From assembly GCA_018524725.1 (NCBI GenBank), contig JAEUWP010000237.1, positions 1 through 64,000 on the forward strand: 64,000 nt of DNA. The letters are read 5' to 3'. Made by a program: the position numbers and the translations under genes. This document shows positions 1 to 64,000 of the stretch, piece by piece. The stretch's first letter is position 1, and every line of letters begins with the position of its first letter. Under the pieces are notes generated by a model, which was not told the origin of the DNA, ran no database searches, and was given only the letters and a program-made list of their open reading frames with translations. The DNA comes from Podaxis mareebaensis. Its lineage: Eukaryota; Basidiomycota; Agaricomycetes; Agaricales; Agaricaceae.

Positions 1-661
1 ATTTTGTGGTTTTTAGTACATTTCAGTATATGTATTGATATTTTTTGGTATGTATAGTTTCAGCCTTTCTGCTGATGGTGCAGAAGTGAGCGAGAATACC
101 CAGGGAAACAGGAGACAGGGTGCAGAAGTGAACGACATTTGGCCAACATATCAAGTTTCCATGACTCGGGCTGTCAGATGATTGCAATTGAGTGAATGTG
201 TAGCCATTGTGCACTAGTGGTCCTTTTCTAGACATGCGTTGATAACTCTTCTGGGGCATGGCAAAGAGGTTCTCCACTACTGCTTGTGCTATTGACTGCG
301 CATGGTTCTAATGGCAGGCCTTCCTTTCCGTAAGTGGATATTTCTTCTATTTGTTTATTGAGGAATGTCCTAGGGGAATGGATAGTTTCTAAGTGTGTAT
401 CTGTGTACAGGATAGTTTCCAGAGTGAATCATCATTTTTTTAAAAATTCTCCCAGGCTTCCAGCCTTCAAGCTTCAAGCTTCAGGGTCACCCTATTTGAC
501 TGGGTGAATCTAGTAGTGAAGAGGAACGTCTCTTTTCTGCATACACTTTCACACATATGACATTACATCAGAGGTAATACACATATAAATACTTCCTGCT
601 GTTCATTTTCTTTCATACAAAACATTCAGGACAGCCCATACAAACATATTGCTTTATTCCC
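1..661. other. CpG-poor DNA without a recognisable gene
   Basis: I see no coding region, RNA gene or repeat boundary here. The stretch is AT-rich with almost no CpG, like the transposon relics that follow, so it is probably decayed repeat DNA. Confidence 0.5.
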
Positions 662-1198
662 TCATGATAAAACCTCCTTAACATCTGATTTCCCAATGAA
701 ATAGGTCTTGAAATACTTCTTCAACACTAATAACTCCATTTTCGAAGCATGAACAACAGCACTCTTCAGGAAATCTTTGATCTTGTTCCTGGGCCACCTC
801 ACAACAGCTGCTAAAAACTTTTGATTGTAACAGCCAAACTTGATGAATGAACTGAGAAGGTACTCCATATTTAGTGTGCAGCTGCGGAGGAATTCTGTGA
901 CCTCACTGATATACAATTCAGGTGATAAGAGAGCTGGGTGAGAAGGGGAAAATGTGGAGGATAGCCCTGAGCTTGTCATAGAGCCAAGGAATGTCACAAG
1001 TGGCTCATCAGGGTGGTTGATATCAGTGGAGGATGGATTGGAGAGTGAGTTAGAGAGGACAGGTGTTAGTGGGGGTGGGTAGGGGGGGGGACCAAGTCCC
1101 AAGCTTGGGAGTGTATTGACATTACTGTGGTGCTTACTGATAATGGGGTTGAGGTCACCCCAGATGTAGTCACAGCTTGAGCAAGTTGTGAAGCTCAT
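662..1198 (-). CDS. uncharacterised 178-codon frame with a repeated C-terminal domain
   Basis: I do not recognise the product. The frame starts with a short Cys motif (TTCSSC at residues 3-8), passes through a Pro/Ser-rich stretch (residues about 35-95) and ends in a hydrophobic and basic domain (about 100-170). That domain contains EFLRSC, a Tyr-Leu-Leu helix, FGC, VVRWP, a DFLK motif and a final block LVLKKYFKTYF. The same order of motifs occurs at 7.4-7.7 kb (+) and at 63.5-63.8 kb (-), so it belongs to a dispersed family. The frame is open although the surrounding DNA is CpG-depleted. It may be an intact small gene, the last exon of a larger one, or a relic that happens to lack stops. No catalytic motif is visible. 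Confidence 0.4.
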   Translation of the reverse strand: MSFTTCSSCDYIWGDLNPIISKHHSNVNTLPSLGLGPPPYPPPLTPVLSNSLSNPSSTDINHPDEPLVTFLGSMTSSGLSSTFSPSHPALLSPELYISEVTEFLRSCTLNMEYLLSSFIKFGCYNQKFLAAVVRWPRNKIKDFLKSAVVHASKMELLVLKKYFKTYFIGKSDVKEVLS

Positions 1199-2767
1199 GG
1201 AGAGTTGTCCACATCAACTGGGATAGGTGGAGGTGGAGAGGACGTTGGAGGGCTCAATGACTTGGATAATGGATGTGACTTTCCACCACTCTGAAGGACA
1301 TTTGGTTGAATATTGAATTGTGAGAGAACTGGCAAAAAGGATTGCCTACCCTTGTGCGAAGACAAGTGTGGACAGCATGATTGGTGCTGTATGCATGTCA
1401 GTATTGTTCTTGGTAAACATGCATCCTTGCATAGCCCATTGCTGTTTCTATGTGTTTCTGATGCAGCTCTTCACTGATGATGGGTCCTCGAAGAGTTCAG
1501 GAAACTGTTGAACTATCTGAGAAAGCAAGGGGAGATCTTTCAGCTGAGATGTTGAAGTTGATGAACAATCAGATTTTATTTACGTCTCTTTGAGCCTTGG
1601 CCAATTTTGCCTTGTCTTGTTCTGAGAAAACATGGGTAGTATCCAGATCTTGATAGACTGCATTTTGTATTTCGTCCTGAAGCATGAATGAAGTAAGCTT
1701 TAACTGTGTATATGAGCCACAAGAAACTAAGCTCTCACTCTGAGATTACTCAAAATCCTTGGACAGTCCTTCAGATTACATGTATTGATAAGTTCGCAGA
1801 GACTAGTGGGCTGTTGCAGTTCAACATCCGATGATGGTTAGACCAACTAGAATCAACATCAACAGTGAACTCACTGTTGGGAGCACTAAGTCTATTGTGA
1901 GGCACAACATCATTAAGTGGGTGGGGGGCAGAAGCATGAAATACACTACTCACCATCCATATGTAATGATTGAGCACTGTATTCAAAAGAAGATGCACTG
2001 AGGCTGTCACAAGGGGGAGGGGGGGTGGGGGTCAGGTTGAAAGGAGCTGGATATCAATGAACATGATTCATATATTCATGTACAAAGTGTGCATTGATTG
2101 GACTCAATGAGTGTGCCGTGGTGGCATGATCTGTGCATTTGGATTCCATAGGCAACTTCTTAATTGATAAATGGGAAACAGTGCCCCTTTGTTGCTGCCA
2201 TCCATCCAGATCCTTCCATCCAAAAGCCATACCCCTTCTGGATAGTTGGTGCAACCAATGAGAAGTTATAGGGTTTGCTATTCCTTTACTAAAGGAAGCT
2301 TGAAGCTGGGACACTCAGGATTCCAATTTGCTTCATGTATGGTCATGAGAAGCCATAAAACAGTGTGGAGGTTGGGAACTGGTTGCTCGTGAAATGGCAA
2401 TCTAATTCCCGACCACCACTAGTGGCTATGAGAATGCTCATGCTAGTGTACTTGCTGTAGTGTTTACTTCATAGAGGAAGGGATGGCCTTGCTCTTATTG
2501 GTTACTCGTTCTTGCCTGTGGCTCTACTTCCCCTCTATTTCAGTATTCAACAACTCGTTCTTTTGCTCTTGCTCTTTGCCTCTAGTTTTTATATTCTCAG
2601 GCCTTGGAGGACTCTCCTTGAGGACTGGGTTCATCATTCCAGATGGTCTCCAGAGTCATCTCAGTTTAGTTGACAGATTAATCTAGTGACTTTGGGACTG
2701 GTTGACCTGGACCTTGTGAGAAGAGGCTTGCCCTTGAGCCCAATGGTTGATGGATGCAACTGAGTCT
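1199..2767. other. CpG-poor intergenic or relic DNA
   Basis: Short frames occur on both strands but none has motifs, codon bias or a second copy in the window that would support it. I see nothing I can name. Confidence 0.4.
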
Positions 2768-2894
2768 GCTAGAGCTCCATTGTTTCCTACCATAGGCTGA
2801 TCATCATATGTTTCATCAAATCCCAATCCTCATATGGGTGCTCCTCAGTCTCTTCAGTCTCCTTGGTGATCTCAGAGTCTGCAATATTCATAAC
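2768..2894 (-). repeat. fragment of the element A/B LTR, antisense
   Basis: Read on the minus strand from 2,894 this gives TGTTATGAATATTGCAGACT and continues parallel to the first part of the LTRs at 34,750 and 47,149. Only about 127 bases remain. The LTR start lies against LINE ORF1 sequence at 2,895, so this looks like the stump of an A/B-type element beside a LINE relic. Confidence 0.7.
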
Positions 2895-4095
2895 AAGTCA
2901 AGACAATAGAGAGGAGACAGAGGAGAAGGCCATGGAGCAATGAGAGAGAGAGAGAATGATGTGAGAAGAAATGAGGAGTTGTATAGGAGACAATGGAAAT
3001 GAGAGGAGTCTTCCCAGTAGCATCTTTGAGGGGGGGGGGACACTGCCAGTGCTTTTTCAGCCTGACATTCATTATGGTGACAGTTGACATAGGAGTAGGA
3101 GTGGGGAAAAGAGTATGGGAAGGAGGGAATTGCATGGAGATAAAATCATAGAGATGAAGTCTATGATCATTGTAAGGAACAGTTTTATTATGCAGCTGTT
3201 CAGAGTGTGCAATAAGATGGAGATAAGGTGATCTGTGCCTTCAAAGGTGGTAAAGTCTCCATTGTTTGCCCAACTAGCAAGGTAATGAGATATAAAGCTA
3301 AGGAGGGAGGTCAGTAAACCTAATCCCATCCTGTTGGTGGTGTTTGTAGTGTCAACATCACAAATGGTATTACATATGGTGTTATAGATTGCTGATCAGT
3401 CTATTCCATGGAATGGCTATATATTACCATAAGGCTGTGCATTAGAGGGTAGGAAGATGGAGGTAAAGGTAGGAAGAGTAGGGAGAGGGTCAGAGGGTTG
3501 AGATTCATCCTAAGTGGAGCCTGGGGTGGCAGTGACAAGGCCATGCAAGGCAGCTATAACTTGGACTTGAGTGAGATTCCCATAAGAGGATGGGGCAATT
3601 TTAGGGGAGAAGTTGATTTCTTTATGAACTGGTGTGAGGAAAGGATGGAGAGACCTTGGAGTACTGAGGCCTTTGTCTGAATTATGGCTTCCTCCACTGA
3701 GTGAACAGAAGAAGTGGCATTATTGTCATCATGAACTTTAAGACTCTTTCAAGTCTGAAGAGATAACAGATGGTCAGTAGAAATGGACCTTTTGGTCCCA
3801 AGAGATGGAGTAGGGGAAGCAGGCTTGTAGATGAAGTTTTCCCACTCTTGATTTCTATAAAAGATCCCTCAGAAGCCTCTCATGGTTGAGTAGATGTCAG
3901 TACTAAACTGGCACTAGAACAATAGCAATGAGTGATACTGGAACAAATGCTGGTGGCAGCATTCTTGACACCCTCAAAGAAGCTATTAGTTTCTTTGGAG
4001 TCTTTCATAGTGAATTAGAACAAGTGTCTGTATTCCTTGTACTACAAATAACCAGTCCACTGAGACATGGGTAGTGGTTACTGAGAAAGGAAGGT
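2895..4095 (-). mobile_element. LINE relic: 5' region and ORF1 (first protein)
   Basis: The minus strand is collinear with 48.2-49.4 kb and encodes the same decayed ORF1-type protein: the phrase ESQPSDPLP, then a segment with TICD-like and MGL..L.SLLSF motifs, then SYLASW..GD..TFEG and LVSIL-type residues. Homology between the two copies stops near 4,095 and 49,425, which probably marks the LINE 5' end. In-frame stops are frequent and CpG is almost absent, so the copy is dead. ORF1 of such LINEs is a nucleic-acid-binding Gag-like protein; the zinc-knuckle part is not present here but is seen in the related copy near 37.7 kb. Confidence 0.65.
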
Positions 4096-4315
4096 TGAGG
4101 CCTTCACTAATCAATGCCTCTCTAGTCATGCATCCCTCTTCTCCAAAGATTGGCCAATGCCTAGCCCCTTATTCTACTCCACTGATTGCATGGTGACAGA
4201 AATCTTACACATCACTTGGGAGAATGCTCCCTTCACTCATGTCTTCAACCCTGATAGCTTATATATTCAGACTATCACCAATGACTTCAACTCATCATGG
4301 ACCTATGGCTAGAAG

Positions 4316-4924
4316 ATGATTCCTTATGCAGGAGAACCACTTACATTCCTTCATCCCTACATGATGTACCCACTGGAAGTTGTCCCTCATATTATCAAAT
4401 ATGAAGTCACTCACAGACTCTATTTTCAAGAAGTAGAAGTCTATCACATTGATCCTAACTCCAAGGATCCTCCATCTATTCCTCCACAGCATACTCAAGT
4501 CCCTCCACTCTTCAGCATTGACTCTAATGTTCCCAGCATCAACAAATTTCCTCCAGAAGAACCTGTCATTGCTTCACCTCCCCCTTCTCCTTACCCATCT
4601 CCTTATATCACAGCAAATGCCTCCTTGTCATCATTATCATTGCAGTCACCATGCCACAGCCCCATGGTTGAGTCTGACTCTTCTGACTCTCCACTTGTTG
4701 GGAACTTCACAGTTCCCTCCTCTACCTCATCCCCAAGCTCATTCACCTCTGACTCTTCCAATGGACAACTTAACCAGACCTGGACTTGTATTATATACCC
4801 TTTGTCTATCAATCAGTATAGACTTGCACTATCTTTTGTACTATTCTCTTACCCTTCTTGCTCTTATCTCAATTCCCTGTCCTCATCTAGTACTATCTTT
4901 AGACTTGATCTATCTCTATCTTAG
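4316..4924 (+). CDS. unassigned frame, possibly a gene relic
   Basis: The first 55 codons (with IPYAGEPLTFLHPYMMYPLE and a YHIDPNSK motif) look protein-like, and the upstream DNA continues a similar sense through a TAG. The rest becomes Pro/Ser-rich (residues about 55-150), with SPPPSPYPSP and serine runs. I do not recognise a family. The DNA is CpG-depleted, so this may be the remains of a host gene or transposon protein. The overlapping frame at 4,449-4,958 is Leu/His-rich and probably only a shadow. Confidence 0.25.
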   Translation: MIPYAGEPLTFLHPYMMYPLEVVPHIIKYEVTHRLYFQEVEVYHIDPNSKDPPSIPPQHTQVPPLFSIDSNVPSINKFPPEEPVIASPPPSPYPSPYITANASLSSLSLQSPCHSPMVESDSSDSPLVGNFTVPSSTSSPSSFTSDSSNGQLNQTWTCIIYPLSINQYRLALSFVLFSYPSCSYLNSLSSSSTIFRLDLSLS

Positions 4925-7097
4925 TCTAGTTCCATCCTTGTCTGTCTCTGCTCCATAGTTATGTGTTTCTGACAGACTTGGACTTAGCACTATGTCATCA
5001 TAGTTTCCCAATTAGGACTTTAAATGTAGTGCTTAAATAGCCACTCTTGTACTGGAAGCACAAGCTTCTAATATTCTTAAATCACATCTATATCCTTCAT
5101 ACTTTTGTGATTAACATTAATTGATAATCAGTGTGGTAGTAAACTCTCTATTGGTTACATTCTTGACTAATAGAAGTTTGACCTCTAAATGTGCTTAACT
5201 GGCACTTGCCTCACCACCTTCTTACCATCATCTTTCTTGGTAGATCCTAGTGCTTGTAAACCATCTACTAAGACAGCCACCCCCTAGCTTAAACATAGGT
5301 GACCAGTGATAAGGACTACCCTAACAGATGGTGGGCATTGACAAGGGGTCTGCCAGAGTGTATAGGGGGTATATTGAGCACAGATGCAAGATTGGATTGT
5401 GCACCAGCAAGTGTTGCAGTTTGGTGGAGAATTTGACATGGAGGGATGAACAGTCACAACACACCATGCATTAAGCAACACTTCTTATAAGTGTGAACAT
5501 TGTGAATGAAAAAACCAATCCTATTGATTATACATGTATGACAAATATTGAAGAACAAGAACATCCTAGAATGCTTGCACAACAGGTGGTATGACAGAGA
5601 GTGGTGAGTTGTTGAAAGGAGGACAATTGCAGGATACTGGGTGGGACAGTCAATTCAAAATTGCATATAAGGGGAAAGCCCCAGAACTGTGCACAGTGCT
5701 TCACAGCCACTTTGATCAACTGTGAAGTGTGGCAGAGTTTGAAAATTTCACAGTGCAGTGCAGTCAGTGTGAAGTGACTGCACTTTAGGAGCAGCACTAC
5801 CATACTGAACTGCTGCTCACAACAAATTTTTGTAGTATACATCCTAGTTGCCTCTGTATATAAATCCATAAAGTTTCACAATGTATACAAAATTTGAGCA
5901 AGCAAGTGCAAAATACCTTAGCCATCAAGGATATTTGACCATCAAAATCCTCATCAAAGCCCAGATCTCTCAGAGTCTCTAGATTTGGTGGGCTGTTCAC
6001 ATTGAAAGTGACAAAAAACAGTTCCTTACAGTGTAATGCACAATCTGTGAAAAAACCACACTTAGAAATAACACATAGGAAGCAGAACATGGAGGTTTAT
6101 CACTTTCTAACTTCAAGTGTGACAAAGGGCCAGTAGGCATCTATTAAAGCTTTAAACTCCAATATCTGCAAGCTCCAGAAGAATGCAGGGTGTTGTACAA
6201 AAGCTTCTGTCACTCTGAACCCCTCACAATTGCAAGTTGCCTGAAATACAGGGATTCAGCAATAAACTACATGAGCAGATCTGTGGATCACATTGAAAGA
6301 GTGTTTTAAAGACCACCCAGCTGGGAAGGGTGAACCAGCATTCCATGATATTTTTGAGCAGTCTAGGCATGGCCAGCCATCAAGAGGTGCATGGTTCAAC
6401 TTCCAAACATTGGTCTTACATTAAGCTCATAATCAACAGTATTTTCTCCAGCCATTGTGAGACAGCTGTCTCTGAGGACCTCATTGCCAGATTGACAAGA
6501 GGTGGAGATTGAAAGTCCATGTGACTGTTGTGTGACTATATTTTCAAACACCTGATAGTTTCAACTCGACCTCAAAGATGCCCTAGCCTCATGACATAGT
6601 TGCATTGTAAAATCTTTGAAAAACAGTATTCTGATAGCCAAGATATGTGAAAAGCTCCTGGTCAAGTCTCATGGAAATATGTTGAACAGGTGGAGAGAAA
6701 TTTGCTCGCAACTGAAAAGTTTTCAAACACACCACCAATGATAGTATAGCCCAGTAGTCCCCATAGTTATACCCCACTCATTTGCCTCCCACCCCCTCCT
6801 TATACAGTTTGTTCACCCATATCGAGTCTCTTCAACACCATTACTGCCAGAAGTGGGGTGTGAAGAACACAGGGAAGTTATGATGACATATGCATGAAGA
6901 TAGTCTGCCTAGAAGCAGAGCAAAATTGAGTGTATCAAAAAATCAGGCTCAGGACCCATCCTTGAAATGGTTCAAAAGTGTTATCAAGCAAAGGTGCACA
7001 ATTTTGCCTAATCCTTTTTTTTTTTGCTCAATTCACCCCTTAAAGATTGGCTGTTTAGAATAGTGGGAGGGCCTATCAACCATCCAGTTCACTAGAC
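4925..7097. other. CpG-poor DNA without a supported gene
   Basis: Several short minus-strand frames (5.3-6.1 kb) and plus-strand frames have no recognisable motifs and no second copy in the window. A T-run at about 7,016-7,025 has no LINE 3' end beside it. I cannot assign anything. Confidence 0.4.
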
Positions 7098-7675
7098 TTG
7101 TCAACATGCACTCCACATCTCAAAGCTACAGTAGAGAACCCCTTGCAATTTTCTGCTATGCTTACACAAGGTAGGACTACCTCTCAAGCTGATCCCTCCT
7201 TGAAGCCAAGCCTGTCTTCCCTGAAGCCTACAAAGGGTTTTGCACAGAAACAAGACTGCATTCTGTCCCTTCCACCAAGTGCTTCATCCCCAGTGGGAGC
7301 TGACACTCCATTAGCTGGGCATCCTAATGCTACCGCTATGAACACACCATCACTCTTGTCCATTCCATCCCCATCCTCGGCCTTCTTGCCACAGAGCACT
7401 GCATTGACAAAGTCACAGCATTCCTCAGCTGTTGTGTACTGGACATGCGATACCTGCTCAATTCATTTGTCGGGTTTGGGTGTCTCAATGGGGAGTCCTT
7501 GGCAGTCATAGTGGAGTGGCTAGGAAGTGATATAGATGACTTTTTGAACAGAATGGTAGCATGCAACCTGCCTGTCCATGGTTCAAGTATGTTATCAGAG
7601 ATGGAACTCTGGGTTCTGAAGAAGTGTTTCAAAAGCATTTTCTCTGACAGCCAAGGTGGGGAGAAGACACCATGA
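7098..7675 (+). pseudogene. second copy of the uncharacterised repeated domain, frameshifted
   Basis: The first frame (7,098-7,511) is Pro/Ser-rich, like the N-terminal half of the protein at 662-1,198. Near 7,430-7,445 the sense passes to another frame (7,445-7,675) with RYLLNSFVGFGC, AVIVEWLG, DDFLNRM and LWVLKKCFKSIF. These match the 662-1,198 protein (EYLLSSFIKFGC, AVVRWP, DFLK, LLVLKKYFKTYF) block by block. The join therefore needs a frameshift or an unrecognised intron. The product ends at a TGA just after a Gly/Glu/Lys tail. The function is unknown; the copy shows that the domain is multicopy and CpG-decayed in this genome. Confidence 0.45.
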
Positions 7676-7874
7676 AGAAACAGGAGGGGGGCTGTAGGTA
7701 CAACATATAAGCAGTATGTTTCTTGTCAAGCTACACATAATATGCAACATATTTCTTAGTAAGTCAGCCAACAGACTGGAGATGTCATGTACACAGGTTG
7801 AGTTATTATGGACATCATGTGTCATACCATTGTAAAGGAAACAAACCTTCTGTCGGAGAAACGAGGGTGTAAGC

Positions 7875-8501
7875 ACTAGATTGGGAAATGTGCAAGAAGA
7901 TAGATGAAGCATGCTGGTACCATGGAGTATACTTCCCTTGTGATGACAACTTGTAATGAATGCTAAACTTACCATTTCTATTCCTAGACACTTTCTATTA
8001 TTAGGACCAGGTATAAGTTTTGACTCTTCTGTTGTATTTGTGTCACATCAATTATGTTTGCTTCTACAGACTTTCCCCTATGCCATATGCCTTCCTTTTC
8101 TATGTTCCCCCTTTTGATATTTGTCTTCTATGCTACATTTGATCTACTTCCTTAAGTAGTCATCTGAACTCCTATATGTACACCACTTGGACATGTAGAT
8201 TAGACAAGTCTAATCTTAACATGTGTTACCTCCTCTCTTACAAGTGAACCAGTAGCCTGTTAAGTCTACAACTCTTTGCCCTTGAAGATAGCTTTTCCCT
8301 CTCAGGCTTCTTGTCAATATCTTGTCCTACAGAGCATGCAATCTATATGAGTTTGCTACCTAGAGACAACATGAACAGCCATCTAAGGTTAAACAGAGCA
8401 GCTCCTTTAGACCTGTATAGGACAAGGACCTCTGCTTGTCTCTCTTACAAGGATAGGCTCTGACTTAGGTGTCACTTAGCCAAAGAAGAAACCTTATAAC
8501 A
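7875..8501 (+). repeat. 5' LTR of element A, truncated at its start
   Basis: From the words CTAGATTGGGAAATGTG at about 7,875 this matches the LTRs at 34,750, 38,690 and 47,149, and it ends with the same TAACA. The first 120-170 bases, present in the other three copies, are missing and replaced by unrelated sequence. The element therefore lost its left end by deletion or rearrangement. Confidence 0.8.
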
Positions 8502-8915
8502 TCAAGATTAGACTTCCCTCATGTGCTGATCCCATGTTGTAACTTCCTGACCCTGATTACTGCTCTCATTGTTTTGCACTGTGCATGTAGTCAACCTGAG
8601 GTTCTCATTGCTTTGTGCTGTGCCATTGGGACATTGTTGGTTCTCATTGCCTTGTGCTGTGCCTAAACAACACCAAACCCCCCCTTCTTAACTGTAATCT
8701 GCCCACTCATTGTTTAGTGGTCTGGCAAGGAAGCCTGTAATATGCCCACTCAACACTTGGTGGTCTGTTAGAAGAAGACCCTCTGACTATAAATCATGTC
8801 AATGTCTGTCAAGGTGAAGCATTTTTGATTGACAGAAATCAAAAAGCATTCTTGATCAACAGAAATTGACAGAAGTTCTTGATCATCTGAAATCAACAGA
8901 CCCCAATCATTCACC
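8502..8915 (+). other. element A leader between LTR and Gag
   Basis: This is the untranslated leader expected to hold the primer-binding site. It parallels 39,506-40,019 in element B. It includes three imperfect repeats of a phrase like TTCTCATTGCTTTGTGCTGTG at about 8,560-8,665. No canonical TGG-starting primer site follows the LTR directly. Confidence 0.5.
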
Positions 8916-10260
8916 TTGCAGTCTATTTATTCTACCTTATCATCTTCCTGGACTTCTTCACAGGACAATACTTCCTTTTTCTCTTTAATTCTCCTAGAAC
9001 TTCAACAGCTTGACCTCACACCCCTTCAAATCCAAGAATTAATTCAAGCCCTCATTGAGAGGAACCTTGAATGTCCTTTCACTCCCCCACTCCCCTCACC
9101 ATTTCGAGAGATGCCACTGCACTATTGGAATGAGTTAGAAGCCAAGACTCAGATAGCAGTGATGAAACAGCTCAATGATCAGCATCTCCCATCTCACCCA
9201 TTGTCTCTCCCACCAGAACAAGACCCCCTAGGAGAATGAGATCTCTTAACCTTGATGAAGTTGCACCTTGGAAACTGTGACTTACTGCCAATATCAGAGG
9301 AAGAAGAGAAACAGCTAGAGAATGAAGACAACAAATGTCAACCACTGTCACTATCCCTCCTGCTGTTGTACAACCCCCTCAACAACTCACTCAACCTCTA
9401 AGTACAGCCTCAATTCCACCCCCATACCAGTAACAACCATCACAATACTCTACTCCCACTCCACAATCAACCCTTTAGATGATGCAACCACATCAACAAC
9501 TACAACCTCCAATTCCTAGAATGGACTCCACAGCATCCATCAATCAAGCTGCTACCTTTGCATCCAGAAGTAATATTGTGCCCCCAAATCAAAGATTCTT
9601 CCAGCAACCCCTCTTCACCAACCCAGTGATTTCCAGACAGCAGACAACTGGATCTGTACAGGGAAATCAGGAAAACCCAACTCAGACTGGAACAGCTTAG
9701 CCAACAAATCTGCTGCAAATAGGAAGTCCTTACCCACCTCCTGGACAACCTCCACCTGGACCACCACCTTCAGGACCAAGACAACCAGGCCCTAACCTAC
9801 TACTGGAATCACCAGGAGTACCACCTCCACTACTACCAGGAGCACCACCACCAGGACCTCCAGTGCCAGGATAACCAGGAGCACCACTGCCAGGATTTGG
9901 ATTTCCCCAACAAGCATAAATGCCTGCTACCCCTTTCACACCAAAGTATGAGGCATTACCTTTGTACAATGGAGACCCATAGAAGTACTTGGTATAGAAG
10001 CAGCAATGCACCTTGTACATTATCACCAACCAGCATAAATTCCCTACTGACCATGATGCCATCATATTCATGCTCTACTACATTGGAGGAGCAGCAGAAC
10101 CATGGAAGACAGAATACCTCCACCAATACAACTTCAATGGAGTATTACACCTTGGAACATTCAATGCATTCCAAGATGAGCTTGATAGAGTCTTTCTCCC
10201 TTACAACTATACTGAAGATGCTCTCTGATGACTCCATGCTCTCAAGAAGAAACAAAGACT

Positions 10261-10262
<2 letters not shown>

Positions 10263-10299
<37 letters not shown>

Positions 10300-13200
10300 G
10301 ACATTTATTGCACTAGACTAGCTAATACAAATGGGTGCATGATAGCAGTCCCAATACTGAAACTAGAGAAGAGGAAAAGAAAGAGACTAGAGAGTTAGCG
10401 AGAGGAGAGAGAGATAGAAGTATACTAACTACTAGAGAGAAGTGAGACAAAAAGAAAGATAACCAACTTAACGAGTCGAGAATGATGAGTGAGGCAAGAA
10501 AGAAAAGGAATAGAAGCAATGGAGCTAGCTATGATACAGATGGTGGAGGGGAGAGCCTTCAGTGAACGTCCAGGACTCCATTTCTTGCAAGTCGCTCTCT
10601 TCTGTTGAGGCGGCGGGTGGTGAACTCCTCTTGTGTGATAGGTCCTTGAAGCTGGTCGGCGAATGAGAATGCCATGGGGTTTTGGTCTAAGAATTGGATG
10701 ATCCAATGGAAGCTGTCACAGGCTCCATATGGGTATCAAAAATGGGGGCAGGCATCAAGAATATGATTGCGAGTCTCGAGAGGTTCGCCACAAGGGCAGG
10801 AAGTGATGTGACACCCAGGGAAGAAGTGCTGTCGAAAGGCGCCAATAGGCACATGATTGGTAATGCAGTGTGTGAAGTGTGTGCAGAGTTGGGCATTCTT
10901 TCCGAGGGGTGACTTTAGGTAAGTTCTGCCATTGGTGTATTTGGGGAGGAGAGGATTCTCTGCACTATCAACGAGAGGGAGCCATGAGTGGCCATGGTGA
11001 GTAGGGTTGTTCATGAGTTGGTGCCATAGAGACAAGCACTTTTGCATGTAGTGGTTGCGAATGAACCCGAGAGAGGTGCAGAAGGGTTGATGGCGAGGAT
11101 TGGGTAGGTGGAGAGACTTGGTGAGGGTGTGTGCCCTGTGGTGAATAGACCATTTGGCGGATGAGGGGATGGACCAGAAATGGACTTGATTTAGAGGAGA
11201 GGAAGACAACCAGTGGTGTAAGAGAGGAGCGACCGCGATGGAGTCTGGATGAGCACTGTGGGGCCTATAAGAGAATAGATGTTTAGCAGAGGAAATTGAG
11301 TCCGTGAAAACTACAATTGAGGAGATATTGAAAGATTGAGAAAAGGAGATAGAGGAAAAGAGTCCGAGACGGAGAGCATAAGACTCAGAATCAGAAGAGG
11401 TCACTTCCCCACAGGGGTGGACCGTGGAAGAAAGAATGTCTGTATCGGAAGAGTTGAAGACTAGAAAAGCGGAAGTAGCAGAAAGAGAAGAGTTGGAAGG
11501 GACCGAACCATCTGTGGCTATAAGTAGAGATACAGGGGAAGAGAAAGCCAAATTGTGGGCGCATGAGGCATTGGCAAGGTGAAGCACTATGGCACCTTCT
11601 TTTGAAGGGTCAGGGCATTCAAGGAATTTGATTTGGTTGCTAAACAAGTCCATCAGACACTGGCCAGGTTTGGCGCTGGGATGAAGATGCTGGAATCAGT
11701 CCGTGACCAATTGAGTGTCAGAAACGAAGTCTAGTACCGTTGAGCACTGCTTAGATTGACGTGCGTCTAAAGGGTCGATGTCGCACGAGAGGAGCTTGAG
11801 GGGATGAGAGGAAGGGAGGGTATGGAAGTGGAGGGAACATCGCTTGGTGAGCTTGAAAAGATGGAGTTGGATGGGGATAAGGCCTGCAATGGCCTCAACC
11901 CCACCCATAGGAGTGGTGCAGAATGCGCCTGTGATCCATAAGGCGGCTTGACGTTGCATGCGCTAGAGGGACTTGATGAGTCCACGGTATTTCACATTGT
12001 GGTTGAACCAGAGACGGAATCCATATGTCACAATAGGGATGACACAGGATCGGTAAAGGAGTCTCTTGTGAAGTGGGGAGAGGCCACAGATGGAGTTGCC
12101 AAGCATGCGCATGCATTGGACGGTGGAGAGTGCCTTGGTGGAATAGAAGCAGACGTGTTCCTTGAAGGAGAGGCTTCTGTCAAACCAGAAGCCGAGGTAT
12201 TGGAGAAAGGGTTTAGGAGTGATGGTGAGGGAGTCGTCAATGACAACAGGGGGATTGGGTTCCTGGGAGGGGCAGTTGGAAAAGTGGAAGGCCTCGGTTT
12301 TGTCTCCTTTGAGAACGAGACCAAGGCAGCGGAGGTAATCTTCACAGTTCTTGTAAACCTGTGAAAGAAGGTGACAGTTAGTGATAAAAGAGTCTGATTG
12401 AACTATGATAAGTCCGTCATCAACGAAAGAAACTATTTTACAACATGGGTCATTAGAAAACTGATACATAAAGGGGGAAAGGGATAGAGCTGTGAGAATG
12501 GGTGAGAGAGTGGAACCTTGGCCAATGCCAACAGAAGTGGAAAACTTTGGAGACAAATTATTGTTCCAAGAATAAGTGGTAAAACGATTACTTAAATAAT
12601 CAGAAAAGAAAGAGATGAGTCAGGAATTGAAGCCTTGGCATTGTAAAGTGGAGGTGAGGATCTGATGGTTAGTAGATGGGAAGAATTGTGCAATGTCAAA
12701 GGCGATGACACTAGTTTTGAGTTTGCGTTTCCAGCCTGAACGGACTAGATGGGTGACGTAGCAGCCAGCGTCTTCAGTGGAGCACTGGATGATTCCTCCA
12801 AATTGGAGGGGGTGGATGAGGTCAAATTGCGATGCTTCGAATTGCATACAAGCAGAAATCATCTTCTCGATAAGTTTGCCAAGCGTATTGAGAAGGACTA
12901 TGGGTCGGAACATTTTTGGGGTGGAGTAGTGAGGTTTATTCAGTTTAGGGATGATGATGGAGGTGGAGATCTTGAAGTGTTCTGGCCAGGTAGAGAACTC
13001 GATGCATTTAGAAGCGAACGAGAGGAAATTGGTAAGGAAGATGTCGTTGGACATTAAGTGTTTGATGTGGGCCCACGAGAGGTGGTTGGGACCCAGAGCC
13101 GAGGTGTTAGCACAAGGATTAAGAGCGTCAAAAAGTTTGGCTTTGGAAAATGGAAGCCACGAGCATTCCAGGTGGGCATCAAGAGAGTTGATGGCGCTTA

Positions 13201-13525
13201 AGTCCACTGGGTGCTCTGAAGTGGAATTGTAAGAAGAGTTGAGGGCATGCCAGAGGTCTTCTAGCTTGTCACAACTCTTCCCATTGTAAGAGATGGATTG
13301 AGAAGGGGGGAGGTTGTGTTTGCTGATCCAGGACATTAAATCCCATGGATGGCAGTCTTCCTTGGCTATATCCTTGATCTTTTTGTCAAAGAAAAGGCGT
13401 TTGGCAGCTTGGGTGGTACGTCTGAATCTGGCCCAGTTTGATTTGGACTTGTGAGCTTGGAAGGCTCTAAGGGCGGCAGAGCATGATGGATTCCACCATG
13501 GCTTGGATCGCATACAGATTTTGAC
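10263..13525 (-). mobile_element. 5'-truncated LINE inserted in element A Gag
   Basis: On the plus strand the insert begins with a run of about 32 T (the poly(A) tail read backwards), preceded by the target. A 13-base direct repeat AAACAAAGACTAG flanks it at 10,250-10,262 and 13,526-13,538; element B at 41,250 shows the empty site. The 5' end is cut inside ORF2, so endonuclease and ORF1 are missing. Unlike its host it is CpG-rich, so it inserted later than most of element A's decay. It shares its 3' UTR with the copies ending at 28,388, 33,725 and 49,809. Confidence 0.92.
10559..13525 (-). pseudogene. LINE ORF2: reverse transcriptase and RNase H, four in-frame stops
   Basis: A single minus frame runs from 13,525 to a TGA at 10,559. 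RT motifs in order: RPIVLLNTLGKLIEK, the palm motif AFDIAQFFPS, GIGQGSTLSPIL, the catalytic-type SFVDDGLI, then LGFWFDRSLSFKEHV. An RNase H domain follows, with ATDGSVP, SSDSESYALRLGL and FTDSISSAK, then a C-terminal Cys-rich part (SCPCGEPLETRNHILDACP). Only four internal stops break it: three TGA (12,620, 11,696, 10,736) and one TAG (11,960). This matches non-LTR elements with a terminal RNase H such as the Tad group. The product would copy LINE RNA at the chromosomal target; this copy is truncated and stopped. Confidence 0.85.
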
Positions 13526-14368
13526 AAACAAAGACTAGTGGACCAGTACATCTCCAAATTCAAGGTCCTTGCTACCCAAGCAGGGATGGTCAATCCCCAG
13601 GAACTCATCTACTGCTTCAGAGAGGGATTAGACTTCAAAATTGGCCTTAAAACCATTGCCCTCAGACCCAGACCAGACATCAATATCTGGTTCAAGGCAG
13701 CTAGAGCAGTGGAAGACCAACACTACATGGAGAACAACTATCATGCAAGCTACACCTGAGAATGAACCAATAGAGCTATACCCCAACCAAAAAAGAAAGC
13801 ATCTGATAATACAAATTGGTCAAGGAGCCAGGTGTATAAAGATCCATATGCTATAGACATCAATAATCTGGTGTTGGCACTCTCTGAAATCATGCTTGAA
13901 ACAAACTACCCTTTGGAAGAAGATTCTGATGCAGAAGTTAATGAAATGGAAGGCAACCACAATGTCTTGGAGATGTTTCTTCAAAACATCCTCACACCCA
14001 AGATGTGTAATGACTTTAGACAGGGCAAATGTTTCAACTGTGGACAAATGGGACATTTCACTTGAGAATGTCCAAAGAAACCAAACCCATTGTAACTGCC
14101 ACAAAGCTTACCACAAAATGCCCAGGCAAAGGTTTCCAAGTATAAGCCACCTGTACCCCCCAGGATACTCTGGAACAAAGAAAAGCAACAAAAACAAAAA
14201 GCAATGATCACCAGGATCAATGAGATAATTCAGGAAGCTAGTGATGATGAAGAAGTTGCCAAGATCTTCACTGAATTTTCAAACTCCACTAGTGCTCAAG
14301 CAAAGGAAATCCAGGATTTTGCCTCAGGCAACTAGCCTCCACATCTAGACCACCTAAAGGAAAGAAAG

Positions 14369-15283
14369 ATGCACCTAGAAATGACCCCTCCTCTCACCCA
14401 TATTTATTTTCAAATGGACTTGTTTCTGACTTGTATCCTTATCCAAAGGACAAAGTTATGCCCTCTTCTTCTTCACAGAATGAAATATCAGCCTCAGAAT
14501 TGTGCCTACAAACCCACAAATCTAATACCTTTTATTGCTCCACTATTGTGCATCTCTCTGAAAAATCCATGGAAAACCTTGCACTGATAGATTCTAGAGC
14601 AGGATGAGATTTCATTGACCACAGGCTGGTTGAAAATGGGAACTTAAAAACATCACCATTAAAAAAACCAATCAGAGTCAGAAATGCAGATGGATCACTC
14701 AATAAAGATAAGCAAATCACTCACTTCATTACCCTTGACTTCACTATGTACAGGAAACAAATGAAAGCTGATTTGCAAGTGATTAATCTGGGATGACCTA
14801 GAATAATCCTAGGAATCCCCTGGCTTGCAAAATACAACCCTGATATTGACTGGACAAAACAAACCCTTTTATGGAGATATTTGACAGAAAATACCACACT
14901 CTCTTTGATAATTGATGACACTCTTTCTGAAATCTATGTAAATGAGCTTAAAGAAGATTTCAACAAGAAAGATTTCACTGAAATCAATGCCAAAACCTCC
15001 TACTCCCAAATACTCACTCAAGCTAGAGAACAAAAGAAGGAAACTAATTCTGAAAAGATCATCCTAAAGGAGTTTCACAAATACCTCAACCTTTTCTCCC
15101 AAAAGAGAAGTGAAAGATTCCCCCCATCTCAATAATGGGACTATAGAATCAAAACCAAAGAAACTTTCATCCCAGAAGCTTTTCCTTCCTACAAATTCTC
15201 CTTGGCTGAAGAAAAGGAGCTTGACAAATTCCTCAAAGAAAACCTTGTGAAAGGATACATCAGACCCTTGAAATCCCCTATGG
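14369..15283 (+). pseudogene. element A protease and start of reverse transcriptase
   Basis: The frame carries the region before the protease (ASELCLQ-like words, NTFYCSTIVHLSEK), a protease site at about 14,586 where the expected DSGAG reads DSRAG, then GIPWLAKYNPDIDW at about 14,811. The RT N-terminus follows ([24 protein letters not shown]) and stops dead at 15,283, where the composite retroposon begins; it resumes at 28,389. Stops are TGA or TAG at family-conserved Arg or Gln/Trp positions. Element B has the equivalent uninterrupted region at 42,060-43,000, with DSGAGRDFID preserved. Confidence 0.75.
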
Positions 15284-15376
15284 CGTCGGCCATATGGTCG
15301 AGGGGTTTGGATGTAGGCTTAATTCCTGCCAGACCTTTCAGCTGTGTGGTCCCAGGTTCAAACCCCTGGGGATGCA
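15284..15376 (+). other. tRNA-like head with RNA polymerase III A and B boxes
   Basis: TGGTCGAGGGG at about 15,296-15,306 fits an A box and GGTTCAAACCC at about 15,356-15,366 fits a B box. The B box sits in a stem CCAGG/CCTGG with an 8-base loop. The D-arm side resembles a Leu/Ser-type tRNA. The acceptor stem is not convincing, so I read it as the internal pol III promoter of a SINE, not as a tRNA gene. Confidence 0.6.
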
Positions 15377-15833
15377 TTTCTTTGGGGGCTACTGGTGCGC
15401 GAAGCGTGGTTGCTTAGCAATAATCTCGGGTGACTCCGAAATGGTTGTATGGTCCTGTTTGGGTCTCGGGTGGTTCTGGGCACACTGATCACTGGTACCC
15501 TCTGGGGTTAAGCTGGCTTTCAAGTACCTGGGGAGAGATCTCCCAGGCTAGCGTGGGTAAATTACTCAGCCATGCAGCAAGTCATGTAGTGATGTCACAC
15601 TGTAATGGTGTGACTAAGCTGTGTGCTCCACCCAAGTCCGATATACTGGCTGAAGGTGGTGGTGCTCCCTTGGTAAAGGAGCTTAATCTGGGGTATATCT
15701 CAGGCCATTACTGGAAATAGGGCATTATAAGAGGGGGATTTGAGGAGAAAACAGTCCGATCTGGAAGCATGCTGAAAAAAGCCGGCCAGAACAGGATACC
15801 CCCCACCGGTCCGCTTCGGCATAGTTCCGGTAG

Positions 15834-16074
15834 TGTAAGGGCACGCCCTTACACTTAATTCGAAAATCAATTAACCCATGTCGTTGTGTTATATTTTGGT
15901 ATCAGTCTTGTTTACCCATCACTCCATCACCTGTTTGTATCTACTGTTTATTAGGGCACATCGGTTGTCGACGACAACCGACCTTTGCTTGTGCCACGTA
16001 GTCTCCCAATAAACGGGTTTGAACTATTTGGCGTGAGCGTGAGGTCTTCTAACCGTAAAGCATAAAGCTTTACA
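15834..16074 (+). repeat. 5' LTR of the young element
   Basis: It starts TGTAAGGGC, followed after two bases by the reverse complement GCCCTTAC, and ends GCTTTACA. Differences from the 3' LTR: CCG versus CTG in the segment after GACAA, and GCG versus GTG in the GTGAG repeat; both are C to T at CpG. The LTR should carry promoter and polyadenylation signals, but I cannot place them with confidence. Confidence 0.95.
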
Positions 16075-16157
16075 TTTTTTTTAGTTCACCGAGTGGACTA
16101 ACGCATGAGCAAAACGCCCTATAATACCTGACCACCGCGTACACATGGCAACCAAAG

Positions 16158-18365
16158 ATGACAACGCCCAACAAGCTTCGACGTGATAACACATCGGATT
16201 CACTACCTAGTGGCAGTAGCCGCACCGATAATAATGGAGGAAAGGGAAATTATCCCCACTCCAGACTATTTAAATTAGAACCCGTCAACAATAGTCGACA
16301 CAACGCAGAGAATCTGACTACGGGATCTAATACCGCAGCCAGAAGCAATTCACATACTCTGCCACCAATAGAAGAGGAGAGCGAGCAACCATCGTCGCTC
16401 GACAGGGCACCATCGCCCGAATTTAACACAGCAATATCGAGTGAATTATATACACTCAAAGAAAGAATTTCCCTCATTTTCGACGTGAATCATGTCGAAA
16501 GCCCTGTAAGAAGGGCAGAACTACGATTCCATGCAGAAGAATATACCGTCGAGCTGTTCAAGAGCTTGACGGATATACCAATAGACCCTACATCGGAGAT
16601 GTACAAGAATCTCCTATGTAAAACAATTAAACGACTTGCTTCGCTGTACAAGGCAGCAAAGCAACATAAAGGGGAACGACCCGAAACCCCCATGAATGAA
16701 ATCTATCGAGCAATGCCTACGGCTCGATCAAGGAAAGAAATAGATAACACAGGTGATGAGCACCTGTACAATCCCCTTTCACGGGTAGAATCACCATCTG
16801 AGGCCGACCCTACGGCGGCACTTGGTGGCACCCTTGACAAAGGAAAAGCACCGATCAGAGGAACTCCATCCTCTGCGGAACCAACCCCTTCAGAGTCGAG
16901 TATCACAACATACTCGACCCAACAAGCCTTAGACGAGCTGTTCGCCCCTCGAAAGATTGGTGAAAACGACGATGAATACTCTCGTCGTCTAGAAAGCCAA
17001 ACACAAGTGCTGACTGCCCTCAATAGGGCGATCCCCAATGCCTCTATCGCTCAACCAAGACCAATACAGAGTTCAGAAAAGCACTCTGTTAAAATTGATC
17101 TTAATCCGAGTGGAGGAGAGAGAGAAAAGCGGGTTGAAACTGGGCCATCCAAGCCCAGTATAGAATGCGCAGAATACTGGAGTGATCGAGTGGCACTCCA
17201 ACGGATGCGGAATGAAGACGTTCGACTATACGGAAGGTCGAAAATACCAGACCAAGGCATCCGGTTCATAGGAACAACCCCTGTAGATGGGGATGTCTTG
17301 GATGATAACGACCTAAGACGAGGAGCCTTGCATCCTCGACGATCGTCGTTACCACCACCCACGGCTCATGCAGCCGCACTAAGAGGAGCAGCCCCAGCCA
17401 CTCCTCCAGTATACCCCCCAACAGTACCACGACCATTGACCGGTCGTGGAAATCACCAAGAGGAAGGATCCGACGAAGGGGAGGAATTATACCAACCCCC
17501 TGAAAGACCAAGGCGAGGATATTCCCTCGTTAGAGACGTACCACCGACCTTTGGGTCCCCAGGCGTTGCGAACACCATTCGCAACCACACACGACTAATG
17601 CACGATTGGTTGAGTGCAACAATCCGAGAGTACCTCTCGCAACCATTTGAATTCCCAGAGGGGTACAGACCCGGAAACGGGAAACCCCCCACCGAGAAAG
17701 GTCTGGAGCCCTACAGTGGAAGTCCGAGGTTTAGTGACCTCAAAAACTTCGTATCCACACTCTGCCTAGAGCTTGCATTAAAAGGTCTAGGTGGAATGGA
17801 CCATGCAAGGGACAGGCTGCGCCTGTATACCCTACCTTACCACCTAGCTGGAGAGGCCAAACGAATGATCGTTCAGCACGTTATAAATGTTAATCAAACA
17901 AAGTTCGATTGGACTTTCGAGGAAGCGATCCTCGCCCTGTACGATCGCTTCGTGCTACCTACATCAATGCACGAAGCGAGAGAAGGACTCAAACGAGTCC
18001 GTTACAACCCTCGCATTGGAGTACAAGGATACTATGACTCCATCATGGACAATGCACAGTGCATGACTGTGCATCCCGATGATTATACCCTCATCGAGTT
18101 ATTCCTGGAAGGAATACCTGAGGACATGAGGACAGACCTGCTGTTTCATCAAGGTCTGTCCCCTGAAGCAAACTCGTTAGATGAGTTCCTCGCCTATGCA
18201 GTCTCATACGAAAGCCGATGGAAACTGACGTCATACTACCATCAGGCTCTTCGTCCGAATAGCAGGGGAGTAGATCCCCTGATGCATAATAATCGCCCAG
18301 TACCGATTCGAGAGCAATCTAGATCTCAAACGGCGTTCGTACCCAAGAAGGTAGCGAATGGGTGA
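16158..18365 (+). CDS. young element Gag (capsid-type) protein
   Basis: Start ATG at 16,158, 83 bases after the LTR; 735 codons to the first internal TGA (18,363). Residues 1-500 are hydrophilic and Pro/Ser/Thr-rich. The Gag core lies at about 510-730: FSDLKNFVSTLCLELALKG, YTLPYHLAGEAKRMI, ALYDRFVLPTSMHEAREGLK, then YNPRIGVQGYYDS and ELFLEGIPEDMR. It would assemble the particle. The frame continues unchanged past the TGA into the zinc knuckle, so Gag and Pol form one frame of 2,362 codons. Either the TGA is a mutated CGA or it is a read-through stop; mutation fits the rest of the element better. The decayed copy at 36.1-37.2 kb is homologous to the core. Confidence 0.9.
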   Translation: MTTPNKLRRDNTSDSLPSGSSRTDNNGGKGNYPHSRLFKLEPVNNSRHNAENLTTGSNTAARSNSHTLPPIEEESEQPSSLDRAPSPEFNTAISSELYTLKERISLIFDVNHVESPVRRAELRFHAEEYTVELFKSLTDIPIDPTSEMYKNLLCKTIKRLASLYKAAKQHKGERPETPMNEIYRAMPTARSRKEIDNTGDEHLYNPLSRVESPSEADPTAALGGTLDKGKAPIRGTPSSAEPTPSESSITTYSTQQALDELFAPRKIGENDDEYSRRLESQTQVLTALNRAIPNASIAQPRPIQSSEKHSVKIDLNPSGGEREKRVETGPSKPSIECAEYWSDRVALQRMRNEDVRLYGRSKIPDQGIRFIGTTPVDGDVLDDNDLRRGALHPRRSSLPPPTAHAAALRGAAPATPPVYPPTVPRPLTGRGNHQEEGSDEGEELYQPPERPRRGYSLVRDVPPTFGSPGVANTIRNHTRLMHDWLSATIREYLSQPFEFPEGYRPGNGKPPTEKGLEPYSGSPRFSDLKNFVSTLCLELALKGLGGMDHARDRLRLYTLPYHLAGEAKRMIVQHVINVNQTKFDWTFEEAILALYDRFVLPTSMHEAREGLKRVRYNPRIGVQGYYDSIMDNAQCMTVHPDDYTLIELFLEGIPEDMRTDLLFHQGLSPEANSLDEFLAYAVSYESRWKLTSYYHQALRPNSRGVDPLMHNNRPVPIREQSRSQTAFVPKKVANG

Positions 18366-19382
18366 AAGCAAATGCACATTCGAGAGTTACAGCAACTCTC
18401 GCATGATTCAAAGAACAAAACAGCTCGACCAGATTATAAGTCGAGCAACCACCAAGGCGCGAGGTGGCCCAGTAAACCACTGGACCACAACGCCGATAAA
18501 CCCACCAATGCCATAAAATGTTATCGCTGTGGCGGTAACCATTATGCCAGCTCGGACAAGTGCCCTTTGAAGGGCAAACCCTCACAGATCCGAGCAGCTC
18601 ATACAGCGATACCTGACGACGGAGTATCGCACACAGGAGAAGAAGACGAAGATCAGGCAGAAGATGACCGGCCTGATTATGAAGAAGAGGAGGACGACGT
18701 TGACAAAGATCATGCGTCAACACAAGCCTCAGAAGATGGATACGCTGAAGTAACCATCATCGAATCTGAATATGGATCCGATAGCGAGGACATGAACTTC
18801 CTCGCAAGTATCGACGATACTCCTGCAGAGAGCGAAATAAATGCGCTCACTGATTACCCCGAGGAAGATGAGCCTCGAAATCAATGGGTTCGAAGAGTCA
18901 CTCTTCGAACCAATAAAGGAAAGATATTACGCCCTCAGATTGCCCCTTGCGAGAAGCAATGTCTCGCATCGTATATCAGCGTTAACGGCATCGAAGCCTG
19001 GATGCTCTGGGACTCAGGGAGTACAACCTCCGGAATGACCCCCGCCTTTGCTCAAGTTGCTGACGTTAAAGTCAGCGAATTAGAAGATCCGCACACACTC
19101 CAACTGGGCACAGTTGGTAGTAGATCCACTGTGAAGTACGGCACGACCGTTGAATTAACAGTCGGGCCTATAAAAACTTCATCATACCTTGACATAGCGA
19201 ACTTCGATCGCTATGACATGATAATCGGAACCCCCTTTATGCATCGACATAAAGTGAAGCTCGATTTCGAGAATCGAGCAGTGATCATTGATGGAGTCAG
19301 CATTCCAGCTACCGACACCGTCGGTAATTCAGATATGCGGCTCCGTTGCCATCGTTTGACCGATAAACATCAGTCGACATGA
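18366..19382 (+). CDS. young element zinc knuckle and aspartic protease
   Basis: This is in frame with Gag. A CCHC knuckle (CYRCGGNHYASSDKC) lies at about 18,519-18,563. An acidic spacer rich in Asp/Glu follows (DEDQAEDD, EEEEDDVD). A retropepsin-type aspartic protease comes last: catalytic LWDSGSTTSG at about 19,003-19,032, then IIGTPFM at about 19,225. The protease would mature the Gag-Pol polyprotein. The segment ends at a TGA (19,380-19,382) followed by CTA. TGA-CTA is the classical leaky stop context, but four other TGAs lack it, so a CGA-to-TGA change remains the simpler reading. Confidence 0.85.
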   Translation, partial: KQMHIRELQQLSHDSKNKTARPDYKSSNHQGARWPSKPLDHNADKPTNAIKCYRCGGNHYASSDKCPLKGKPSQIRAAHTAIPDDGVSHTGEEDEDQAEDDRPDYEEEEDDVDKDHASTQASEDGYAEVTIIESEYGSDSEDMNFLASIDDTPAESEINALTDYPEEDEPRNQWVRRVTLRTNKGKILRPQIAPCEKQCLASYISVNGIEAWMLWDSGSTTSGMTPAFAQVADVKVSELEDPHTLQLGTVGSRSTVKYGTTVELTVGPIKTSSYLDIANFDRYDMIIGTPFMHRHKVKLDFENRAVIIDGVSIPATDTVGNSDMRLRCHRLTDKHQST

Positions 19383-21269
19383 CTATATGGAGGCAAAGAG
19401 CCCACTACAAATCGAGTGACGGTAGAGGACGTCACCGAAGCAAGTGGAATACACGCTGGGGAAAAACTCCCCCACAATTACCCCCATGTCCTCGAGGAGA
19501 TTCCCTCGAGGATAAGAAATGAAGACCATGGGGAGAAACTTCCCCGCCCACGATACGCGAGTGAACCTAAATTTCACCCTATCGTCTTGGTCGAAGACGA
19601 GCTACTAGCTCGTCAAAAGCGAGGACCACCAGCCCATAAACGGCTCATCGAAACACCAGTCGTCAAGGCAATGTACGACTGGTACTATGACCTGCGGATG
19701 CCTGACGAATGGAACGCCATGGTATCAGGCGTCTGGTCAATGAAACGACCCGCAGACGGACACCCACCGTCTACAGGATATACTCCAAGCAGTGTGGACG
19801 ATATTGTCCACACAGAAGAATTCACAAGGATAAGATATCCCGAGTGGTCTCTCAGGGACTATATCCGTAGTATGACAGTCATTCGTCTGCCAATGGAAGA
19901 CGACTGCATGAAACGAATCGAGGACACGCGTGCTCGATTCGAAACAAAGAAACCACCCGATAATCCGGGTGACCAGAACCAGCGCAAGATACCGCAGATT
20001 AAGCAGCGGTTGATGTGTGACTACCATGATATGATGCAAGGAACACCATCTCGCCTACCCCCATTCCGAGAGGTGAATCACGAGATTCACCTTATCGAGG
20101 AGAACAAGCGATATAACTATTGCTTGCCCAGATGTCCACAGTCCTTACGGGAGGAGTTCCATGCAAAACTCAACCGTTACATAGACGCGGGGTGGTGGGA
20201 ACCCCGCAATGTCATGCAAGCAGCCCCTTTGCTATGCATCCCCAAGAAGGATGGGCGACTGCACACAGTCGTTGATGCGAAGGAGCGAAATGATAACATG
20301 GTAAAGGATGTAACTCCTTTACCTGATCAAGAAGTAATCCGAGAAGACGTGGCTAGAGCAAGGTATTGCTCTAAGATTGATCTAGCTGACGCATACGAAC
20401 AGGTTAGAGTTCGACCCGAGGATGTGGAGAAGACAGCCTTCTCCACCATTGCGGGAACATACGTTAGTAACATCATGCAGCAAGGGGACTGTAACGCCCC
20501 TGCCACGTTCCAAAGATTGATGATGGCTATTTTTAGAGACGTCATCGGCATATTCGTCCATGCATATCTGGACGATATATTTATATTTTCTAATTCTGTG
20601 GAGGAACACGAGCAGCATCTACGGCTCGTATTAGACCGACTCCGCCAACAACAGCTCTACGTCAAAGAGTCGAAGGTAGAACTGTATGCAGACCGAGTGG
20701 ACTGTCTCGGTCATATAATAGACAATAACGGTATCCACCCCGATACCGATAAACTATCCCGAATCCACGAGTGGAGAACCCCTCGCAACTATAATGACGT
20801 GCAGAAATTCGTCAGACTCGTTAACTACGTGTCCAACTTTCTGCTGGATATAACTGTGTATACTGGCCCGTTAATGGCCATAACGCAGAACGGAACACCA
20901 TTCCACTGGCGACTGTTACATCAGAGATGCTTCGATATGATCAAACGCATCTGTTGTAAAACGCCCGTGATCCGACCGATAGATCCGAAGAACGGAGAAC
21001 CCATATGGGTTATCTGTGACGCTTCGAAAACCGGTGTCGGAGCCATGTATGGACAAGGCCCCAGCTGGGTGGACTGTCGCCCAGCAGGATTCATGTCCAA
21101 GAAATTTTCTGCAGCACAGCAGAACTACGCTGTGCATGAACTCGAAATGTTGGCTATCCTCAAGGCACTACTGAAGTGGGAGGATAAGCTGGTGGGTTAC
21201 CGAATCCACATCATCACCGATCATAAGGCACTTGAGTTTTTCAAAACTCAATCAAAATTGTCGAGTTGA
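19383..21269 (+). CDS. young element reverse transcriptase and RNase H
   Basis: The same frame continues. RT motifs: PLLCIPKKDGRLHTVVDAKE, SKIDLADAYEQVRV, the fingers/palm AFSTIAGTY and GDCNAPATFQ, and the catalytic AYLDDIFIFS at about 20,563. The connection (LGHIIDNNGI) and RNase H follow, with CDASKTGVGAMYG (first Asp), HELEMLAI (Glu) and ITDHKALEFF (third Asp). The stop TGA (21,267-21,269) falls in LSS-stop-QRRW, where gypsy RNases H have a conserved Arg before Gln. That is direct evidence that this codon was CGA. The enzyme would copy element RNA into DNA in the particle. Confidence 0.9.
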   Translation, partial: LYGGKEPTTNRVTVEDVTEASGIHAGEKLPHNYPHVLEEIPSRIRNEDHGEKLPRPRYASEPKFHPIVLVEDELLARQKRGPPAHKRLIETPVVKAMYDWYYDLRMPDEWNAMVSGVWSMKRPADGHPPSTGYTPSSVDDIVHTEEFTRIRYPEWSLRDYIRSMTVIRLPMEDDCMKRIEDTRARFETKKPPDNPGDQNQRKIPQIKQRLMCDYHDMMQGTPSRLPPFREVNHEIHLIEENKRYNYCLPRCPQSLREEFHAKLNRYIDAGWWEPRNVMQAAPLLCIPKKDGRLHTVVDAKERNDNMVKDVTPLPDQEVIREDVARARYCSKIDLADAYEQVRVRPEDVEKTAFSTIAGTYVSNIMQQGDCNAPATFQRLMMAIFRDVIGIFVHAYLDDIFIFSNSVEEHEQHLRLVLDRLRQQQLYVKESKVELYADRVDCLGHIIDNNGIHPDTDKLSRIHEWRTPRNYNDVQKFVRLVNYVSNFLLDITVYTGPLMAITQNGTPFHWRLLHQRCFDMIKRICCKTPVIRPIDPKNGEPIWVICDASKTGVGAMYGQGPSWVDCRPAGFMSKKFSAAQQNYAVHELEMLAILKALLKWEDKLVGYRIHIITDHKALEFFKTQSKLSS

Positions 21270-23243
21270 CAACGACGATGGCTCGACTATATGTCGAGGT
21301 TCGACTTTGACATAACATACGTCAAAGGAGAACGCAACAAGATTGCCGACTGTCTCTCGCGATACTACGAGAGTGATCGACCGGGGGAAGAGCACCCCAG
21401 TGGGGAATATGTACAGGCCGACTTTCGTATCGACCCCAAAGGGGACGACTTGCCAGCACCAAGAAGAGCAGAGATACAACGTCTGCAAGACCGACTGGCA
21501 GCTATAAACGACGAAGGAGTCAGGCGAAGCGCCAGACTCCAAGAAAAGCGCGAACAACGAGATATTGAAGCTGAAGAGCTTCAAGAGGCAGCCGCCCTCC
21601 GTGCTGTAGAACCAGATACTGGCCGAGCGAAACGCTCGACACAAAAACGCAAAACCAAGGGAATAACCCTTGGTGAGTCACTCTCTGCAACTGACAACTC
21701 CGCCAGTTTCACCATTGGGGACGACTTCATTGACAAAGTCGTCGCCGGATACAATGCAGACTCATTAATGAGTATAGTCAAACAATCCCCAGAGAAGTAT
21801 AGAGACTTCTCTGTGGATAACCGAGGAGTGATCATGAAAAAAACTCCCCTAGGAGACCGAGTCGTATGTATCCCAAATGACAGGCGACTCATAACCCAGG
21901 TACTGACGAAGGCCCACGAAATTGTGGGACATCTAGGCGACCAACAGACGGCAGAGTACATCCGCAGATGGTACTGGTGGCCGTCGTTGGTAAAAGATTG
22001 TCGCAAGTTCTGTGGAACTTGCAAAACGTGTGCTCGAACCAAGACATCGAACACAAAACCCAGTGGAGAGCTACACTCTCTACCGGTTCCTACCAAACCC
22101 TGGGACTCAATCGGGATGGACTTCGTTGGTCCATTCCCAGAATCCAGAGGCTTCAACTATCTCTGGGTAGTTATGTGCCGAATGACGAGCATGGTGCACT
22201 TAATACCAGTGCACACAAAAATGACAGCGTCAGAGCTGTCATGGGTTTACGTACGAGATATCGTACGCTTACACAGTCTACCGAGCTCGATTGTGAGCGA
22301 TCGAGACTCGAAATTCACATCCACCTGGTGGAGAGAACTCCACAAGGTATTAGGAGCGAAGCTCCTAATGTCAACTTCTTTTCACCCTCAAACAGATGGC
22401 CAGACCGAACGAATGAATCGCAACATCGGTCAGATCTTCCGTGCAACGGTACGCTACGACCAAACTAATTGGGTCGACAAAGCACCATTAACCGAGTTTG
22501 CAATCAACTCGAGCATCTCGGCTACCATGAAATATGCCCCATTCGAGTTGAATTACGGTTATATGCCGTCCATGATCCGGGACGGCCGCAATGCCGAAAC
22601 CGTCCACAAAGGGATAAAAACCTTTGCAGAAGCAGCGCTGCTAAACTTAGCAGCCGCCCATGACACAATAATAGAATCGCGGGTTTTCCAAACCCACAAT
22701 GCCAACAAAAAACGAGGGCCAGAACCTCGTATCGAGAAAGGAGACTTAGTCTACCTTTCCACACAGAACCTCTCGTTACCAAAAGACAGAGCTCGAAAGC
22801 TCTGTCCAAAGTTTATAGGACCCTACAAGGTCCTAGAATCGAAGCCAGAGACTTCCAATTACAAATTGGAACTGCCTCCAGTGTTATTACGCCGGAAAAT
22901 CCATCCGGTGTTTCACGTAAACCTTCTGAGGCCATACCATGCCTCAGACGATACATTATTCCTGGAGCGATCGCGGCCCAAGCCATACGACTTCGGGTTT
23001 GACGACGAGCACAAATGGTTCGTCGAAGAGATCGTAGGCCATCGGTTCACCAACGATGGTAAAATCGAATTTCAGGTCCGGTGGAGTCTGGGAGACACCA
23101 CTTGGGAACCAATACAACACTGCGAAGAACTCGCGGCATTGGATAGGTACCTGGAGCTGCAAGGGGTGTCGAAGGTTCAGCAACTTCGACCCCGATCACA
23201 GCCTACCAGAAATGGTAGGTACAAATCAGGTCGAAGAGATTAA
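21270..23243 (+). CDS. young element RNase H end, integrase and chromodomain
   Basis: Continuing the frame, RNase H ends with FDFDITYVKGERNKIADCLSR. A basic, charged spacer follows, then the integrase: HHCC zinc site (HEIVGH, then CGTCKTC), the DDE core (MDFVGP, SDRDSKF, DGQTERMN) and a GPY/F-type region (KFIGPYKVL). A chromodomain occupies the C-terminus (WFVEEIVGHR, FQVRWSLGDTTWEP). Chromodomains of chromoviruses bind modified histones and steer insertion to heterochromatin. This fits the position inside a repeat block. The reading ends at a TAA (23,241-23,243), the first non-TGA stop and so probably the true end. Confidence 0.92.
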   Translation, partial: QRRWLDYMSRFDFDITYVKGERNKIADCLSRYYESDRPGEEHPSGEYVQADFRIDPKGDDLPAPRRAEIQRLQDRLAAINDEGVRRSARLQEKREQRDIEAEELQEAAALRAVEPDTGRAKRSTQKRKTKGITLGESLSATDNSASFTIGDDFIDKVVAGYNADSLMSIVKQSPEKYRDFSVDNRGVIMKKTPLGDRVVCIPNDRRLITQVLTKAHEIVGHLGDQQTAEYIRRWYWWPSLVKDCRKFCGTCKTCARTKTSNTKPSGELHSLPVPTKPWDSIGMDFVGPFPESRGFNYLWVVMCRMTSMVHLIPVHTKMTASELSWVYVRDIVRLHSLPSSIVSDRDSKFTSTWWRELHKVLGAKLLMSTSFHPQTDGQTERMNRNIGQIFRATVRYDQTNWVDKAPLTEFAINSSISATMKYAPFELNYGYMPSMIRDGRNAETVHKGIKTFAEAALLNLAAAHDTIIESRVFQTHNANKKRGPEPRIEKGDLVYLSTQNLSLPKDRARKLCPKFIGPYKVLESKPETSNYKLELPPVLLRRKIHPVFHVNLLRPYHASDDTLFLERSRPKPYDFGFDDEHKWFVEEIVGHRFTNDGKIEFQVRWSLGDTTWEPIQHCEELAALDRYLELQGVSKVQQLRPRSQPTRNGRYKSGRRD

Positions 23244-23322
23244 CTTCGACCCTGAGAATCCTACAATATATTACCAATGGCGACTTGCAAAAGTCACCTC
23301 TTCTCTCCCTACAACCACCACC

Positions 23323-25377
23323 ATGAACCCCCAGCACCCACAACAACCACGACAACCAACTGCCATGCCTCAGCAGAGCAGCACAAGCAGCTCTGCACCA
23401 TCAACATTCCAAGGACCCTGGACAGGTCCTGGGAGGGGGAGGGAGTCGATGGACACGACTTCAGACCCCATTCCAACATTTATGAGTCAGCCCGAGCATC
23501 AGCAAGGGCACCAAGACCCTCATCGCGCCTTATTGTTGACAATACCAACGTCAATGTCTCAACACCCACAATTCGAACAATGGCCGAGTCAACAATTCGA
23601 ACAATGGCCGAGTCAACAATTCGGCCACCCTCCATTCAATCCATATCCGCAGGGTTACCCGAACCCTGCATACTACCCTCCGCCACCGCTGACACTCCAT
23701 CATCCTACGACAACGCCTTATCATCCCTATCACGCATCGCCGCCACCGCCAACTGCACTTCAGTTGGCACACCACCACCACTACCCAACTGCGCCGAGTG
23801 AATACACTCGGCAACTACCTCACCCTACGCCCTCGACGACGGCCGGGCCGTCAAGAGCCAAAGGCAAACAACGCGCATCGGAGCAAGATTTGCTCCACCA
23901 ACAATACGAGGAACAAAACTCGGGCCTCGTATCCCGATTACGCGAGGTCGGACTAAACGACCTCCTCATCGACATGATCGACCCGTTCGACGAGTCGATC
24001 AATCAAGTTCTCAACGAGCTCGTTGAGATTATACAAAATAAAAACGCACACATCAGTGTCCTCGAAGGACGCCTCCGCCGCCTCAACGATACACTCTCCG
24101 CTTTACAGCAATCGAGAGAGTACGAGCTCAAGGCCACGATTCGTGCGTCTAAAAAGAGGACCTTGTCTGGTTCTCTAACACCTCCCAGTGGAGCCACCCC
24201 GGCTTCACTACAACAGCAACAACAACCCGTGTCGAGCTCATCAGCTCGACCTAAATCATACGCTTCAGCTGCGAGTAATGCAATGACTCGCACATCATCT
24301 ACATCTTCCAAAGTGAGCACTGGTAGTGCTCGCTCATCATCCTCATCCTCAAAGGCAGGTACACAAACCAAGCTACCACCTGCCACCTCCAAGAAGGCGA
24401 GTGCTGGGAGCACTCGCCTAACCACAACCTCCTCCAAGACTAGTGCACCTAGCACTAGTCAAGAACCAACACCTGTCAAAAAGTCGTCCAAGCGAAGGCG
24501 ACAGGATTCACCCGTCAGGACGACTGATGAGTCGGTCGCCCAAGAACCGGACGTCGCGCTCATCTATGATGACGTCCCGATGGACGACACCCCGCTCCCG
24601 CCGACAACCGCTTCTGAGCAGTTGTCGCGTATTGAAGAACTACCGTCAGGACCTGGAATTCCAGGTCCCACCTCCCCCACATGCAACTACAGACCACTCA
24701 TTTTGGTCCGTCTTCCCACCAAACTCGAGGACGCCCCTCGAGTTGTCCCCGACTACCTCACACCTGAGGACGTGACGCCCATGTCCTCCAGTGAGGAAGA
24801 AGACGCGGCCGAAGACTTCAAACCCAAGAAGGGTAAGAAGAAGGCCCCTCAATCGTCGACCTCTAGGTCGACATCTCGACCAATTATCCACGACCTGCCA
24901 GGTCGTAATGGCATTATTCCGTCCATGTGGGGACTATGGCAACACAGCCAAGTCCATAGTCGCGAATGCGACAACAGCATGCGGAACATGTTATCGTGGC
25001 GAGTTCATTACTCGCGACGAACCAATACCATGTTCGCCGGTGCCACCGCCACCATCGCCGCAATAACGGAATACAAAGGCCGGGAGTTCGAAATCCCGGC
25101 CACTCATCCAGTTTATAAGGCAGCCCGTCGTGGACTGCCTATGACCCCCCGCGAAGTAGAGAAGCTGCTCAAGCTTCTCAATAATCATCACGCCAAAGCC
25201 GAGCATCGAGCTGAGGCACACCACCTCCTGACTGAGCTATACAAAATAGCTCAGCGCACGGAGGAAGAGCACTACGATGACGCAATGATCTTCCTGTTGC
25301 GCCATAGTGGCTTCCGCCCGGACACGCACCCGTCCAGAATAACCACTGAAATAAGGGAAGAGCACCAACTGTCGTGA
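23323..25377 (+). CDS. second long frame of the young element, N-terminal part, unknown function
   Basis: I do not recognise this protein. The open frame overlaps the end of pol, but protein-like sense begins at ATG 23,323 (MNPQHPQQP). Residues 1-180 are Pro/Gln/His-rich with a duplicated QFEQWPSQ unit. Residues about 190-285 contain LLHQQYEEQNSGLVSRLREV and a predicted coiled coil (LVEIIQNKNAHISVLEGRLR). A Ser/Lys-rich region with basic clusters (KKSSKRRR) follows, then a compact tail (about 530-684) with PSMWGLWQHSQVHSREC and PVYKAARRGLPMTPREVEKL. TGA 25,375-25,377 interrupts the frame, which continues unchanged. The env-like position suggests an accessory protein, but there is no signal peptide or membrane segment. 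Confidence 0.75.
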   Translation: MNPQHPQQPRQPTAMPQQSSTSSSAPSTFQGPWTGPGRGRESMDTTSDPIPTFMSQPEHQQGHQDPHRALLLTIPTSMSQHPQFEQWPSQQFEQWPSQQFGHPPFNPYPQGYPNPAYYPPPPLTLHHPTTTPYHPYHASPPPPTALQLAHHHHYPTAPSEYTRQLPHPTPSTTAGPSRAKGKQRASEQDLLHQQYEEQNSGLVSRLREVGLNDLLIDMIDPFDESINQVLNELVEIIQNKNAHISVLEGRLRRLNDTLSALQQSREYELKATIRASKKRTLSGSLTPPSGATPASLQQQQQPVSSSSARPKSYASAASNAMTRTSSTSSKVSTGSARSSSSSSKAGTQTKLPPATSKKASAGSTRLTTTSSKTSAPSTSQEPTPVKKSSKRRRQDSPVRTTDESVAQEPDVALIYDDVPMDDTPLPPTTASEQLSRIEELPSGPGIPGPTSPTCNYRPLILVRLPTKLEDAPRVVPDYLTPEDVTPMSSSEEEDAAEDFKPKKGKKKAPQSSTSRSTSRPIIHDLPGRNGIIPSMWGLWQHSQVHSRECDNSMRNMLSWRVHYSRRTNTMFAGATATIAAITEYKGREFEIPATHPVYKAARRGLPMTPREVEKLLKLLNNHHAKAEHRAEAHHLLTELYKIAQRTEEEHYDDAMIFLLRHSGFRPDTHPSRITTEIREEHQLS

Positions 25378-26412
25378 GCGTACGAACAAGCTCGTGTCTC
25401 AAACCCCAAAAACCGGACCCAGGGCATGGGTTTCACCCAGCCCACGGGAGCCGGCCTCTTCAATATCGACCATCTTGGTCGATATCTTCTTACTCATAGC
25501 CGCCCGGGGTCCAACAACCCCGTCAATGGTATCTTGTTCGAGCATAGACGGCTCGTACACCATCGAACCACTTTTGGGTATGGCCTAGCTCGCTTCTTTG
25601 GGCCACCCGAACGTGGTCCTAACCGCGCAGGCCAGGTGAGATTCACCTGGCTTTTTGCTGTCCTAGTCGCATCACCGCGACTTTATAGAGAGTATATTGA
25701 GTGTTGGAACGCTCGGCATCCTGAATGCCCCTTTGTCCCTCAACCGGGACCAATGTGTTACTTCCGATCACTTGACATTGATGATAGTCAAGTGCCAAAC
25801 ATGAACCTCGACACCATTGCCAAGGTTCTCATCCACAATGGAGTCGACCCGTCCTGGGTCGACCATGCTTACCTTTTTGGGATCCATTACTTGGATCAAT
25901 CCTATACTGGTGAACCTAGTCACCAGTCCATGTACCATGACTGGGACGACGAACACATCCGTCGTCTCAACCTATATGGACCACCTCCGGCCATCAAGAG
26001 ATGGGACGGATGGTTCTACCCCAACGACCACGACCTTCTCAGGTCGTATTTCTTCGAACAACGAGAATTCCTTCGCACCGGGAAGGAAATGCAAGATGAC
26101 CCCGGCTGGCTAAAGGCCGGGGGCCCTACTCACTTCCGCCTTCTCAGTAAGCGGGAGTACCCTCCACACCTGCTCAAGCCCCCAACCACACCTGCGGTTG
26201 ATGGGCCCAGCAACTTGACTCCGCCCGTCACATCTAGTGAGGCTCAGGTCGAGGATCACCCCTCGACTGAAGCCTGACCGATGGAGGTTGATCGCCCCTC
26301 CATTCTCCATCCCGAAAGCGAGTCATCACCCACCGACGCATCTGATGACGATATTGCGTCGTCAAACAGCTCCACACCCAGGGCTGGGGGAATTTCATTA
26401 CCCCCCGCCTAA
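25378..26412 (+). CDS. second long frame of the young element, C-terminal part, unknown function
   Basis: Same frame as 23,323-25,377. After the TGA it reads through to a second TGA (26,275-26,277) and on to a TAA at 26,410-26,412; the whole frame is 1,030 codons with its stop. The segment looks globular: GRYLLTHSRPGSNNPVNGIL, TTFGYGLARFFGPPERGPN, GQVRFTWLFAVLVASPRLY, a Cys/His-containing stretch (ECWNARHPECPF), and HDWDDEHIRRLNLYGPP. The last part is Ser/Pro/Asp-rich. I know no enzyme family with this pattern. It resembles the body of a structural or regulatory protein specific to this element group; that is inference only. Confidence 0.7.
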
Positions 26413-26764
26413 CTTCCTATCGACGACAGGGGAGCGACCTAGTCGCTCCGCCGTGTAACTATCCTCGTCAAGTCTCACGACTTGATCCCACTCGTACCCT
26501 CTTCCAGGCATCACCGCCTGGCCCCTACCACAGTCAAGTCTCACGACTCGACTTCCTTCACACCTGGCCGAGGGACTTTACTCCTTCGGCCTCACCACTT
26601 ATTAAAAACTGTATCCGAGTGACCTAGTCGTCTCGGCCATATACCCTATACCCTAAAACCGAGCATCTTATTCGTCTCGGACCTATACCCTATCATACAC
26701 GACTATTTATTAATCCTCTTCTCTCTCACACCAAGAGACCATGAAACGGTCTGGAGGGGGGGTG
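26413..26764 (+). other. 3' untranslated region and polypurine tract of the young element
   Basis: Non-coding, with a repeated phrase GTCAAGTCTCACGACT (about 26,468 and 26,533) and clustered inverted repeats. The purine-rich run CTGGAGGGGGGGTG at 26,751-26,764 directly abuts the 3' LTR and is the expected plus-strand primer site. Confidence 0.75.
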
Positions 26765-27005
26765 TGTAAGGGCACGCCCTTACACTTAATTCGAAAATCA
26801 ATTAACCCATGTCGTTGTGTTATATTTTGGTATCAGTCTTGTTTACCCATCACTCCATCACCTGTTTGTATCTACTGTTTATTAGGGCACATCGGTTGTC
26901 GACGACAACTGACCTTTGCTTGTGCCACGTAGTCTCCCAATAAACGGGTTTGAACTATTTGGCGTGAGTGTGAGGTCTTCTAACCGTAAAGCATAAAGCT
27001 TTACA
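26765..27005 (+). repeat. 3' LTR of the young element
   Basis: 241 bases, identical in length to the 5' LTR and followed by the GGTAG target duplication. Where it differs from the 5' LTR it has TpG in place of CpG. Confidence 0.95.
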
Positions 27006-27396
27006 GGTAGTTAGTAGGCATAACCCAATCTCCGGATCAAGGGTGTCAGCTGATAGCTGGCCAATGACCCCATGTCACATACCTCTGGAGTGACCTCGGG
27101 AACCAATCTGGTAGCGGCACCTGCAAGGTGTAGAGCCCAGACAGTTAAGCACGGGGATCCAGGCCTTAATGGCATACCGAACTGGCTGCTGGGTAACAGG
27201 AAGTGGCCCCAGGGTAGCGCCTGGATCAAGCCATGGGCCGTAGCAAGGGATGTCAGAGAATGCTCCCTTGGCTCGAGAGGACTAAATCCTACACCAGTCA
27301 GCCTGATACAGTTAAAAATAGTCAGGTTCTGGCTCAAGTTGATTCCACGTCACCCAAAAGGGTAGGGGTGCCTGCAAAGGGCTCTGTAGACGGGCA

Positions 27397-28356
27397 CAGT
27401 GCGCACCCAGACTCTATCGCAGTCGCTCCTCTACTGCACTCCTGGCTCTCCTCCTCCCCTCTTAACCATGTCCATTTCTGGTATATCCCCTCATCTGCCA
27501 AATGGTCTATTCACCACCAGGCACATACCCTTGCCAAGTCTCTCTGCCTTCCTAATCCCTGCCACCAACCTTTCTGCACCTCCCTTGGGTTTGTTCGCAA
27601 CCACTACACTCAAAAGTGCCTTACCCTATGGCACCAACTCATGAACAACCCTACTCACTGCAGCCATTCATGGCTCCCTCTCTCTGATGGTTTGGGCAAC
27701 CCCCTCCTCCCCAAATATGCCAATGGTGGGACTTATCTAAAGTCACCCCTCGGAAAGAACGCCCAACTCTGCGCGCGCTTCACTCGATGCATCACCAATC
27801 ACGTGCCCATTGGCACCTTTCGACAGTGCTTCTTTCCTGGGCACCACATCACTTCTTGCCCCTGCAGTGAACTTCTCAAGACGCGCGACCACTTACTCGA
27901 CACCTGCCCCCGTTTTCACTACCCATATGGAGCCCGTGGCGGTTTCCATTGGGTTATCCAATTCTTAGACCAAAACCCCACGGCTTTCTCATTCGCCGAC
28001 CAGATTCAAGGACCCATCACACAAGAGGAGTTCACCACCCGCCACCTCAACTGCAGAGAGCGTCTTGCAAGAAATGGAGTCCCGGATGTCCACTGAAGGC
28101 CTTTTCCATTTCATTCTTGCCTCGTAGCTAGCTCCCCGCTCCTACCCCTCTATTCTTTCCTTCCTCCTCTTCTCTTACTTGTTTTGTTAAGTTAGTTCGC
28201 TTTCTTTTCATCTCATCCGTATTCAGAGTAGCCTCACTCGCTCTCGTACTCTTCTTTCTTTCCTTTTCTCTACCTCTTTTTCTTTCTCTTAGTTTCAGTA
28301 TTGGGACTGCTATCGTGCACCTGTTTGTAGTAGCTAGTTCTATTGCAATAAACGTC

Positions 28357-28388
<32 letters not shown>
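27397..28388 (+). pseudogene. LINE 3' end inside the composite retroposon
   Basis: From GTGCGCACCCAGACTC at about 27,400 the sequence follows the LINE at 10,263-13,525 (reverse complement). It encodes the last part of the LINE protein without a stop to 28,096: HFWYIPSSAKWSIHH, SWLPL, NHVPIGTFRQCFFPGHH and the Cys/His tail SCPCSELL..DTCP. The LINE 3' UTR follows, with CAGTATTGGGACTGC and AATAAACGTCGATTT, then poly(A). This segment lacks the RT, so it cannot act alone. Keeping the LINE 3' end lets the LINE enzyme recognise the RNA. Confidence 0.8.
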
Positions 28389-28391
<3 letters not shown>

Positions 28392-31061
28392 ATCCCCTAT
28401 GGCCTCACCATTCTTCTTCATGTCAAAGAAAGACAGGAAACTCAGACCTTGTCAGGACTATCATTATCTTAACAAACATACAGTCAAGAATGGCTATCCA
28501 ATCCCTTCTATCCAATCCATACTTGACAAACTATGAGGTTCAAAATACTTCACCATACTTAACATCAGGCTCAGATACAACAATGTCTGAATTGTGGAAG
28601 AAGACAGATGGAAAGGAGTATTCCACACCCATCAAGAATTATTTGAACTGATGGTCATGTTCTTTGGAATGTGTAACAGCCCAGTGACATTCCAAAACAT
28701 GATGGACACTATTCTTGCTCCTCTCATCATACAAAATAAAGTCATTGTCTACATGGATGATATCCTCATCCACATGCCAACTAAAACTGAACTCAAGAAA
28801 ATGACCTGAGAAGTATTTAAGATCCTGTGAAAGCATGATCTCTACCTCAAACCTGAGAAATGTGAATTCAAGAAAATGACTCTTGCCTACCTTGGATTCA
28901 TCATTTCTCCTAATGAAGTCAAAATGGACCCCACCAAACTCAAAGGGATAACAGATTGGCCTACACCCAAAACAGTCTAAGATGTATGGAAATTCATTGG
29001 GTTCTGTAACTTCTATCACAAATTCATCAAGCACTATGCCCACCTGTCCTTACTGCTCAACACTCTTCTCAAGAAATCCAATGCCCCCTTCCACTGGACA
29101 AAAGAAGCTGGTGATACTTTCAAGGAATTAAAGCAATGCTTCTTGGAGAAACCCATTCTCATCACTCCTGACCCCTCTAAGCCATTTGAAATCCAAACTG
29201 ATGCATCTGTGTATGCTTCAGGAGCAGTACTTCTCCAGAAGGATTCAAATGGAGTATTGCACCCCTGTTTCTATTATTCCAAACCATTCTCTAAAGCTGA
29301 ATGAAATTATCATGTATTAGAGCAAGAATTCCTTGTGATTATTCAAGCTCTACAGAAATGGTGTCATTACATCAATGGATCACCCTATGAAACTATAGTA
29401 TGGATGGATCATGACAACATCATCCATTGGGCCAAGCCATCAAAACTTTCAAGATGAACTATTTGATAGTTTGCTACAATCAGTGCCCATAAGATCAAGA
29501 TTTGCCACATCCTCAGGTCTAAAAACTGTGCTGCCAATGCTCTGTCCAGAAGACCTGACCACACCTCAACTAGTAAAGATACAGAACTTGAAACTACCAA
29601 AGTGGCCATTCCATTAGAGAAGTTTCAAACTAGTGACTTCACCAACATTAATATAAAATTGGCTAATTCAGGAGAAAATGACAAAATCAACATCATGGAC
29701 CCTGATATTGAAAATGAAGCCCAGAAAGGAAAGGATGGATCTATAGAACTGGATCAGGAAGGTTGCATCCAACTCTCCATGGACTCTGTGCTTAAAAAGC
29801 ACTTATTGCAGCATGTACACAATGCACTAGCTGTAGGACACCCTGGAGTTGCCAAAACCCTTAGAAAACCTCAAGAATATGTTACCTAGCCCAGTATTCA
29901 TGCCTACATTATGAACTATGTGAAAGGATGCCCCACTTGCCAACAATACAAGATCAATAGATGACCCTTGAAGCCTCCTCTGCAACTGATTCCAAGTCCC
30001 CAATCATCACAGCCTTTTGTCTGGATGTCCATAGACCTCATTACAGACCTCCCTGAATCCAACAGATATGATGCAATATTGTCCATGGTGGACTATGGTC
30101 TTACAAAGGGGATAATCATAGTACCCACTTCCAAATCCACCACTACTAATCAAATTACAGACATCTTGATCAAACACATGTTCATTCACACAGGAATACC
30201 CAACAAAATCATTTCAGATAGAGACCCCTGATTCATGGCCAAATTGATACAAGCAATGTTCAAGAAGCTCAACATCGACTATGCCCCCTCTACTGCCTAT
30301 CACCCCCAGTCAGACAGATCAACCAAAAGATTTAATCAAGAAATTGAGATGTACCTATCAGCCTATTGCACTCAAAACCCCCACTCTTGGCCTAGACACC
30401 TCCCTCTAGTCAAATTCTCCCACAACTCCAGAACACATGCCAATCAACAACAAACCCCATTCAAGCTCATGTATGGCCACCTGCTCAAAGCCTTCCCTAC
30501 CAAGCTAGCTCCAATGAACTCCCCATCAGCTGAAGAAAGAATGAATTGGATTATAAATATCTGAGAAGCTGCAAAAATAGTACATGAAACTTCACACAAA
30601 ATTATGACAGAATGAATATAAATGTATATGATGCCAAAAATAGAACTTGGCCAAAAGGTATAGCTCAATGCTTGAAACCTCCTAATTCAAGTTGCATCAA
30701 GAAAAATCACCACCTGTCAACTAGGCCCATTCACTGTTATTAGGAAATGAGGAAATGTATCCTACAAGCTATCTCTCCCAAAGAGCTGGAAGATACACAA
30801 TGTCTTCCACATTCAATACCTCTATCCTGTCACCAAAAATGACATTTATGGCAAACACTTCTCAAGACCCCCACCTGATCTCATCCAAGGAGAAGAAGAA
30901 TGGGAAGTCAAAGCCATAGTGGTACACTGTCACACCAGAAGACAAGGATTAGAGTTCCTAGTGCATTGGAAGGGATATCTAGAATCAGAATGAACATGGC
31001 AAAATTCAACAGACCTGTGCAATTCCCAGACACTCCTCAATGCTTATAAACTTCAACATAA
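28389..31061 (+). pseudogene. element A RT, RNase H, integrase and chromodomain, with many stops
   Basis: RT resumes after the composite insert: [21 protein letters not shown], then the catalytic YMDDILIH (28,751), LGFIISPNEVKMDP, and RNase H with QTDASVYASGAVLLQ. Integrase: a HVHNALAVGHPG zinc half, CPTCQQYK, DLITDLPESNRYDA, SDRDP, then the TAYHPQSDRSTKRFNQE region. The chromodomain is near 30,900 (EEEWEVKAIVVH, LEFLVHWKGYLESE). Stops are mostly TGA, and the equivalent positions in working gypsy elements are Arg (for example before GSKYF and after YNNV). Dead copy; its sister in B is better preserved. Confidence 0.85.
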
Positions 31062-31088
31062 TCTCAACTAGAAACCCAAGCTACTCAA

Positions 31089-34000
31089 ATGTCTACCACT
31101 TCCAATACTACCACTACCAACTATCCAACTACTCCCACCTCTACTATGTCTTTTACTCAAGCCTCATCACAGACCCTTATTTCAGTTCTACCTACTCCTC
31201 TCACTCACAAACTAATGCCCTCACCAGAAGATCACCCTTCTATCCCAGAGTCTTTATGCTATGAAGAGCAGCAAAGACAAGTCATTGACATCACTGAAGT
31301 CAAGCACCAAATATCCCAGGCATTTGAACTATATGAAGCACAAAGCTCCCAAAGGTGAGCCTTTCCAACTAGTCCCTTACAAGAAGCAAGCAATGCTGCT
31401 CTTTCTGCCACAATATGACTCCAGTCTCTATATGAAGATTCCTTTTCCCAAGCAAGGTCCACTCTTGAGTGCAGTAATCAATCAACTGAAGTACTCAACA
31501 CTTTCAGGGCATCTTGGTTTAATGCAATACATTGCCAGCTCCATTTGTAAACTACTCTCCTTTATTGATGATGGACTCATTATAGTACAGTCTAATTCAT
31601 TTCATACCAACTGTAAACTACTCACTTCTGTATACCTCAGTTGCAAACAATTACTAACATCAATGGGCCTAGCTCTCAAGCATGACAAGACTGAGGCCTT
31701 TCACTCCTCTAACTGCCCATGGGCAGAACCCAACCCTCACATTGTCATTAATCACCTAATGGACAGCCAACTCATCTTCAAACCCAAGTGCTATCTCTGG
31801 TACTTGGGCTTTTACTTTGATAGGGTGCTTTCCTTCAAAGAACACATCTGATACTACTCCACTAAAGCACTCTCCTCTGTCAAGTGCATGTGCCTCCTTA
31901 GAAACTCCATCCAAGGTCTATCTCCCTTACACAAACACCTCCTTTACAGGTCTTGTGTAGTACCTATAGCCATCTACAGTTTCTGTCTATGGTTCAACTG
32001 AAATGGCCAATACAAAGGCCTAATCAAGCAATTACAACAAATGCAACAGTCTGCAGCCTTATGGACCACCAGTGTATTCCACACAACACCTACAGGTGGA
32101 GTTGAAGCCATCACTGGCCTCATCCCCATCCAACTTCACCTATTCAAACTTGCTAAGTGATGCTCTTTACGCTTCCAAACTCCCCTCATCCCACCCCCTC
32201 AAAATCCTCACACACAATGTTGACCCCCTCAATGCATGCTCTACTAAAACCCAGTCCATGGTGCTAGACTTTGTGTCTGACACCCAACTTGTATCGGATC
32301 AGTTTAACTGCCTCCATCCATACACTAAACCTGGTCAGCATCTTGTTGATTATTTCGACTCCCAAATCCACTTCCACCAATGCCCCACCCCTGCTGACAA
32401 TAATGTCAAAGCATGATATATACAGTCTCTCAATGTAGCTAGGGACTCTTCTTTTTCCTCTCCTGTTTCATTAGTTGTTTTGTCTGATGGTTCTGTTCCC
32501 CTCAATCTGCAGCTCTCTGCTACCTCTACTTATATTGTTTTTGGTTCTTCTGCTTCAGACATTCTCTCTTCTTCCATTTGCTCCTGTGGGGAAGTAATCT
32601 CTTCTGATTCTGAATTGTACACTATCTGTCTTGGTCTCTTTTCATCTATCTCTCTTGCAATCTCTCATAATTGTTCCTCTATTTCCTTCTTTACAGACTC
32701 CATTTCCTCTGCTAAACTTCTTTTTAACTATGGCCCCCACAGTGCTCACAAGGATGCTCTAGCAGTCATTCCTCTTTTCCAAGAGTGGCTTTCTTCCTCC
32801 TCCCTCAATAACATCCATTTCTAGTCAGTTCCCTCCTCCAGAAAATGGTCAGTTCATTTCCAAGCACACAACCTCGCCAAGTTATTGCACATCCCTAATA
32901 ACCCATAGTTCCCCATCTGCACCTCTCTTGGTTACATTCACAACCATTACACCAACAAGTGCCTTGCTCTGTGGAGGCAAAAGATGAACATTCCTAAATA
33001 CTGGAGCCATAACTGGCTTCCTCTCACCAACCCCATGGATCAACCCCTTGAACCGAAATATTCCAAAGGAGGCACCTGGCTCTCATTGAGCCTTGGTGCT
33101 GACTCCAATCTTTGTGCATACTTCACTCAATGTGTAACCGACCATGCACCTATTGGTACCTTTAGACAGCACTTCTTCCCAGGGCACTACATCACTTCCT
33201 GCCCATGCAGTGAAGAACTTGAAACTTGGGACCATATTATCCACCATTGTCCCCTTTATCATCAGCCTTATGGTATTCATATGAATATCTTTTGGCTCAT
33301 CAAGTTTCTTCATGAAAACCCAGCAGCATTCTCCTTTGCTAACCAGATACAAGGACCAATTACATTTGAGGACTATAACACTCAATAGCTTACTTGATGA
33401 GAGAGGCTGGCTTTACACAGCACTCCAGATGTTCATTAAAGGGTCTTTTCTCTTTCTCTCCTATTTACACTTGCCTCTAATTAGCTCCATATCTCCTCTT
33501 CCTCTTCATCTTCATCTCTTCTCTCTCTTTCTGATTGGTTGTACACTATATTTTGTGTTGGTTGCCTCATTGCTAGCTCCCTCACTCCCCTTCCTCCTTC
33601 TATTTCCATTTTCTCTTTCTCTATTTCTTTCTCTTGTCTGTAGGTTTCAGTTCTTAGGACTGCTATTGCACACCTGTTTGTAGTAGCTAGTCTATTGCAA
33701 TAAATGTTGATTTAAAAAAAAAAAAATTGCCAGCTCCATACTAACAGACTGGCTGATGAAGTCAGTACCTGCTTTCCTGCTTTAATCAGGTTATTGACTT
33801 GCCAGGACTTGATCAGGAAAGGCAATACCTCTCAGGCACCCACTGCACAATTCTGCAAGTGTGAGAGGACATATCTGCTTTTCTCCACCCACAAATTGGA
33901 CTTAGATCTGGCAATGTTACTCACAACCCCTCACCCTGATAGAACCAAGGAACCCCTCCAGTACCCAAGCAACTTCATAATGTGGATTGACAATATGCTG

Positions 34001-34749
34001 AAACAGGAACTTCTAGAGATTCAGAACCTTCTCTCACAGATGGCCCTATCCTCACCCTATCTGACCAACACACCACCTGCTATCAATGTAGCAATGTGGG
34101 TCATAGGGCAGATCAATGCCCAAGATATTATTGCCCCTTCTGCCACTACTATGCCCTAGGACACTACCAGAAGTACTGTTTCCTCAATCCCATCAGAACA
34201 TGCCCTCCTTTCCACTATGCAAGAATCCTCACTGACAAAGCTCAGCTTGCCACTACCAGAATTGCTGAGTAGTCCACCAGGCAACAGGATAGTGGATGAG
34301 GAACTAGCACTGCCACAAACAATTGATCCCAGAATGCTCATTCCCTAGCTCTCTCTGTATCAACTTCCTCCCCCTCTGCAGCTCAATCCCCATCATCAGG
34401 AGACTCAAGCTCTCCTTTGCCCCTTTGTTTGTGCTGCAACCAAGGCTACACTCTCCTTCAGGCAGGGCTCACCACTGCTGACAACATCCAAGGACCTCAA
34501 TTTGCTGATGAATACCATGACAGATCTCCTCCATACCTCTCCCAATATGCCATCAACAACACCATTGTCCCTAGAGCTTCTGACTGACACATTCACCCTT
34601 GATGACAGTCAGCTTGATCTATTGAGTGCACCCTCCAAAGTGTCATGGATGACACAGGAGAGGGAATGCATGAATATCCTTATAACAATGAAAATGTTAC
34701 CAGGAGCCACTGAGTTGAGTGAGGATGCTTGACATTATGAAGGGGATCA
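31089..34749 (+). pseudogene. element A post-pol frame with Cys/His knuckles, split by a LINE
   Basis: After pol comes a Thr/Ser-rich start (MSTTSNTTTTNYPTTP) and a segment continuing in another frame (APKGEPFQLVPYKKQ, LQYSTLSG-like words). The LINE at 31,545-33,725 cuts it. It resumes with DWLMKSVPA.. and LLTCQDLIRKGNTS. Near 34,085 lies a Cys/His cluster equivalent to CYQCSNVGHR..QC..YYCPFC in element B. A Pro/Ser-rich tail leads into the 3' LTR. Frames shift and stops occur, so the product is lost. Both A and B carry this frame, so it is a family character and not an accident. Confidence 0.6.
31545..33725 (+). mobile_element. 5'-truncated LINE, CpG-depleted
   Basis: The insert begins inside RT (KLLSFIDDGLIIVQSNSF), passes through the RNase H region (VLSDGSVPLN, SSDSELYTICLGLFSSIS, FFTDSISSAK) and the Cys-rich tail (SCPCSEELETWDHIIHHCP), and ends with the LINE 3' UTR and a short A-run. 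A 14-base duplication ATTGCCAGCTCCAT lies at 31,531-31,544 and 33,726-33,739. Unlike the copy at 10,263 it has lost its CpGs, so it is the older insertion. Confidence 0.9.
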
Positions 34750-35506
34750 TGTTACAAATATTGCAGACTCCAAGATCACCAAGGAGACTGAAGAGACCAA
34801 GGAGCACCTGTATGAGGATTGGGATTTGATGAAACATATGATGATCAGCCTATGGCAGGAAATGATGGAGCTCTGGCAGACTCTAGATTGGGAAATGTGT
34901 GAGAAGGTAGATGAAGTGTGCTGGTACCACAGTATACTTCCCTTGCAATGATGACTTGTAATGAATGCTAAACTTACCATTTCTATTTCTAGACACTTTC
35001 TATTATTAGGACTAGGTATAAGTTTTGACTCTTCTGTTGTATTTGTGTCACATCAATTATGTTTGCTTCTACAGACTTTCCCCTATGCCATATGCCTTCC
35101 TTTTCTATGTTCCCCCTTTTGATATTTGTCTTCTATGCTACATTTGATCTACTTCCTTAAGTAGTCATCTGAACTCCTATATGTACACCACTTGGACATG
35201 TAGATTAGACAAGTCTAATCTTAACATGTGTTACCTCCTCTCTTACAAGTGAACCAGTAGCCTGTTAAGTCTACAACTCTTTGCCCTTGAAGATAGCTTT
35301 TCCCTCTCAGGCTTCTTGTCAACATCTTGTCCTACAGAGCATGTAATCTATATGAGTTCACTGCCTAGAGACAACATGAACAGCCACCCAAGGTTAAACA
35401 GAGCAGCTCCTTTAGACCTGTATAGGACAAGGACCTCTGCTCATCTCTCTTACAAGGATAGGCTCTGACTTAGGCATCACTTAGCCAAAGAAGAAACCTT
35501 GTAACA
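34750..35506 (+). repeat. 3' LTR of element A
   Basis: 757 bases from TGTTACAAATATTGCAG to TTGTAACA, collinear with the truncated 5' LTR and with both LTRs of element B. Compared with B (816 bases) it lacks some segments in the middle. Confidence 0.85.
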
Positions 35507-36135
35507 TGACTTGTACCTCAGCCATTGGCTATATCTCAGATCTCCTGAGCTGTAGTATATTTAGCATTCAGACTCAGTGTTACCTTGTATAGTAGTAGTC
35601 CTCTTTCAGTAGATCTCACACCTTACCTTAGGTTCAGTCTACTATTATTAGAACACTGAAGTAGTTATGTGCATCTTGATTAAGACATGTAAGATAGCAA
35701 TCATTCTGGTATTTAGGTAGCTTGTAAAGTAAGTAGAACTTAGCTTTATGATTGCTTGTACATAGTGCAAGAATAGCAGGTTTCCTTTTTGCTTTATCTT
35801 CATGCCACATGAGAGCTCTACCTGCCTTGACAGGATAACTGGCATAACAGCTAAACCACTGGAGTAGCCTGTGACCTTACAAGTTGTATCTCTTCTTTGC
35901 TAGTCCCTGTGAGATTTCCAACCAGCCTCTAGTTCACTAGGTGAACAGACAGGTATTCTGCTTAGGAACTTAATAGTGTCAGGTTATCTTAGGACAGTAT
36001 CTCTCTGCACTGGCATGATGACCATACCATGCCTAAGTAACATTGACTATGAATCCTAACTCTCCAATATTACCTCATTGGAGAGGTGAAAGAGATGTTT
36101 GTTTGCCATGTACTTAGTATAGATTGTAGTAAATA
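35507..36135 (+). other. non-coding relic DNA; 35,951-36,042 is repeated at 50.19-50.28 kb
   Basis: No coding sense. The segment from AGGTATTCTGCTTAGGAACT to GCCTAAGTAACA recurs at 50,191-50,282 with about one change in eight. It may be an LTR end of a third, decayed family or a sequence flanking one. Confidence 0.45.
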
Positions 36136-37174
36136 CAATTAGATGTTTAAGAGCATCATCATGGCACTCTATGATAGATTCATCAGACCAACATCAATAC
36201 ATGAGGCTCACAAGAGCCTCAAAGGGATAGATATAATCCCAAAGAAGGGATTCAACATTATTATAGCATTATCTTGGGATACTCACAAGATATGGCAGTC
36301 CATCCCAACTACTCCCTCATTGAGACCTTCTTGGAAGGTCTCCCACAAACCATGAGACACTTCCCCATATTCAACAGAGGATTGTCTCCTGAGATGAATC
36401 AACTTGAGGACTTTGTGGTACACATAGCTGATTATGAGAATTGGATGCAAAGCAGTGCCTTCTTTGAGAGAGTACTGAAACCCTCTCAATTACATGAACC
36501 ATCTACAGGCTTCTCTAGGAAATCTACCACAGCCAAACCAAGAATGAGGACTGCATAGGTTCCTTGTCACATATCCACAGGATAGGACTACATCCCTGCT
36601 CACAAGCTAAAGTAATCCTTGAATGCCTTTCCACCAAAGCAACTATTAAGACCTCCACCTCAGCAAACCAAACCTAAAGCTAAATTTAAACCACAGGTAC
36701 AGAACAAAGTACCTGTGAGGCAGACCCAAGGGAACAAGGCCTACTGTAAGGCCTAGGGCCTCACAGGAGAGTGTTGAGTCTTAGATCATTGTGCCCAAGT
36801 GCATAAGACCAGTTATATTGGTTCTAGCTACATAAACATAGGGCAAGTTAATGAAAATAAAGACCTGAAGAAAAAAAAGCTACAAACATGATAGCTACCT
36901 ACAAGTCCATCACAACTGTGAGAAAACCTGACTTAAGCATTCCTACAGCTATAGAGAAAGGGCCTTGTTACAAGTGTGGAAAACATAATCATTGGGCATA
37001 CAAATGTCCAGAGAAAGGAAAGCAATGCAGCTATGTGTAAGCTGCACACACAGTTGTTCCAGTGAACAATGAAGTTCTTCAGCTTCTTGCTGAAGAAATC
37101 AAACAGAATTTGACCTCAGATGAGAGTACTGAGGTCCAAGAAGAACTAGAGCCCAGTTATCAAACAGAGATGGA
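36136..37174 (+). pseudogene. decayed Gag and zinc knuckle related to the young element
   Basis: The translation contains IIMALYDRFIRPTSIHEAHKSLK, matching ALYDRFVLPTSMHEAREGLK of the young Gag. Then come ETFLEGLPQTMRHFPIF and RGLSPEMNQLEDFVVHIADYE, matching ELFLEGIPEDMR and GLSPEANSLDEFLAYAVSYE, with frame changes. A CCHC knuckle CYKCGKHNHWAYKC follows at about 36,967-37,008. CpG is depleted and stops are present. It ends at about 37,174, where antisense LINE sequence begins. Despite decay it keeps short perfect inverted repeats like those of the young element (for example 36,203-36,220 and 36,692-36,717). It is therefore an old member of the same group. Confidence 0.75.
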
Positions 37175-38689
37175 AGGATGGTCAATTGGAAAAGTGGAAT
37201 GCCTCAGTTTTGTCTCTTTCAAGGACAAAACCAAGGCAGGTAAGATATTCTTTGCAAGCTTTGTATACCTGTGAAAGAAGGTGGCAGTTGGTGTGAAGGG
37301 AGTCCAATTGAACAATGATAAGTCTGTCCATCAACAAAGGAAACTATTTTACAATGGGGGTTATTAGAGAAATTGTATATAAAAGGGGAAAGAGAAAGAG
37401 CAGTCAGTATAGGGGAAAGTGCAGAACCTTGGCCTATGCCTACAGCAGTAGGGAATTTAGGAGAAGTTTTATTGTTCCATGAATAGGTGGTAAAGCAATC
37501 TTTTAAATAATGAGAGAAAAAGGAAACAAGGTTAGAGTTGAAATCATGGCATTTTAGAACCAAGTATAGAATAGAGTGGTTGGTGGAGGGGAAGAACTGA
37601 GTGACATCAATTGTGATGATACTCATCTTGAGTTTGTGTTTCTAGCTGGATCAAACTTGGTGACTGACATAGACACTAGTGTCCTCTGTTGTTCAGTATG
37701 GTGGGAGTCTCCACAGAGGGAGCACCTTGGGTTACAAGCTTTGCATAGGTGAGTAGGATAGCCCCACCTCCAATACCTATTACAGAGAGGGCTGGCAGTA
37801 TGCATAGTCACACCTCAGAAGGTACAGACATAGTTCTCAAAAAGGAGGGTGTAGTTGGTGAGGAGCTTGGCCTTCATAGCAGTCTGTGATTCCCAGAGGT
37901 CAAAGAAGAGGATAGCTGAGTTGGAGTGGAGGGAGACTCAGTGAAATCATGGTTTACTGACAGGATGGTTGATTATATCATGGTACAGTGAAGACTCAAT
38001 GACTTCTTTAAAGTCATCAGCAGTGTAAGGGGATCTGTCAGGTCAGAAGTAGGGAAGGTTTGTCAATTTGATGAATGATTTGGACATAGGGAGAGAGGGT
38101 GCAATGGCATCCCCCATTTCAGGGGTGGCAAAAGCCAAGTAATTGGAGTCAGCTATACCCTTCTTTATGATAAGAAGCTCCTTGTCTGTTGTGACTTAGT
38201 TGGTGCTGAGCCAAAGAGTGCAGTTATTTGACTTAATGGACTCTACTTTAAGTAGAAAGCCCTTTTGGTAGAGGATATTGTTGCAGTTATGAATGACTAG
38301 GTCAAGTAAAGTAATGTGGATTAGCTTAAAAATATTATTATATGGTACAACAATATTTTTACACAATGGGCCTTGGGTGGCCTTAGGTTTGTTGAAGGGG
38401 TAGAGAGAGGAGGTTGATTTAGGGGATGGAGAGGATTTGATATCCCCAGATGATCTGAGGAAGTTAACAATGTCAACTGGCAACATTTGAGGGAACTGGT
38501 TCTGAAGGGCAGCATACTTCTGCAGTTTCTCAGAGTTAAGGGGTGAGTGGGAGGCCATCCTTGCATAAGACAATCTCTGAGTGGAGGGTGAAGGGGCATT
38601 AGACCTAGGGTAGGTCTTGTAGTTAATAGGAGGAGGGGTGGAAGAAGGGGGAGAAGGTTTAGGAAGGAGGGGAGGATGGGCAGGGGTAG
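37175..38689 (-). mobile_element. antisense LINE, 3' part (RT fragment joined to ORF1)
   Basis: On the minus strand the RT palm region is visible (IITIDVTQFFPSTNHSIL, VGIGQGSALSPILTALSLSP, KIVSFVDG). Just upstream (37,623-37,811) lies an ORF1 zinc-knuckle cluster (CNRYWRWGYPTHLCKACNPRC). Endonuclease and the first part of RT are missing, so the LINE has an internal deletion at about 37,690. ORF1 continues to 38,689, where element B interrupts it, and goes on at 47,970. Confidence 0.75.
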
Positions 38690-39505
38690 TGTTATGAATA
38701 TTGCAAACTCCAAAACCACTGAGGAAACTGAAGAGACTGAAGAGCAGTCTTACAAAGAATGGGATTTGATGAAGTGCATGATGATCAGCCTCTGGCAGGA
38801 AACCACTGAGTTGTGACAGACACTTGATTGGGAAATGTGTGAGAAGATAGATGAAGCATGCTACTACTATGGAGTATACTTTCCTTGTGATAATGATCTA
38901 TGATTAAACACTAAACTCACCACTTTTATTATTAGACACTTTCTATTATTGGACCAAGTATAAGTTTCAACCCTTCTGTTGTATTTGTATTGCATCAATT
39001 ATGTTCACTCACACAGACTTTTACCTATGACATATGCACCCCCTCCTTTTATGCCTATATCCTTCACACCCTATGCCCTATGCACCCTTTTATATGTTTT
39101 CCTTTCTTATTCAACCTCTATGCTACAATTGATCTACTTCCTTAAGTAGTCATTGGGACTTGTATATGTACAATGCTTGGACATGTAGATTAGCCAAGTC
39201 TAATCCTAACATGTGTTACTTACTCTTGGTACTTGGATAAAGTCCTTGAGCACCAGCATCATGTTAAGTCTACATCTCTTCATCTTTGTGGATAGCTTTT
39301 CCCTCTCAGGCTTTTCATCAGTGTCTTGTCCTATGGAGTGTGTGATCTATATGAGTTTGCTGCCTAGAGACAATGTGAACAGCCACCTGAGGTTAAACAG
39401 AGCAGCTCCTACTGACCTATATAGGACTAGGACCTCTGCTCACCTTTCTTACAAGGATAGGCTTTGACTTAGGCATTGCTTAGCCAAAGAAGAAACCTTG
39501 TAACA
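38690..39505 (+). repeat. 5' LTR of element B
   Basis: Starts TGTTATGAATATTGCAAACT, ends CCTTGTAACA, 816 bases, matching 47,149-47,964 with scattered transitions. Confidence 0.93.
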
Positions 39506-40019
39506 TCAGGATTAGACTTCCCTTGTGTGCTAATCCCACATTGTAACTTTCCTGACCCCAACTGCCATTCTCATTGCTTCATGTTGTGTGTATAGTCATC
39601 CCAAGGCTCTCATTGCTTTGCACTGTGCCATCAGGATGTCATTGGTTCTCATTGCTTCATGCTGTGCCTAAATGACACCAACCCCCCCCCTTCTCAACTG
39701 TAATTTGCCCACTCATTGTTTGGTGGTCTGGCAAGGAAGCCTGTAATACGCCTACTCAACATTTGGTGGTCTATCAGAAGAAGACCCTCTGACTATAAAT
39801 CATGTTGATGTTTGTCAAGGTAAAGTGTTCTTGATTGACAGAAATCAAAAAGCATTCTCGATTAATGGAAACTGACAGAAGTTCTCGATCATCTGAAATT
39901 GACAACCCTCAGTCATTTGCCTCCCATTCTATCTATTCTATCTTATCATCTTCCTGGACTTCTTCACAGGACAATACTTCTATTTTCTCCTTAATTCCCC
40001 CCAAACTTTGACACCTCAA
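39506..40019 (+). other. element B leader
   Basis: Untranslated region collinear with 8,502-8,915 of element A, again with repeated TTCTCATTGCTT-type phrases. No clear primer-binding site. Confidence 0.5.
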
Positions 40020-42057
40020 CCTCACACTGACTCAGATCTAGGAACTGATTCAAGCCCTCATCAAGAGGAACCTTGAATGTCCTTCCACTCCCCCACTCCC
40101 CTCACCATTTCAGGAGAAGCAGCTGCCTTATTGGAACAAGTTAGAGCTCAAGACTCAGACAGCAGTGACAAAACAGCTTGATGATCAGCATCCCCTGTCT
40201 CACCCATCATATCTCCAGCTAGAACAAGACCACCTAGAAGAGTCAGATCTCTTAACTTTGATGAAGTTGCCCCTTGGGAACTGCGACTTACTGCCAATAT
40301 TAGAGGAAGAAGAGAAGCAGCTAGAGAACAAAGACAGCAAATGTTGACCACTGTCACTATCCCTCTCACTGTTGTACAACCCCTTCAGCAACTTGCTTGA
40401 CCTCCAAGTGCAGCCTCAATTCCACTCCCATACCAGCAACAACCATCACAACACCCTACTCCTACTCTCCAACAACCAGTACAAATGCTGCAACAATTGC
40501 AACTGCCAGTTCTTAGAATAGACTCTATGGCACCCATCAACCAAGCCACCACCTTCACATTTGGAAGTAATATTGTGCCCCTGAACCAAAGATTCTTCTA
40601 GTAGCCCCTCTTCACCAACCCAATGATTTCCAGACATCAAACAACTGGAATTGTACAAGGAAATCAGGGAAACCTGATTCAGACTGGAGTAGCTCAGTCA
40701 GTAAACCTGCTGCAAACAGGAAGCCCTCAACTGCCTCCTGGACAACCTCTGCCTGAATGACCACCTTCAGGACCAGGACAATCAGGTCTGAACCCACCAC
40801 CAGGACTACCAGGAGCACTGCCTCCACCACCACCACCAGGAGCACTACTACCAGGGCCACCTGTACCAGGACAACCAGGAGCACCTCCACCAGGATTTGG
40901 TTTTCCCCAACAAGCACAAATACCTGCTGCCCCTTCCACACCAAAATACGAAGCACTACCCTTGTATGATGGAGACCCATGGAAGTACTTGGCATGGAAG
41001 CAGCAATGTGCCTTGTACATCATCACCAACCAGCATAGATTCCCTACTGACCATGATGCCATCATATTCATGCTCTACTACATTGGAGGAGCAGTGGAAC
41101 TATGGAAGACAGAATACCTCTGCCAACACAACTTCAATGGAGTACTACACCTTGGAACATTCAATGCATTCCAAGATGAGCTCAATAGAGTCTTCCTCCC
41201 TTACAACTACACTGAAGATGCTCTCTGACAACTCCATGCTCTCAAGCAGAAATGAAGACCAGTAGACCAGTACATCTCTGAGTTCAAAGTCCTTGCAACC
41301 CAAGCAGGAATGGTCAACCCTCAAGAACTCATCTACCAGTTCAGAGAAGGCCTGGACCTCGAGATTGGCCTCAAAACCATCACTTTCAGACCCAGACTGG
41401 ACATTGATATCTGGTTCAAAGCAGCAAGAGCAGTGGAAGAACAGCACCACATGGAGAACAACTATTGTGCAAGCCACACCTGAGAATGAACTAATAGAGC
41501 TATACCCCAACCAAAGAAGAAGGCATCCTATAATATGAATTAGTCAAGAAGCCAGACATATAAAGATCCATATGCCATGGACATGGATAACCTGGCACTG
41601 GCACTCTCTGAAATTGCGCTTGAAGAGGACTATTCTTTAGAAGAAGAATCCAATGCAGAAGTCAATGAGATGGAAGAAAATCAAGACCTCCTGAAGACAT
41701 TCCTACAAAACATCCTCACACCAAAAATGTGCAATGACCTCAAGCAGGGCAAATGCTTCAACTGCAGGCAAACAGGACATTTCACTCGTGAATGTCCAAA
41801 GAAACTAAACCCACTGCAACTGACATGAAATTTACTGTGAAATGCCCAAGTAAAAGTTTCCAAGCATAAGCCACCCATACCCCCTAAATTACCCTGTGAC
41901 AAAGAGAAATAGCAAAAGTGAAAGGCCATGTTCACCCAGATCAATGAGATAATTCAGGAAGCAAATGATGAAGAAGTTGCTGAAATCTTCACCAAATTCT
42001 CAAACTCCACCAGTGCTCAAGCAAAGGAAATCCAGGATTTTGCCTCAGATGACTAGT
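40020..42057 (+). pseudogene. element B Gag with zinc knuckle
   Basis: Same order as in element A: an N-terminal part with ELIQALIKRNLECP-like sense, a Pro/Gly/Gln-rich low-complexity block (40,690-40,915), the Gag core at 40,962-41,228 (YDGDPWKYLAWKQQC, HDAIIFMLYYIGGAVELW, FNAFQDELNRVFLPYNY), then DQYISEFKVLATQAG across two TGAs. A CCHC knuckle CFNCRQTGHFTREC lies at about 41,756-41,797. Stops and shifts break the frame. At 41,250 it shows the sequence into which the LINE of element A inserted. Confidence 0.8.
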
Positions 42058-42061
42058 TTCC

Positions 42062-45000
42062 ATGTCTAGATCATCTAGAGTAAAGAAAGATGCACCTAAG
42101 GACAATTCTTTTCCTTCCCCTTACTTGTTTTCTAATGGACTGGTTTCTGACTCTTACCCCCATCCAAAGGATGAAATTATGCCCCCTCAGAATGAAGTAT
42201 CAGCTTCTGAATTGTGTTTAAAGACTCATCAATCCAACACCTTTTATTGCCCCACCACTGTGCATCTCTCTGAAAAATCTGTGGAAGACCTTGTACTGAT
42301 AGATTCTGGAGCAGGACGAGATTTTATTGACCACTGGCCAGTCAACAAATGGAACCTGAAAATGTCCCCACTAAAGAAACCAATCAGAGTCAGGAATGCT
42401 GACAGAACCCTCAATAAAGATAAGCAAATCACCCATTCTGTCACCCTTGACTTCACCATCTACAGGAAGCAGATGAAAATGGATTTGTAGGTAATCAATT
42501 TGGGACAACCCAGAATAATCTTGGGAATTCCTTGGCTTGCCAAATACAACCCTGACATTGATTGGTCAAAACAGACTCTTTCATGGAGACATTTAACAGA
42601 AAATACCATGCTCTCTTCAATAATCAACAACACTCTTTTCAATGTCTACATGAATGAGCTTGAAGAAGATTTCTCTGAGGAAGATTGCATGGAAATCAAT
42701 GCCAAGACCTCCTACTCTTAGATACTCATCCAAGCAGGAGAACAAAAGAAGGAGACCAATCCTGAGAAAGTAGTCCCAAGGGAATTTCATGAATACCTCA
42801 ACCTTTTCTCACAAAAGAAAAGTGAAAGATTCCCTCCTACTCGACAATAGGACCATCAGATTGAAACCAAAGAGACTTTCATACTGAAAGCCTTCCCATC
42901 TTACAAACTCTCCCTAGCTGAAGAGAAGGAGCTTGACAAATTTCTCGAAGAAAACCTTGTGAAAGGATACATCAGACCCTCAAAATCTCCTATAGCCTCA
43001 CTGTTTTTCTTTGTATCAAAGAAAGATGGAAAACTTAGGCCTTGTCAAGACTATTGGTACCTCAATGAACATATGGTCAAAAACAGCTATCCAATCCCTT
43101 CTGTCCAATCCATACTTGACAAGCTATGAGGATCAAAATACTTCACTGCACTCGATGTCAGACTCGGCTACAACAATATCTGAATTGTAGAGGAAGACAG
43201 ATGGAAAGGAGCTTTCTGCACCCATCAAGAATTATTTGAACCAACAGTCATATTTTTTGGAATGTGCAATAGCCCAGTGACATTCCAAAACATGATAGAC
43301 ACCATCCTTGCCCCCCTTATTGTGCAGAATAAAGTTATTATCTACATGGACGACATCCTTATCCATGCTCCTATGAAAGCCAAACTCAGGAAAATGACTT
43401 GAGAAGTATTCAAGATTCTGCAAAAGCACAATCTCTACCTCAAACCCAAGAAATGCAAATTTGAGAAAACAACCCTCACCTATCTCGGATTTATCATCTC
43501 TCCAAATGAAGTCAAGATGGACCCTGCCAAACTCAAGGGAATAGCAGATTGGCCTACTCCCAAGACAGTCTGAGACATGCAGAAATTCATTGGGTTCTGC
43601 AATTTCTATTGCAAATTCATCAAGCACTATGCCCACCTGTCCTTACCCCTTAACACTCTTTTAAAGAAATCCAACACCCCCTTCCACTGGATGAAAGAAG
43701 CTGATGATGCATTCAAGGAACTAAAGCAATGTTTCTTGGAGGAACCTGTCCTCATCACCCCTGACCCCTCCAAGCCATTTGAAATTCAAACAGATGCATC
43801 CACTTATGCCTCTGAAGCAGTACTCCTCCAGAAGGATTCAAATGGGGTGCTACATCCTTGCTTCTATTATTCCAAACCATTCTCCCAAGCTGAACAGAAC
43901 TATCACACATCAGAACAAGAGTTCCTAGCCATCATCCGTGCTTTACAGGAATGGCGTCATTATATCAATGGATCACCCTATGAAATGACAATATGGACAG
44001 ATCACAATAATATCATCCATTAGGCTAAACCATCAAAGCTATCAAGACAAACCATTCAATGGTCCACTACAATCAGTGCCCATAAAATCAAGATTTGCCA
44101 TATTCCTGGATCTAAGAACTGTGCCACTGATGCTTTGTCTAGAAGACCAGACCACACCTCAACAAGTAAAGATACAGAGCTTGAAATGACCAAAGTGGCC
44201 ATTCCATTAGAGAAGTTTCAAACTAGTGATTTCACCAATGCTAATGCAAAATTGGTTAATTCAGGAGAAAATGATGAAATCAACATCATAGACCCTGATG
44301 TTGAAAATGAAGTCCAGAAAGGAAAGGATGGAACCATAGAGTTGGATCAAGAAGGTCACATTCAACTTCCCATGGACTTCATACTTAAGATGTGCTTATT
44401 GCAGCATGTACATGATGTACCAGCTGCAGGACACCCCGGAGTCACTGAAACTCTCAGGAAACTTCAAGAATATGTCACCTGGCCTGGCATTTGTGCCTAT
44501 GTCACCAACTATGTGAAAGGATGCCCAACCTGCCAACAATACAAGATCAACAGATACCCCTTGAAGCCTCCTCTACAACCAATTCCAGGTCCCCGATCAT
44601 CACAGCCTTTTGCCCAAATGTCCATGGACCTCATCACAGACCTCCCTGAATCCAACAGATATGATGCAATATTGTCTGTGGTAGACCATGGTCTTACAAA
44701 GGGGATAATCATAGTACCCACTTCCAAAACTGCCACCACCAATCAAATCGCAGACACCTTGATCAAACATGTGTTCATTCACACAGGAATACCAGATAAA
44801 ATCATTTTGGACAGAGATCCCCAATTCATGGCCAAATCAATACAAGCTATGCTCAAGAAGCTGAACATCAATCACACCTCCTCTACCGCTTATCACCCAC
44901 AATTGGATGGATCAACTGAAAGATTCAATCAAGAAATTGAGATGTATCTGTCTGCTTACTGCACCCAAAACCCCCACACCTGGCCTGAATACCTCCCTTT

Positions 45001-45662
45001 AGTTGAGTTCTCCCATAACTCCAGAACACACACCAACCACCAGCAAACACTATTTGAACTCATGTATGGTCACCCACTCAAAGTTTTCCCTACTGAGCTA
45101 GCCCTGATGAACTCCCTATCAGCTGAAGAAAGAATGAACTGAATTATAAATATCCAAGAAGCAGCAAAAATAGCACATGAAACTTTACACAAAATTATGA
45201 CAGAATGAACACAAATGCATACACTACCAAAAATAGAACCCAGCCAGAAAGTTTGGCTCAATGCTTGAAATCTCCCAATTCAGGTCACATCAAAAAAAAT
45301 TGCTGCTCATCGACTAGGCCCATTCATTGTAATTAGGAAACACAGAAACATATCCTATGAGCTATCTCTCCCAAAGAGTTGGAAGATCCATAACATCTTC
45401 CATGCCCAATATCTCTATCCCATTACTGAAAATGACATTTATGGCAAATACTTCTCAAGACCTCCACTTGACCTCATTCAAGGAGAAGAAGAATGGGAAG
45501 TCAAAGCCATAGTGGTGCACTGGCATACCAGAAGACAAGGATTAGAGTTCTTAGTACATTGGAAGGGATACCCAGAATTAGAACAAACCTGGCAAAATTT
45601 GACAGACCTACACAATTCCAAGACCCTCCTTGATGCTTATAAACTATGGCATAACCTCCATT
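42062..45662 (+). pseudogene. element B Pol: protease, RT, RNase H, integrase, chromodomain
   Basis: Protease site LIDSGAGRDFID at about 42,297, then [57 protein letters not shown] at 43,344, LGFIISPNEVKMDP. RNase H: QTDASTYASEAVLLQ, EQEFLAIIRALQEW, IWTDHNN. Integrase in the open frame 44,135-45,142: HVHDVPAAGHPG, CPTCQQYK, MDLITDLPESNRYDA, DRDPQFMA and FNQEIEMYL. Chromodomain near 45,490-45,640 (WEVKAIVVHWHTR, LVHWKGYPE). TGA replaces Arg before GSKYF, after YNNI, before EVF and before DMQKF, which points to CGA decay. Integrase remains open for 335 codons. Confidence 0.88.
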
Positions 45663-45681
45663 GAAACCCCAAGCTACTTGA

Positions 45682-47276
45682 ATGTCTACCACTTCCTACA
45701 ACACTATGACTACTGACTACCCAACCACTCCTACTTCAAACACTTCTTTCACTCAAGCATCATCACAGACACTCATCTCCATCCCACCTACTCCCCTCAC
45801 TCACAAACTGACACCCTTGCCAGAAGATCATCCTTCTACTCCAGAGTCCCTTCACTATGAAGAGCAGCAAAGACAAGTCACTGACATTGCAGAAGTCAGG
45901 CACCAAATATCCAAGGCATTCCAACTACATGAAGCACAAAGCACCCAAAGGTGAACCCTTTCAACTCATGCCTTACAAGAAGCAGGTGATGCTGCTCTTT
46001 CTGCCACAGTATGACTCAACTCTTTATATGAAGATTCCTTTTCCTGAGCAAGGACTTCTCTTGAGTGCAGTGGTCAATCAACTGAAGTATTCGACTCTTT
46101 CAGGTCAACTTGGTTTAACACAATACATTGCCAGCTCCATGCTAACAGACTGGCTGATGAAGTCAGTACCTGCCTTGCTCAGGTTATTGACTTGCCAGGA
46201 CTTGATCAGGAAAGGCAATACATCTGAGGTGCCCACTACATGATTCTGCAAGCATGAGAGGACATATCTGCTTTTCTCCACCCACAAATTGGACTTAGAT
46301 CTGGCAACATTACTCACAACCCCTTGCCTTGATAGAACCAAGGAACTGCTTCAGTACCCAAGCAACTTCATGATGTGGATCAACAATACCCTGAAACAGG
46401 AACTCCTGAAGATATAGAATTTACTATCACAGACAGCCCTATCCTCACCCAATCTGACCAATGCACCATCTGCTATCAATGTAGCAATGTAGGTCATAGG
46501 GTGGATCAATGTGCAAGATACTATTGCCCCTTCTGCTGCCACTATGCCCCCAGACATTACCAGAAGTACTGTTTCCTTAATCCCATCAGAACATGCCCCC
46601 CTTTCCACTACACCAGAATCCTTACTGACCAAGCCCAGCTCGCCATGGCCAGACTTGCTGAGCATACTGCCACTACTGGGCAGCAGGATGGTGGATGAAG
46701 AACTAGCACTTCTGCAGATGATCAATCCCAGAATGCTCATTTCCCATCTCTCCCCATTTCAACTTCCTCCTCCTCTGCAGCTCGACCCCCATTGGCAGGA
46801 GACTCAAACTCTCCTTCACCCATTCATTCATGCTGCAACTGAGGCCACACTCTCCTTCAGGCAGGGCTCACCACTGCTGACAACATCCAAGGACCTCAAT
46901 TTGCTGATGAACACCATGACAGATCTCCTCCATACCTCTCCCACCATGCAATCAACAATACCATCATCCCTAGAGCATCCAACTGATGCATTTGCCCTTA
47001 ACAACAGTCAGCTTGATCAATCAAGCATGCCCTCTGAAGTGTCATGGATGACACAGGAGAGGGAATGTATGAATATCCTTATGATGATGAAAACATTACT
47101 GGGAGTCACTGAGTCAAGTGAGGATACTCAATATTATGAAGGGGATTATGTTATGAATATTGCAAACTCCAAAACCACTGAGGAGACTGAAGAGACTGAA
47201 GAGCAGTCTTACAAAGAATGGGATTTGATGAAGTGCATGATGATCAGCCTCTGGCAGGAAACCACTGAGTTGTGAC
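45682..47276 (+). pseudogene. element B post-pol frame with a double Cys/His knuckle
   Basis: The region begins with a Thr/Ser-rich segment (SYNTMTTDYPTTPTS) ending EEQQRQVTDIAEVRHQISKAF and goes on in the next frame (APKGEPFQLMPYKKQVMLLF, DWLMKSVPALLRLLTCQDL). At 46,375-46,698 it reads CTICYQCSNVGHRVDQC, then CPFCCHYAPRHYQKYC: one CCHC-type knuckle followed at once by a second Cys/His cluster. A Ser/Pro/Thr-rich tail (46,511-47,275) runs into the 3' LTR. The family keeps this protein after pol, so it is probably an accessory nucleic-acid-binding product; that is inference. Confidence 0.6.
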
Positions 47277-47964
47277 AGACACTTGATTGGGAAATGTGTG
47301 AGAAGGTAGACGAAGTGTGCTACTACCATGGAGTATACTTTCCTTGTGATGATGATCTATGATTAAACACTAAACTCACTACTTCTATTATTAGACACTT
47401 TCTATTATTAGACCAAGTATAAGTTTCAACCCTTCTATTGTATTTGTATTGCATCAATTATATTCACTCATGCAGACTTTTACCTATGACATATGTGCCC
47501 CCTCCTTTTATGCCTATATCCTTCACACCCTATGCCCTATGCACCCTTTTATATGCTTTCCTTTCTTATTCAACCTCTATGCTACAATTGATCTACTTCC
47601 TTAAGTAGTCATTGGGACTTGTATATGTACAACACTTGGACATGTAGATTAGCCAAGTCTAATCCCAATGCATGTTACTTACTCTTGGTACTTGGATAAA
47701 GTCCTTGAGTGCCAGCATTATGTTAAGTCTACATCTCTTCACCCTTGTGGATAGCTTTTCCCTCTCAGGCTTCTTGTCAGCATCTTGTCCTACAGAGTGT
47801 GCAATCTATATGAGTTTGCTGCCTAGAGACAATGTGAGCAGCCACCTGAGGTTAAACAGAACAACTCCTACTGAGCTGTATAGGACTAGGACCTCTGCTT
47901 GCCTTTCTTACAAGAATAGGCTTTGACTTAGGCATCACTTAGCCAAAGAAGAAACCTTGTAACA
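47149..47964 (+). repeat. 3' LTR of element B
   Basis: 816 bases, same ends as 38,690-39,505. The post-pol frame runs about 125 bases into it. Confidence 0.93.
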
Positions 47965-47969
47965 GGTAG

Positions 47970-49425
47970 CAATAGGCTTATACTGAGTAGGGGCAGCTAT
48001 CAGTTTATGAGGTGCATATCTACAGGTAATGGTTGACCAAGAACTGAGGTTATCCTTTCCTGGACTAGAGGTCTTAGGAGGGATGTTAGAAGGACTAAGA
48101 GTCACTCCTTGAGAGGGACTAGAAGTCTCTGCCTTGAGGATAGTGGAGGAGAGAAGAAGCATTTCAGTGTCAGCATTAAAATTTGAGGACTCACCTAATT
48201 TATTGGAGTCAGTCAGTGAAAGGCAAGATAGGATGATTGCTTGAGCTATGTCTTGAGTGAGTTGTGAATCAGTCTCCTGGGATAAATCTGGAGGACTGAG
48301 AGGAATAGGTGGAACACTTCCAGACAGCCCAGAAGTGTTTTGTGGGGAAGGGGAGGATACAGCAGGAGCCTTTTCAGCCTAGTGGTTGTTATGGTAGTCT
48401 GTAGACATGGGAGTGGAAGTAAGAGAGAGGGTGTGAGATGGAGGGAATTGCATGGAAATAAAATTATAGAGCTGAAGCCTATAATCATTGAAAGTAATAG
48501 ACTTGTTGCACAATTGATCAGAGTATGCAATTGTTTGGAGAATAGAAACAAGGTGGCTTGTTCCTTCAAATGTGGATAAATCTCCAGAGTTTACCCATGA
48601 AGCTAAGTAGCTGGAGGTGAAGCTGAGGAGTGACATTAGGAGTTGTAGACCCATAGTATCTCTTATGTTAGTGATGTCTATATCAATGAGTGCATCACAA
48701 ATAGTGTCATGGATAGCTGACCAATCTGTTCTATGGGATAGTTGTGCATTGCCATAAGGCTGTGTGCAGGGGGAAGGTGAGATGGGGGTGAATATTGGAA
48801 GGGAAGGGAGGGGGTCTGAAGGTTGAGATTCATCCCAGGCAGCACTTGGGGTGGGGAAAACAAAGCCATGAGAGGCAGCAATGGCTTGTGCTTGGGTAAG
48901 AACTTGGTGCAAAGAAGGGGCAAGTTCAGGCAAAAGGTCAATTTCCTTGTGACCTGGTATAAAGGAAGGGTGAATGAAGTAGGGAGTGCTGAGTTCCCCT
49001 TTAGATTTTTGTTTTTCTTCAGCTGAGTAAACTGAGGAAGCAGTGTTATTGTTGTCATGACCTTCAAACTCTTTTGAGTCTGAATGGAAAGCATATAATC
49101 AGTAAACATGGACCTTTTGGTCTTGAGAGAAGGAGAGAGAGAAGGGGGCTTGCAAATGAAGTCTTCTCTACTTTTGACACCCATGAATGGTCCTTCTAAA
49201 GCATCCCAAGGTTGGGTGTAAGAGGGTGCTAAACTGGTGCTAGAGCACTGACAATGACTGAAACCTGAATGAATGCTACTGGCAGTCTTCTTAACACCTC
49301 CAAGGAAGCCACTAGATTCCTTAGAGCCTTTTATATTGAATTAGGACAAGTTTGTATATTCCTTGTACTACAAGCAACTGAACCACTGAGGTAATGGTGG
49401 TAGTTACTGAGAAAGGATTGGTGTA
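47970..49425 (-). mobile_element. antisense LINE, 5' part with ORF1
   Basis: Continuation of the LINE at 37,175-38,689 beyond element B. The minus frame 48,379-48,933 holds the clearest ORF1 sense: PELAPSLHQVLTQAQAIAAS, SAAWDESQPSDPLPSLP, THRTDWSAI-like words, TICDALIDIDITNIRDTM and SYLASWVNSGDLSTFEG. Upstream, 48,678-49,184 is in a shifted frame. Homology with the copy at 2,895-4,095 ends near 49,425, the likely LINE 5' end. Confidence 0.7.
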
Positions 49426-49545
49426 TGGCAAATCTTCATCAATTACCTCCTTCTGCTCATCCTCATCCTTGTCACTCTCATGATCAAGTTGACTTCAGCC
49501 CTGCATCTTCAATAAGGTAACCCATTACCCCATCTAAATATCACT

Positions 49546-49809
49546 GTTGTTTGCCTCACAGCTAGCTCCCCAGCTCCTATACCTCTTCAAATTTAGTCTT
49601 CTCTCCTCCTTATTATTTATTCATAAAAGTTAGTCCTTTTCTTTCTTTCCTTTTCATTGTTTCATAGCATAGCTCTCTTGCTCCTCAATCTCTTCTCTTT
49701 CTTCTCTCTCTTCTCTTTTCTTCTCTTTCTCTTAGTTTCAGTATTGGGACTGCTATTATACACCCATTTGTATTAGCTAGCCTAGTATAATAAACATTGA
49801 TTTAAAAAA
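49546..49809 (+). mobile_element. short 5'-truncated LINE tail
   Basis: 264 bases matching only the LINE 3' UTR (CAGTATTGGGACTGC, TATAATAAACATTGATTT) plus an A-run. A 10-base duplication AAATATCACT lies at 49,536-49,545 and 49,810-49,819. Confidence 0.85.
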
Positions 49810-49925
49810 AAATATCACTACTGGCTGGGTGCTATATGCATCCCCATCTTTCACTCATTACCACAAGTAACCACATTACTTGTGTCTTGAATTTCTTGAC
49901 CATACTTTACAGTCTTAACAGGGGG

Positions 49926-50187
49926 TGTATAAGAGCTGAGCTCTTGCTATTGTAGTCATTACTTTTCTTTCTAGTCTGATGCAATTTATTTAATAATTAA
50001 TTGTTTAATTCTTAATGGTCATCAACCCTGATGGATTACTTAATCCATTAGAAAATCACTCCTTATATTCTCATTGTCAGCTGTTGTTAGGACAGCTGAC
50101 CTTACACCTACACTATATATGTTGGGTTTATTATATGTCAGTGTGAACTTAAGGTCATAAGCTCTAAGTAAACCCAGAGGGTTTACA
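49926..50187 (+). repeat. old LTR related in layout to the young element's LTR
   Basis: 262 bases from TGTATAAGAGC to GGGTTTACA, preceded by a purine tract AACAGGGGG. Like the young LTR it begins with a snap-back (AAGAGCTGAGCTCTT) and ends TTTACA. It could be the 3' LTR of the decayed element whose Gag lies at 36.1-37.2 kb. CpG is absent. Confidence 0.5.
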
Positions 50188-50282
50188 GATGGGCATTCTG
50201 TTTAGGAACTTAATAGTATCAGGTTGTCTTAGGACAGTATCTCTCTACATTGGTCTAATGTCCATACTGTGCCTAAGTAACA

Positions 50283-51164
50283 ATTTATACTATTTGTAAT
50301 TTAGAATTTTTAAGTTGATGAATGGTTTGTCTGTGATTACTTAGGCTTATACTAATATCTGATTGATTCAGTTTTAATCTACAATTCCCAGGATTTTGAA
50401 TATATTTTCATTTGTTGATTCTACTAGTATAAGTATAGGGTTTACTGTATTCCTCTCAATTATTTGTATACTTGATGTTTTTCTCTTGTAGTGTGACTTA
50501 AATGTATTCCCCCATTCTTCTAATATGTTTGCTATCTCATCTGCCTGCTGATGGCAGTGGTCTGATATGTGTTCTATCCACTGGTGGTAGTAGATGGGAA
50601 TGAGAGTAGTCCTCTAATAATGGCAGGTTGTGTGTAAGTAATTCCACCAATAGTTGTGGGCTGATTAGATGAGGATCTGTTAGTTGTCAACAGTTGTTGA
50701 AGGTTGTTTCCACCTTAGTTAGTGGGTTGGGTGAGCAAGGGAAATGGGGGTTTCTATATCAGTCCTATATTCCTATCTGCTATGGATGTCTCAAATGTTC
50801 CAGGCATCTGTTCCAAGGGTGGGTGGAGCTGATGACCTTCCTTGGTATGATGTCCACATAGCATCATGTAAGGGGAAGGTCATGCTCATGCTCCTCTGTC
50901 AAGGTGTTGTATACTTGAGTCTGGAGTGAGGGCTTGTCAACATTGTTTGTATAATATAGAAGGCTATTGGCTGAGCTCATAAATGCCCAAATTGTGTTGT
51001 CAAGGGCAAGGGAGAAGTGGGGTCCATGTTTGGCTTTTTTGGGTGTTGTTTTCAGGTATATAGTGATGTTATCACAGTAGCAGTTTACAGTCCAGAGATT
51101 CAAAAAAATGAAATCCAGTAGGGTTACAGGTTGGTCTTACTTTTATTCAGAATGAATCTGCACA
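50283..51164. other. CpG-poor DNA without a supported gene
   Basis: I see no motif-bearing frame; the short frames on both strands look accidental. Confidence 0.4.
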
Positions 51165-52169
51165 GTGGTTAGTATTGAAAGTAGTTACTATTACTGTGAC
51201 ATGGTAGTTACTCTTTTACTCTATGTTAATACAAAGTACTCCTACCATTACACTATGGGTCAATATGTTGCAAAACAATCCTTCTACATGAATGAAGATG
51301 ATGCAGTCAATTCTCCAAGACCACTTGGGCTAGGTGGCATTGATATAGAAGCACATAATACTCAGATTCAGGCTGAGTACAGCTGTCTGTATGAAGGTCA
51401 ATAGTTCTTGTTAGCCTTCTATTTGTTGTCTTCAAAGCCCAGTATAGCCATTGATAAGGGTATGTCAGTTGATTTCATTCAACCAGTTATCTATCAGCTC
51501 AACCACTTCATAGGCATCCATTTTGCTGATGGCTTCCTTCTTCATGAGGATTCAACAAAGGCACCAAGTTCTGCTTCAAATGTCAAGAGTTATACTGGCA
51601 TCAAAGATGGCATCATGTGGTTGGTTGAAAAACAACAATTACAGTCTGTCTATCAGTTCAGTGGAACTCAGAACCATACAACAGTGAGAAAGGACCTCCA
51701 CAGCTCAATGATATATGTCCTTGCTCATTTCACATATGGTCACAGCAACTGCTCACTTGTTTTTGCTGATATCCAAGGTGACTGTTCCCTTTTTTTTTTG
51801 AATTCTCAATGCTTAGCTCATGGTAACATAGGTACTCCTACCTAAATTGGTGGTCACAACAGTCTTGTCCTTTTTAACCCAATGATGCACACTGTGAATG
51901 GGTTTGTGGCTTTTCTGTATCTTCTTTTGAACAATGAATATTAATGTCCATTCAGCAACTCAGGAATTGGTGATTTTGGTTTCAAAGGCATTAATACATT
52001 CATTAGGAACCACCATTGCAGAGAGATCTGCAAACAGCTCAGTTTTGATAAGGATATTCCTCTTCATTTAATCACAAAGTCGCAGCTTCAGAATCTAGCT
52101 GTGGGTGGTGAAGAGGACCAGGACAATGACAGCAGCAATGAACCAGATGATACCCAGCTGTCAAACTAG
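51165..52169 (+). pseudogene. alpha-kinase family gene relic
   Basis: The second frame (51,408-51,845) carries family landmarks: FSGTQNHTTVRKDLHSSMIY, LAHFTYGHSNCSLVFADIQG (the conserved Phe-Ala-Asp-Ile-Gln-Gly), then a putative intron from about 51,778. LVLFNPMMHTVNG follows at about 51,858, then a second intron, then SGIGDFGFKGINTF and HHCREICKQLSF, the Gly-rich loop and zinc-binding end of alpha-kinases. In-frame stops occur (after YEGQ and in the small exon after the first intron) and CpG is depleted. Alpha-kinases are Ser/Thr kinases unrelated in sequence to ordinary kinases and are strongly expanded in mushrooms. This copy has decayed together with the adjoining repeats. Confidence 0.7.
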
Positions 52170-52748
52170 ATGCTTTTTTGCTTACACTCTTTTCTCCCAT
52201 TCATCACAACTTTCACTCATTATTGTTACTCATCTATTCCACAAACTTTATTGCTAACCTACATCTACCTAATAGTTGGTCTACATAGCTACAAGTGCAA
52301 TAGATAGCTTTGCTCAGGACGTTGTGACTTGGTGACATGGCCTCACAAGCACTGGACATCTGGCCACTCGCGCGTGAAAGATCAACCTCGGATCTCCAGC
52401 GCACCCTAGGGTCAGTGTACACCATGCTCAATTGATGATCTTCCTCAGTAGAGGGCAAAAAAGAAATTGTCCAATGCTACCACATAAATTGTGTGTAGTT
52501 GCTTATCTTTACTGCAGTAGAATCCTAATCCACTCACTCACTGTCTGTCACCTCCGAGCTTTCAGTGACTGCAGCGCAAACATGCAAAGCAGGGTCATTT
52601 CTGTCAAAGAACATCTTATCAGAACTATCTTACATCCCGACCAAATTTCTTTTTGGATTCCTAGATTTTCTTCCGAAACTCATAACTAGAACTGGAATGC
52701 AGATGACGGGAACTCGAAGCTATCAAAAGGGAAGAGCGTCAGATGCAT
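52170..52748. other. boundary from CpG-depleted repeats to CpG-rich genic DNA
   Basis: Up to about 52,310 CpG is nearly absent; from CGCGCG-type words at about 52,370 it is normal. No exon of the AUDH gene could be recognised here on the minus strand, although its C-terminal domain would be expected in this stretch. Confidence 0.6.
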
Positions 52749-55700
52749 TTATGCTGATCTGAAAAAGGGACTGAAGACGTACGCCAACCAAACATCGTAC
52801 CTCTGTGCGCTCTCCGGAAGCGGCGGAACGATTGGAATCGGATAGTCACCGAACTTGCTAGCCAACCAAGCATGATATGGGTAATCTACTGTATCATTCG
52901 GACGAATAACCGGCTTGGCTTCGAAACCTGACTGAATACGCCAGAGCGGGCCATGCTCGCTCATGTCCTGAACGACGACAAGTTTGCTATTCTTTTCAAC
53001 ATAATCCTTCTTGAGCTCGTCCCGGAGGTAGGCCTGTATTACATCACGTAAAGAATGGGAAGGTGTTACGTGAGAATAGGGAACGTACAGCTCCGTTTAC
53101 CTCCTCTATCTCGTCCTTGGAGGGTTCACGAGTGAAGTACCGCTGTGTATTGGACAGAGTTGGCTAACGCAGGAGCGGTGTACATAGATATTGAACAAAC
53201 AACGCACCATTCCAGCAGATTCACCACCATTTGACAGACAATAGTGGATCTCGCAGAAAGACTGGTCCATATGGTTATCTAAGTTCCGTTATAGCCTAGT
53301 TAATTACTTCTTTATAATGAAGATATACATACGGAATCGAGCCTACATAGCACAGGTTAGATGCCTATGAACACAAAGGATGTACCAAGGTTGCATACCG
53401 TCTCGCCGATACCGAGCGTCCATGCTTGGATATGAACAACCTTCTCCATTGCATCGTCGTTGAAGTATACATGGAAGCCAGCTGCATTGTAAAACTCGAA
53501 CTTGTCCCAAACTGTGAAAGGTGTACACGTTGACATATATCTACATGGAAACGACGTAAAAAGATGGACATACGCCCGCTACCTGCCCAAGCCAGGTCCT
53601 CCACTTTGATGAAGGGGAACTTCATTTTCAAGACCTCTTCGGGGATGGAGGACCAGCGGGGCAGTATATTCGTAGATTTGACTTGATTCATGTTTGTAAA
53701 CGGCCCCTGGAATGACCCATCACGAGAAAGGACGACAAACACAGCGCCCAAGTCTCCTGCGGTAACTTGCTCCTGGTCTGAAACAGTTGTTGTCTTTGCA
53801 GTGCGAGCAGGAGGAGCAATGCGCCAGTAATCGTTTTGGGAATCCGGGCGTACTTGACCTATGAGAACAGTTGGGTTATCATGATTGATAGAACCAGACG
53901 GAGTTGAACACACCGTATATGACCTTGATCGCAATAACGCCGGGTAGCAACTTGGTAGAGGCTCTCGGCGGTAGTATAACGAGAGCCAGTTGTTTGCCTG
54001 CTAGACCCCAAAAAGGTAAAATAGGAACAGTGCCGTGTGCAATACTGGCCGGTCTCGGGATCCGAAGGAGGACCTCCCGATTAAGTTTGATAGCAGAGAT
54101 GTTGAAGGTTGGCGGAGACAGAGTACTAATGCGTAGCTGAGAGGGATCCGGTCCAGTGTGATAGTGAGGAACGTAATAGCTGATCGACGCGATATCCTGT
54201 TGTAGAAACGGTCAGTTGATCTAAGTTTGAAAGTAGACTAATCTGAATGTACCAGACGGTGAGGGTCAAAGTAGCCAGCTAACACGAGATGGGCAGCGGA
54301 TCCGTCGCTGATCTTAACCTTGTCAAAGGCAGGCTGCTTCAAGTCAGTGGGTTTATAGAGATATATGCCTTGATTCTCAGCTGAGGCAGGGCGATCAGTT
54401 AAACGAACAAAAACAAGTCCACATTGAAACAAACTCACGTTTCTCAATCGCTGTCAATGTAGAGATAAGCGCATGGCATAGTACACTTGGAAGCTTACTC
54501 ACGAGCACCCATACAGGCAGCAGCAAAGGACTGCATCCCATTTTCTTCCATTCGAATTGCGGTGACTTGGTGTATGGTCCCAGTACCGGCAACCGGGTCA
54601 ACCGGACCATAATTGTCAATAACAGTGCGTGTCCAGGATGCCGATTTAAGAGATTCTACGCCTTTCGGCGCACTGGGATCTTTCGTGTATACAGCAACAT
54701 TATTACCGTGGAGAGCCTGGAGAGCCGGGTTAAGTACCGAGGATCTGGATGAAAGACTAACTCACCTCGCAGGTGACAATATAGCCAACAGGATCATCTC
54801 CGACCCGACAGATATCCACAGAGCCAGATCCGTACAAGATAGGAGGATCTGGATTTGTAAGACCTGTCCCAATAATTCTATGCGACCACTGCGATGAGCT
54901 CTGATCAAACCAAAGGATGGATATGCCTTCCTTCCCAGCCACAAGAGCCATGTCCAAGCCGTTGTTAGTCCCTGATAGAATCCTAACTTCGTGAATAACA
55001 CGGAATTGTGACGGAAATGCAATCTCTTCTCTCCATTCCTTTGGACCCTGGGACTTGTCCTCGCTATAAACGGGCGTATAGACTATCACAGGAGCGGGTG
55101 ACTGCATGTCTCCCCCCTTCTTTAGGATCGGGAGCCCGAGGACCTGAATGACATCCTCGGTCGAGAAATGTCCAGCTACAAAGACATGTCAACCTTCAAG
55201 GAAGGGGTAACAAAACCAGGAAGGTACCTCGAACACTATATGCGTTGAACGAGTCAGCGAGACGACGTGGTGGCGATCGTTTGAACAGAGCTCACCGATG
55301 CATTCCTGTGGATTTACCAATCTTGAAGGCTTGCCAGTACGGCTGACCGCTACGCTGCCCAGGATTTTTCAGCCAGTGAAGACGGCCACCGTCCATTGTA
55401 TCGGCGTCCCAGAGCTAACATGGAATAGCGGAATTCAACAACTGTTTTCCACACTGCACCATCCAACTTACTGTGCCCAAACTTGGGCCATAACGATCGA
55501 TAATGATTACTGAAGGTAAGACAAGGGAAATTAGAAGAAAGGAAATCTTTTTGGGTCCTGATGCAGGAGCCATACCGTCAGTATATCCGTCCCCATTGAA
55601 GTCAGCAAAGGCCGTTGCAACAGGAAAATCGAACGACCCAATTTCGGCCACGCCCCACTCAGCATTTTCGTCTCTGGCTTGCCGTGTCAGTAAAGATTCC

Positions 55701-55949
55701 AGTTCTAAATCATGGGTCGCACTTTCCACTATTTTTGGGGTTAATATAAAGCCTGACGACTGAAGGGGCTCCTTCAAATCCAAGGCCAAATGCAATCAAG
55801 TCAGGGAACTGGCTGTCCTTTGAGAAAAAGAAAGGTTCCACCCAGTACCCGTCCGGAAGGGGAGCGGCGATGATAGACTCGGATGCAGCATGACTTTGTT
55901 CAGAACTGCTCGACGCGGGTACCAAGGAATACTGAAGAGGACCACACAT
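52749..55949 (-). CDS. AUDH: aldos-2-ulose dehydratase (AUDH, pyranosone dehydratase)
   Basis: Sixteen exons fit from ATG 55,949 to TAA 52,749 (about 776 codons): 55949-55730, 55677-55576, 55509-55472, 55414-55296, 55235-55228, 55175-54766, 54716-54503, 54450-54439, 54380-54253, 54196-53914, 53858-53583, 53511-53399, 53342-53333, 53278-53208, 53143-53101, 53033-52749. The reaction dehydrates glucosone towards ascopyrone M, microthecin or cortalcerone-type products. It matches the Phanerochaete enzyme as I know it: PDGYWVEPF, DVIIIDRYGPS, STGMHRVRAGHF, GRVGDDPVGY-type propeller repeats, then cupin metal residues FHNHMDQSFCEIH and SEHGPLWR. Phase is kept at every junction except the last (53,101/53,033), off by one base. 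The family's C-terminal lectin-like domain (about 150 residues) is not found. Head to head with pyranose 2-oxidase. Confidence 0.92.
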
Positions 55950-56535
55950 GATGCAGGAAATAGAGCTTGGACTGCATGATGGTTCGGTCAGGCCGGACTT
56001 TAATAGTAACGCCAACTTGGAATAGATTCCTTTGCACGTCAAACTGGAGTTGGGCCGCTTCCAGCCGCGGAAAGACCCCCGTCCCTGAAGCAGGCCACAT
56101 GATGACCCCACTACAGACAGTATCCATCGATTTCGCGGTCATGCCGTATGGAGACTAGAGCATCGATACTAGGAATGTTCCACAACATAGGTTACTACTT
56201 GTGTTCACGGGAACTGACCACCGAGCACTTGAACCTTCTTTTTCCGGCTGGAAGCTCCATGCAGATTGTACTTGCAATCCATCAGACTTCTTGAGCATTG
56301 GCTCCAAATCCTGCGCAACATGCAGCTTGACGTCTGTCCACCGCGCCAGTGCCGCAGTAAGTCGGGAAGATAAAGAAACTGAGTCACGTCGTATATTATG
56401 TCACCCCCGTCGGTGGTCCGCCTGCCTTTGATAAACCTGAAAGCGAGTTTTGCACCCCAGACGTGACATGTCCGGCACCATTTCGAGCGAGAGTTCTCGA
56501 AAGAATATTCTCGCTCCAAGTTAACGAATCTCGGT
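55946..56535 (-). CDS. upstream coding exons: N-terminal extension of AUDH or a separate small gene
   Basis: Three coding-like blocks lie upstream: about 56,535-56,437 (LARNGAGHVTSGVQNSLS), 56,378-56,209 (LSSRLTAALARWTDVKLHVA, SAWSFQPEKE) and 56,154-55,946 (SPYGMTAKSMD, GVIMWPASGTGVFPRLEAAQ, NLFQVGVTIKVRPDRTIM). The two introns between them keep phase. A third intron (55,945-55,894, branch-like CTGAAC) would join them in frame to AUDH exon 1, extending that protein by at least 155 residues. Without this splice the last block ends at a TGA (55,900) inside AUDH exon 1. I do not recognise the domain. If real, the AUDH start at 55,949 would be internal. Confidence 0.5.
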
Positions 56536-57501
56536 CTTAATAGATTTTGATGCCTCTTTAATGCCGTGAAAGCCAACGAGCCCTCCGTCATGACCGCGTT
56601 TTGAAGTTTCCTTGAAGTAGGTCGCTCCAGTTGGGGCTCGGTTGCAATTATACCAGTATCTTTGTATAGCAGTAAGTAGAGAACGCCCTTTCTTCCGTGT
56701 CATCGCGACGAATGAAGCTGAGGTTTGAATTAATTTGAACTGGTACCCCAGTTGCCGAGACTTGAGGACGCGACACAAGGCGTGACTTAGCGCGATTCGC
56801 GTCATACCTTACTTGTATCAGGCTTCCCCGGACATGTCTGATGACTGGTTAATGGATAATTGTTCTTCGAGATAAGTATAGCCTACATGAGAATTGTAGG
56901 AACCCGCCCATACCAAGAGAAGTACATGTATTCGTAATGGTCATTTTCCAGTTCATAAAAGACTGGTGGCTAACCCAGCTGACCATCTGCTTTCTGGGTC
57001 CTTCAGTTTACCTTCACAAGAATGGGGTTATCCCCAGAGACGAAGGCCTACATCAGAATCGGTCCATTCCTACATAGGTAAGTATCTGCGTTCATAATAT
57101 TCGTCTTCTGGTTTATGGAAGACCGGTCATTAATCCAGCTGATCGCCCCTTTAATTCACCAGCCTTGACAGATGCTTGTACTCCACGAAAAAGACGGTCT
57201 TTTAGTCATGCCATATACGCCTTATCGCCTTGCTATTGCCCCGTCGTTCGGCTCCAAGTTATTTGCAGACACCATCCGAATCATATCTTCGTGGCCTCTG
57301 CCAAGAATGAGGGTCATTCTATTGCATGACACACGATCTATCTCCTTGCTGTTACCCCACTACTCGGTTCCACGTTACTTGCAAAGGATACCCATGGCGT
57401 GCTTTGACAACCCCAGTAAGGTCTGACGAAGTGTAGGTACGTATATAAAGAGCGGGTATTCCTCGCCTACATCTCAGTTCAAATCTGTTGACATTGAAAT
57501 C
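56536..57501. promoter_or_regulatory. intergenic region between AUDH and pyranose 2-oxidase, with TATA box
   Basis: The two genes diverge from this stretch. TATATAAAG at 57,442-57,450 lies about 52 bases before the oxidase ATG. Two diverged tandem duplications are visible: about 56,881-57,000 against 57,047-57,150, and about 57,209-57,275 against 57,327-57,395 (TTGCTATTGCCCCGTCGTTC against TTGCTGTTACCCCACTACTC). I could not assign transcription-factor sites. Confidence 0.55.
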
Positions 57502-60500
57502 ATGACAGACCTCCCCGTTCATGAAGTGCACGAGAAATCTGGGATAAAAGAGTTTGATGTATTATTGCCTTTACCCTTGGGTTGGCGATAATCTGATTAT
57601 ACTTTGCTTATGTGCCCACCAGGTCTTCATCGCCGGGTCAGGTCCGATTGGGGCCACATTTGCACGGCTCTTAGCTGACCAAGGTCTCAACGTATGTTGC
57701 TCTGCGTATAAAATCTTTCGGAAGTGTGCATCTCACTTCACATGGACAGGTCGTTATGGTTGAAGTCGGTGATCAGTATGTACGGTGCCAGATGTTACAA
57801 CCTCAAGTGCGCTGACGCGGCTCTTATAGGGAGTCTCGTGTTCCCGCTGCCCACTTGAAAAATGAGATTAAATACCAAAAGGATATTGACGCTTTTGTCC
57901 GGTACGCACCCTTCGGTTTCCCACGTTCTGACTGCTCAAACAATATTGCAGAGTTATTCAGGTATGAACTACTAATCTGCTCGACAATCCCCTGATTCTT
58001 GAATGGGTTCTAGGGTGCTCTCTCTCCTGTTTCAGTCCCGAAGACCTCAACGATTGTCCCAACGCTTGACCCCGCAGCCTGGCGACCAAAGCAAGATAAA
58101 GGTTGTTCTCTCTGAAGTGAACAATACTGATGCATGTCTCAGGAATCCCCAGGACGCGTTCATCACCAATGGGCGAAACCTTCACCAGCAGGAGTATAAC
58201 AATCTTGGAGCAGAAGCCGTCACGCGTTGCGTCGGTGGAATGAGCACACACTGGTATATTACGACATTCCGTGACGATCTCTTTATTTTGCTCAAGTCTA
58301 GGCAGGACGTGTGCCGTTCCCAGGTTCTACTCAGAGATAGAACGCCCCAAGATCTTCCCCAACGATCAAACCAAGGACAATAATGAGTGGAACCTACTCT
58401 ACACGGCGGCTGAAGCGCTCATCGGCATGTCTGAAAAAGAGTACGACAAATCCATTCGCCATAATGCAGTCCTCCGTGCTCTCAAAGAAGCAAAACCGAA
58501 ATTGCCCTTTGCTAACGATGAGAACGTCATTTTCAAGCCCCTCCCACTCGCCTGTCACCGCTTAGCAGAGGGCTCTCCTTATGTCCAGTGGCACTCCGCT
58601 GAAAACGTACGCAAGCATCGCCAATTGTGTGACTTGGGTCAATCTCTAACCTTCTTTCAGGTGTACGGTGATATGTTCACTAATCCAAAGAAGAAAAACA
58701 AAAAAGGAGTACAGCGTGGATATTTCCGTTTGCTGACGAACACTCAATGCAAAAGACTGCACCCGAAGACCCCTTTGGCGTCGGCCAGAGCGAACATAGA
58801 ACTTGGGATTGCGTCAGTGGCTGCTTTTGTCTTCCTGTGCTACCTCGCTGATATAATTGGTTCAGCGAGGTCCAGGACCTCTTGAAAGCGAGGTTCACGA
58901 CTGATGCTTCTAAGGCTGTTCAAACTAAATTCGCCATCCATGCTAAGGTGAGATTCCCCTGCACTGGGCGATCAAGAGACAATATTTATTTATATGTGCA
59001 GACATTCATTATTGCTGCTGGTAAGGTCATTTGTCTCCTTTCCCTTTAGCGAGTCATTCAATATGTACAAACTAGGTGCTGTTGGAACTCCTCAGGTTGT
59101 TTCTTTTGTAGGCTCTGTTGATATAGCTTCATCTCTAATTATATTTTTAATTAGATTCTGGCCAGCTCGCGTTTCGGTGGCCTTCGCGACCAAGAAAATC
59201 CTCTCATCCCCAATTTGGTATGCTCTCCGCGCCTTATGAGGCCATCCTTATTGAATTTTTAACCAGGGATTGAGGATTACTGAACAGCCGTAAGACCTCC
59301 TATCTTCGGACAAGCCAAGGTGCTGACCAGCTGTTGAACAATAGCATGGCGTTCTGTCAGGTCGTCTTACGTCAGGTACATTCCTATATCTCTAAAGCAA
59401 CTACTGCGTACTGATGACGTATATCTAGACTATTGTGGGCTACTTTCCTCGTAGTCACCTCTATCTACTGAGCGAATTTGACTTTTCCAACAGGTGGACG
59501 ATATCGGCGATACTGAATCCGACAGGAACCCTCAATGGTGGAAGGACGCAGTGAAAGCTCATCGAGCAAAACATCCAAAGGATCCTCTCCCAATGTAGGT
59601 TCAGCTCAGTTCCTTCCTCAGATATGGCGATAACCATGCCTCAGCCCATTCCAGGATGGCGAGCCACAAGTAACCATCCCAGTTTCTAAGGGTGTACGTT
59701 TCCCTCATACAGTAATGAGTCCTGGGACCTTCCGCTAACATTACTCCTAAGCGCCCTTGGCATGTCCAAATTCATCGGGACGCATTCAGTTATGGTGAAG
59801 TTGGACCCCGTACTGACCCTCGCCTGGTGGTCGATCTTAGGTGAGTACATTGTACTGTATGTGGCTCGGCCTAATAGGGCCTTAGATACTTCGGCTTGCA
59901 AACGGGTGTGGAACAGAACCGGCTCTTGTTTGAAGAGGATAACAGTGATATGTTTGGGATGCCCCAGCCCACCTTTGAGTACACGGTCACTTCGCAACGC
60001 GCTCTCGAAGCCACAAATATGATGAATGAGTTCGTCTTCTCTTTAGTTTTTATATTCCAACATAGTTGATGTGTCGTTTCTCAGGATGACCAATGTAGCA
60101 AACGCACTTGGAGGATACCTCCCTGGTATGTTTCAACTGCGTTTCCCTAGCAAATTGTCACTCACATTTCGAAGACTCAAATCCGCAGTTCATGACCCCT
60201 GGTCTTGCCGTTCATCTTGGTGGCACTGCCCGCCTCGGCCACGAGTGAGTGGTTTCCTCTTTCTTCTGTTTCCACTAGCGCACCCACTCACTTCACGTGC
60301 TTTCGCAGTGATGGTAAAGAGTCGGTTGCTGATTATACTTCTCGTGTCTGGCAGTTCACGAATCTCTATGTCGGTGGTAATGGCGTCATCCCGAACCCGT
60401 TTGCCGCGAACCCGACGTTGACATCCATGTGCCTCGCCATCCGTTCTGCATACTTTATCTACAATCGCATCGTGAACCATGGCAATCCCCCCGATCCGTC

Positions 60501-60612
60501 GAGCCCCACCCCACCAGAGTGGGTAAACTGGGCGACTGACAAAACGGATCCCAACTATCCCGATCACAGGAAACTTCGCGAGTTACAGCACTACGCCGGG
60601 CAACCTCTCTAG
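57502..60612 (+). CDS. p2ox: pyranose 2-oxidase
   Basis: FAD enzyme of the GMC family oxidising glucose and other pyranoses at C2 with O2, giving 2-keto sugar and H2O2. Start ATG 57,502; 23 exons end at TAG 60,612 (about 642 codons; family about 620-650). Exons: 57502-57558, 57623-57691, 57750-57775, 57830-57901, 57952-57961, 58014-58101, 58143-58253, 58306-58606, 58661-58812, 58866-58947, 59002-59020, 59076-59095, 59155-59217, 59267-59289, 59345-59375, 59429-59434, 59494-59594, 59645-59693, 59752-59840, 59886-60029, 60085-60125, 60175-60244, 60309-60612. Visible: GSGPIG dinucleotide site, STHW with the flavinylated His, substrate loop HRDAFSYG, catalytic His in VHLGG and Asn in AANPT. One junction (58,101/58,143) is off phase by one base. 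It supplies substrate to AUDH. Confidence 0.95.
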
Positions 60613-60812
60613 TGTGCATCCGCGGTTGAGCTTGGATGTGTTTGATCTCAAGTTTTGCGCGGCGTTCAATGCTTGTCGGAAGAATGAAGGAAAGGAAAAA
60701 AAGAAGAAGAAAAAAAAAAGAAAAGTCTAGTGTTGTGTACTATATCTCCGAGGCGTGGCGTATCGTTCGTATCTCAGCTTCGCTTTTATGTACTTGTATT
60801 CTGTCATGATTG

Positions 60813-60818
60813 AATAAA
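60813..60818 (+). promoter_or_regulatory. polyadenylation signal AATAAA of pyranose 2-oxidase
   Basis: AATAAA 200 bases after the stop codon. An A/G-rich tract (60,684-60,727) lies between. The convergent small gene ends only about 30 bases downstream. Confidence 0.5.
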
Positions 60819-60848
60819 GCCCTATGCGCTGAGGCCCAATCTATACTA

Positions 60849-61320
60849 CTATGTAAGGAGATTCAGATCATACGTTTTACGAGTGACAGCATCAGCCCCT
60901 GCCTTATCCCGAGCCTTCTTCGTGTGATACTGTACAGTCCGTTTCGCGTTCCCAGTGTATGGTTCCCTCATGGTTGAATCTACTTGTTTCCATTCCCCAG
61001 CAGCGGGCCTCCTCTGTATGAGTTACTGATAGAGGGTTTTCTTCACCGATGATGCCTCAAATTCTTCATCTCCTGGTATCAACGTGGCGTCCATCTGAGC
61101 CCCTGTCCCACTGCTGGTTCCATCATCGTTCGGCGTCTCCAGATCCAGTTCTCCATCACTGCTCTCAGGCCCACTGGAGCTCCCCTCGCATGAGTAATCA
61201 CTCTCATCGGTGACATCGTGGTTGACGCCCACAACCCATTCAGTTTCCTTTCGTTCCCAATCCCTGAGCTTTCCTGCACGTGCATTTGCGGCGGAACGTA
61301 ACCGCCATGATTTGACTCGT
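60849..61320 (-). CDS. uncharacterised small protein, two exons (start uncertain)
   Basis: Exon 61,320-61,047 reads ARAGKLRDWERKETEWVVGV, then an acidic Ser/Asp/Glu-rich stretch. A 33-base gap bounded by GT and AG (61,046-61,014) is short for an intron but keeps phase. Exon 61,013-60,849 reads RRPAAGEWKQVDSTMREPYTG, then NAKRTVQYHTKKARDKAGAD, and ends at TAG. The second exon's basic, helical pattern is clearly coding. I do not recognise a function. No ATG precedes it in the same frame (a TGA lies at about 61,323), so an upstream exon or a different splice is needed. It converges on pyranose 2-oxidase. Confidence 0.5.
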
Positions 61321-61679
61321 CATATGTGTGAGTGTGCGAAGGTCAGGATATGATTGGCGACGTTAAAGCTGATAACTGGCTGATACTGTTTTTCTCATTC
61401 ATGTCAACGGGAGAAAATATTATATATTCCCTTTTTTTTTGGTTCTGCGCCTTCGCCGAATCTGCGCCTGCCAAATTAGGTGATGTTCAAGTCAGGTGCG
61501 CCATGGATGTATGTAGGCGCTCGAGCTCAATCGAGCCCTCATCAAGATTCTTTGAATTGTGATATTGATTTGATGACCTTCCGAGTGCGATCAGTTTATG
61601 TCATTGTCCAGCATGGCCTGATCGACGCACCACTTCCCTCGTTTCATCCAACCCACCTCTCACTGTTCACAAACCCACC
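61321..61679. other. intergenic region between divergent genes
   Basis: Separates the small minus-strand gene from the DENN gene. It contains a T-run at about 61,431-61,440 and no coding sense I can support. Confidence 0.4.
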
Positions 61680-63449
61680 ATGCTACAGCCTAAGCCAGGT
61701 TTCAAACTCGCAGAGCCTCTCGAAGCCGGCATCAGCGACTTCCACAATATCCGGGTCCCTTGTGTCATCAGCAGCGGCATCCAGTGCTTCACCAAGCGTT
61801 CTGAGCTTGAATGAAAGTTTCGAAGACGTCCCACAAACTCCGTCTCGACCACATCAGCAGAACGGAGCTCAGAGAAACAGTCGTTGGGACATGTGTCGAG
61901 GCCGTAGTTGGCTACGGCTTCGGGTTCTGGCTCTGGTTCGGTTTTAGTCACGGAGAAGCTTATACGCTCGACTCTGTCAAGACCGCATTCGTTGCCCAGG
62001 GTGCATGTGAATCAGGCAGAGGTGAAGGAGAGGAAGAGGGTCGTGGATGTGGAGAGTGTTGTGGTTGAGCCGGAGGTCATTAGGAAGTTGCGGAGGTGGA
62101 TTATGGGTATTGCTATTGGTGAGTTGGGCGTTACTGTTGTGAGGGATGTCCTGAGTGTGTTGGTAGTTGAATTTGATCTTGACGATGGACCTGTTGTGGA
62201 CGCTGTTGTGCCACCGTTTTTCTTGTTGCCTTCGGGGTCGAATAATATGTGCGTTTTCTGCAGTTTTCCTTCGAATCTGGATTGACCTGGCGTTTAGAGC
62301 CTTTTCTGCCTTCCCTGATTCTCCGCAGTTCGATCAGGGAACGCAGTGCCGCTCTTTTCGCCTACGCGAGCAACTTTCGTCGGACTATGATCCTAGGCGA
62401 CCGGGTACGAAAGACGGATACATTTATGAGTTCTCGCATTTCACACAAAAACGAGACAAGTCCTCGAAAAGAGGTTATCGGCAGGTAAGTCAGTCGCAAT
62501 CATTTTTTGTCCGCGCTTGCTGAAAGTTCTTCTTTCTGATTCAGCGTTCCGTTGTCATTCTTACTCAGTTGCAGTACCCTGCGTTCTTCACGTCCCTAGC
62601 GTCTATACTTGGACCATTGTTCCAAGAGCACGGATCTCCTATACTAGAGGCCGCGTGCCATAACATCACAAGCTGGTATGTCTCTTGGTTTGATGTGTTC
62701 CGCGTCGGGCCAATCATGAGAAGAACAAGCCAGATCCGAAACCAGGAAAAACTTTGGAACTGGGATTCTTGGGGACTGTTGTTCATGTTGAGATTCCGCA
62801 TACAATCGATCAGTTCCAGTTGACGGAGACGTCTTCGTTCAATGAGAAGTATGATCCTAAGCTACACGTTCGTTGTCTCGCATTGAACTCTTTTAATCCA
62901 GTTCGCTGATATGTTTAGTAGGTTCTGTCCTCGTGTGTGCCGTTCCATCCCCCATCCCTGCTTCTCTTTGAGGCATGTTTGTCGAACCTGTGGTCGATAT
63001 GGGAATGCTTAGTGTTGTGTGAGTCTATCCTTGTGTTTGGCCAGTCTCCTGCACAGACGAGCCAAGCCATTTGGTGGTTGAGGGATCTCCTACGGTCCGT
63101 ATGTCACAATACCAGAGTCCGCTGTTTTGAGGTGTGGCTAACCGTCTTTCAGGTCCCTCTCACAGGTGACATACGCCCGTACTTCACCATGCGACTTTGG
63201 TCAATAAGCTCCCTCCGAGAGCGGGGTTGATTATAGGGGTTATGAACCCCTTTTTCGAGAAATCTTGCTCGCATTGGTCACATATCCTCAGTTTGGGAAA
63301 GTGAAAGTCGTGCGTCTATGCGAGCTACCCAGCTCTACGCTTGACCTGATGCAGGTTCGCTAGGGCGCCAAACCCAAAGACTGCTGGACCCAACACGCGT
63401 TCAAACGGGGCTTCTGCGGGCTCAACTCCTGGAAGGAAAACCGTATAAA
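61680..63449 (+). pseudogene. DENND6 (FAM116)-type DENN protein gene, damaged and truncated
   Basis: DENND6 proteins are DENN-domain exchange factors for Rab GTPases in endosomal recycling. Segments in order: a Ser-rich start (61,68x-61,86x), IRKLRRWIMGIAI spliced to VEFDLDDGPVVDAV, AFSAFPDSPQFDQG, DGYIYEFSHFTQKRDKSSKR, RSVVILTQLQYPAFF, HGSPILEAACHNI, LGFLGTVVHVEIP, LWSIWECLVLCESI, VPLTGDIRPYF, then ATLVNKLPPRAGLIIGVMNP. Introns at 62,115, 62,248, 62,486, 62,674, 62,869 and 63,099 fit GT-AG. The intron near 62,674 loses phase by one base. At about 63,193 the frame shifts, as if four bases of a CCAT repeat were lost. The family's last 150-200 residues are missing. The N-terminus is not resolved. 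Confidence 0.65.
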
Positions 63450-63520
63450 CTCGCACGTATAACCTCGAAGCCAACGTATAAGGAACATCTTTGATTGCAT
63501 GTTTTCCAAGCTTCCCCTCA

Positions 63521-63990
63521 TTACACCTCCCCCCTCGGCGGTCGACCCAAGTTACCAGCGAAGAAACTCTTAAAACGTTCCTTCAACACCAACAATCCCA
63601 CCTCCAACAGAAGGCCCGAAGCTCGAGTGGGCGGTGTATGACTGGCCATCCTCCTCAGACAATCTTTGACGTCACTCTCGGGCCACCTTGCCACCACCAG
63701 CAAGTATTCACAGGTGCCGCAGCCGAACCCAGTGAATGAGTACAGTCGGTGCTGCATGTCCGGGATGCAACCACAGAGGGACGCTTTGAGCCTTCTTCTG
63801 GCAGTGAAGGACCGGCGGAGAGGACGCAGGCGATGACAAGGAACTCCTGGTACTTATCCACCCCGAAGAGAGAAAAAGAGAGAGACGGCGGGATGAGACA
63901 CTTGGGGTGGGTGATAAGTACTGCGCTTGTGTACATGTCGATGCCTTTGCAATTCTTACTCCGGGAGGATTCAGCAGCCTCCAGTTCACA
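63521..63990 (-). CDS. third copy of the uncharacterised repeated domain (edge of window)
   Basis: Read on the minus strand, a segment RRLKASLCGCIPDMQHRLYS leads into FTGFGC, VVARWPESDVKDCL and LLVLKERFKSFFAG, ending at TGA 63,521. The motif order equals that of 662-1,198 and 7,445-7,675, but here the DNA is CpG-rich and undecayed. Upstream sense towards 63,990 is Ser/Pro-rich in more than one frame. The gene probably begins beyond the right edge. Function unknown; this copy is the best candidate for a living member of the family. Confidence 0.45.
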
Positions 63991-64000
63991 CCGTCCTGAG

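What the first reader, a model, noticed from the sequence alone, without database searches (positions are those of the whole stretch)
15834..27005. LTR retrotransposon packed from end to end with short perfect inverted repeats
Reading the young element, almost every few tens of bases there is a perfect inverted repeat (arms 6-12, spacers about 0-17). Examples: GGTTCGAAGAGT/ACTCTTCGAACC (18,887-18,911, spacer 1), GAAGCGATC/GATCGCTTC (17,922-17,951), GTGGAGAAG/CTTCTCCAC (20,424-20,446), TGAGTTTT/AAAACTCA (21,233-21,250), ATTAGGAGC/GCTCCTAAT (22,349-22,369), GGCGAGTGCT/AGCACTCGCC (24,396-24,418), GACTAGTGC/GCACTAGTC (24,438-24,460), GGACCTGGAATTCCAGGTCC (24,649-24,668), and the LTR start GTAAGGGC/GCCCTTAC. 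They run through gag, pol, the second frame and the LTRs, so codon choice seems shaped by pairing. I did not notice this in elements A and B or in the host genes. Possible roles (inference): ordered RNA structure for packaging or reverse transcription, double-stranded RNA signalling, or a hairpin-based copying error that keeps making palindromes.
Basis: seen in the sequence. Interest (0 to 1): 0.9.

Follow-up and report, generated by a model that had tools for sequence, protein, structure and literature searches.

The report
Retrotransposon packed with perfect DNA hairpins
A mushroom jumping gene and its relatives carry, from end to end, short sequences that fold back on themselves perfectly, and the comparison of copies suggests that while the element was jumping something kept these hairpins intact in a way that fits DNA folding better than RNA folding.

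Summary
The element (15,833-27,005) holds 179 perfect inverted repeats (arm 6+, spacer 0-15) against 32.5±5.3 in dinucleotide shuffles, and 59 against 2.0 for arm 8+; synonymous-codon shuffles agree; elements A, B and flanks are at chance for arm 6+. Only inverted repeats are in excess, spacer peak 5, near chance from 16 up. Two families of one Ty3 clade in this genome have it; five other RT stretches do not (24 vs 23.2).

Variants shared by copies (inferred pre-insertion) create arm-7+ hairpins 31 times (13.6 expected) and break them 17 times (76); private variants are neutral (12 vs 11.3; 59 vs 61.4). Gains, losses and density give selection-like S of 1.6-2.7 at arm 6-7, agreeing less well at arm 8. 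G·U is counter-selected like A·C (6 vs 27.4; 6 vs 37.4), against RNA folding. Four loops lie inverted between copies. Arm copying is not the maintainer (3 double changes in 1,180 pairs). Best reading: selection, or conversion mimicking it, for Watson-Crick hairpins in the element's DNA; stage and benefit are inferred.

The parts
15833..27005 (+). hairpin-rich Ty3 LTR retrotransposon, family 1
   Evidence: 179 perfect IRs vs 32.5 expected; LTR match; domains
15833..16074 (+). 5' LTR, with 4 perfect hairpins (15833-15854, 15855-15874, 15961-15981, 16055-16073)
   Evidence: (99% to 3' LTR)
26764..27005 (+). 3' LTR
16158..18365 (+). gag-like ORF, 33 IRs
   Evidence: weak Ty3_capsid match, 14 bits, cut-off 29.1
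18366..19382 (+). aspartic protease frame, 17 IRs; ends in a TGA present in 15 of 15 copies read there
19383..21269 (+). RT and RNase H frame, 25 IRs
21270..23243 (+). integrase, SH3_Tf2-1 and (below cut-off) chromo domain frame, 38 IRs
23038..26277 (+). second ORF in another frame, one in-frame stop in this copy; C-terminal part kept in both families
   Evidence: IRs 33 + 16 in 23,244-26,277
18887..18911 (.). longest perfect hairpin, arm 12, spacer 1
22003..22022 (.). hairpin whose loop is inverted in copies C375, C381, C247
22681..22695 (.). hairpin whose loop is inverted in copies C47, C247
23605..23627 (.). hairpin whose loop is inverted, with one mismatch, in subfamily 1b copy L020
24395..24419 (.). 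hairpin (arm 11) whose loop is inverted in this copy relative to 6 other copies
36042..37172 (+). decayed gag fragment of family 2, hairpin-rich, interrupted by a stretch of about 200 nt found separately elsewhere

Best explanation
One clade of Ty3 LTR retrotransposons with a chromovirus-like domain order in this mushroom genome has its sequence, coding and non-coding, shaped towards short perfect Watson-Crick hairpins (arms 6-12, loops mostly about 3-10). Shown: the excess, and that it is found in two families and not in five other RT stretches sampled here. Shown for family 1: among variants shared by copies, those that make a hairpin are more frequent, and those that break one much rarer, than expected, while variants private to one copy are indifferent; and G·U counts as a mismatch like A·C. 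Inferred: shared variants arose in the replicating lineage and private ones mostly after insertion; the folded molecule is DNA, most likely the single-stranded minus-strand cDNA in the particle, or cruciforms in double-stranded DNA; and many interchangeable hairpins each give a small benefit (S about 2), for example by compacting or shielding cDNA or by preventing mispairing with other element nucleic acid. Hairpins lie at random positions and turn over, so the trait under selection would be hairpin content, not particular structures.
For: Excess and controls. Both families rich: 14 family 1 RT loci 11.1-16.2 per kb, 16 family 2 loci 14.8-18.8, 2.3-4.9 expected; five other RT stretches 24 vs 23.2. 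Shared variants: create 31 vs 13.6, break 17 vs 76; private 12 vs 11.3 and 59 vs 61.4. S from gains, losses and ln(excess): arm 6 1.56, 2.13, 1.71; arm 7 1.96, 2.50, 2.67. Four-fold sites: shared 2/212 in stems of arm 7 or more, 3/88 in arm 6, 10/104 in loops, 89/778 elsewhere; private 19/212 vs 70/778. Unfavourable codon register depleted, 17 of 102, 174 of 547 in synonymous shuffles. WC to GU 6 vs 27.4, WC to AC 6 vs 37.4, GU to WC 13 vs 5.5. Enrichment follows loop-closing energy, Spearman 0.86 (RNA) and 0.89 (DNA). Loop inversions at 4 loci, control 0.05 hits per replicate. Family 1 vs 1b divergence: arms 0.079, loops 0.167, rest 0.159. Random placement, CV 0.70 vs 0.69.
Against: Nothing shows the folded molecule directly. 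Loop energies do not separate RNA from DNA. RNA folding z is lower on the plus strand (-3.58 vs -2.44), though most of the gap goes when G·U is disallowed (-3.36 vs -2.96). At arm 8 the three estimates of S disagree (1.10, 2.09, 3.38). Hairpin-biased gene conversion would give the same numbers. In family 2 the stem constraint is weaker (15/221 vs 94/699 at degenerate sites, p 0.008) and no inverted loop was found. Window-private changes broke hairpins at the expected rate (15 vs 14.0) in the looser count. Between families 1 and 2 arms are only slightly more alike than the rest (0.303 vs 0.349). No benefit was tested.
Confidence: 0.5

Rival explanations
1. Genome-scale ordered RNA structure: hairpins in the genomic RNA are selected for packaging, stability or evasion of RNAi.
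For: RNA folding z -3.58 on the plus strand; enrichment by loop length follows folding energy; synonymous constraint in stems.
Against: G·U is treated as a mismatch; pairing outside stem ends is near chance and there is no clear excess at spacers of 16 or more.
Confidence: 0.15
2. Hairpin-biased gene conversion: when two co-packaged templates differ, reverse transcription or recombination favours the allele that pairs, without any benefit to the element.
For: Mathematically equivalent to selection, so it fits; explains why random, interchangeable hairpins are kept.
Against: No process with this direction is known to me (recall); it would have to be special to this clade.
Confidence: 0.15
3. 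Template-switch ratchet: the element's RT copies one arm from the other and so makes and repairs palindromes.
For: Four loop inversions; paired double changes exceed slid controls between subfamilies (12 of 713 vs 14 of 3,744 over six slides).
Against: Substituted sites are under-represented in arms whatever the cluster size; gains are mostly single-base; doubles within family 1 are 3 of 1,180 pairs, slid controls 0-2, within family 2 3 of 651, slid controls 0-2; unbiased arm conversion would not lower the rate of change in stems (inference).
Confidence: 0.1
4. Selection for hairpins in both sense and antisense transcripts, for example to stop them forming long dsRNA that feeds RNAi.
For: Strand-symmetric rejection of G·U and A·C.
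Against: No antisense transcript was looked for or is known here; loop inversions point to DNA folding.
Confidence: 0.08
5. Lower mutation rate at paired sites (shielding) makes hairpins long-lived.
For: All four transition types and transversions are reduced in stems for shared variants of family 1.
Against: Hairpin-making changes are raised above expectation (31 vs 13.6), which shielding does not predict.
Confidence: 0.03

Closest known systems
Coding palindromes in nematomorph mitochondrial genes (PMC6649704; abstract, discussion and part 1 of 3 of the results read)
   Same: Perfect inverted repeats inside functional coding sequence, no excess of imperfect ones, gain and loss between species, bias against the register that pairs third with third codon positions.
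   Different: There the repeats counted have arms of 15-142 bp in organelle DNA and the authors suggest repeat conversion; here arms are 6-12 bp in a nuclear retroelement, non-coding parts are equally rich, and variant data fit selection-like gain and loss rather than arm conversion.
Genome-scale ordered RNA structure of RNA viruses (recalled; PMC7642675 seen in a search listing only)
   Same: Structure spread over the whole coding genome, with synonymous constraint.
   Different: G·U is not tolerated, and there are no longer-range or extended imperfect helices in excess.
Template-switch mutation at inverted repeats (PMC8794818 abstract and passages; PMC8604942 abstract and discussion)
   Same: Spacer inversion and arm homogenisation are the marks named there; loop inversions occur here.
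   Different: Arm homogenisation is rare here and does not explain maintenance.
Ty3 chromoviruses, for example Tf1/Tf2 (domain names; the rest recalled)
   Same: PR-RT-RH-IN order and SH3_Tf2-1 domain.
   Different: Extra second ORF in both families and pervasive hairpins, absent from five other RT stretches sampled in the genome.
Yeast Ty3 genomic RNA structure (PMC11381356, passages only)
   Same: A Metaviridae element with mapped RNA folds.
   Different: The passages read speak of particular well-folded regions (9 shared between states), not of perfect short hairpins throughout.

Membership tests
Ty3/Metaviridae LTR retrotransposon | LTRs and PR-RT-RH-IN order | tested here: met
   LTRs 242 nt at 99%; domains in order over consecutive frames
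Chromovirus | chromodomain at the integrase end | tested here: inconclusive
   PF00385 22.6 bits, below its cut-off 25.1; SH3_Tf2-1 61.6 bits, above its cut-off
Genome-scale ordered RNA structure | folding energy below shuffles along the genome | tested here: met
   mean z -3.58, 78% of 23 windows below -2
Genome-scale ordered RNA structure | RNA pairing rules, G·U accepted in stems | tested here: not met
   WC to GU 6 vs 27.4, WC to AC 6 vs 37.4; one-mismatch stems GU 14 vs 3.2, AC 20 vs 5.6
Nematomorph-type coding palindromes | perfect repeats in conserved coding sequence with no excess of imperfect extension | tested here: met
   outside the stems 20-32% of positions pair, about 25% expected by composition; PR, RT and integrase frames all rich
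Nematomorph-type coding palindromes | arms of 15 bp or more | tested here: not met
   longest arm 12
Template-switch generated hairpins | loop (spacer) inversions | tested here: met
   4 loci in family 1 and 1b, control 0.05 hits per replicate; none in family 2
Template-switch generated hairpins | multi-base one-arm changes or double changes that make arms match | tested here: not met
   an excess of paired doubles appears only between subfamilies and families

The most novel reading that the evidence does not exclude
A clade of retrotransposons whose genome is written in a DNA hairpin code: selection with S of about 2 acts on well over a hundred interchangeable short hairpins in the reverse-transcribed single-stranded cDNA, a structural constraint on the DNA rather than the RNA form of a retroelement.
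Probability: 0.35. Interest if true: 0.95.

Novelty: new variant of a known kind. Interest (0 to 1): 0.85.

Why it matters
Pervasive structure in retroelements is usually sought in RNA (recall). Here gain, loss and standing density of hairpins can all be measured, agree fairly well at arm 6 and 7, and obey DNA rather than RNA pairing rules. If it holds, it makes directly testable whether the cDNA stage of a retroelement is itself under structural selection, and it offers a signature that helped to spot a decayed fragment of the clade by repeat density. Ten full-text searches of the held library showed, in the rows listed, no report of it in a retrotransposon.

Tried and rejected
Chance or composition: rejected by dinucleotide and synonymous shuffles. 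General repeat richness: mirror and direct repeats are not in excess. RNA structure as the main driver: disfavoured. Arm conversion: disfavoured. Multi-base template switching as the maker: substituted sites are under-represented in arms whatever the cluster size (10-15% against 24% of all sites, window arms, which did not yet take CpG sites out of the base; one search does and still shows about half the rate). A 5'-arm purine excess in the window element (A 221, C 222, G 290, T 179) did not repeat in two family 2 loci and was dropped. Relatives outside this genome: viral contigs gave none, genome contigs none; the protein search listed relatives named from mushrooms such as Leucocoprinus, Pleurotus and Trametes but gives no DNA. 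ORF2 C-terminal part: one relative outside, in Agaricus bisporus, no PDB sequence match, model too poor to use (mean pLDDT 41.6).

Rows dropped before counts: the family 1 stack holds 16 other copies plus the window; blast pieces under 300 nt or under 86.5% identity and loci L019, L020, L022, L023, L026 and L042 were left out. CpG columns were left out of the variant counts. Sites with too few copies were skipped. Polarity of variants is by majority base per site. Expected counts in the contrast of G·U and A·C are used as if they were counts, so its p is approximate. Family 2 site classes rest on one frame of L043 that contains stops, so they are approximate. In one search the minus-strand loci were not yet turned, so its rows with about 900 transversions are void; one search turned them.
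Full report
What was checked. The finding claims an LTR retrotransposon packed with short perfect inverted repeats. All quoted examples are exact. The element's LTRs are 242 nt at 99% identity, 15,833-16,074 and 26,764-27,005. With arm 6 or more and spacer 0-15 there are 179 repeats against 32.5±5.3 in 60 dinucleotide shuffles, and 59 against 2.0 with arm 8 or more. Elements A and B and the two flanking stretches are at chance for arm 6 or more; for arm 8 or more they are at or somewhat above it (A 4 vs 2.8, B 5 vs 1.5, left flank 9 vs 4.8, 27.1-38.6 kb 10 vs 3.5). My synonymous-codon shuffle, which keeps protein and codon usage, gives means of 5.3-6.5 where 25-38 are seen in the four larger coding pieces. 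Gag, protease, RT, integrase, ORF2, LTR and the 3' non-coding part are all in excess, 13-19 repeats per kb.

What it looks like. Only inverted repeats are in excess: 116 against 8.0 for arm 7 or more, while mirror (4 vs 9.8) and direct repeats (13 vs 9.8) are not. The spacer peaks at 5 (18 vs 0.3), is raised from 0 to 15 and near chance beyond (largest ratio 9 vs 4.1 at 30-39). From the second position outside a stem outwards 20-32% of positions pair, and 35-36% just inside, against about 25% by composition. Enrichment by loop length, window plus one family 2 locus, follows hairpin-loop energies, Spearman 0.86 with RNA and 0.89 with DNA parameters. Non-overlapping hairpins cover 30% of the element and are placed at random.

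Who has it. The genome (37 Mb, 429 contigs) has 40 LTR matches and, by RT protein, a family 1 (82-100% identity), a family 2 (59-78%) and other RT matches at 30-36%; 95 of 375 candidates were scored, so counts are lower bounds. Fourteen family 1 RT loci have 11.1-16.2 repeats per kb and sixteen family 2 loci 14.8-18.8, against 2.3-4.9 expected from 5 shuffles each. Five RT stretches of the 30-36% group have 24 against 23.2 in all, from 1 vs 4.1 to 9 vs 4.2. Element A, which has integrase domains (Integrase_H2C2, and rve just below its cut-off), is also at chance. The repeat-rich spot at 36.0-37.2 kb (tile z 4.1, the highest outside the element) proved to be a decayed gag fragment matching many family 2 loci at 79-84% and the window's gag at 39-45% amino-acid identity. 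Five tiles elsewhere outside the element, not touching that fragment or the element's edge, reach z 2.7-3.5 and were not followed up. Both families carry the C-terminal part of the second ORF.

How it evolves. Copies of family 1 were laid on the window's coordinates (16 copies plus the window). Variants shared by two or more copies are taken as older than insertion, private ones as mostly younger (inference). CpG columns were left out because the copies are heavily CpG-decayed. At four-fold degenerate sites, shared variants occur at 2 of 212 stem sites (arm 7 or more), 3 of 88 (arm 6), 10 of 104 loop sites and 89 of 778 other sites; private variants at 19 of 212 and 70 of 778, 9.0% in both. 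Scored on the window's sequence against random changes of the same type and coding effect, 471 shared variants create an arm of 7 or more 31 times (13.6 expected) and break one 17 times (76 expected); 377 private variants 12 (11.3) and 59 (61.4). A mutation-selection model gives S from gains, losses and standing excess of 1.56, 2.13 and 1.71 at arm 6, 1.96, 2.50 and 2.67 at arm 7, and a poorer 1.10, 2.09 and 3.38 at arm 8. Divergence between family 1 and subfamily 1b is 0.079 in arms, 0.167 in loops and 0.159 elsewhere; between families 1 and 2 it is 0.303 in arms and 0.349 elsewhere. In the RT region, at 63% identity, 14 of 67 hairpins keep all or all but one pair unchanged between families against 3.3 by random placement, so most have turned over. 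In family 2 the stem constraint is weaker: 15 of 221 degenerate stem sites vary against 94 of 699. A looser count of 93 changes private to the window copy found breaks at the expected rate (15 vs 14.0) and creations raised (10 vs 4.2), part of which may be CpG decay in the other copies.

Which molecule. If RNA were selected, G·U should be far better tolerated than A·C. It is not: among shared variants, WC to GU 6 against 27.4, WC to AC 6 against 37.4, GU to WC 13 against 5.5, AC to WC 11 against 6.1 (retention of GU and AC does not differ, approximate p 0.75); private variants are near expectation for WC to GU (21 vs 23.5) and WC to AC (26 vs 27.0). One-mismatch stems: GU 14 vs 3.2, AC 20 vs 5.6. 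Predicted plus-strand folds use 63 G·U among 1,021 pairs, shuffles 86 among 950, the minus strand 140 among 1,165. The plus strand folds somewhat better than the minus strand (z -3.58 vs -2.44); without G·U the gap shrinks (-3.36 vs -2.96). Four hairpins have their loop inverted between copies with arms nearly or fully kept, against 0.05 hits per control replicate; inversion needs the complementary strand, so these hairpins were acted on as DNA (inference). None was seen in family 2.

What it is not. Arm copying by template switching would give paired double changes: within family 1 there are 3 among 1,180 pairs and within family 2 3 among 651, with 0-2 in slid controls. They are in excess between family 1 and subfamily 1b (12 of 713; 14 of 3,744 over six slid controls), as compensation over longer times also predicts. 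Gains seen against subfamily 1b and family 2 are mostly one base (17 of 22 changed hairpins), and substituted sites avoid arms whatever the cluster size.

Compared with what is known. The nearest precedent is the coding palindromes of nematomorph mitochondria (PMC6649704; abstract, discussion and part 1 of 3 of the results read), with longer arms and a conversion mechanism suggested. Template-switch papers (PMC8794818, abstract and passages; PMC8604942, abstract and discussion) name loop inversion and arm homogenisation as marks. Ordered RNA structure in RNA viruses (recalled) fails here on pairing rules. The library searches showed no report in a retrotransposon among the rows listed; most subscription papers are not held.

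Verdict. The best reading is a selection-like force for Watson-Crick hairpins in the DNA form of one Ty3 clade. Which DNA stage, and what the benefit is, are not shown; hairpin-biased gene conversion would leave the same numbers.

Noticed in passing
window 36042-37172: Hairpin-rich decayed gag fragment of family 2 (79-84% identity to many loci beside family 2 RT matches), interrupted at about 36745-36947 by a stretch that matches separate places in the genome.
   Followed up: partly
window 19380-19382: In-frame TGA between the protease and RT frames in 15 of 15 copies read, unlike three other TGA stops, which vary between copies; might be a programmed stop or part of a spliced stretch.
   Followed up: partly
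window 23038-26277: Second ORF overlapping the end of pol in another frame; its C-terminal part has 65 matches in this genome and one outside relative (Agaricus bisporus), no Pfam domain found; a possible hairpin-binding protein (speculation).
   Followed up: partly
family 1 loci L029-L042: CpG observed/expected falls from 1.03 in the window copy to 0.06 in the most decayed, and inner stops in copies are mostly TGA: strong CpG decay that could serve as a clock.
   Followed up: partly
L027 and L028 (copies C241 and C381): Insertions of about 1.4 kb and 2.1 kb inside family 1 copies.
   Followed up: no
window 5201-6000, 37601-38800, 48401-49200, 56801-57600: Tiles outside the element with repeat density z 2.7-3.5 against shuffles; may be chance among 158 tiles or further fragments.
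   Followed up: no
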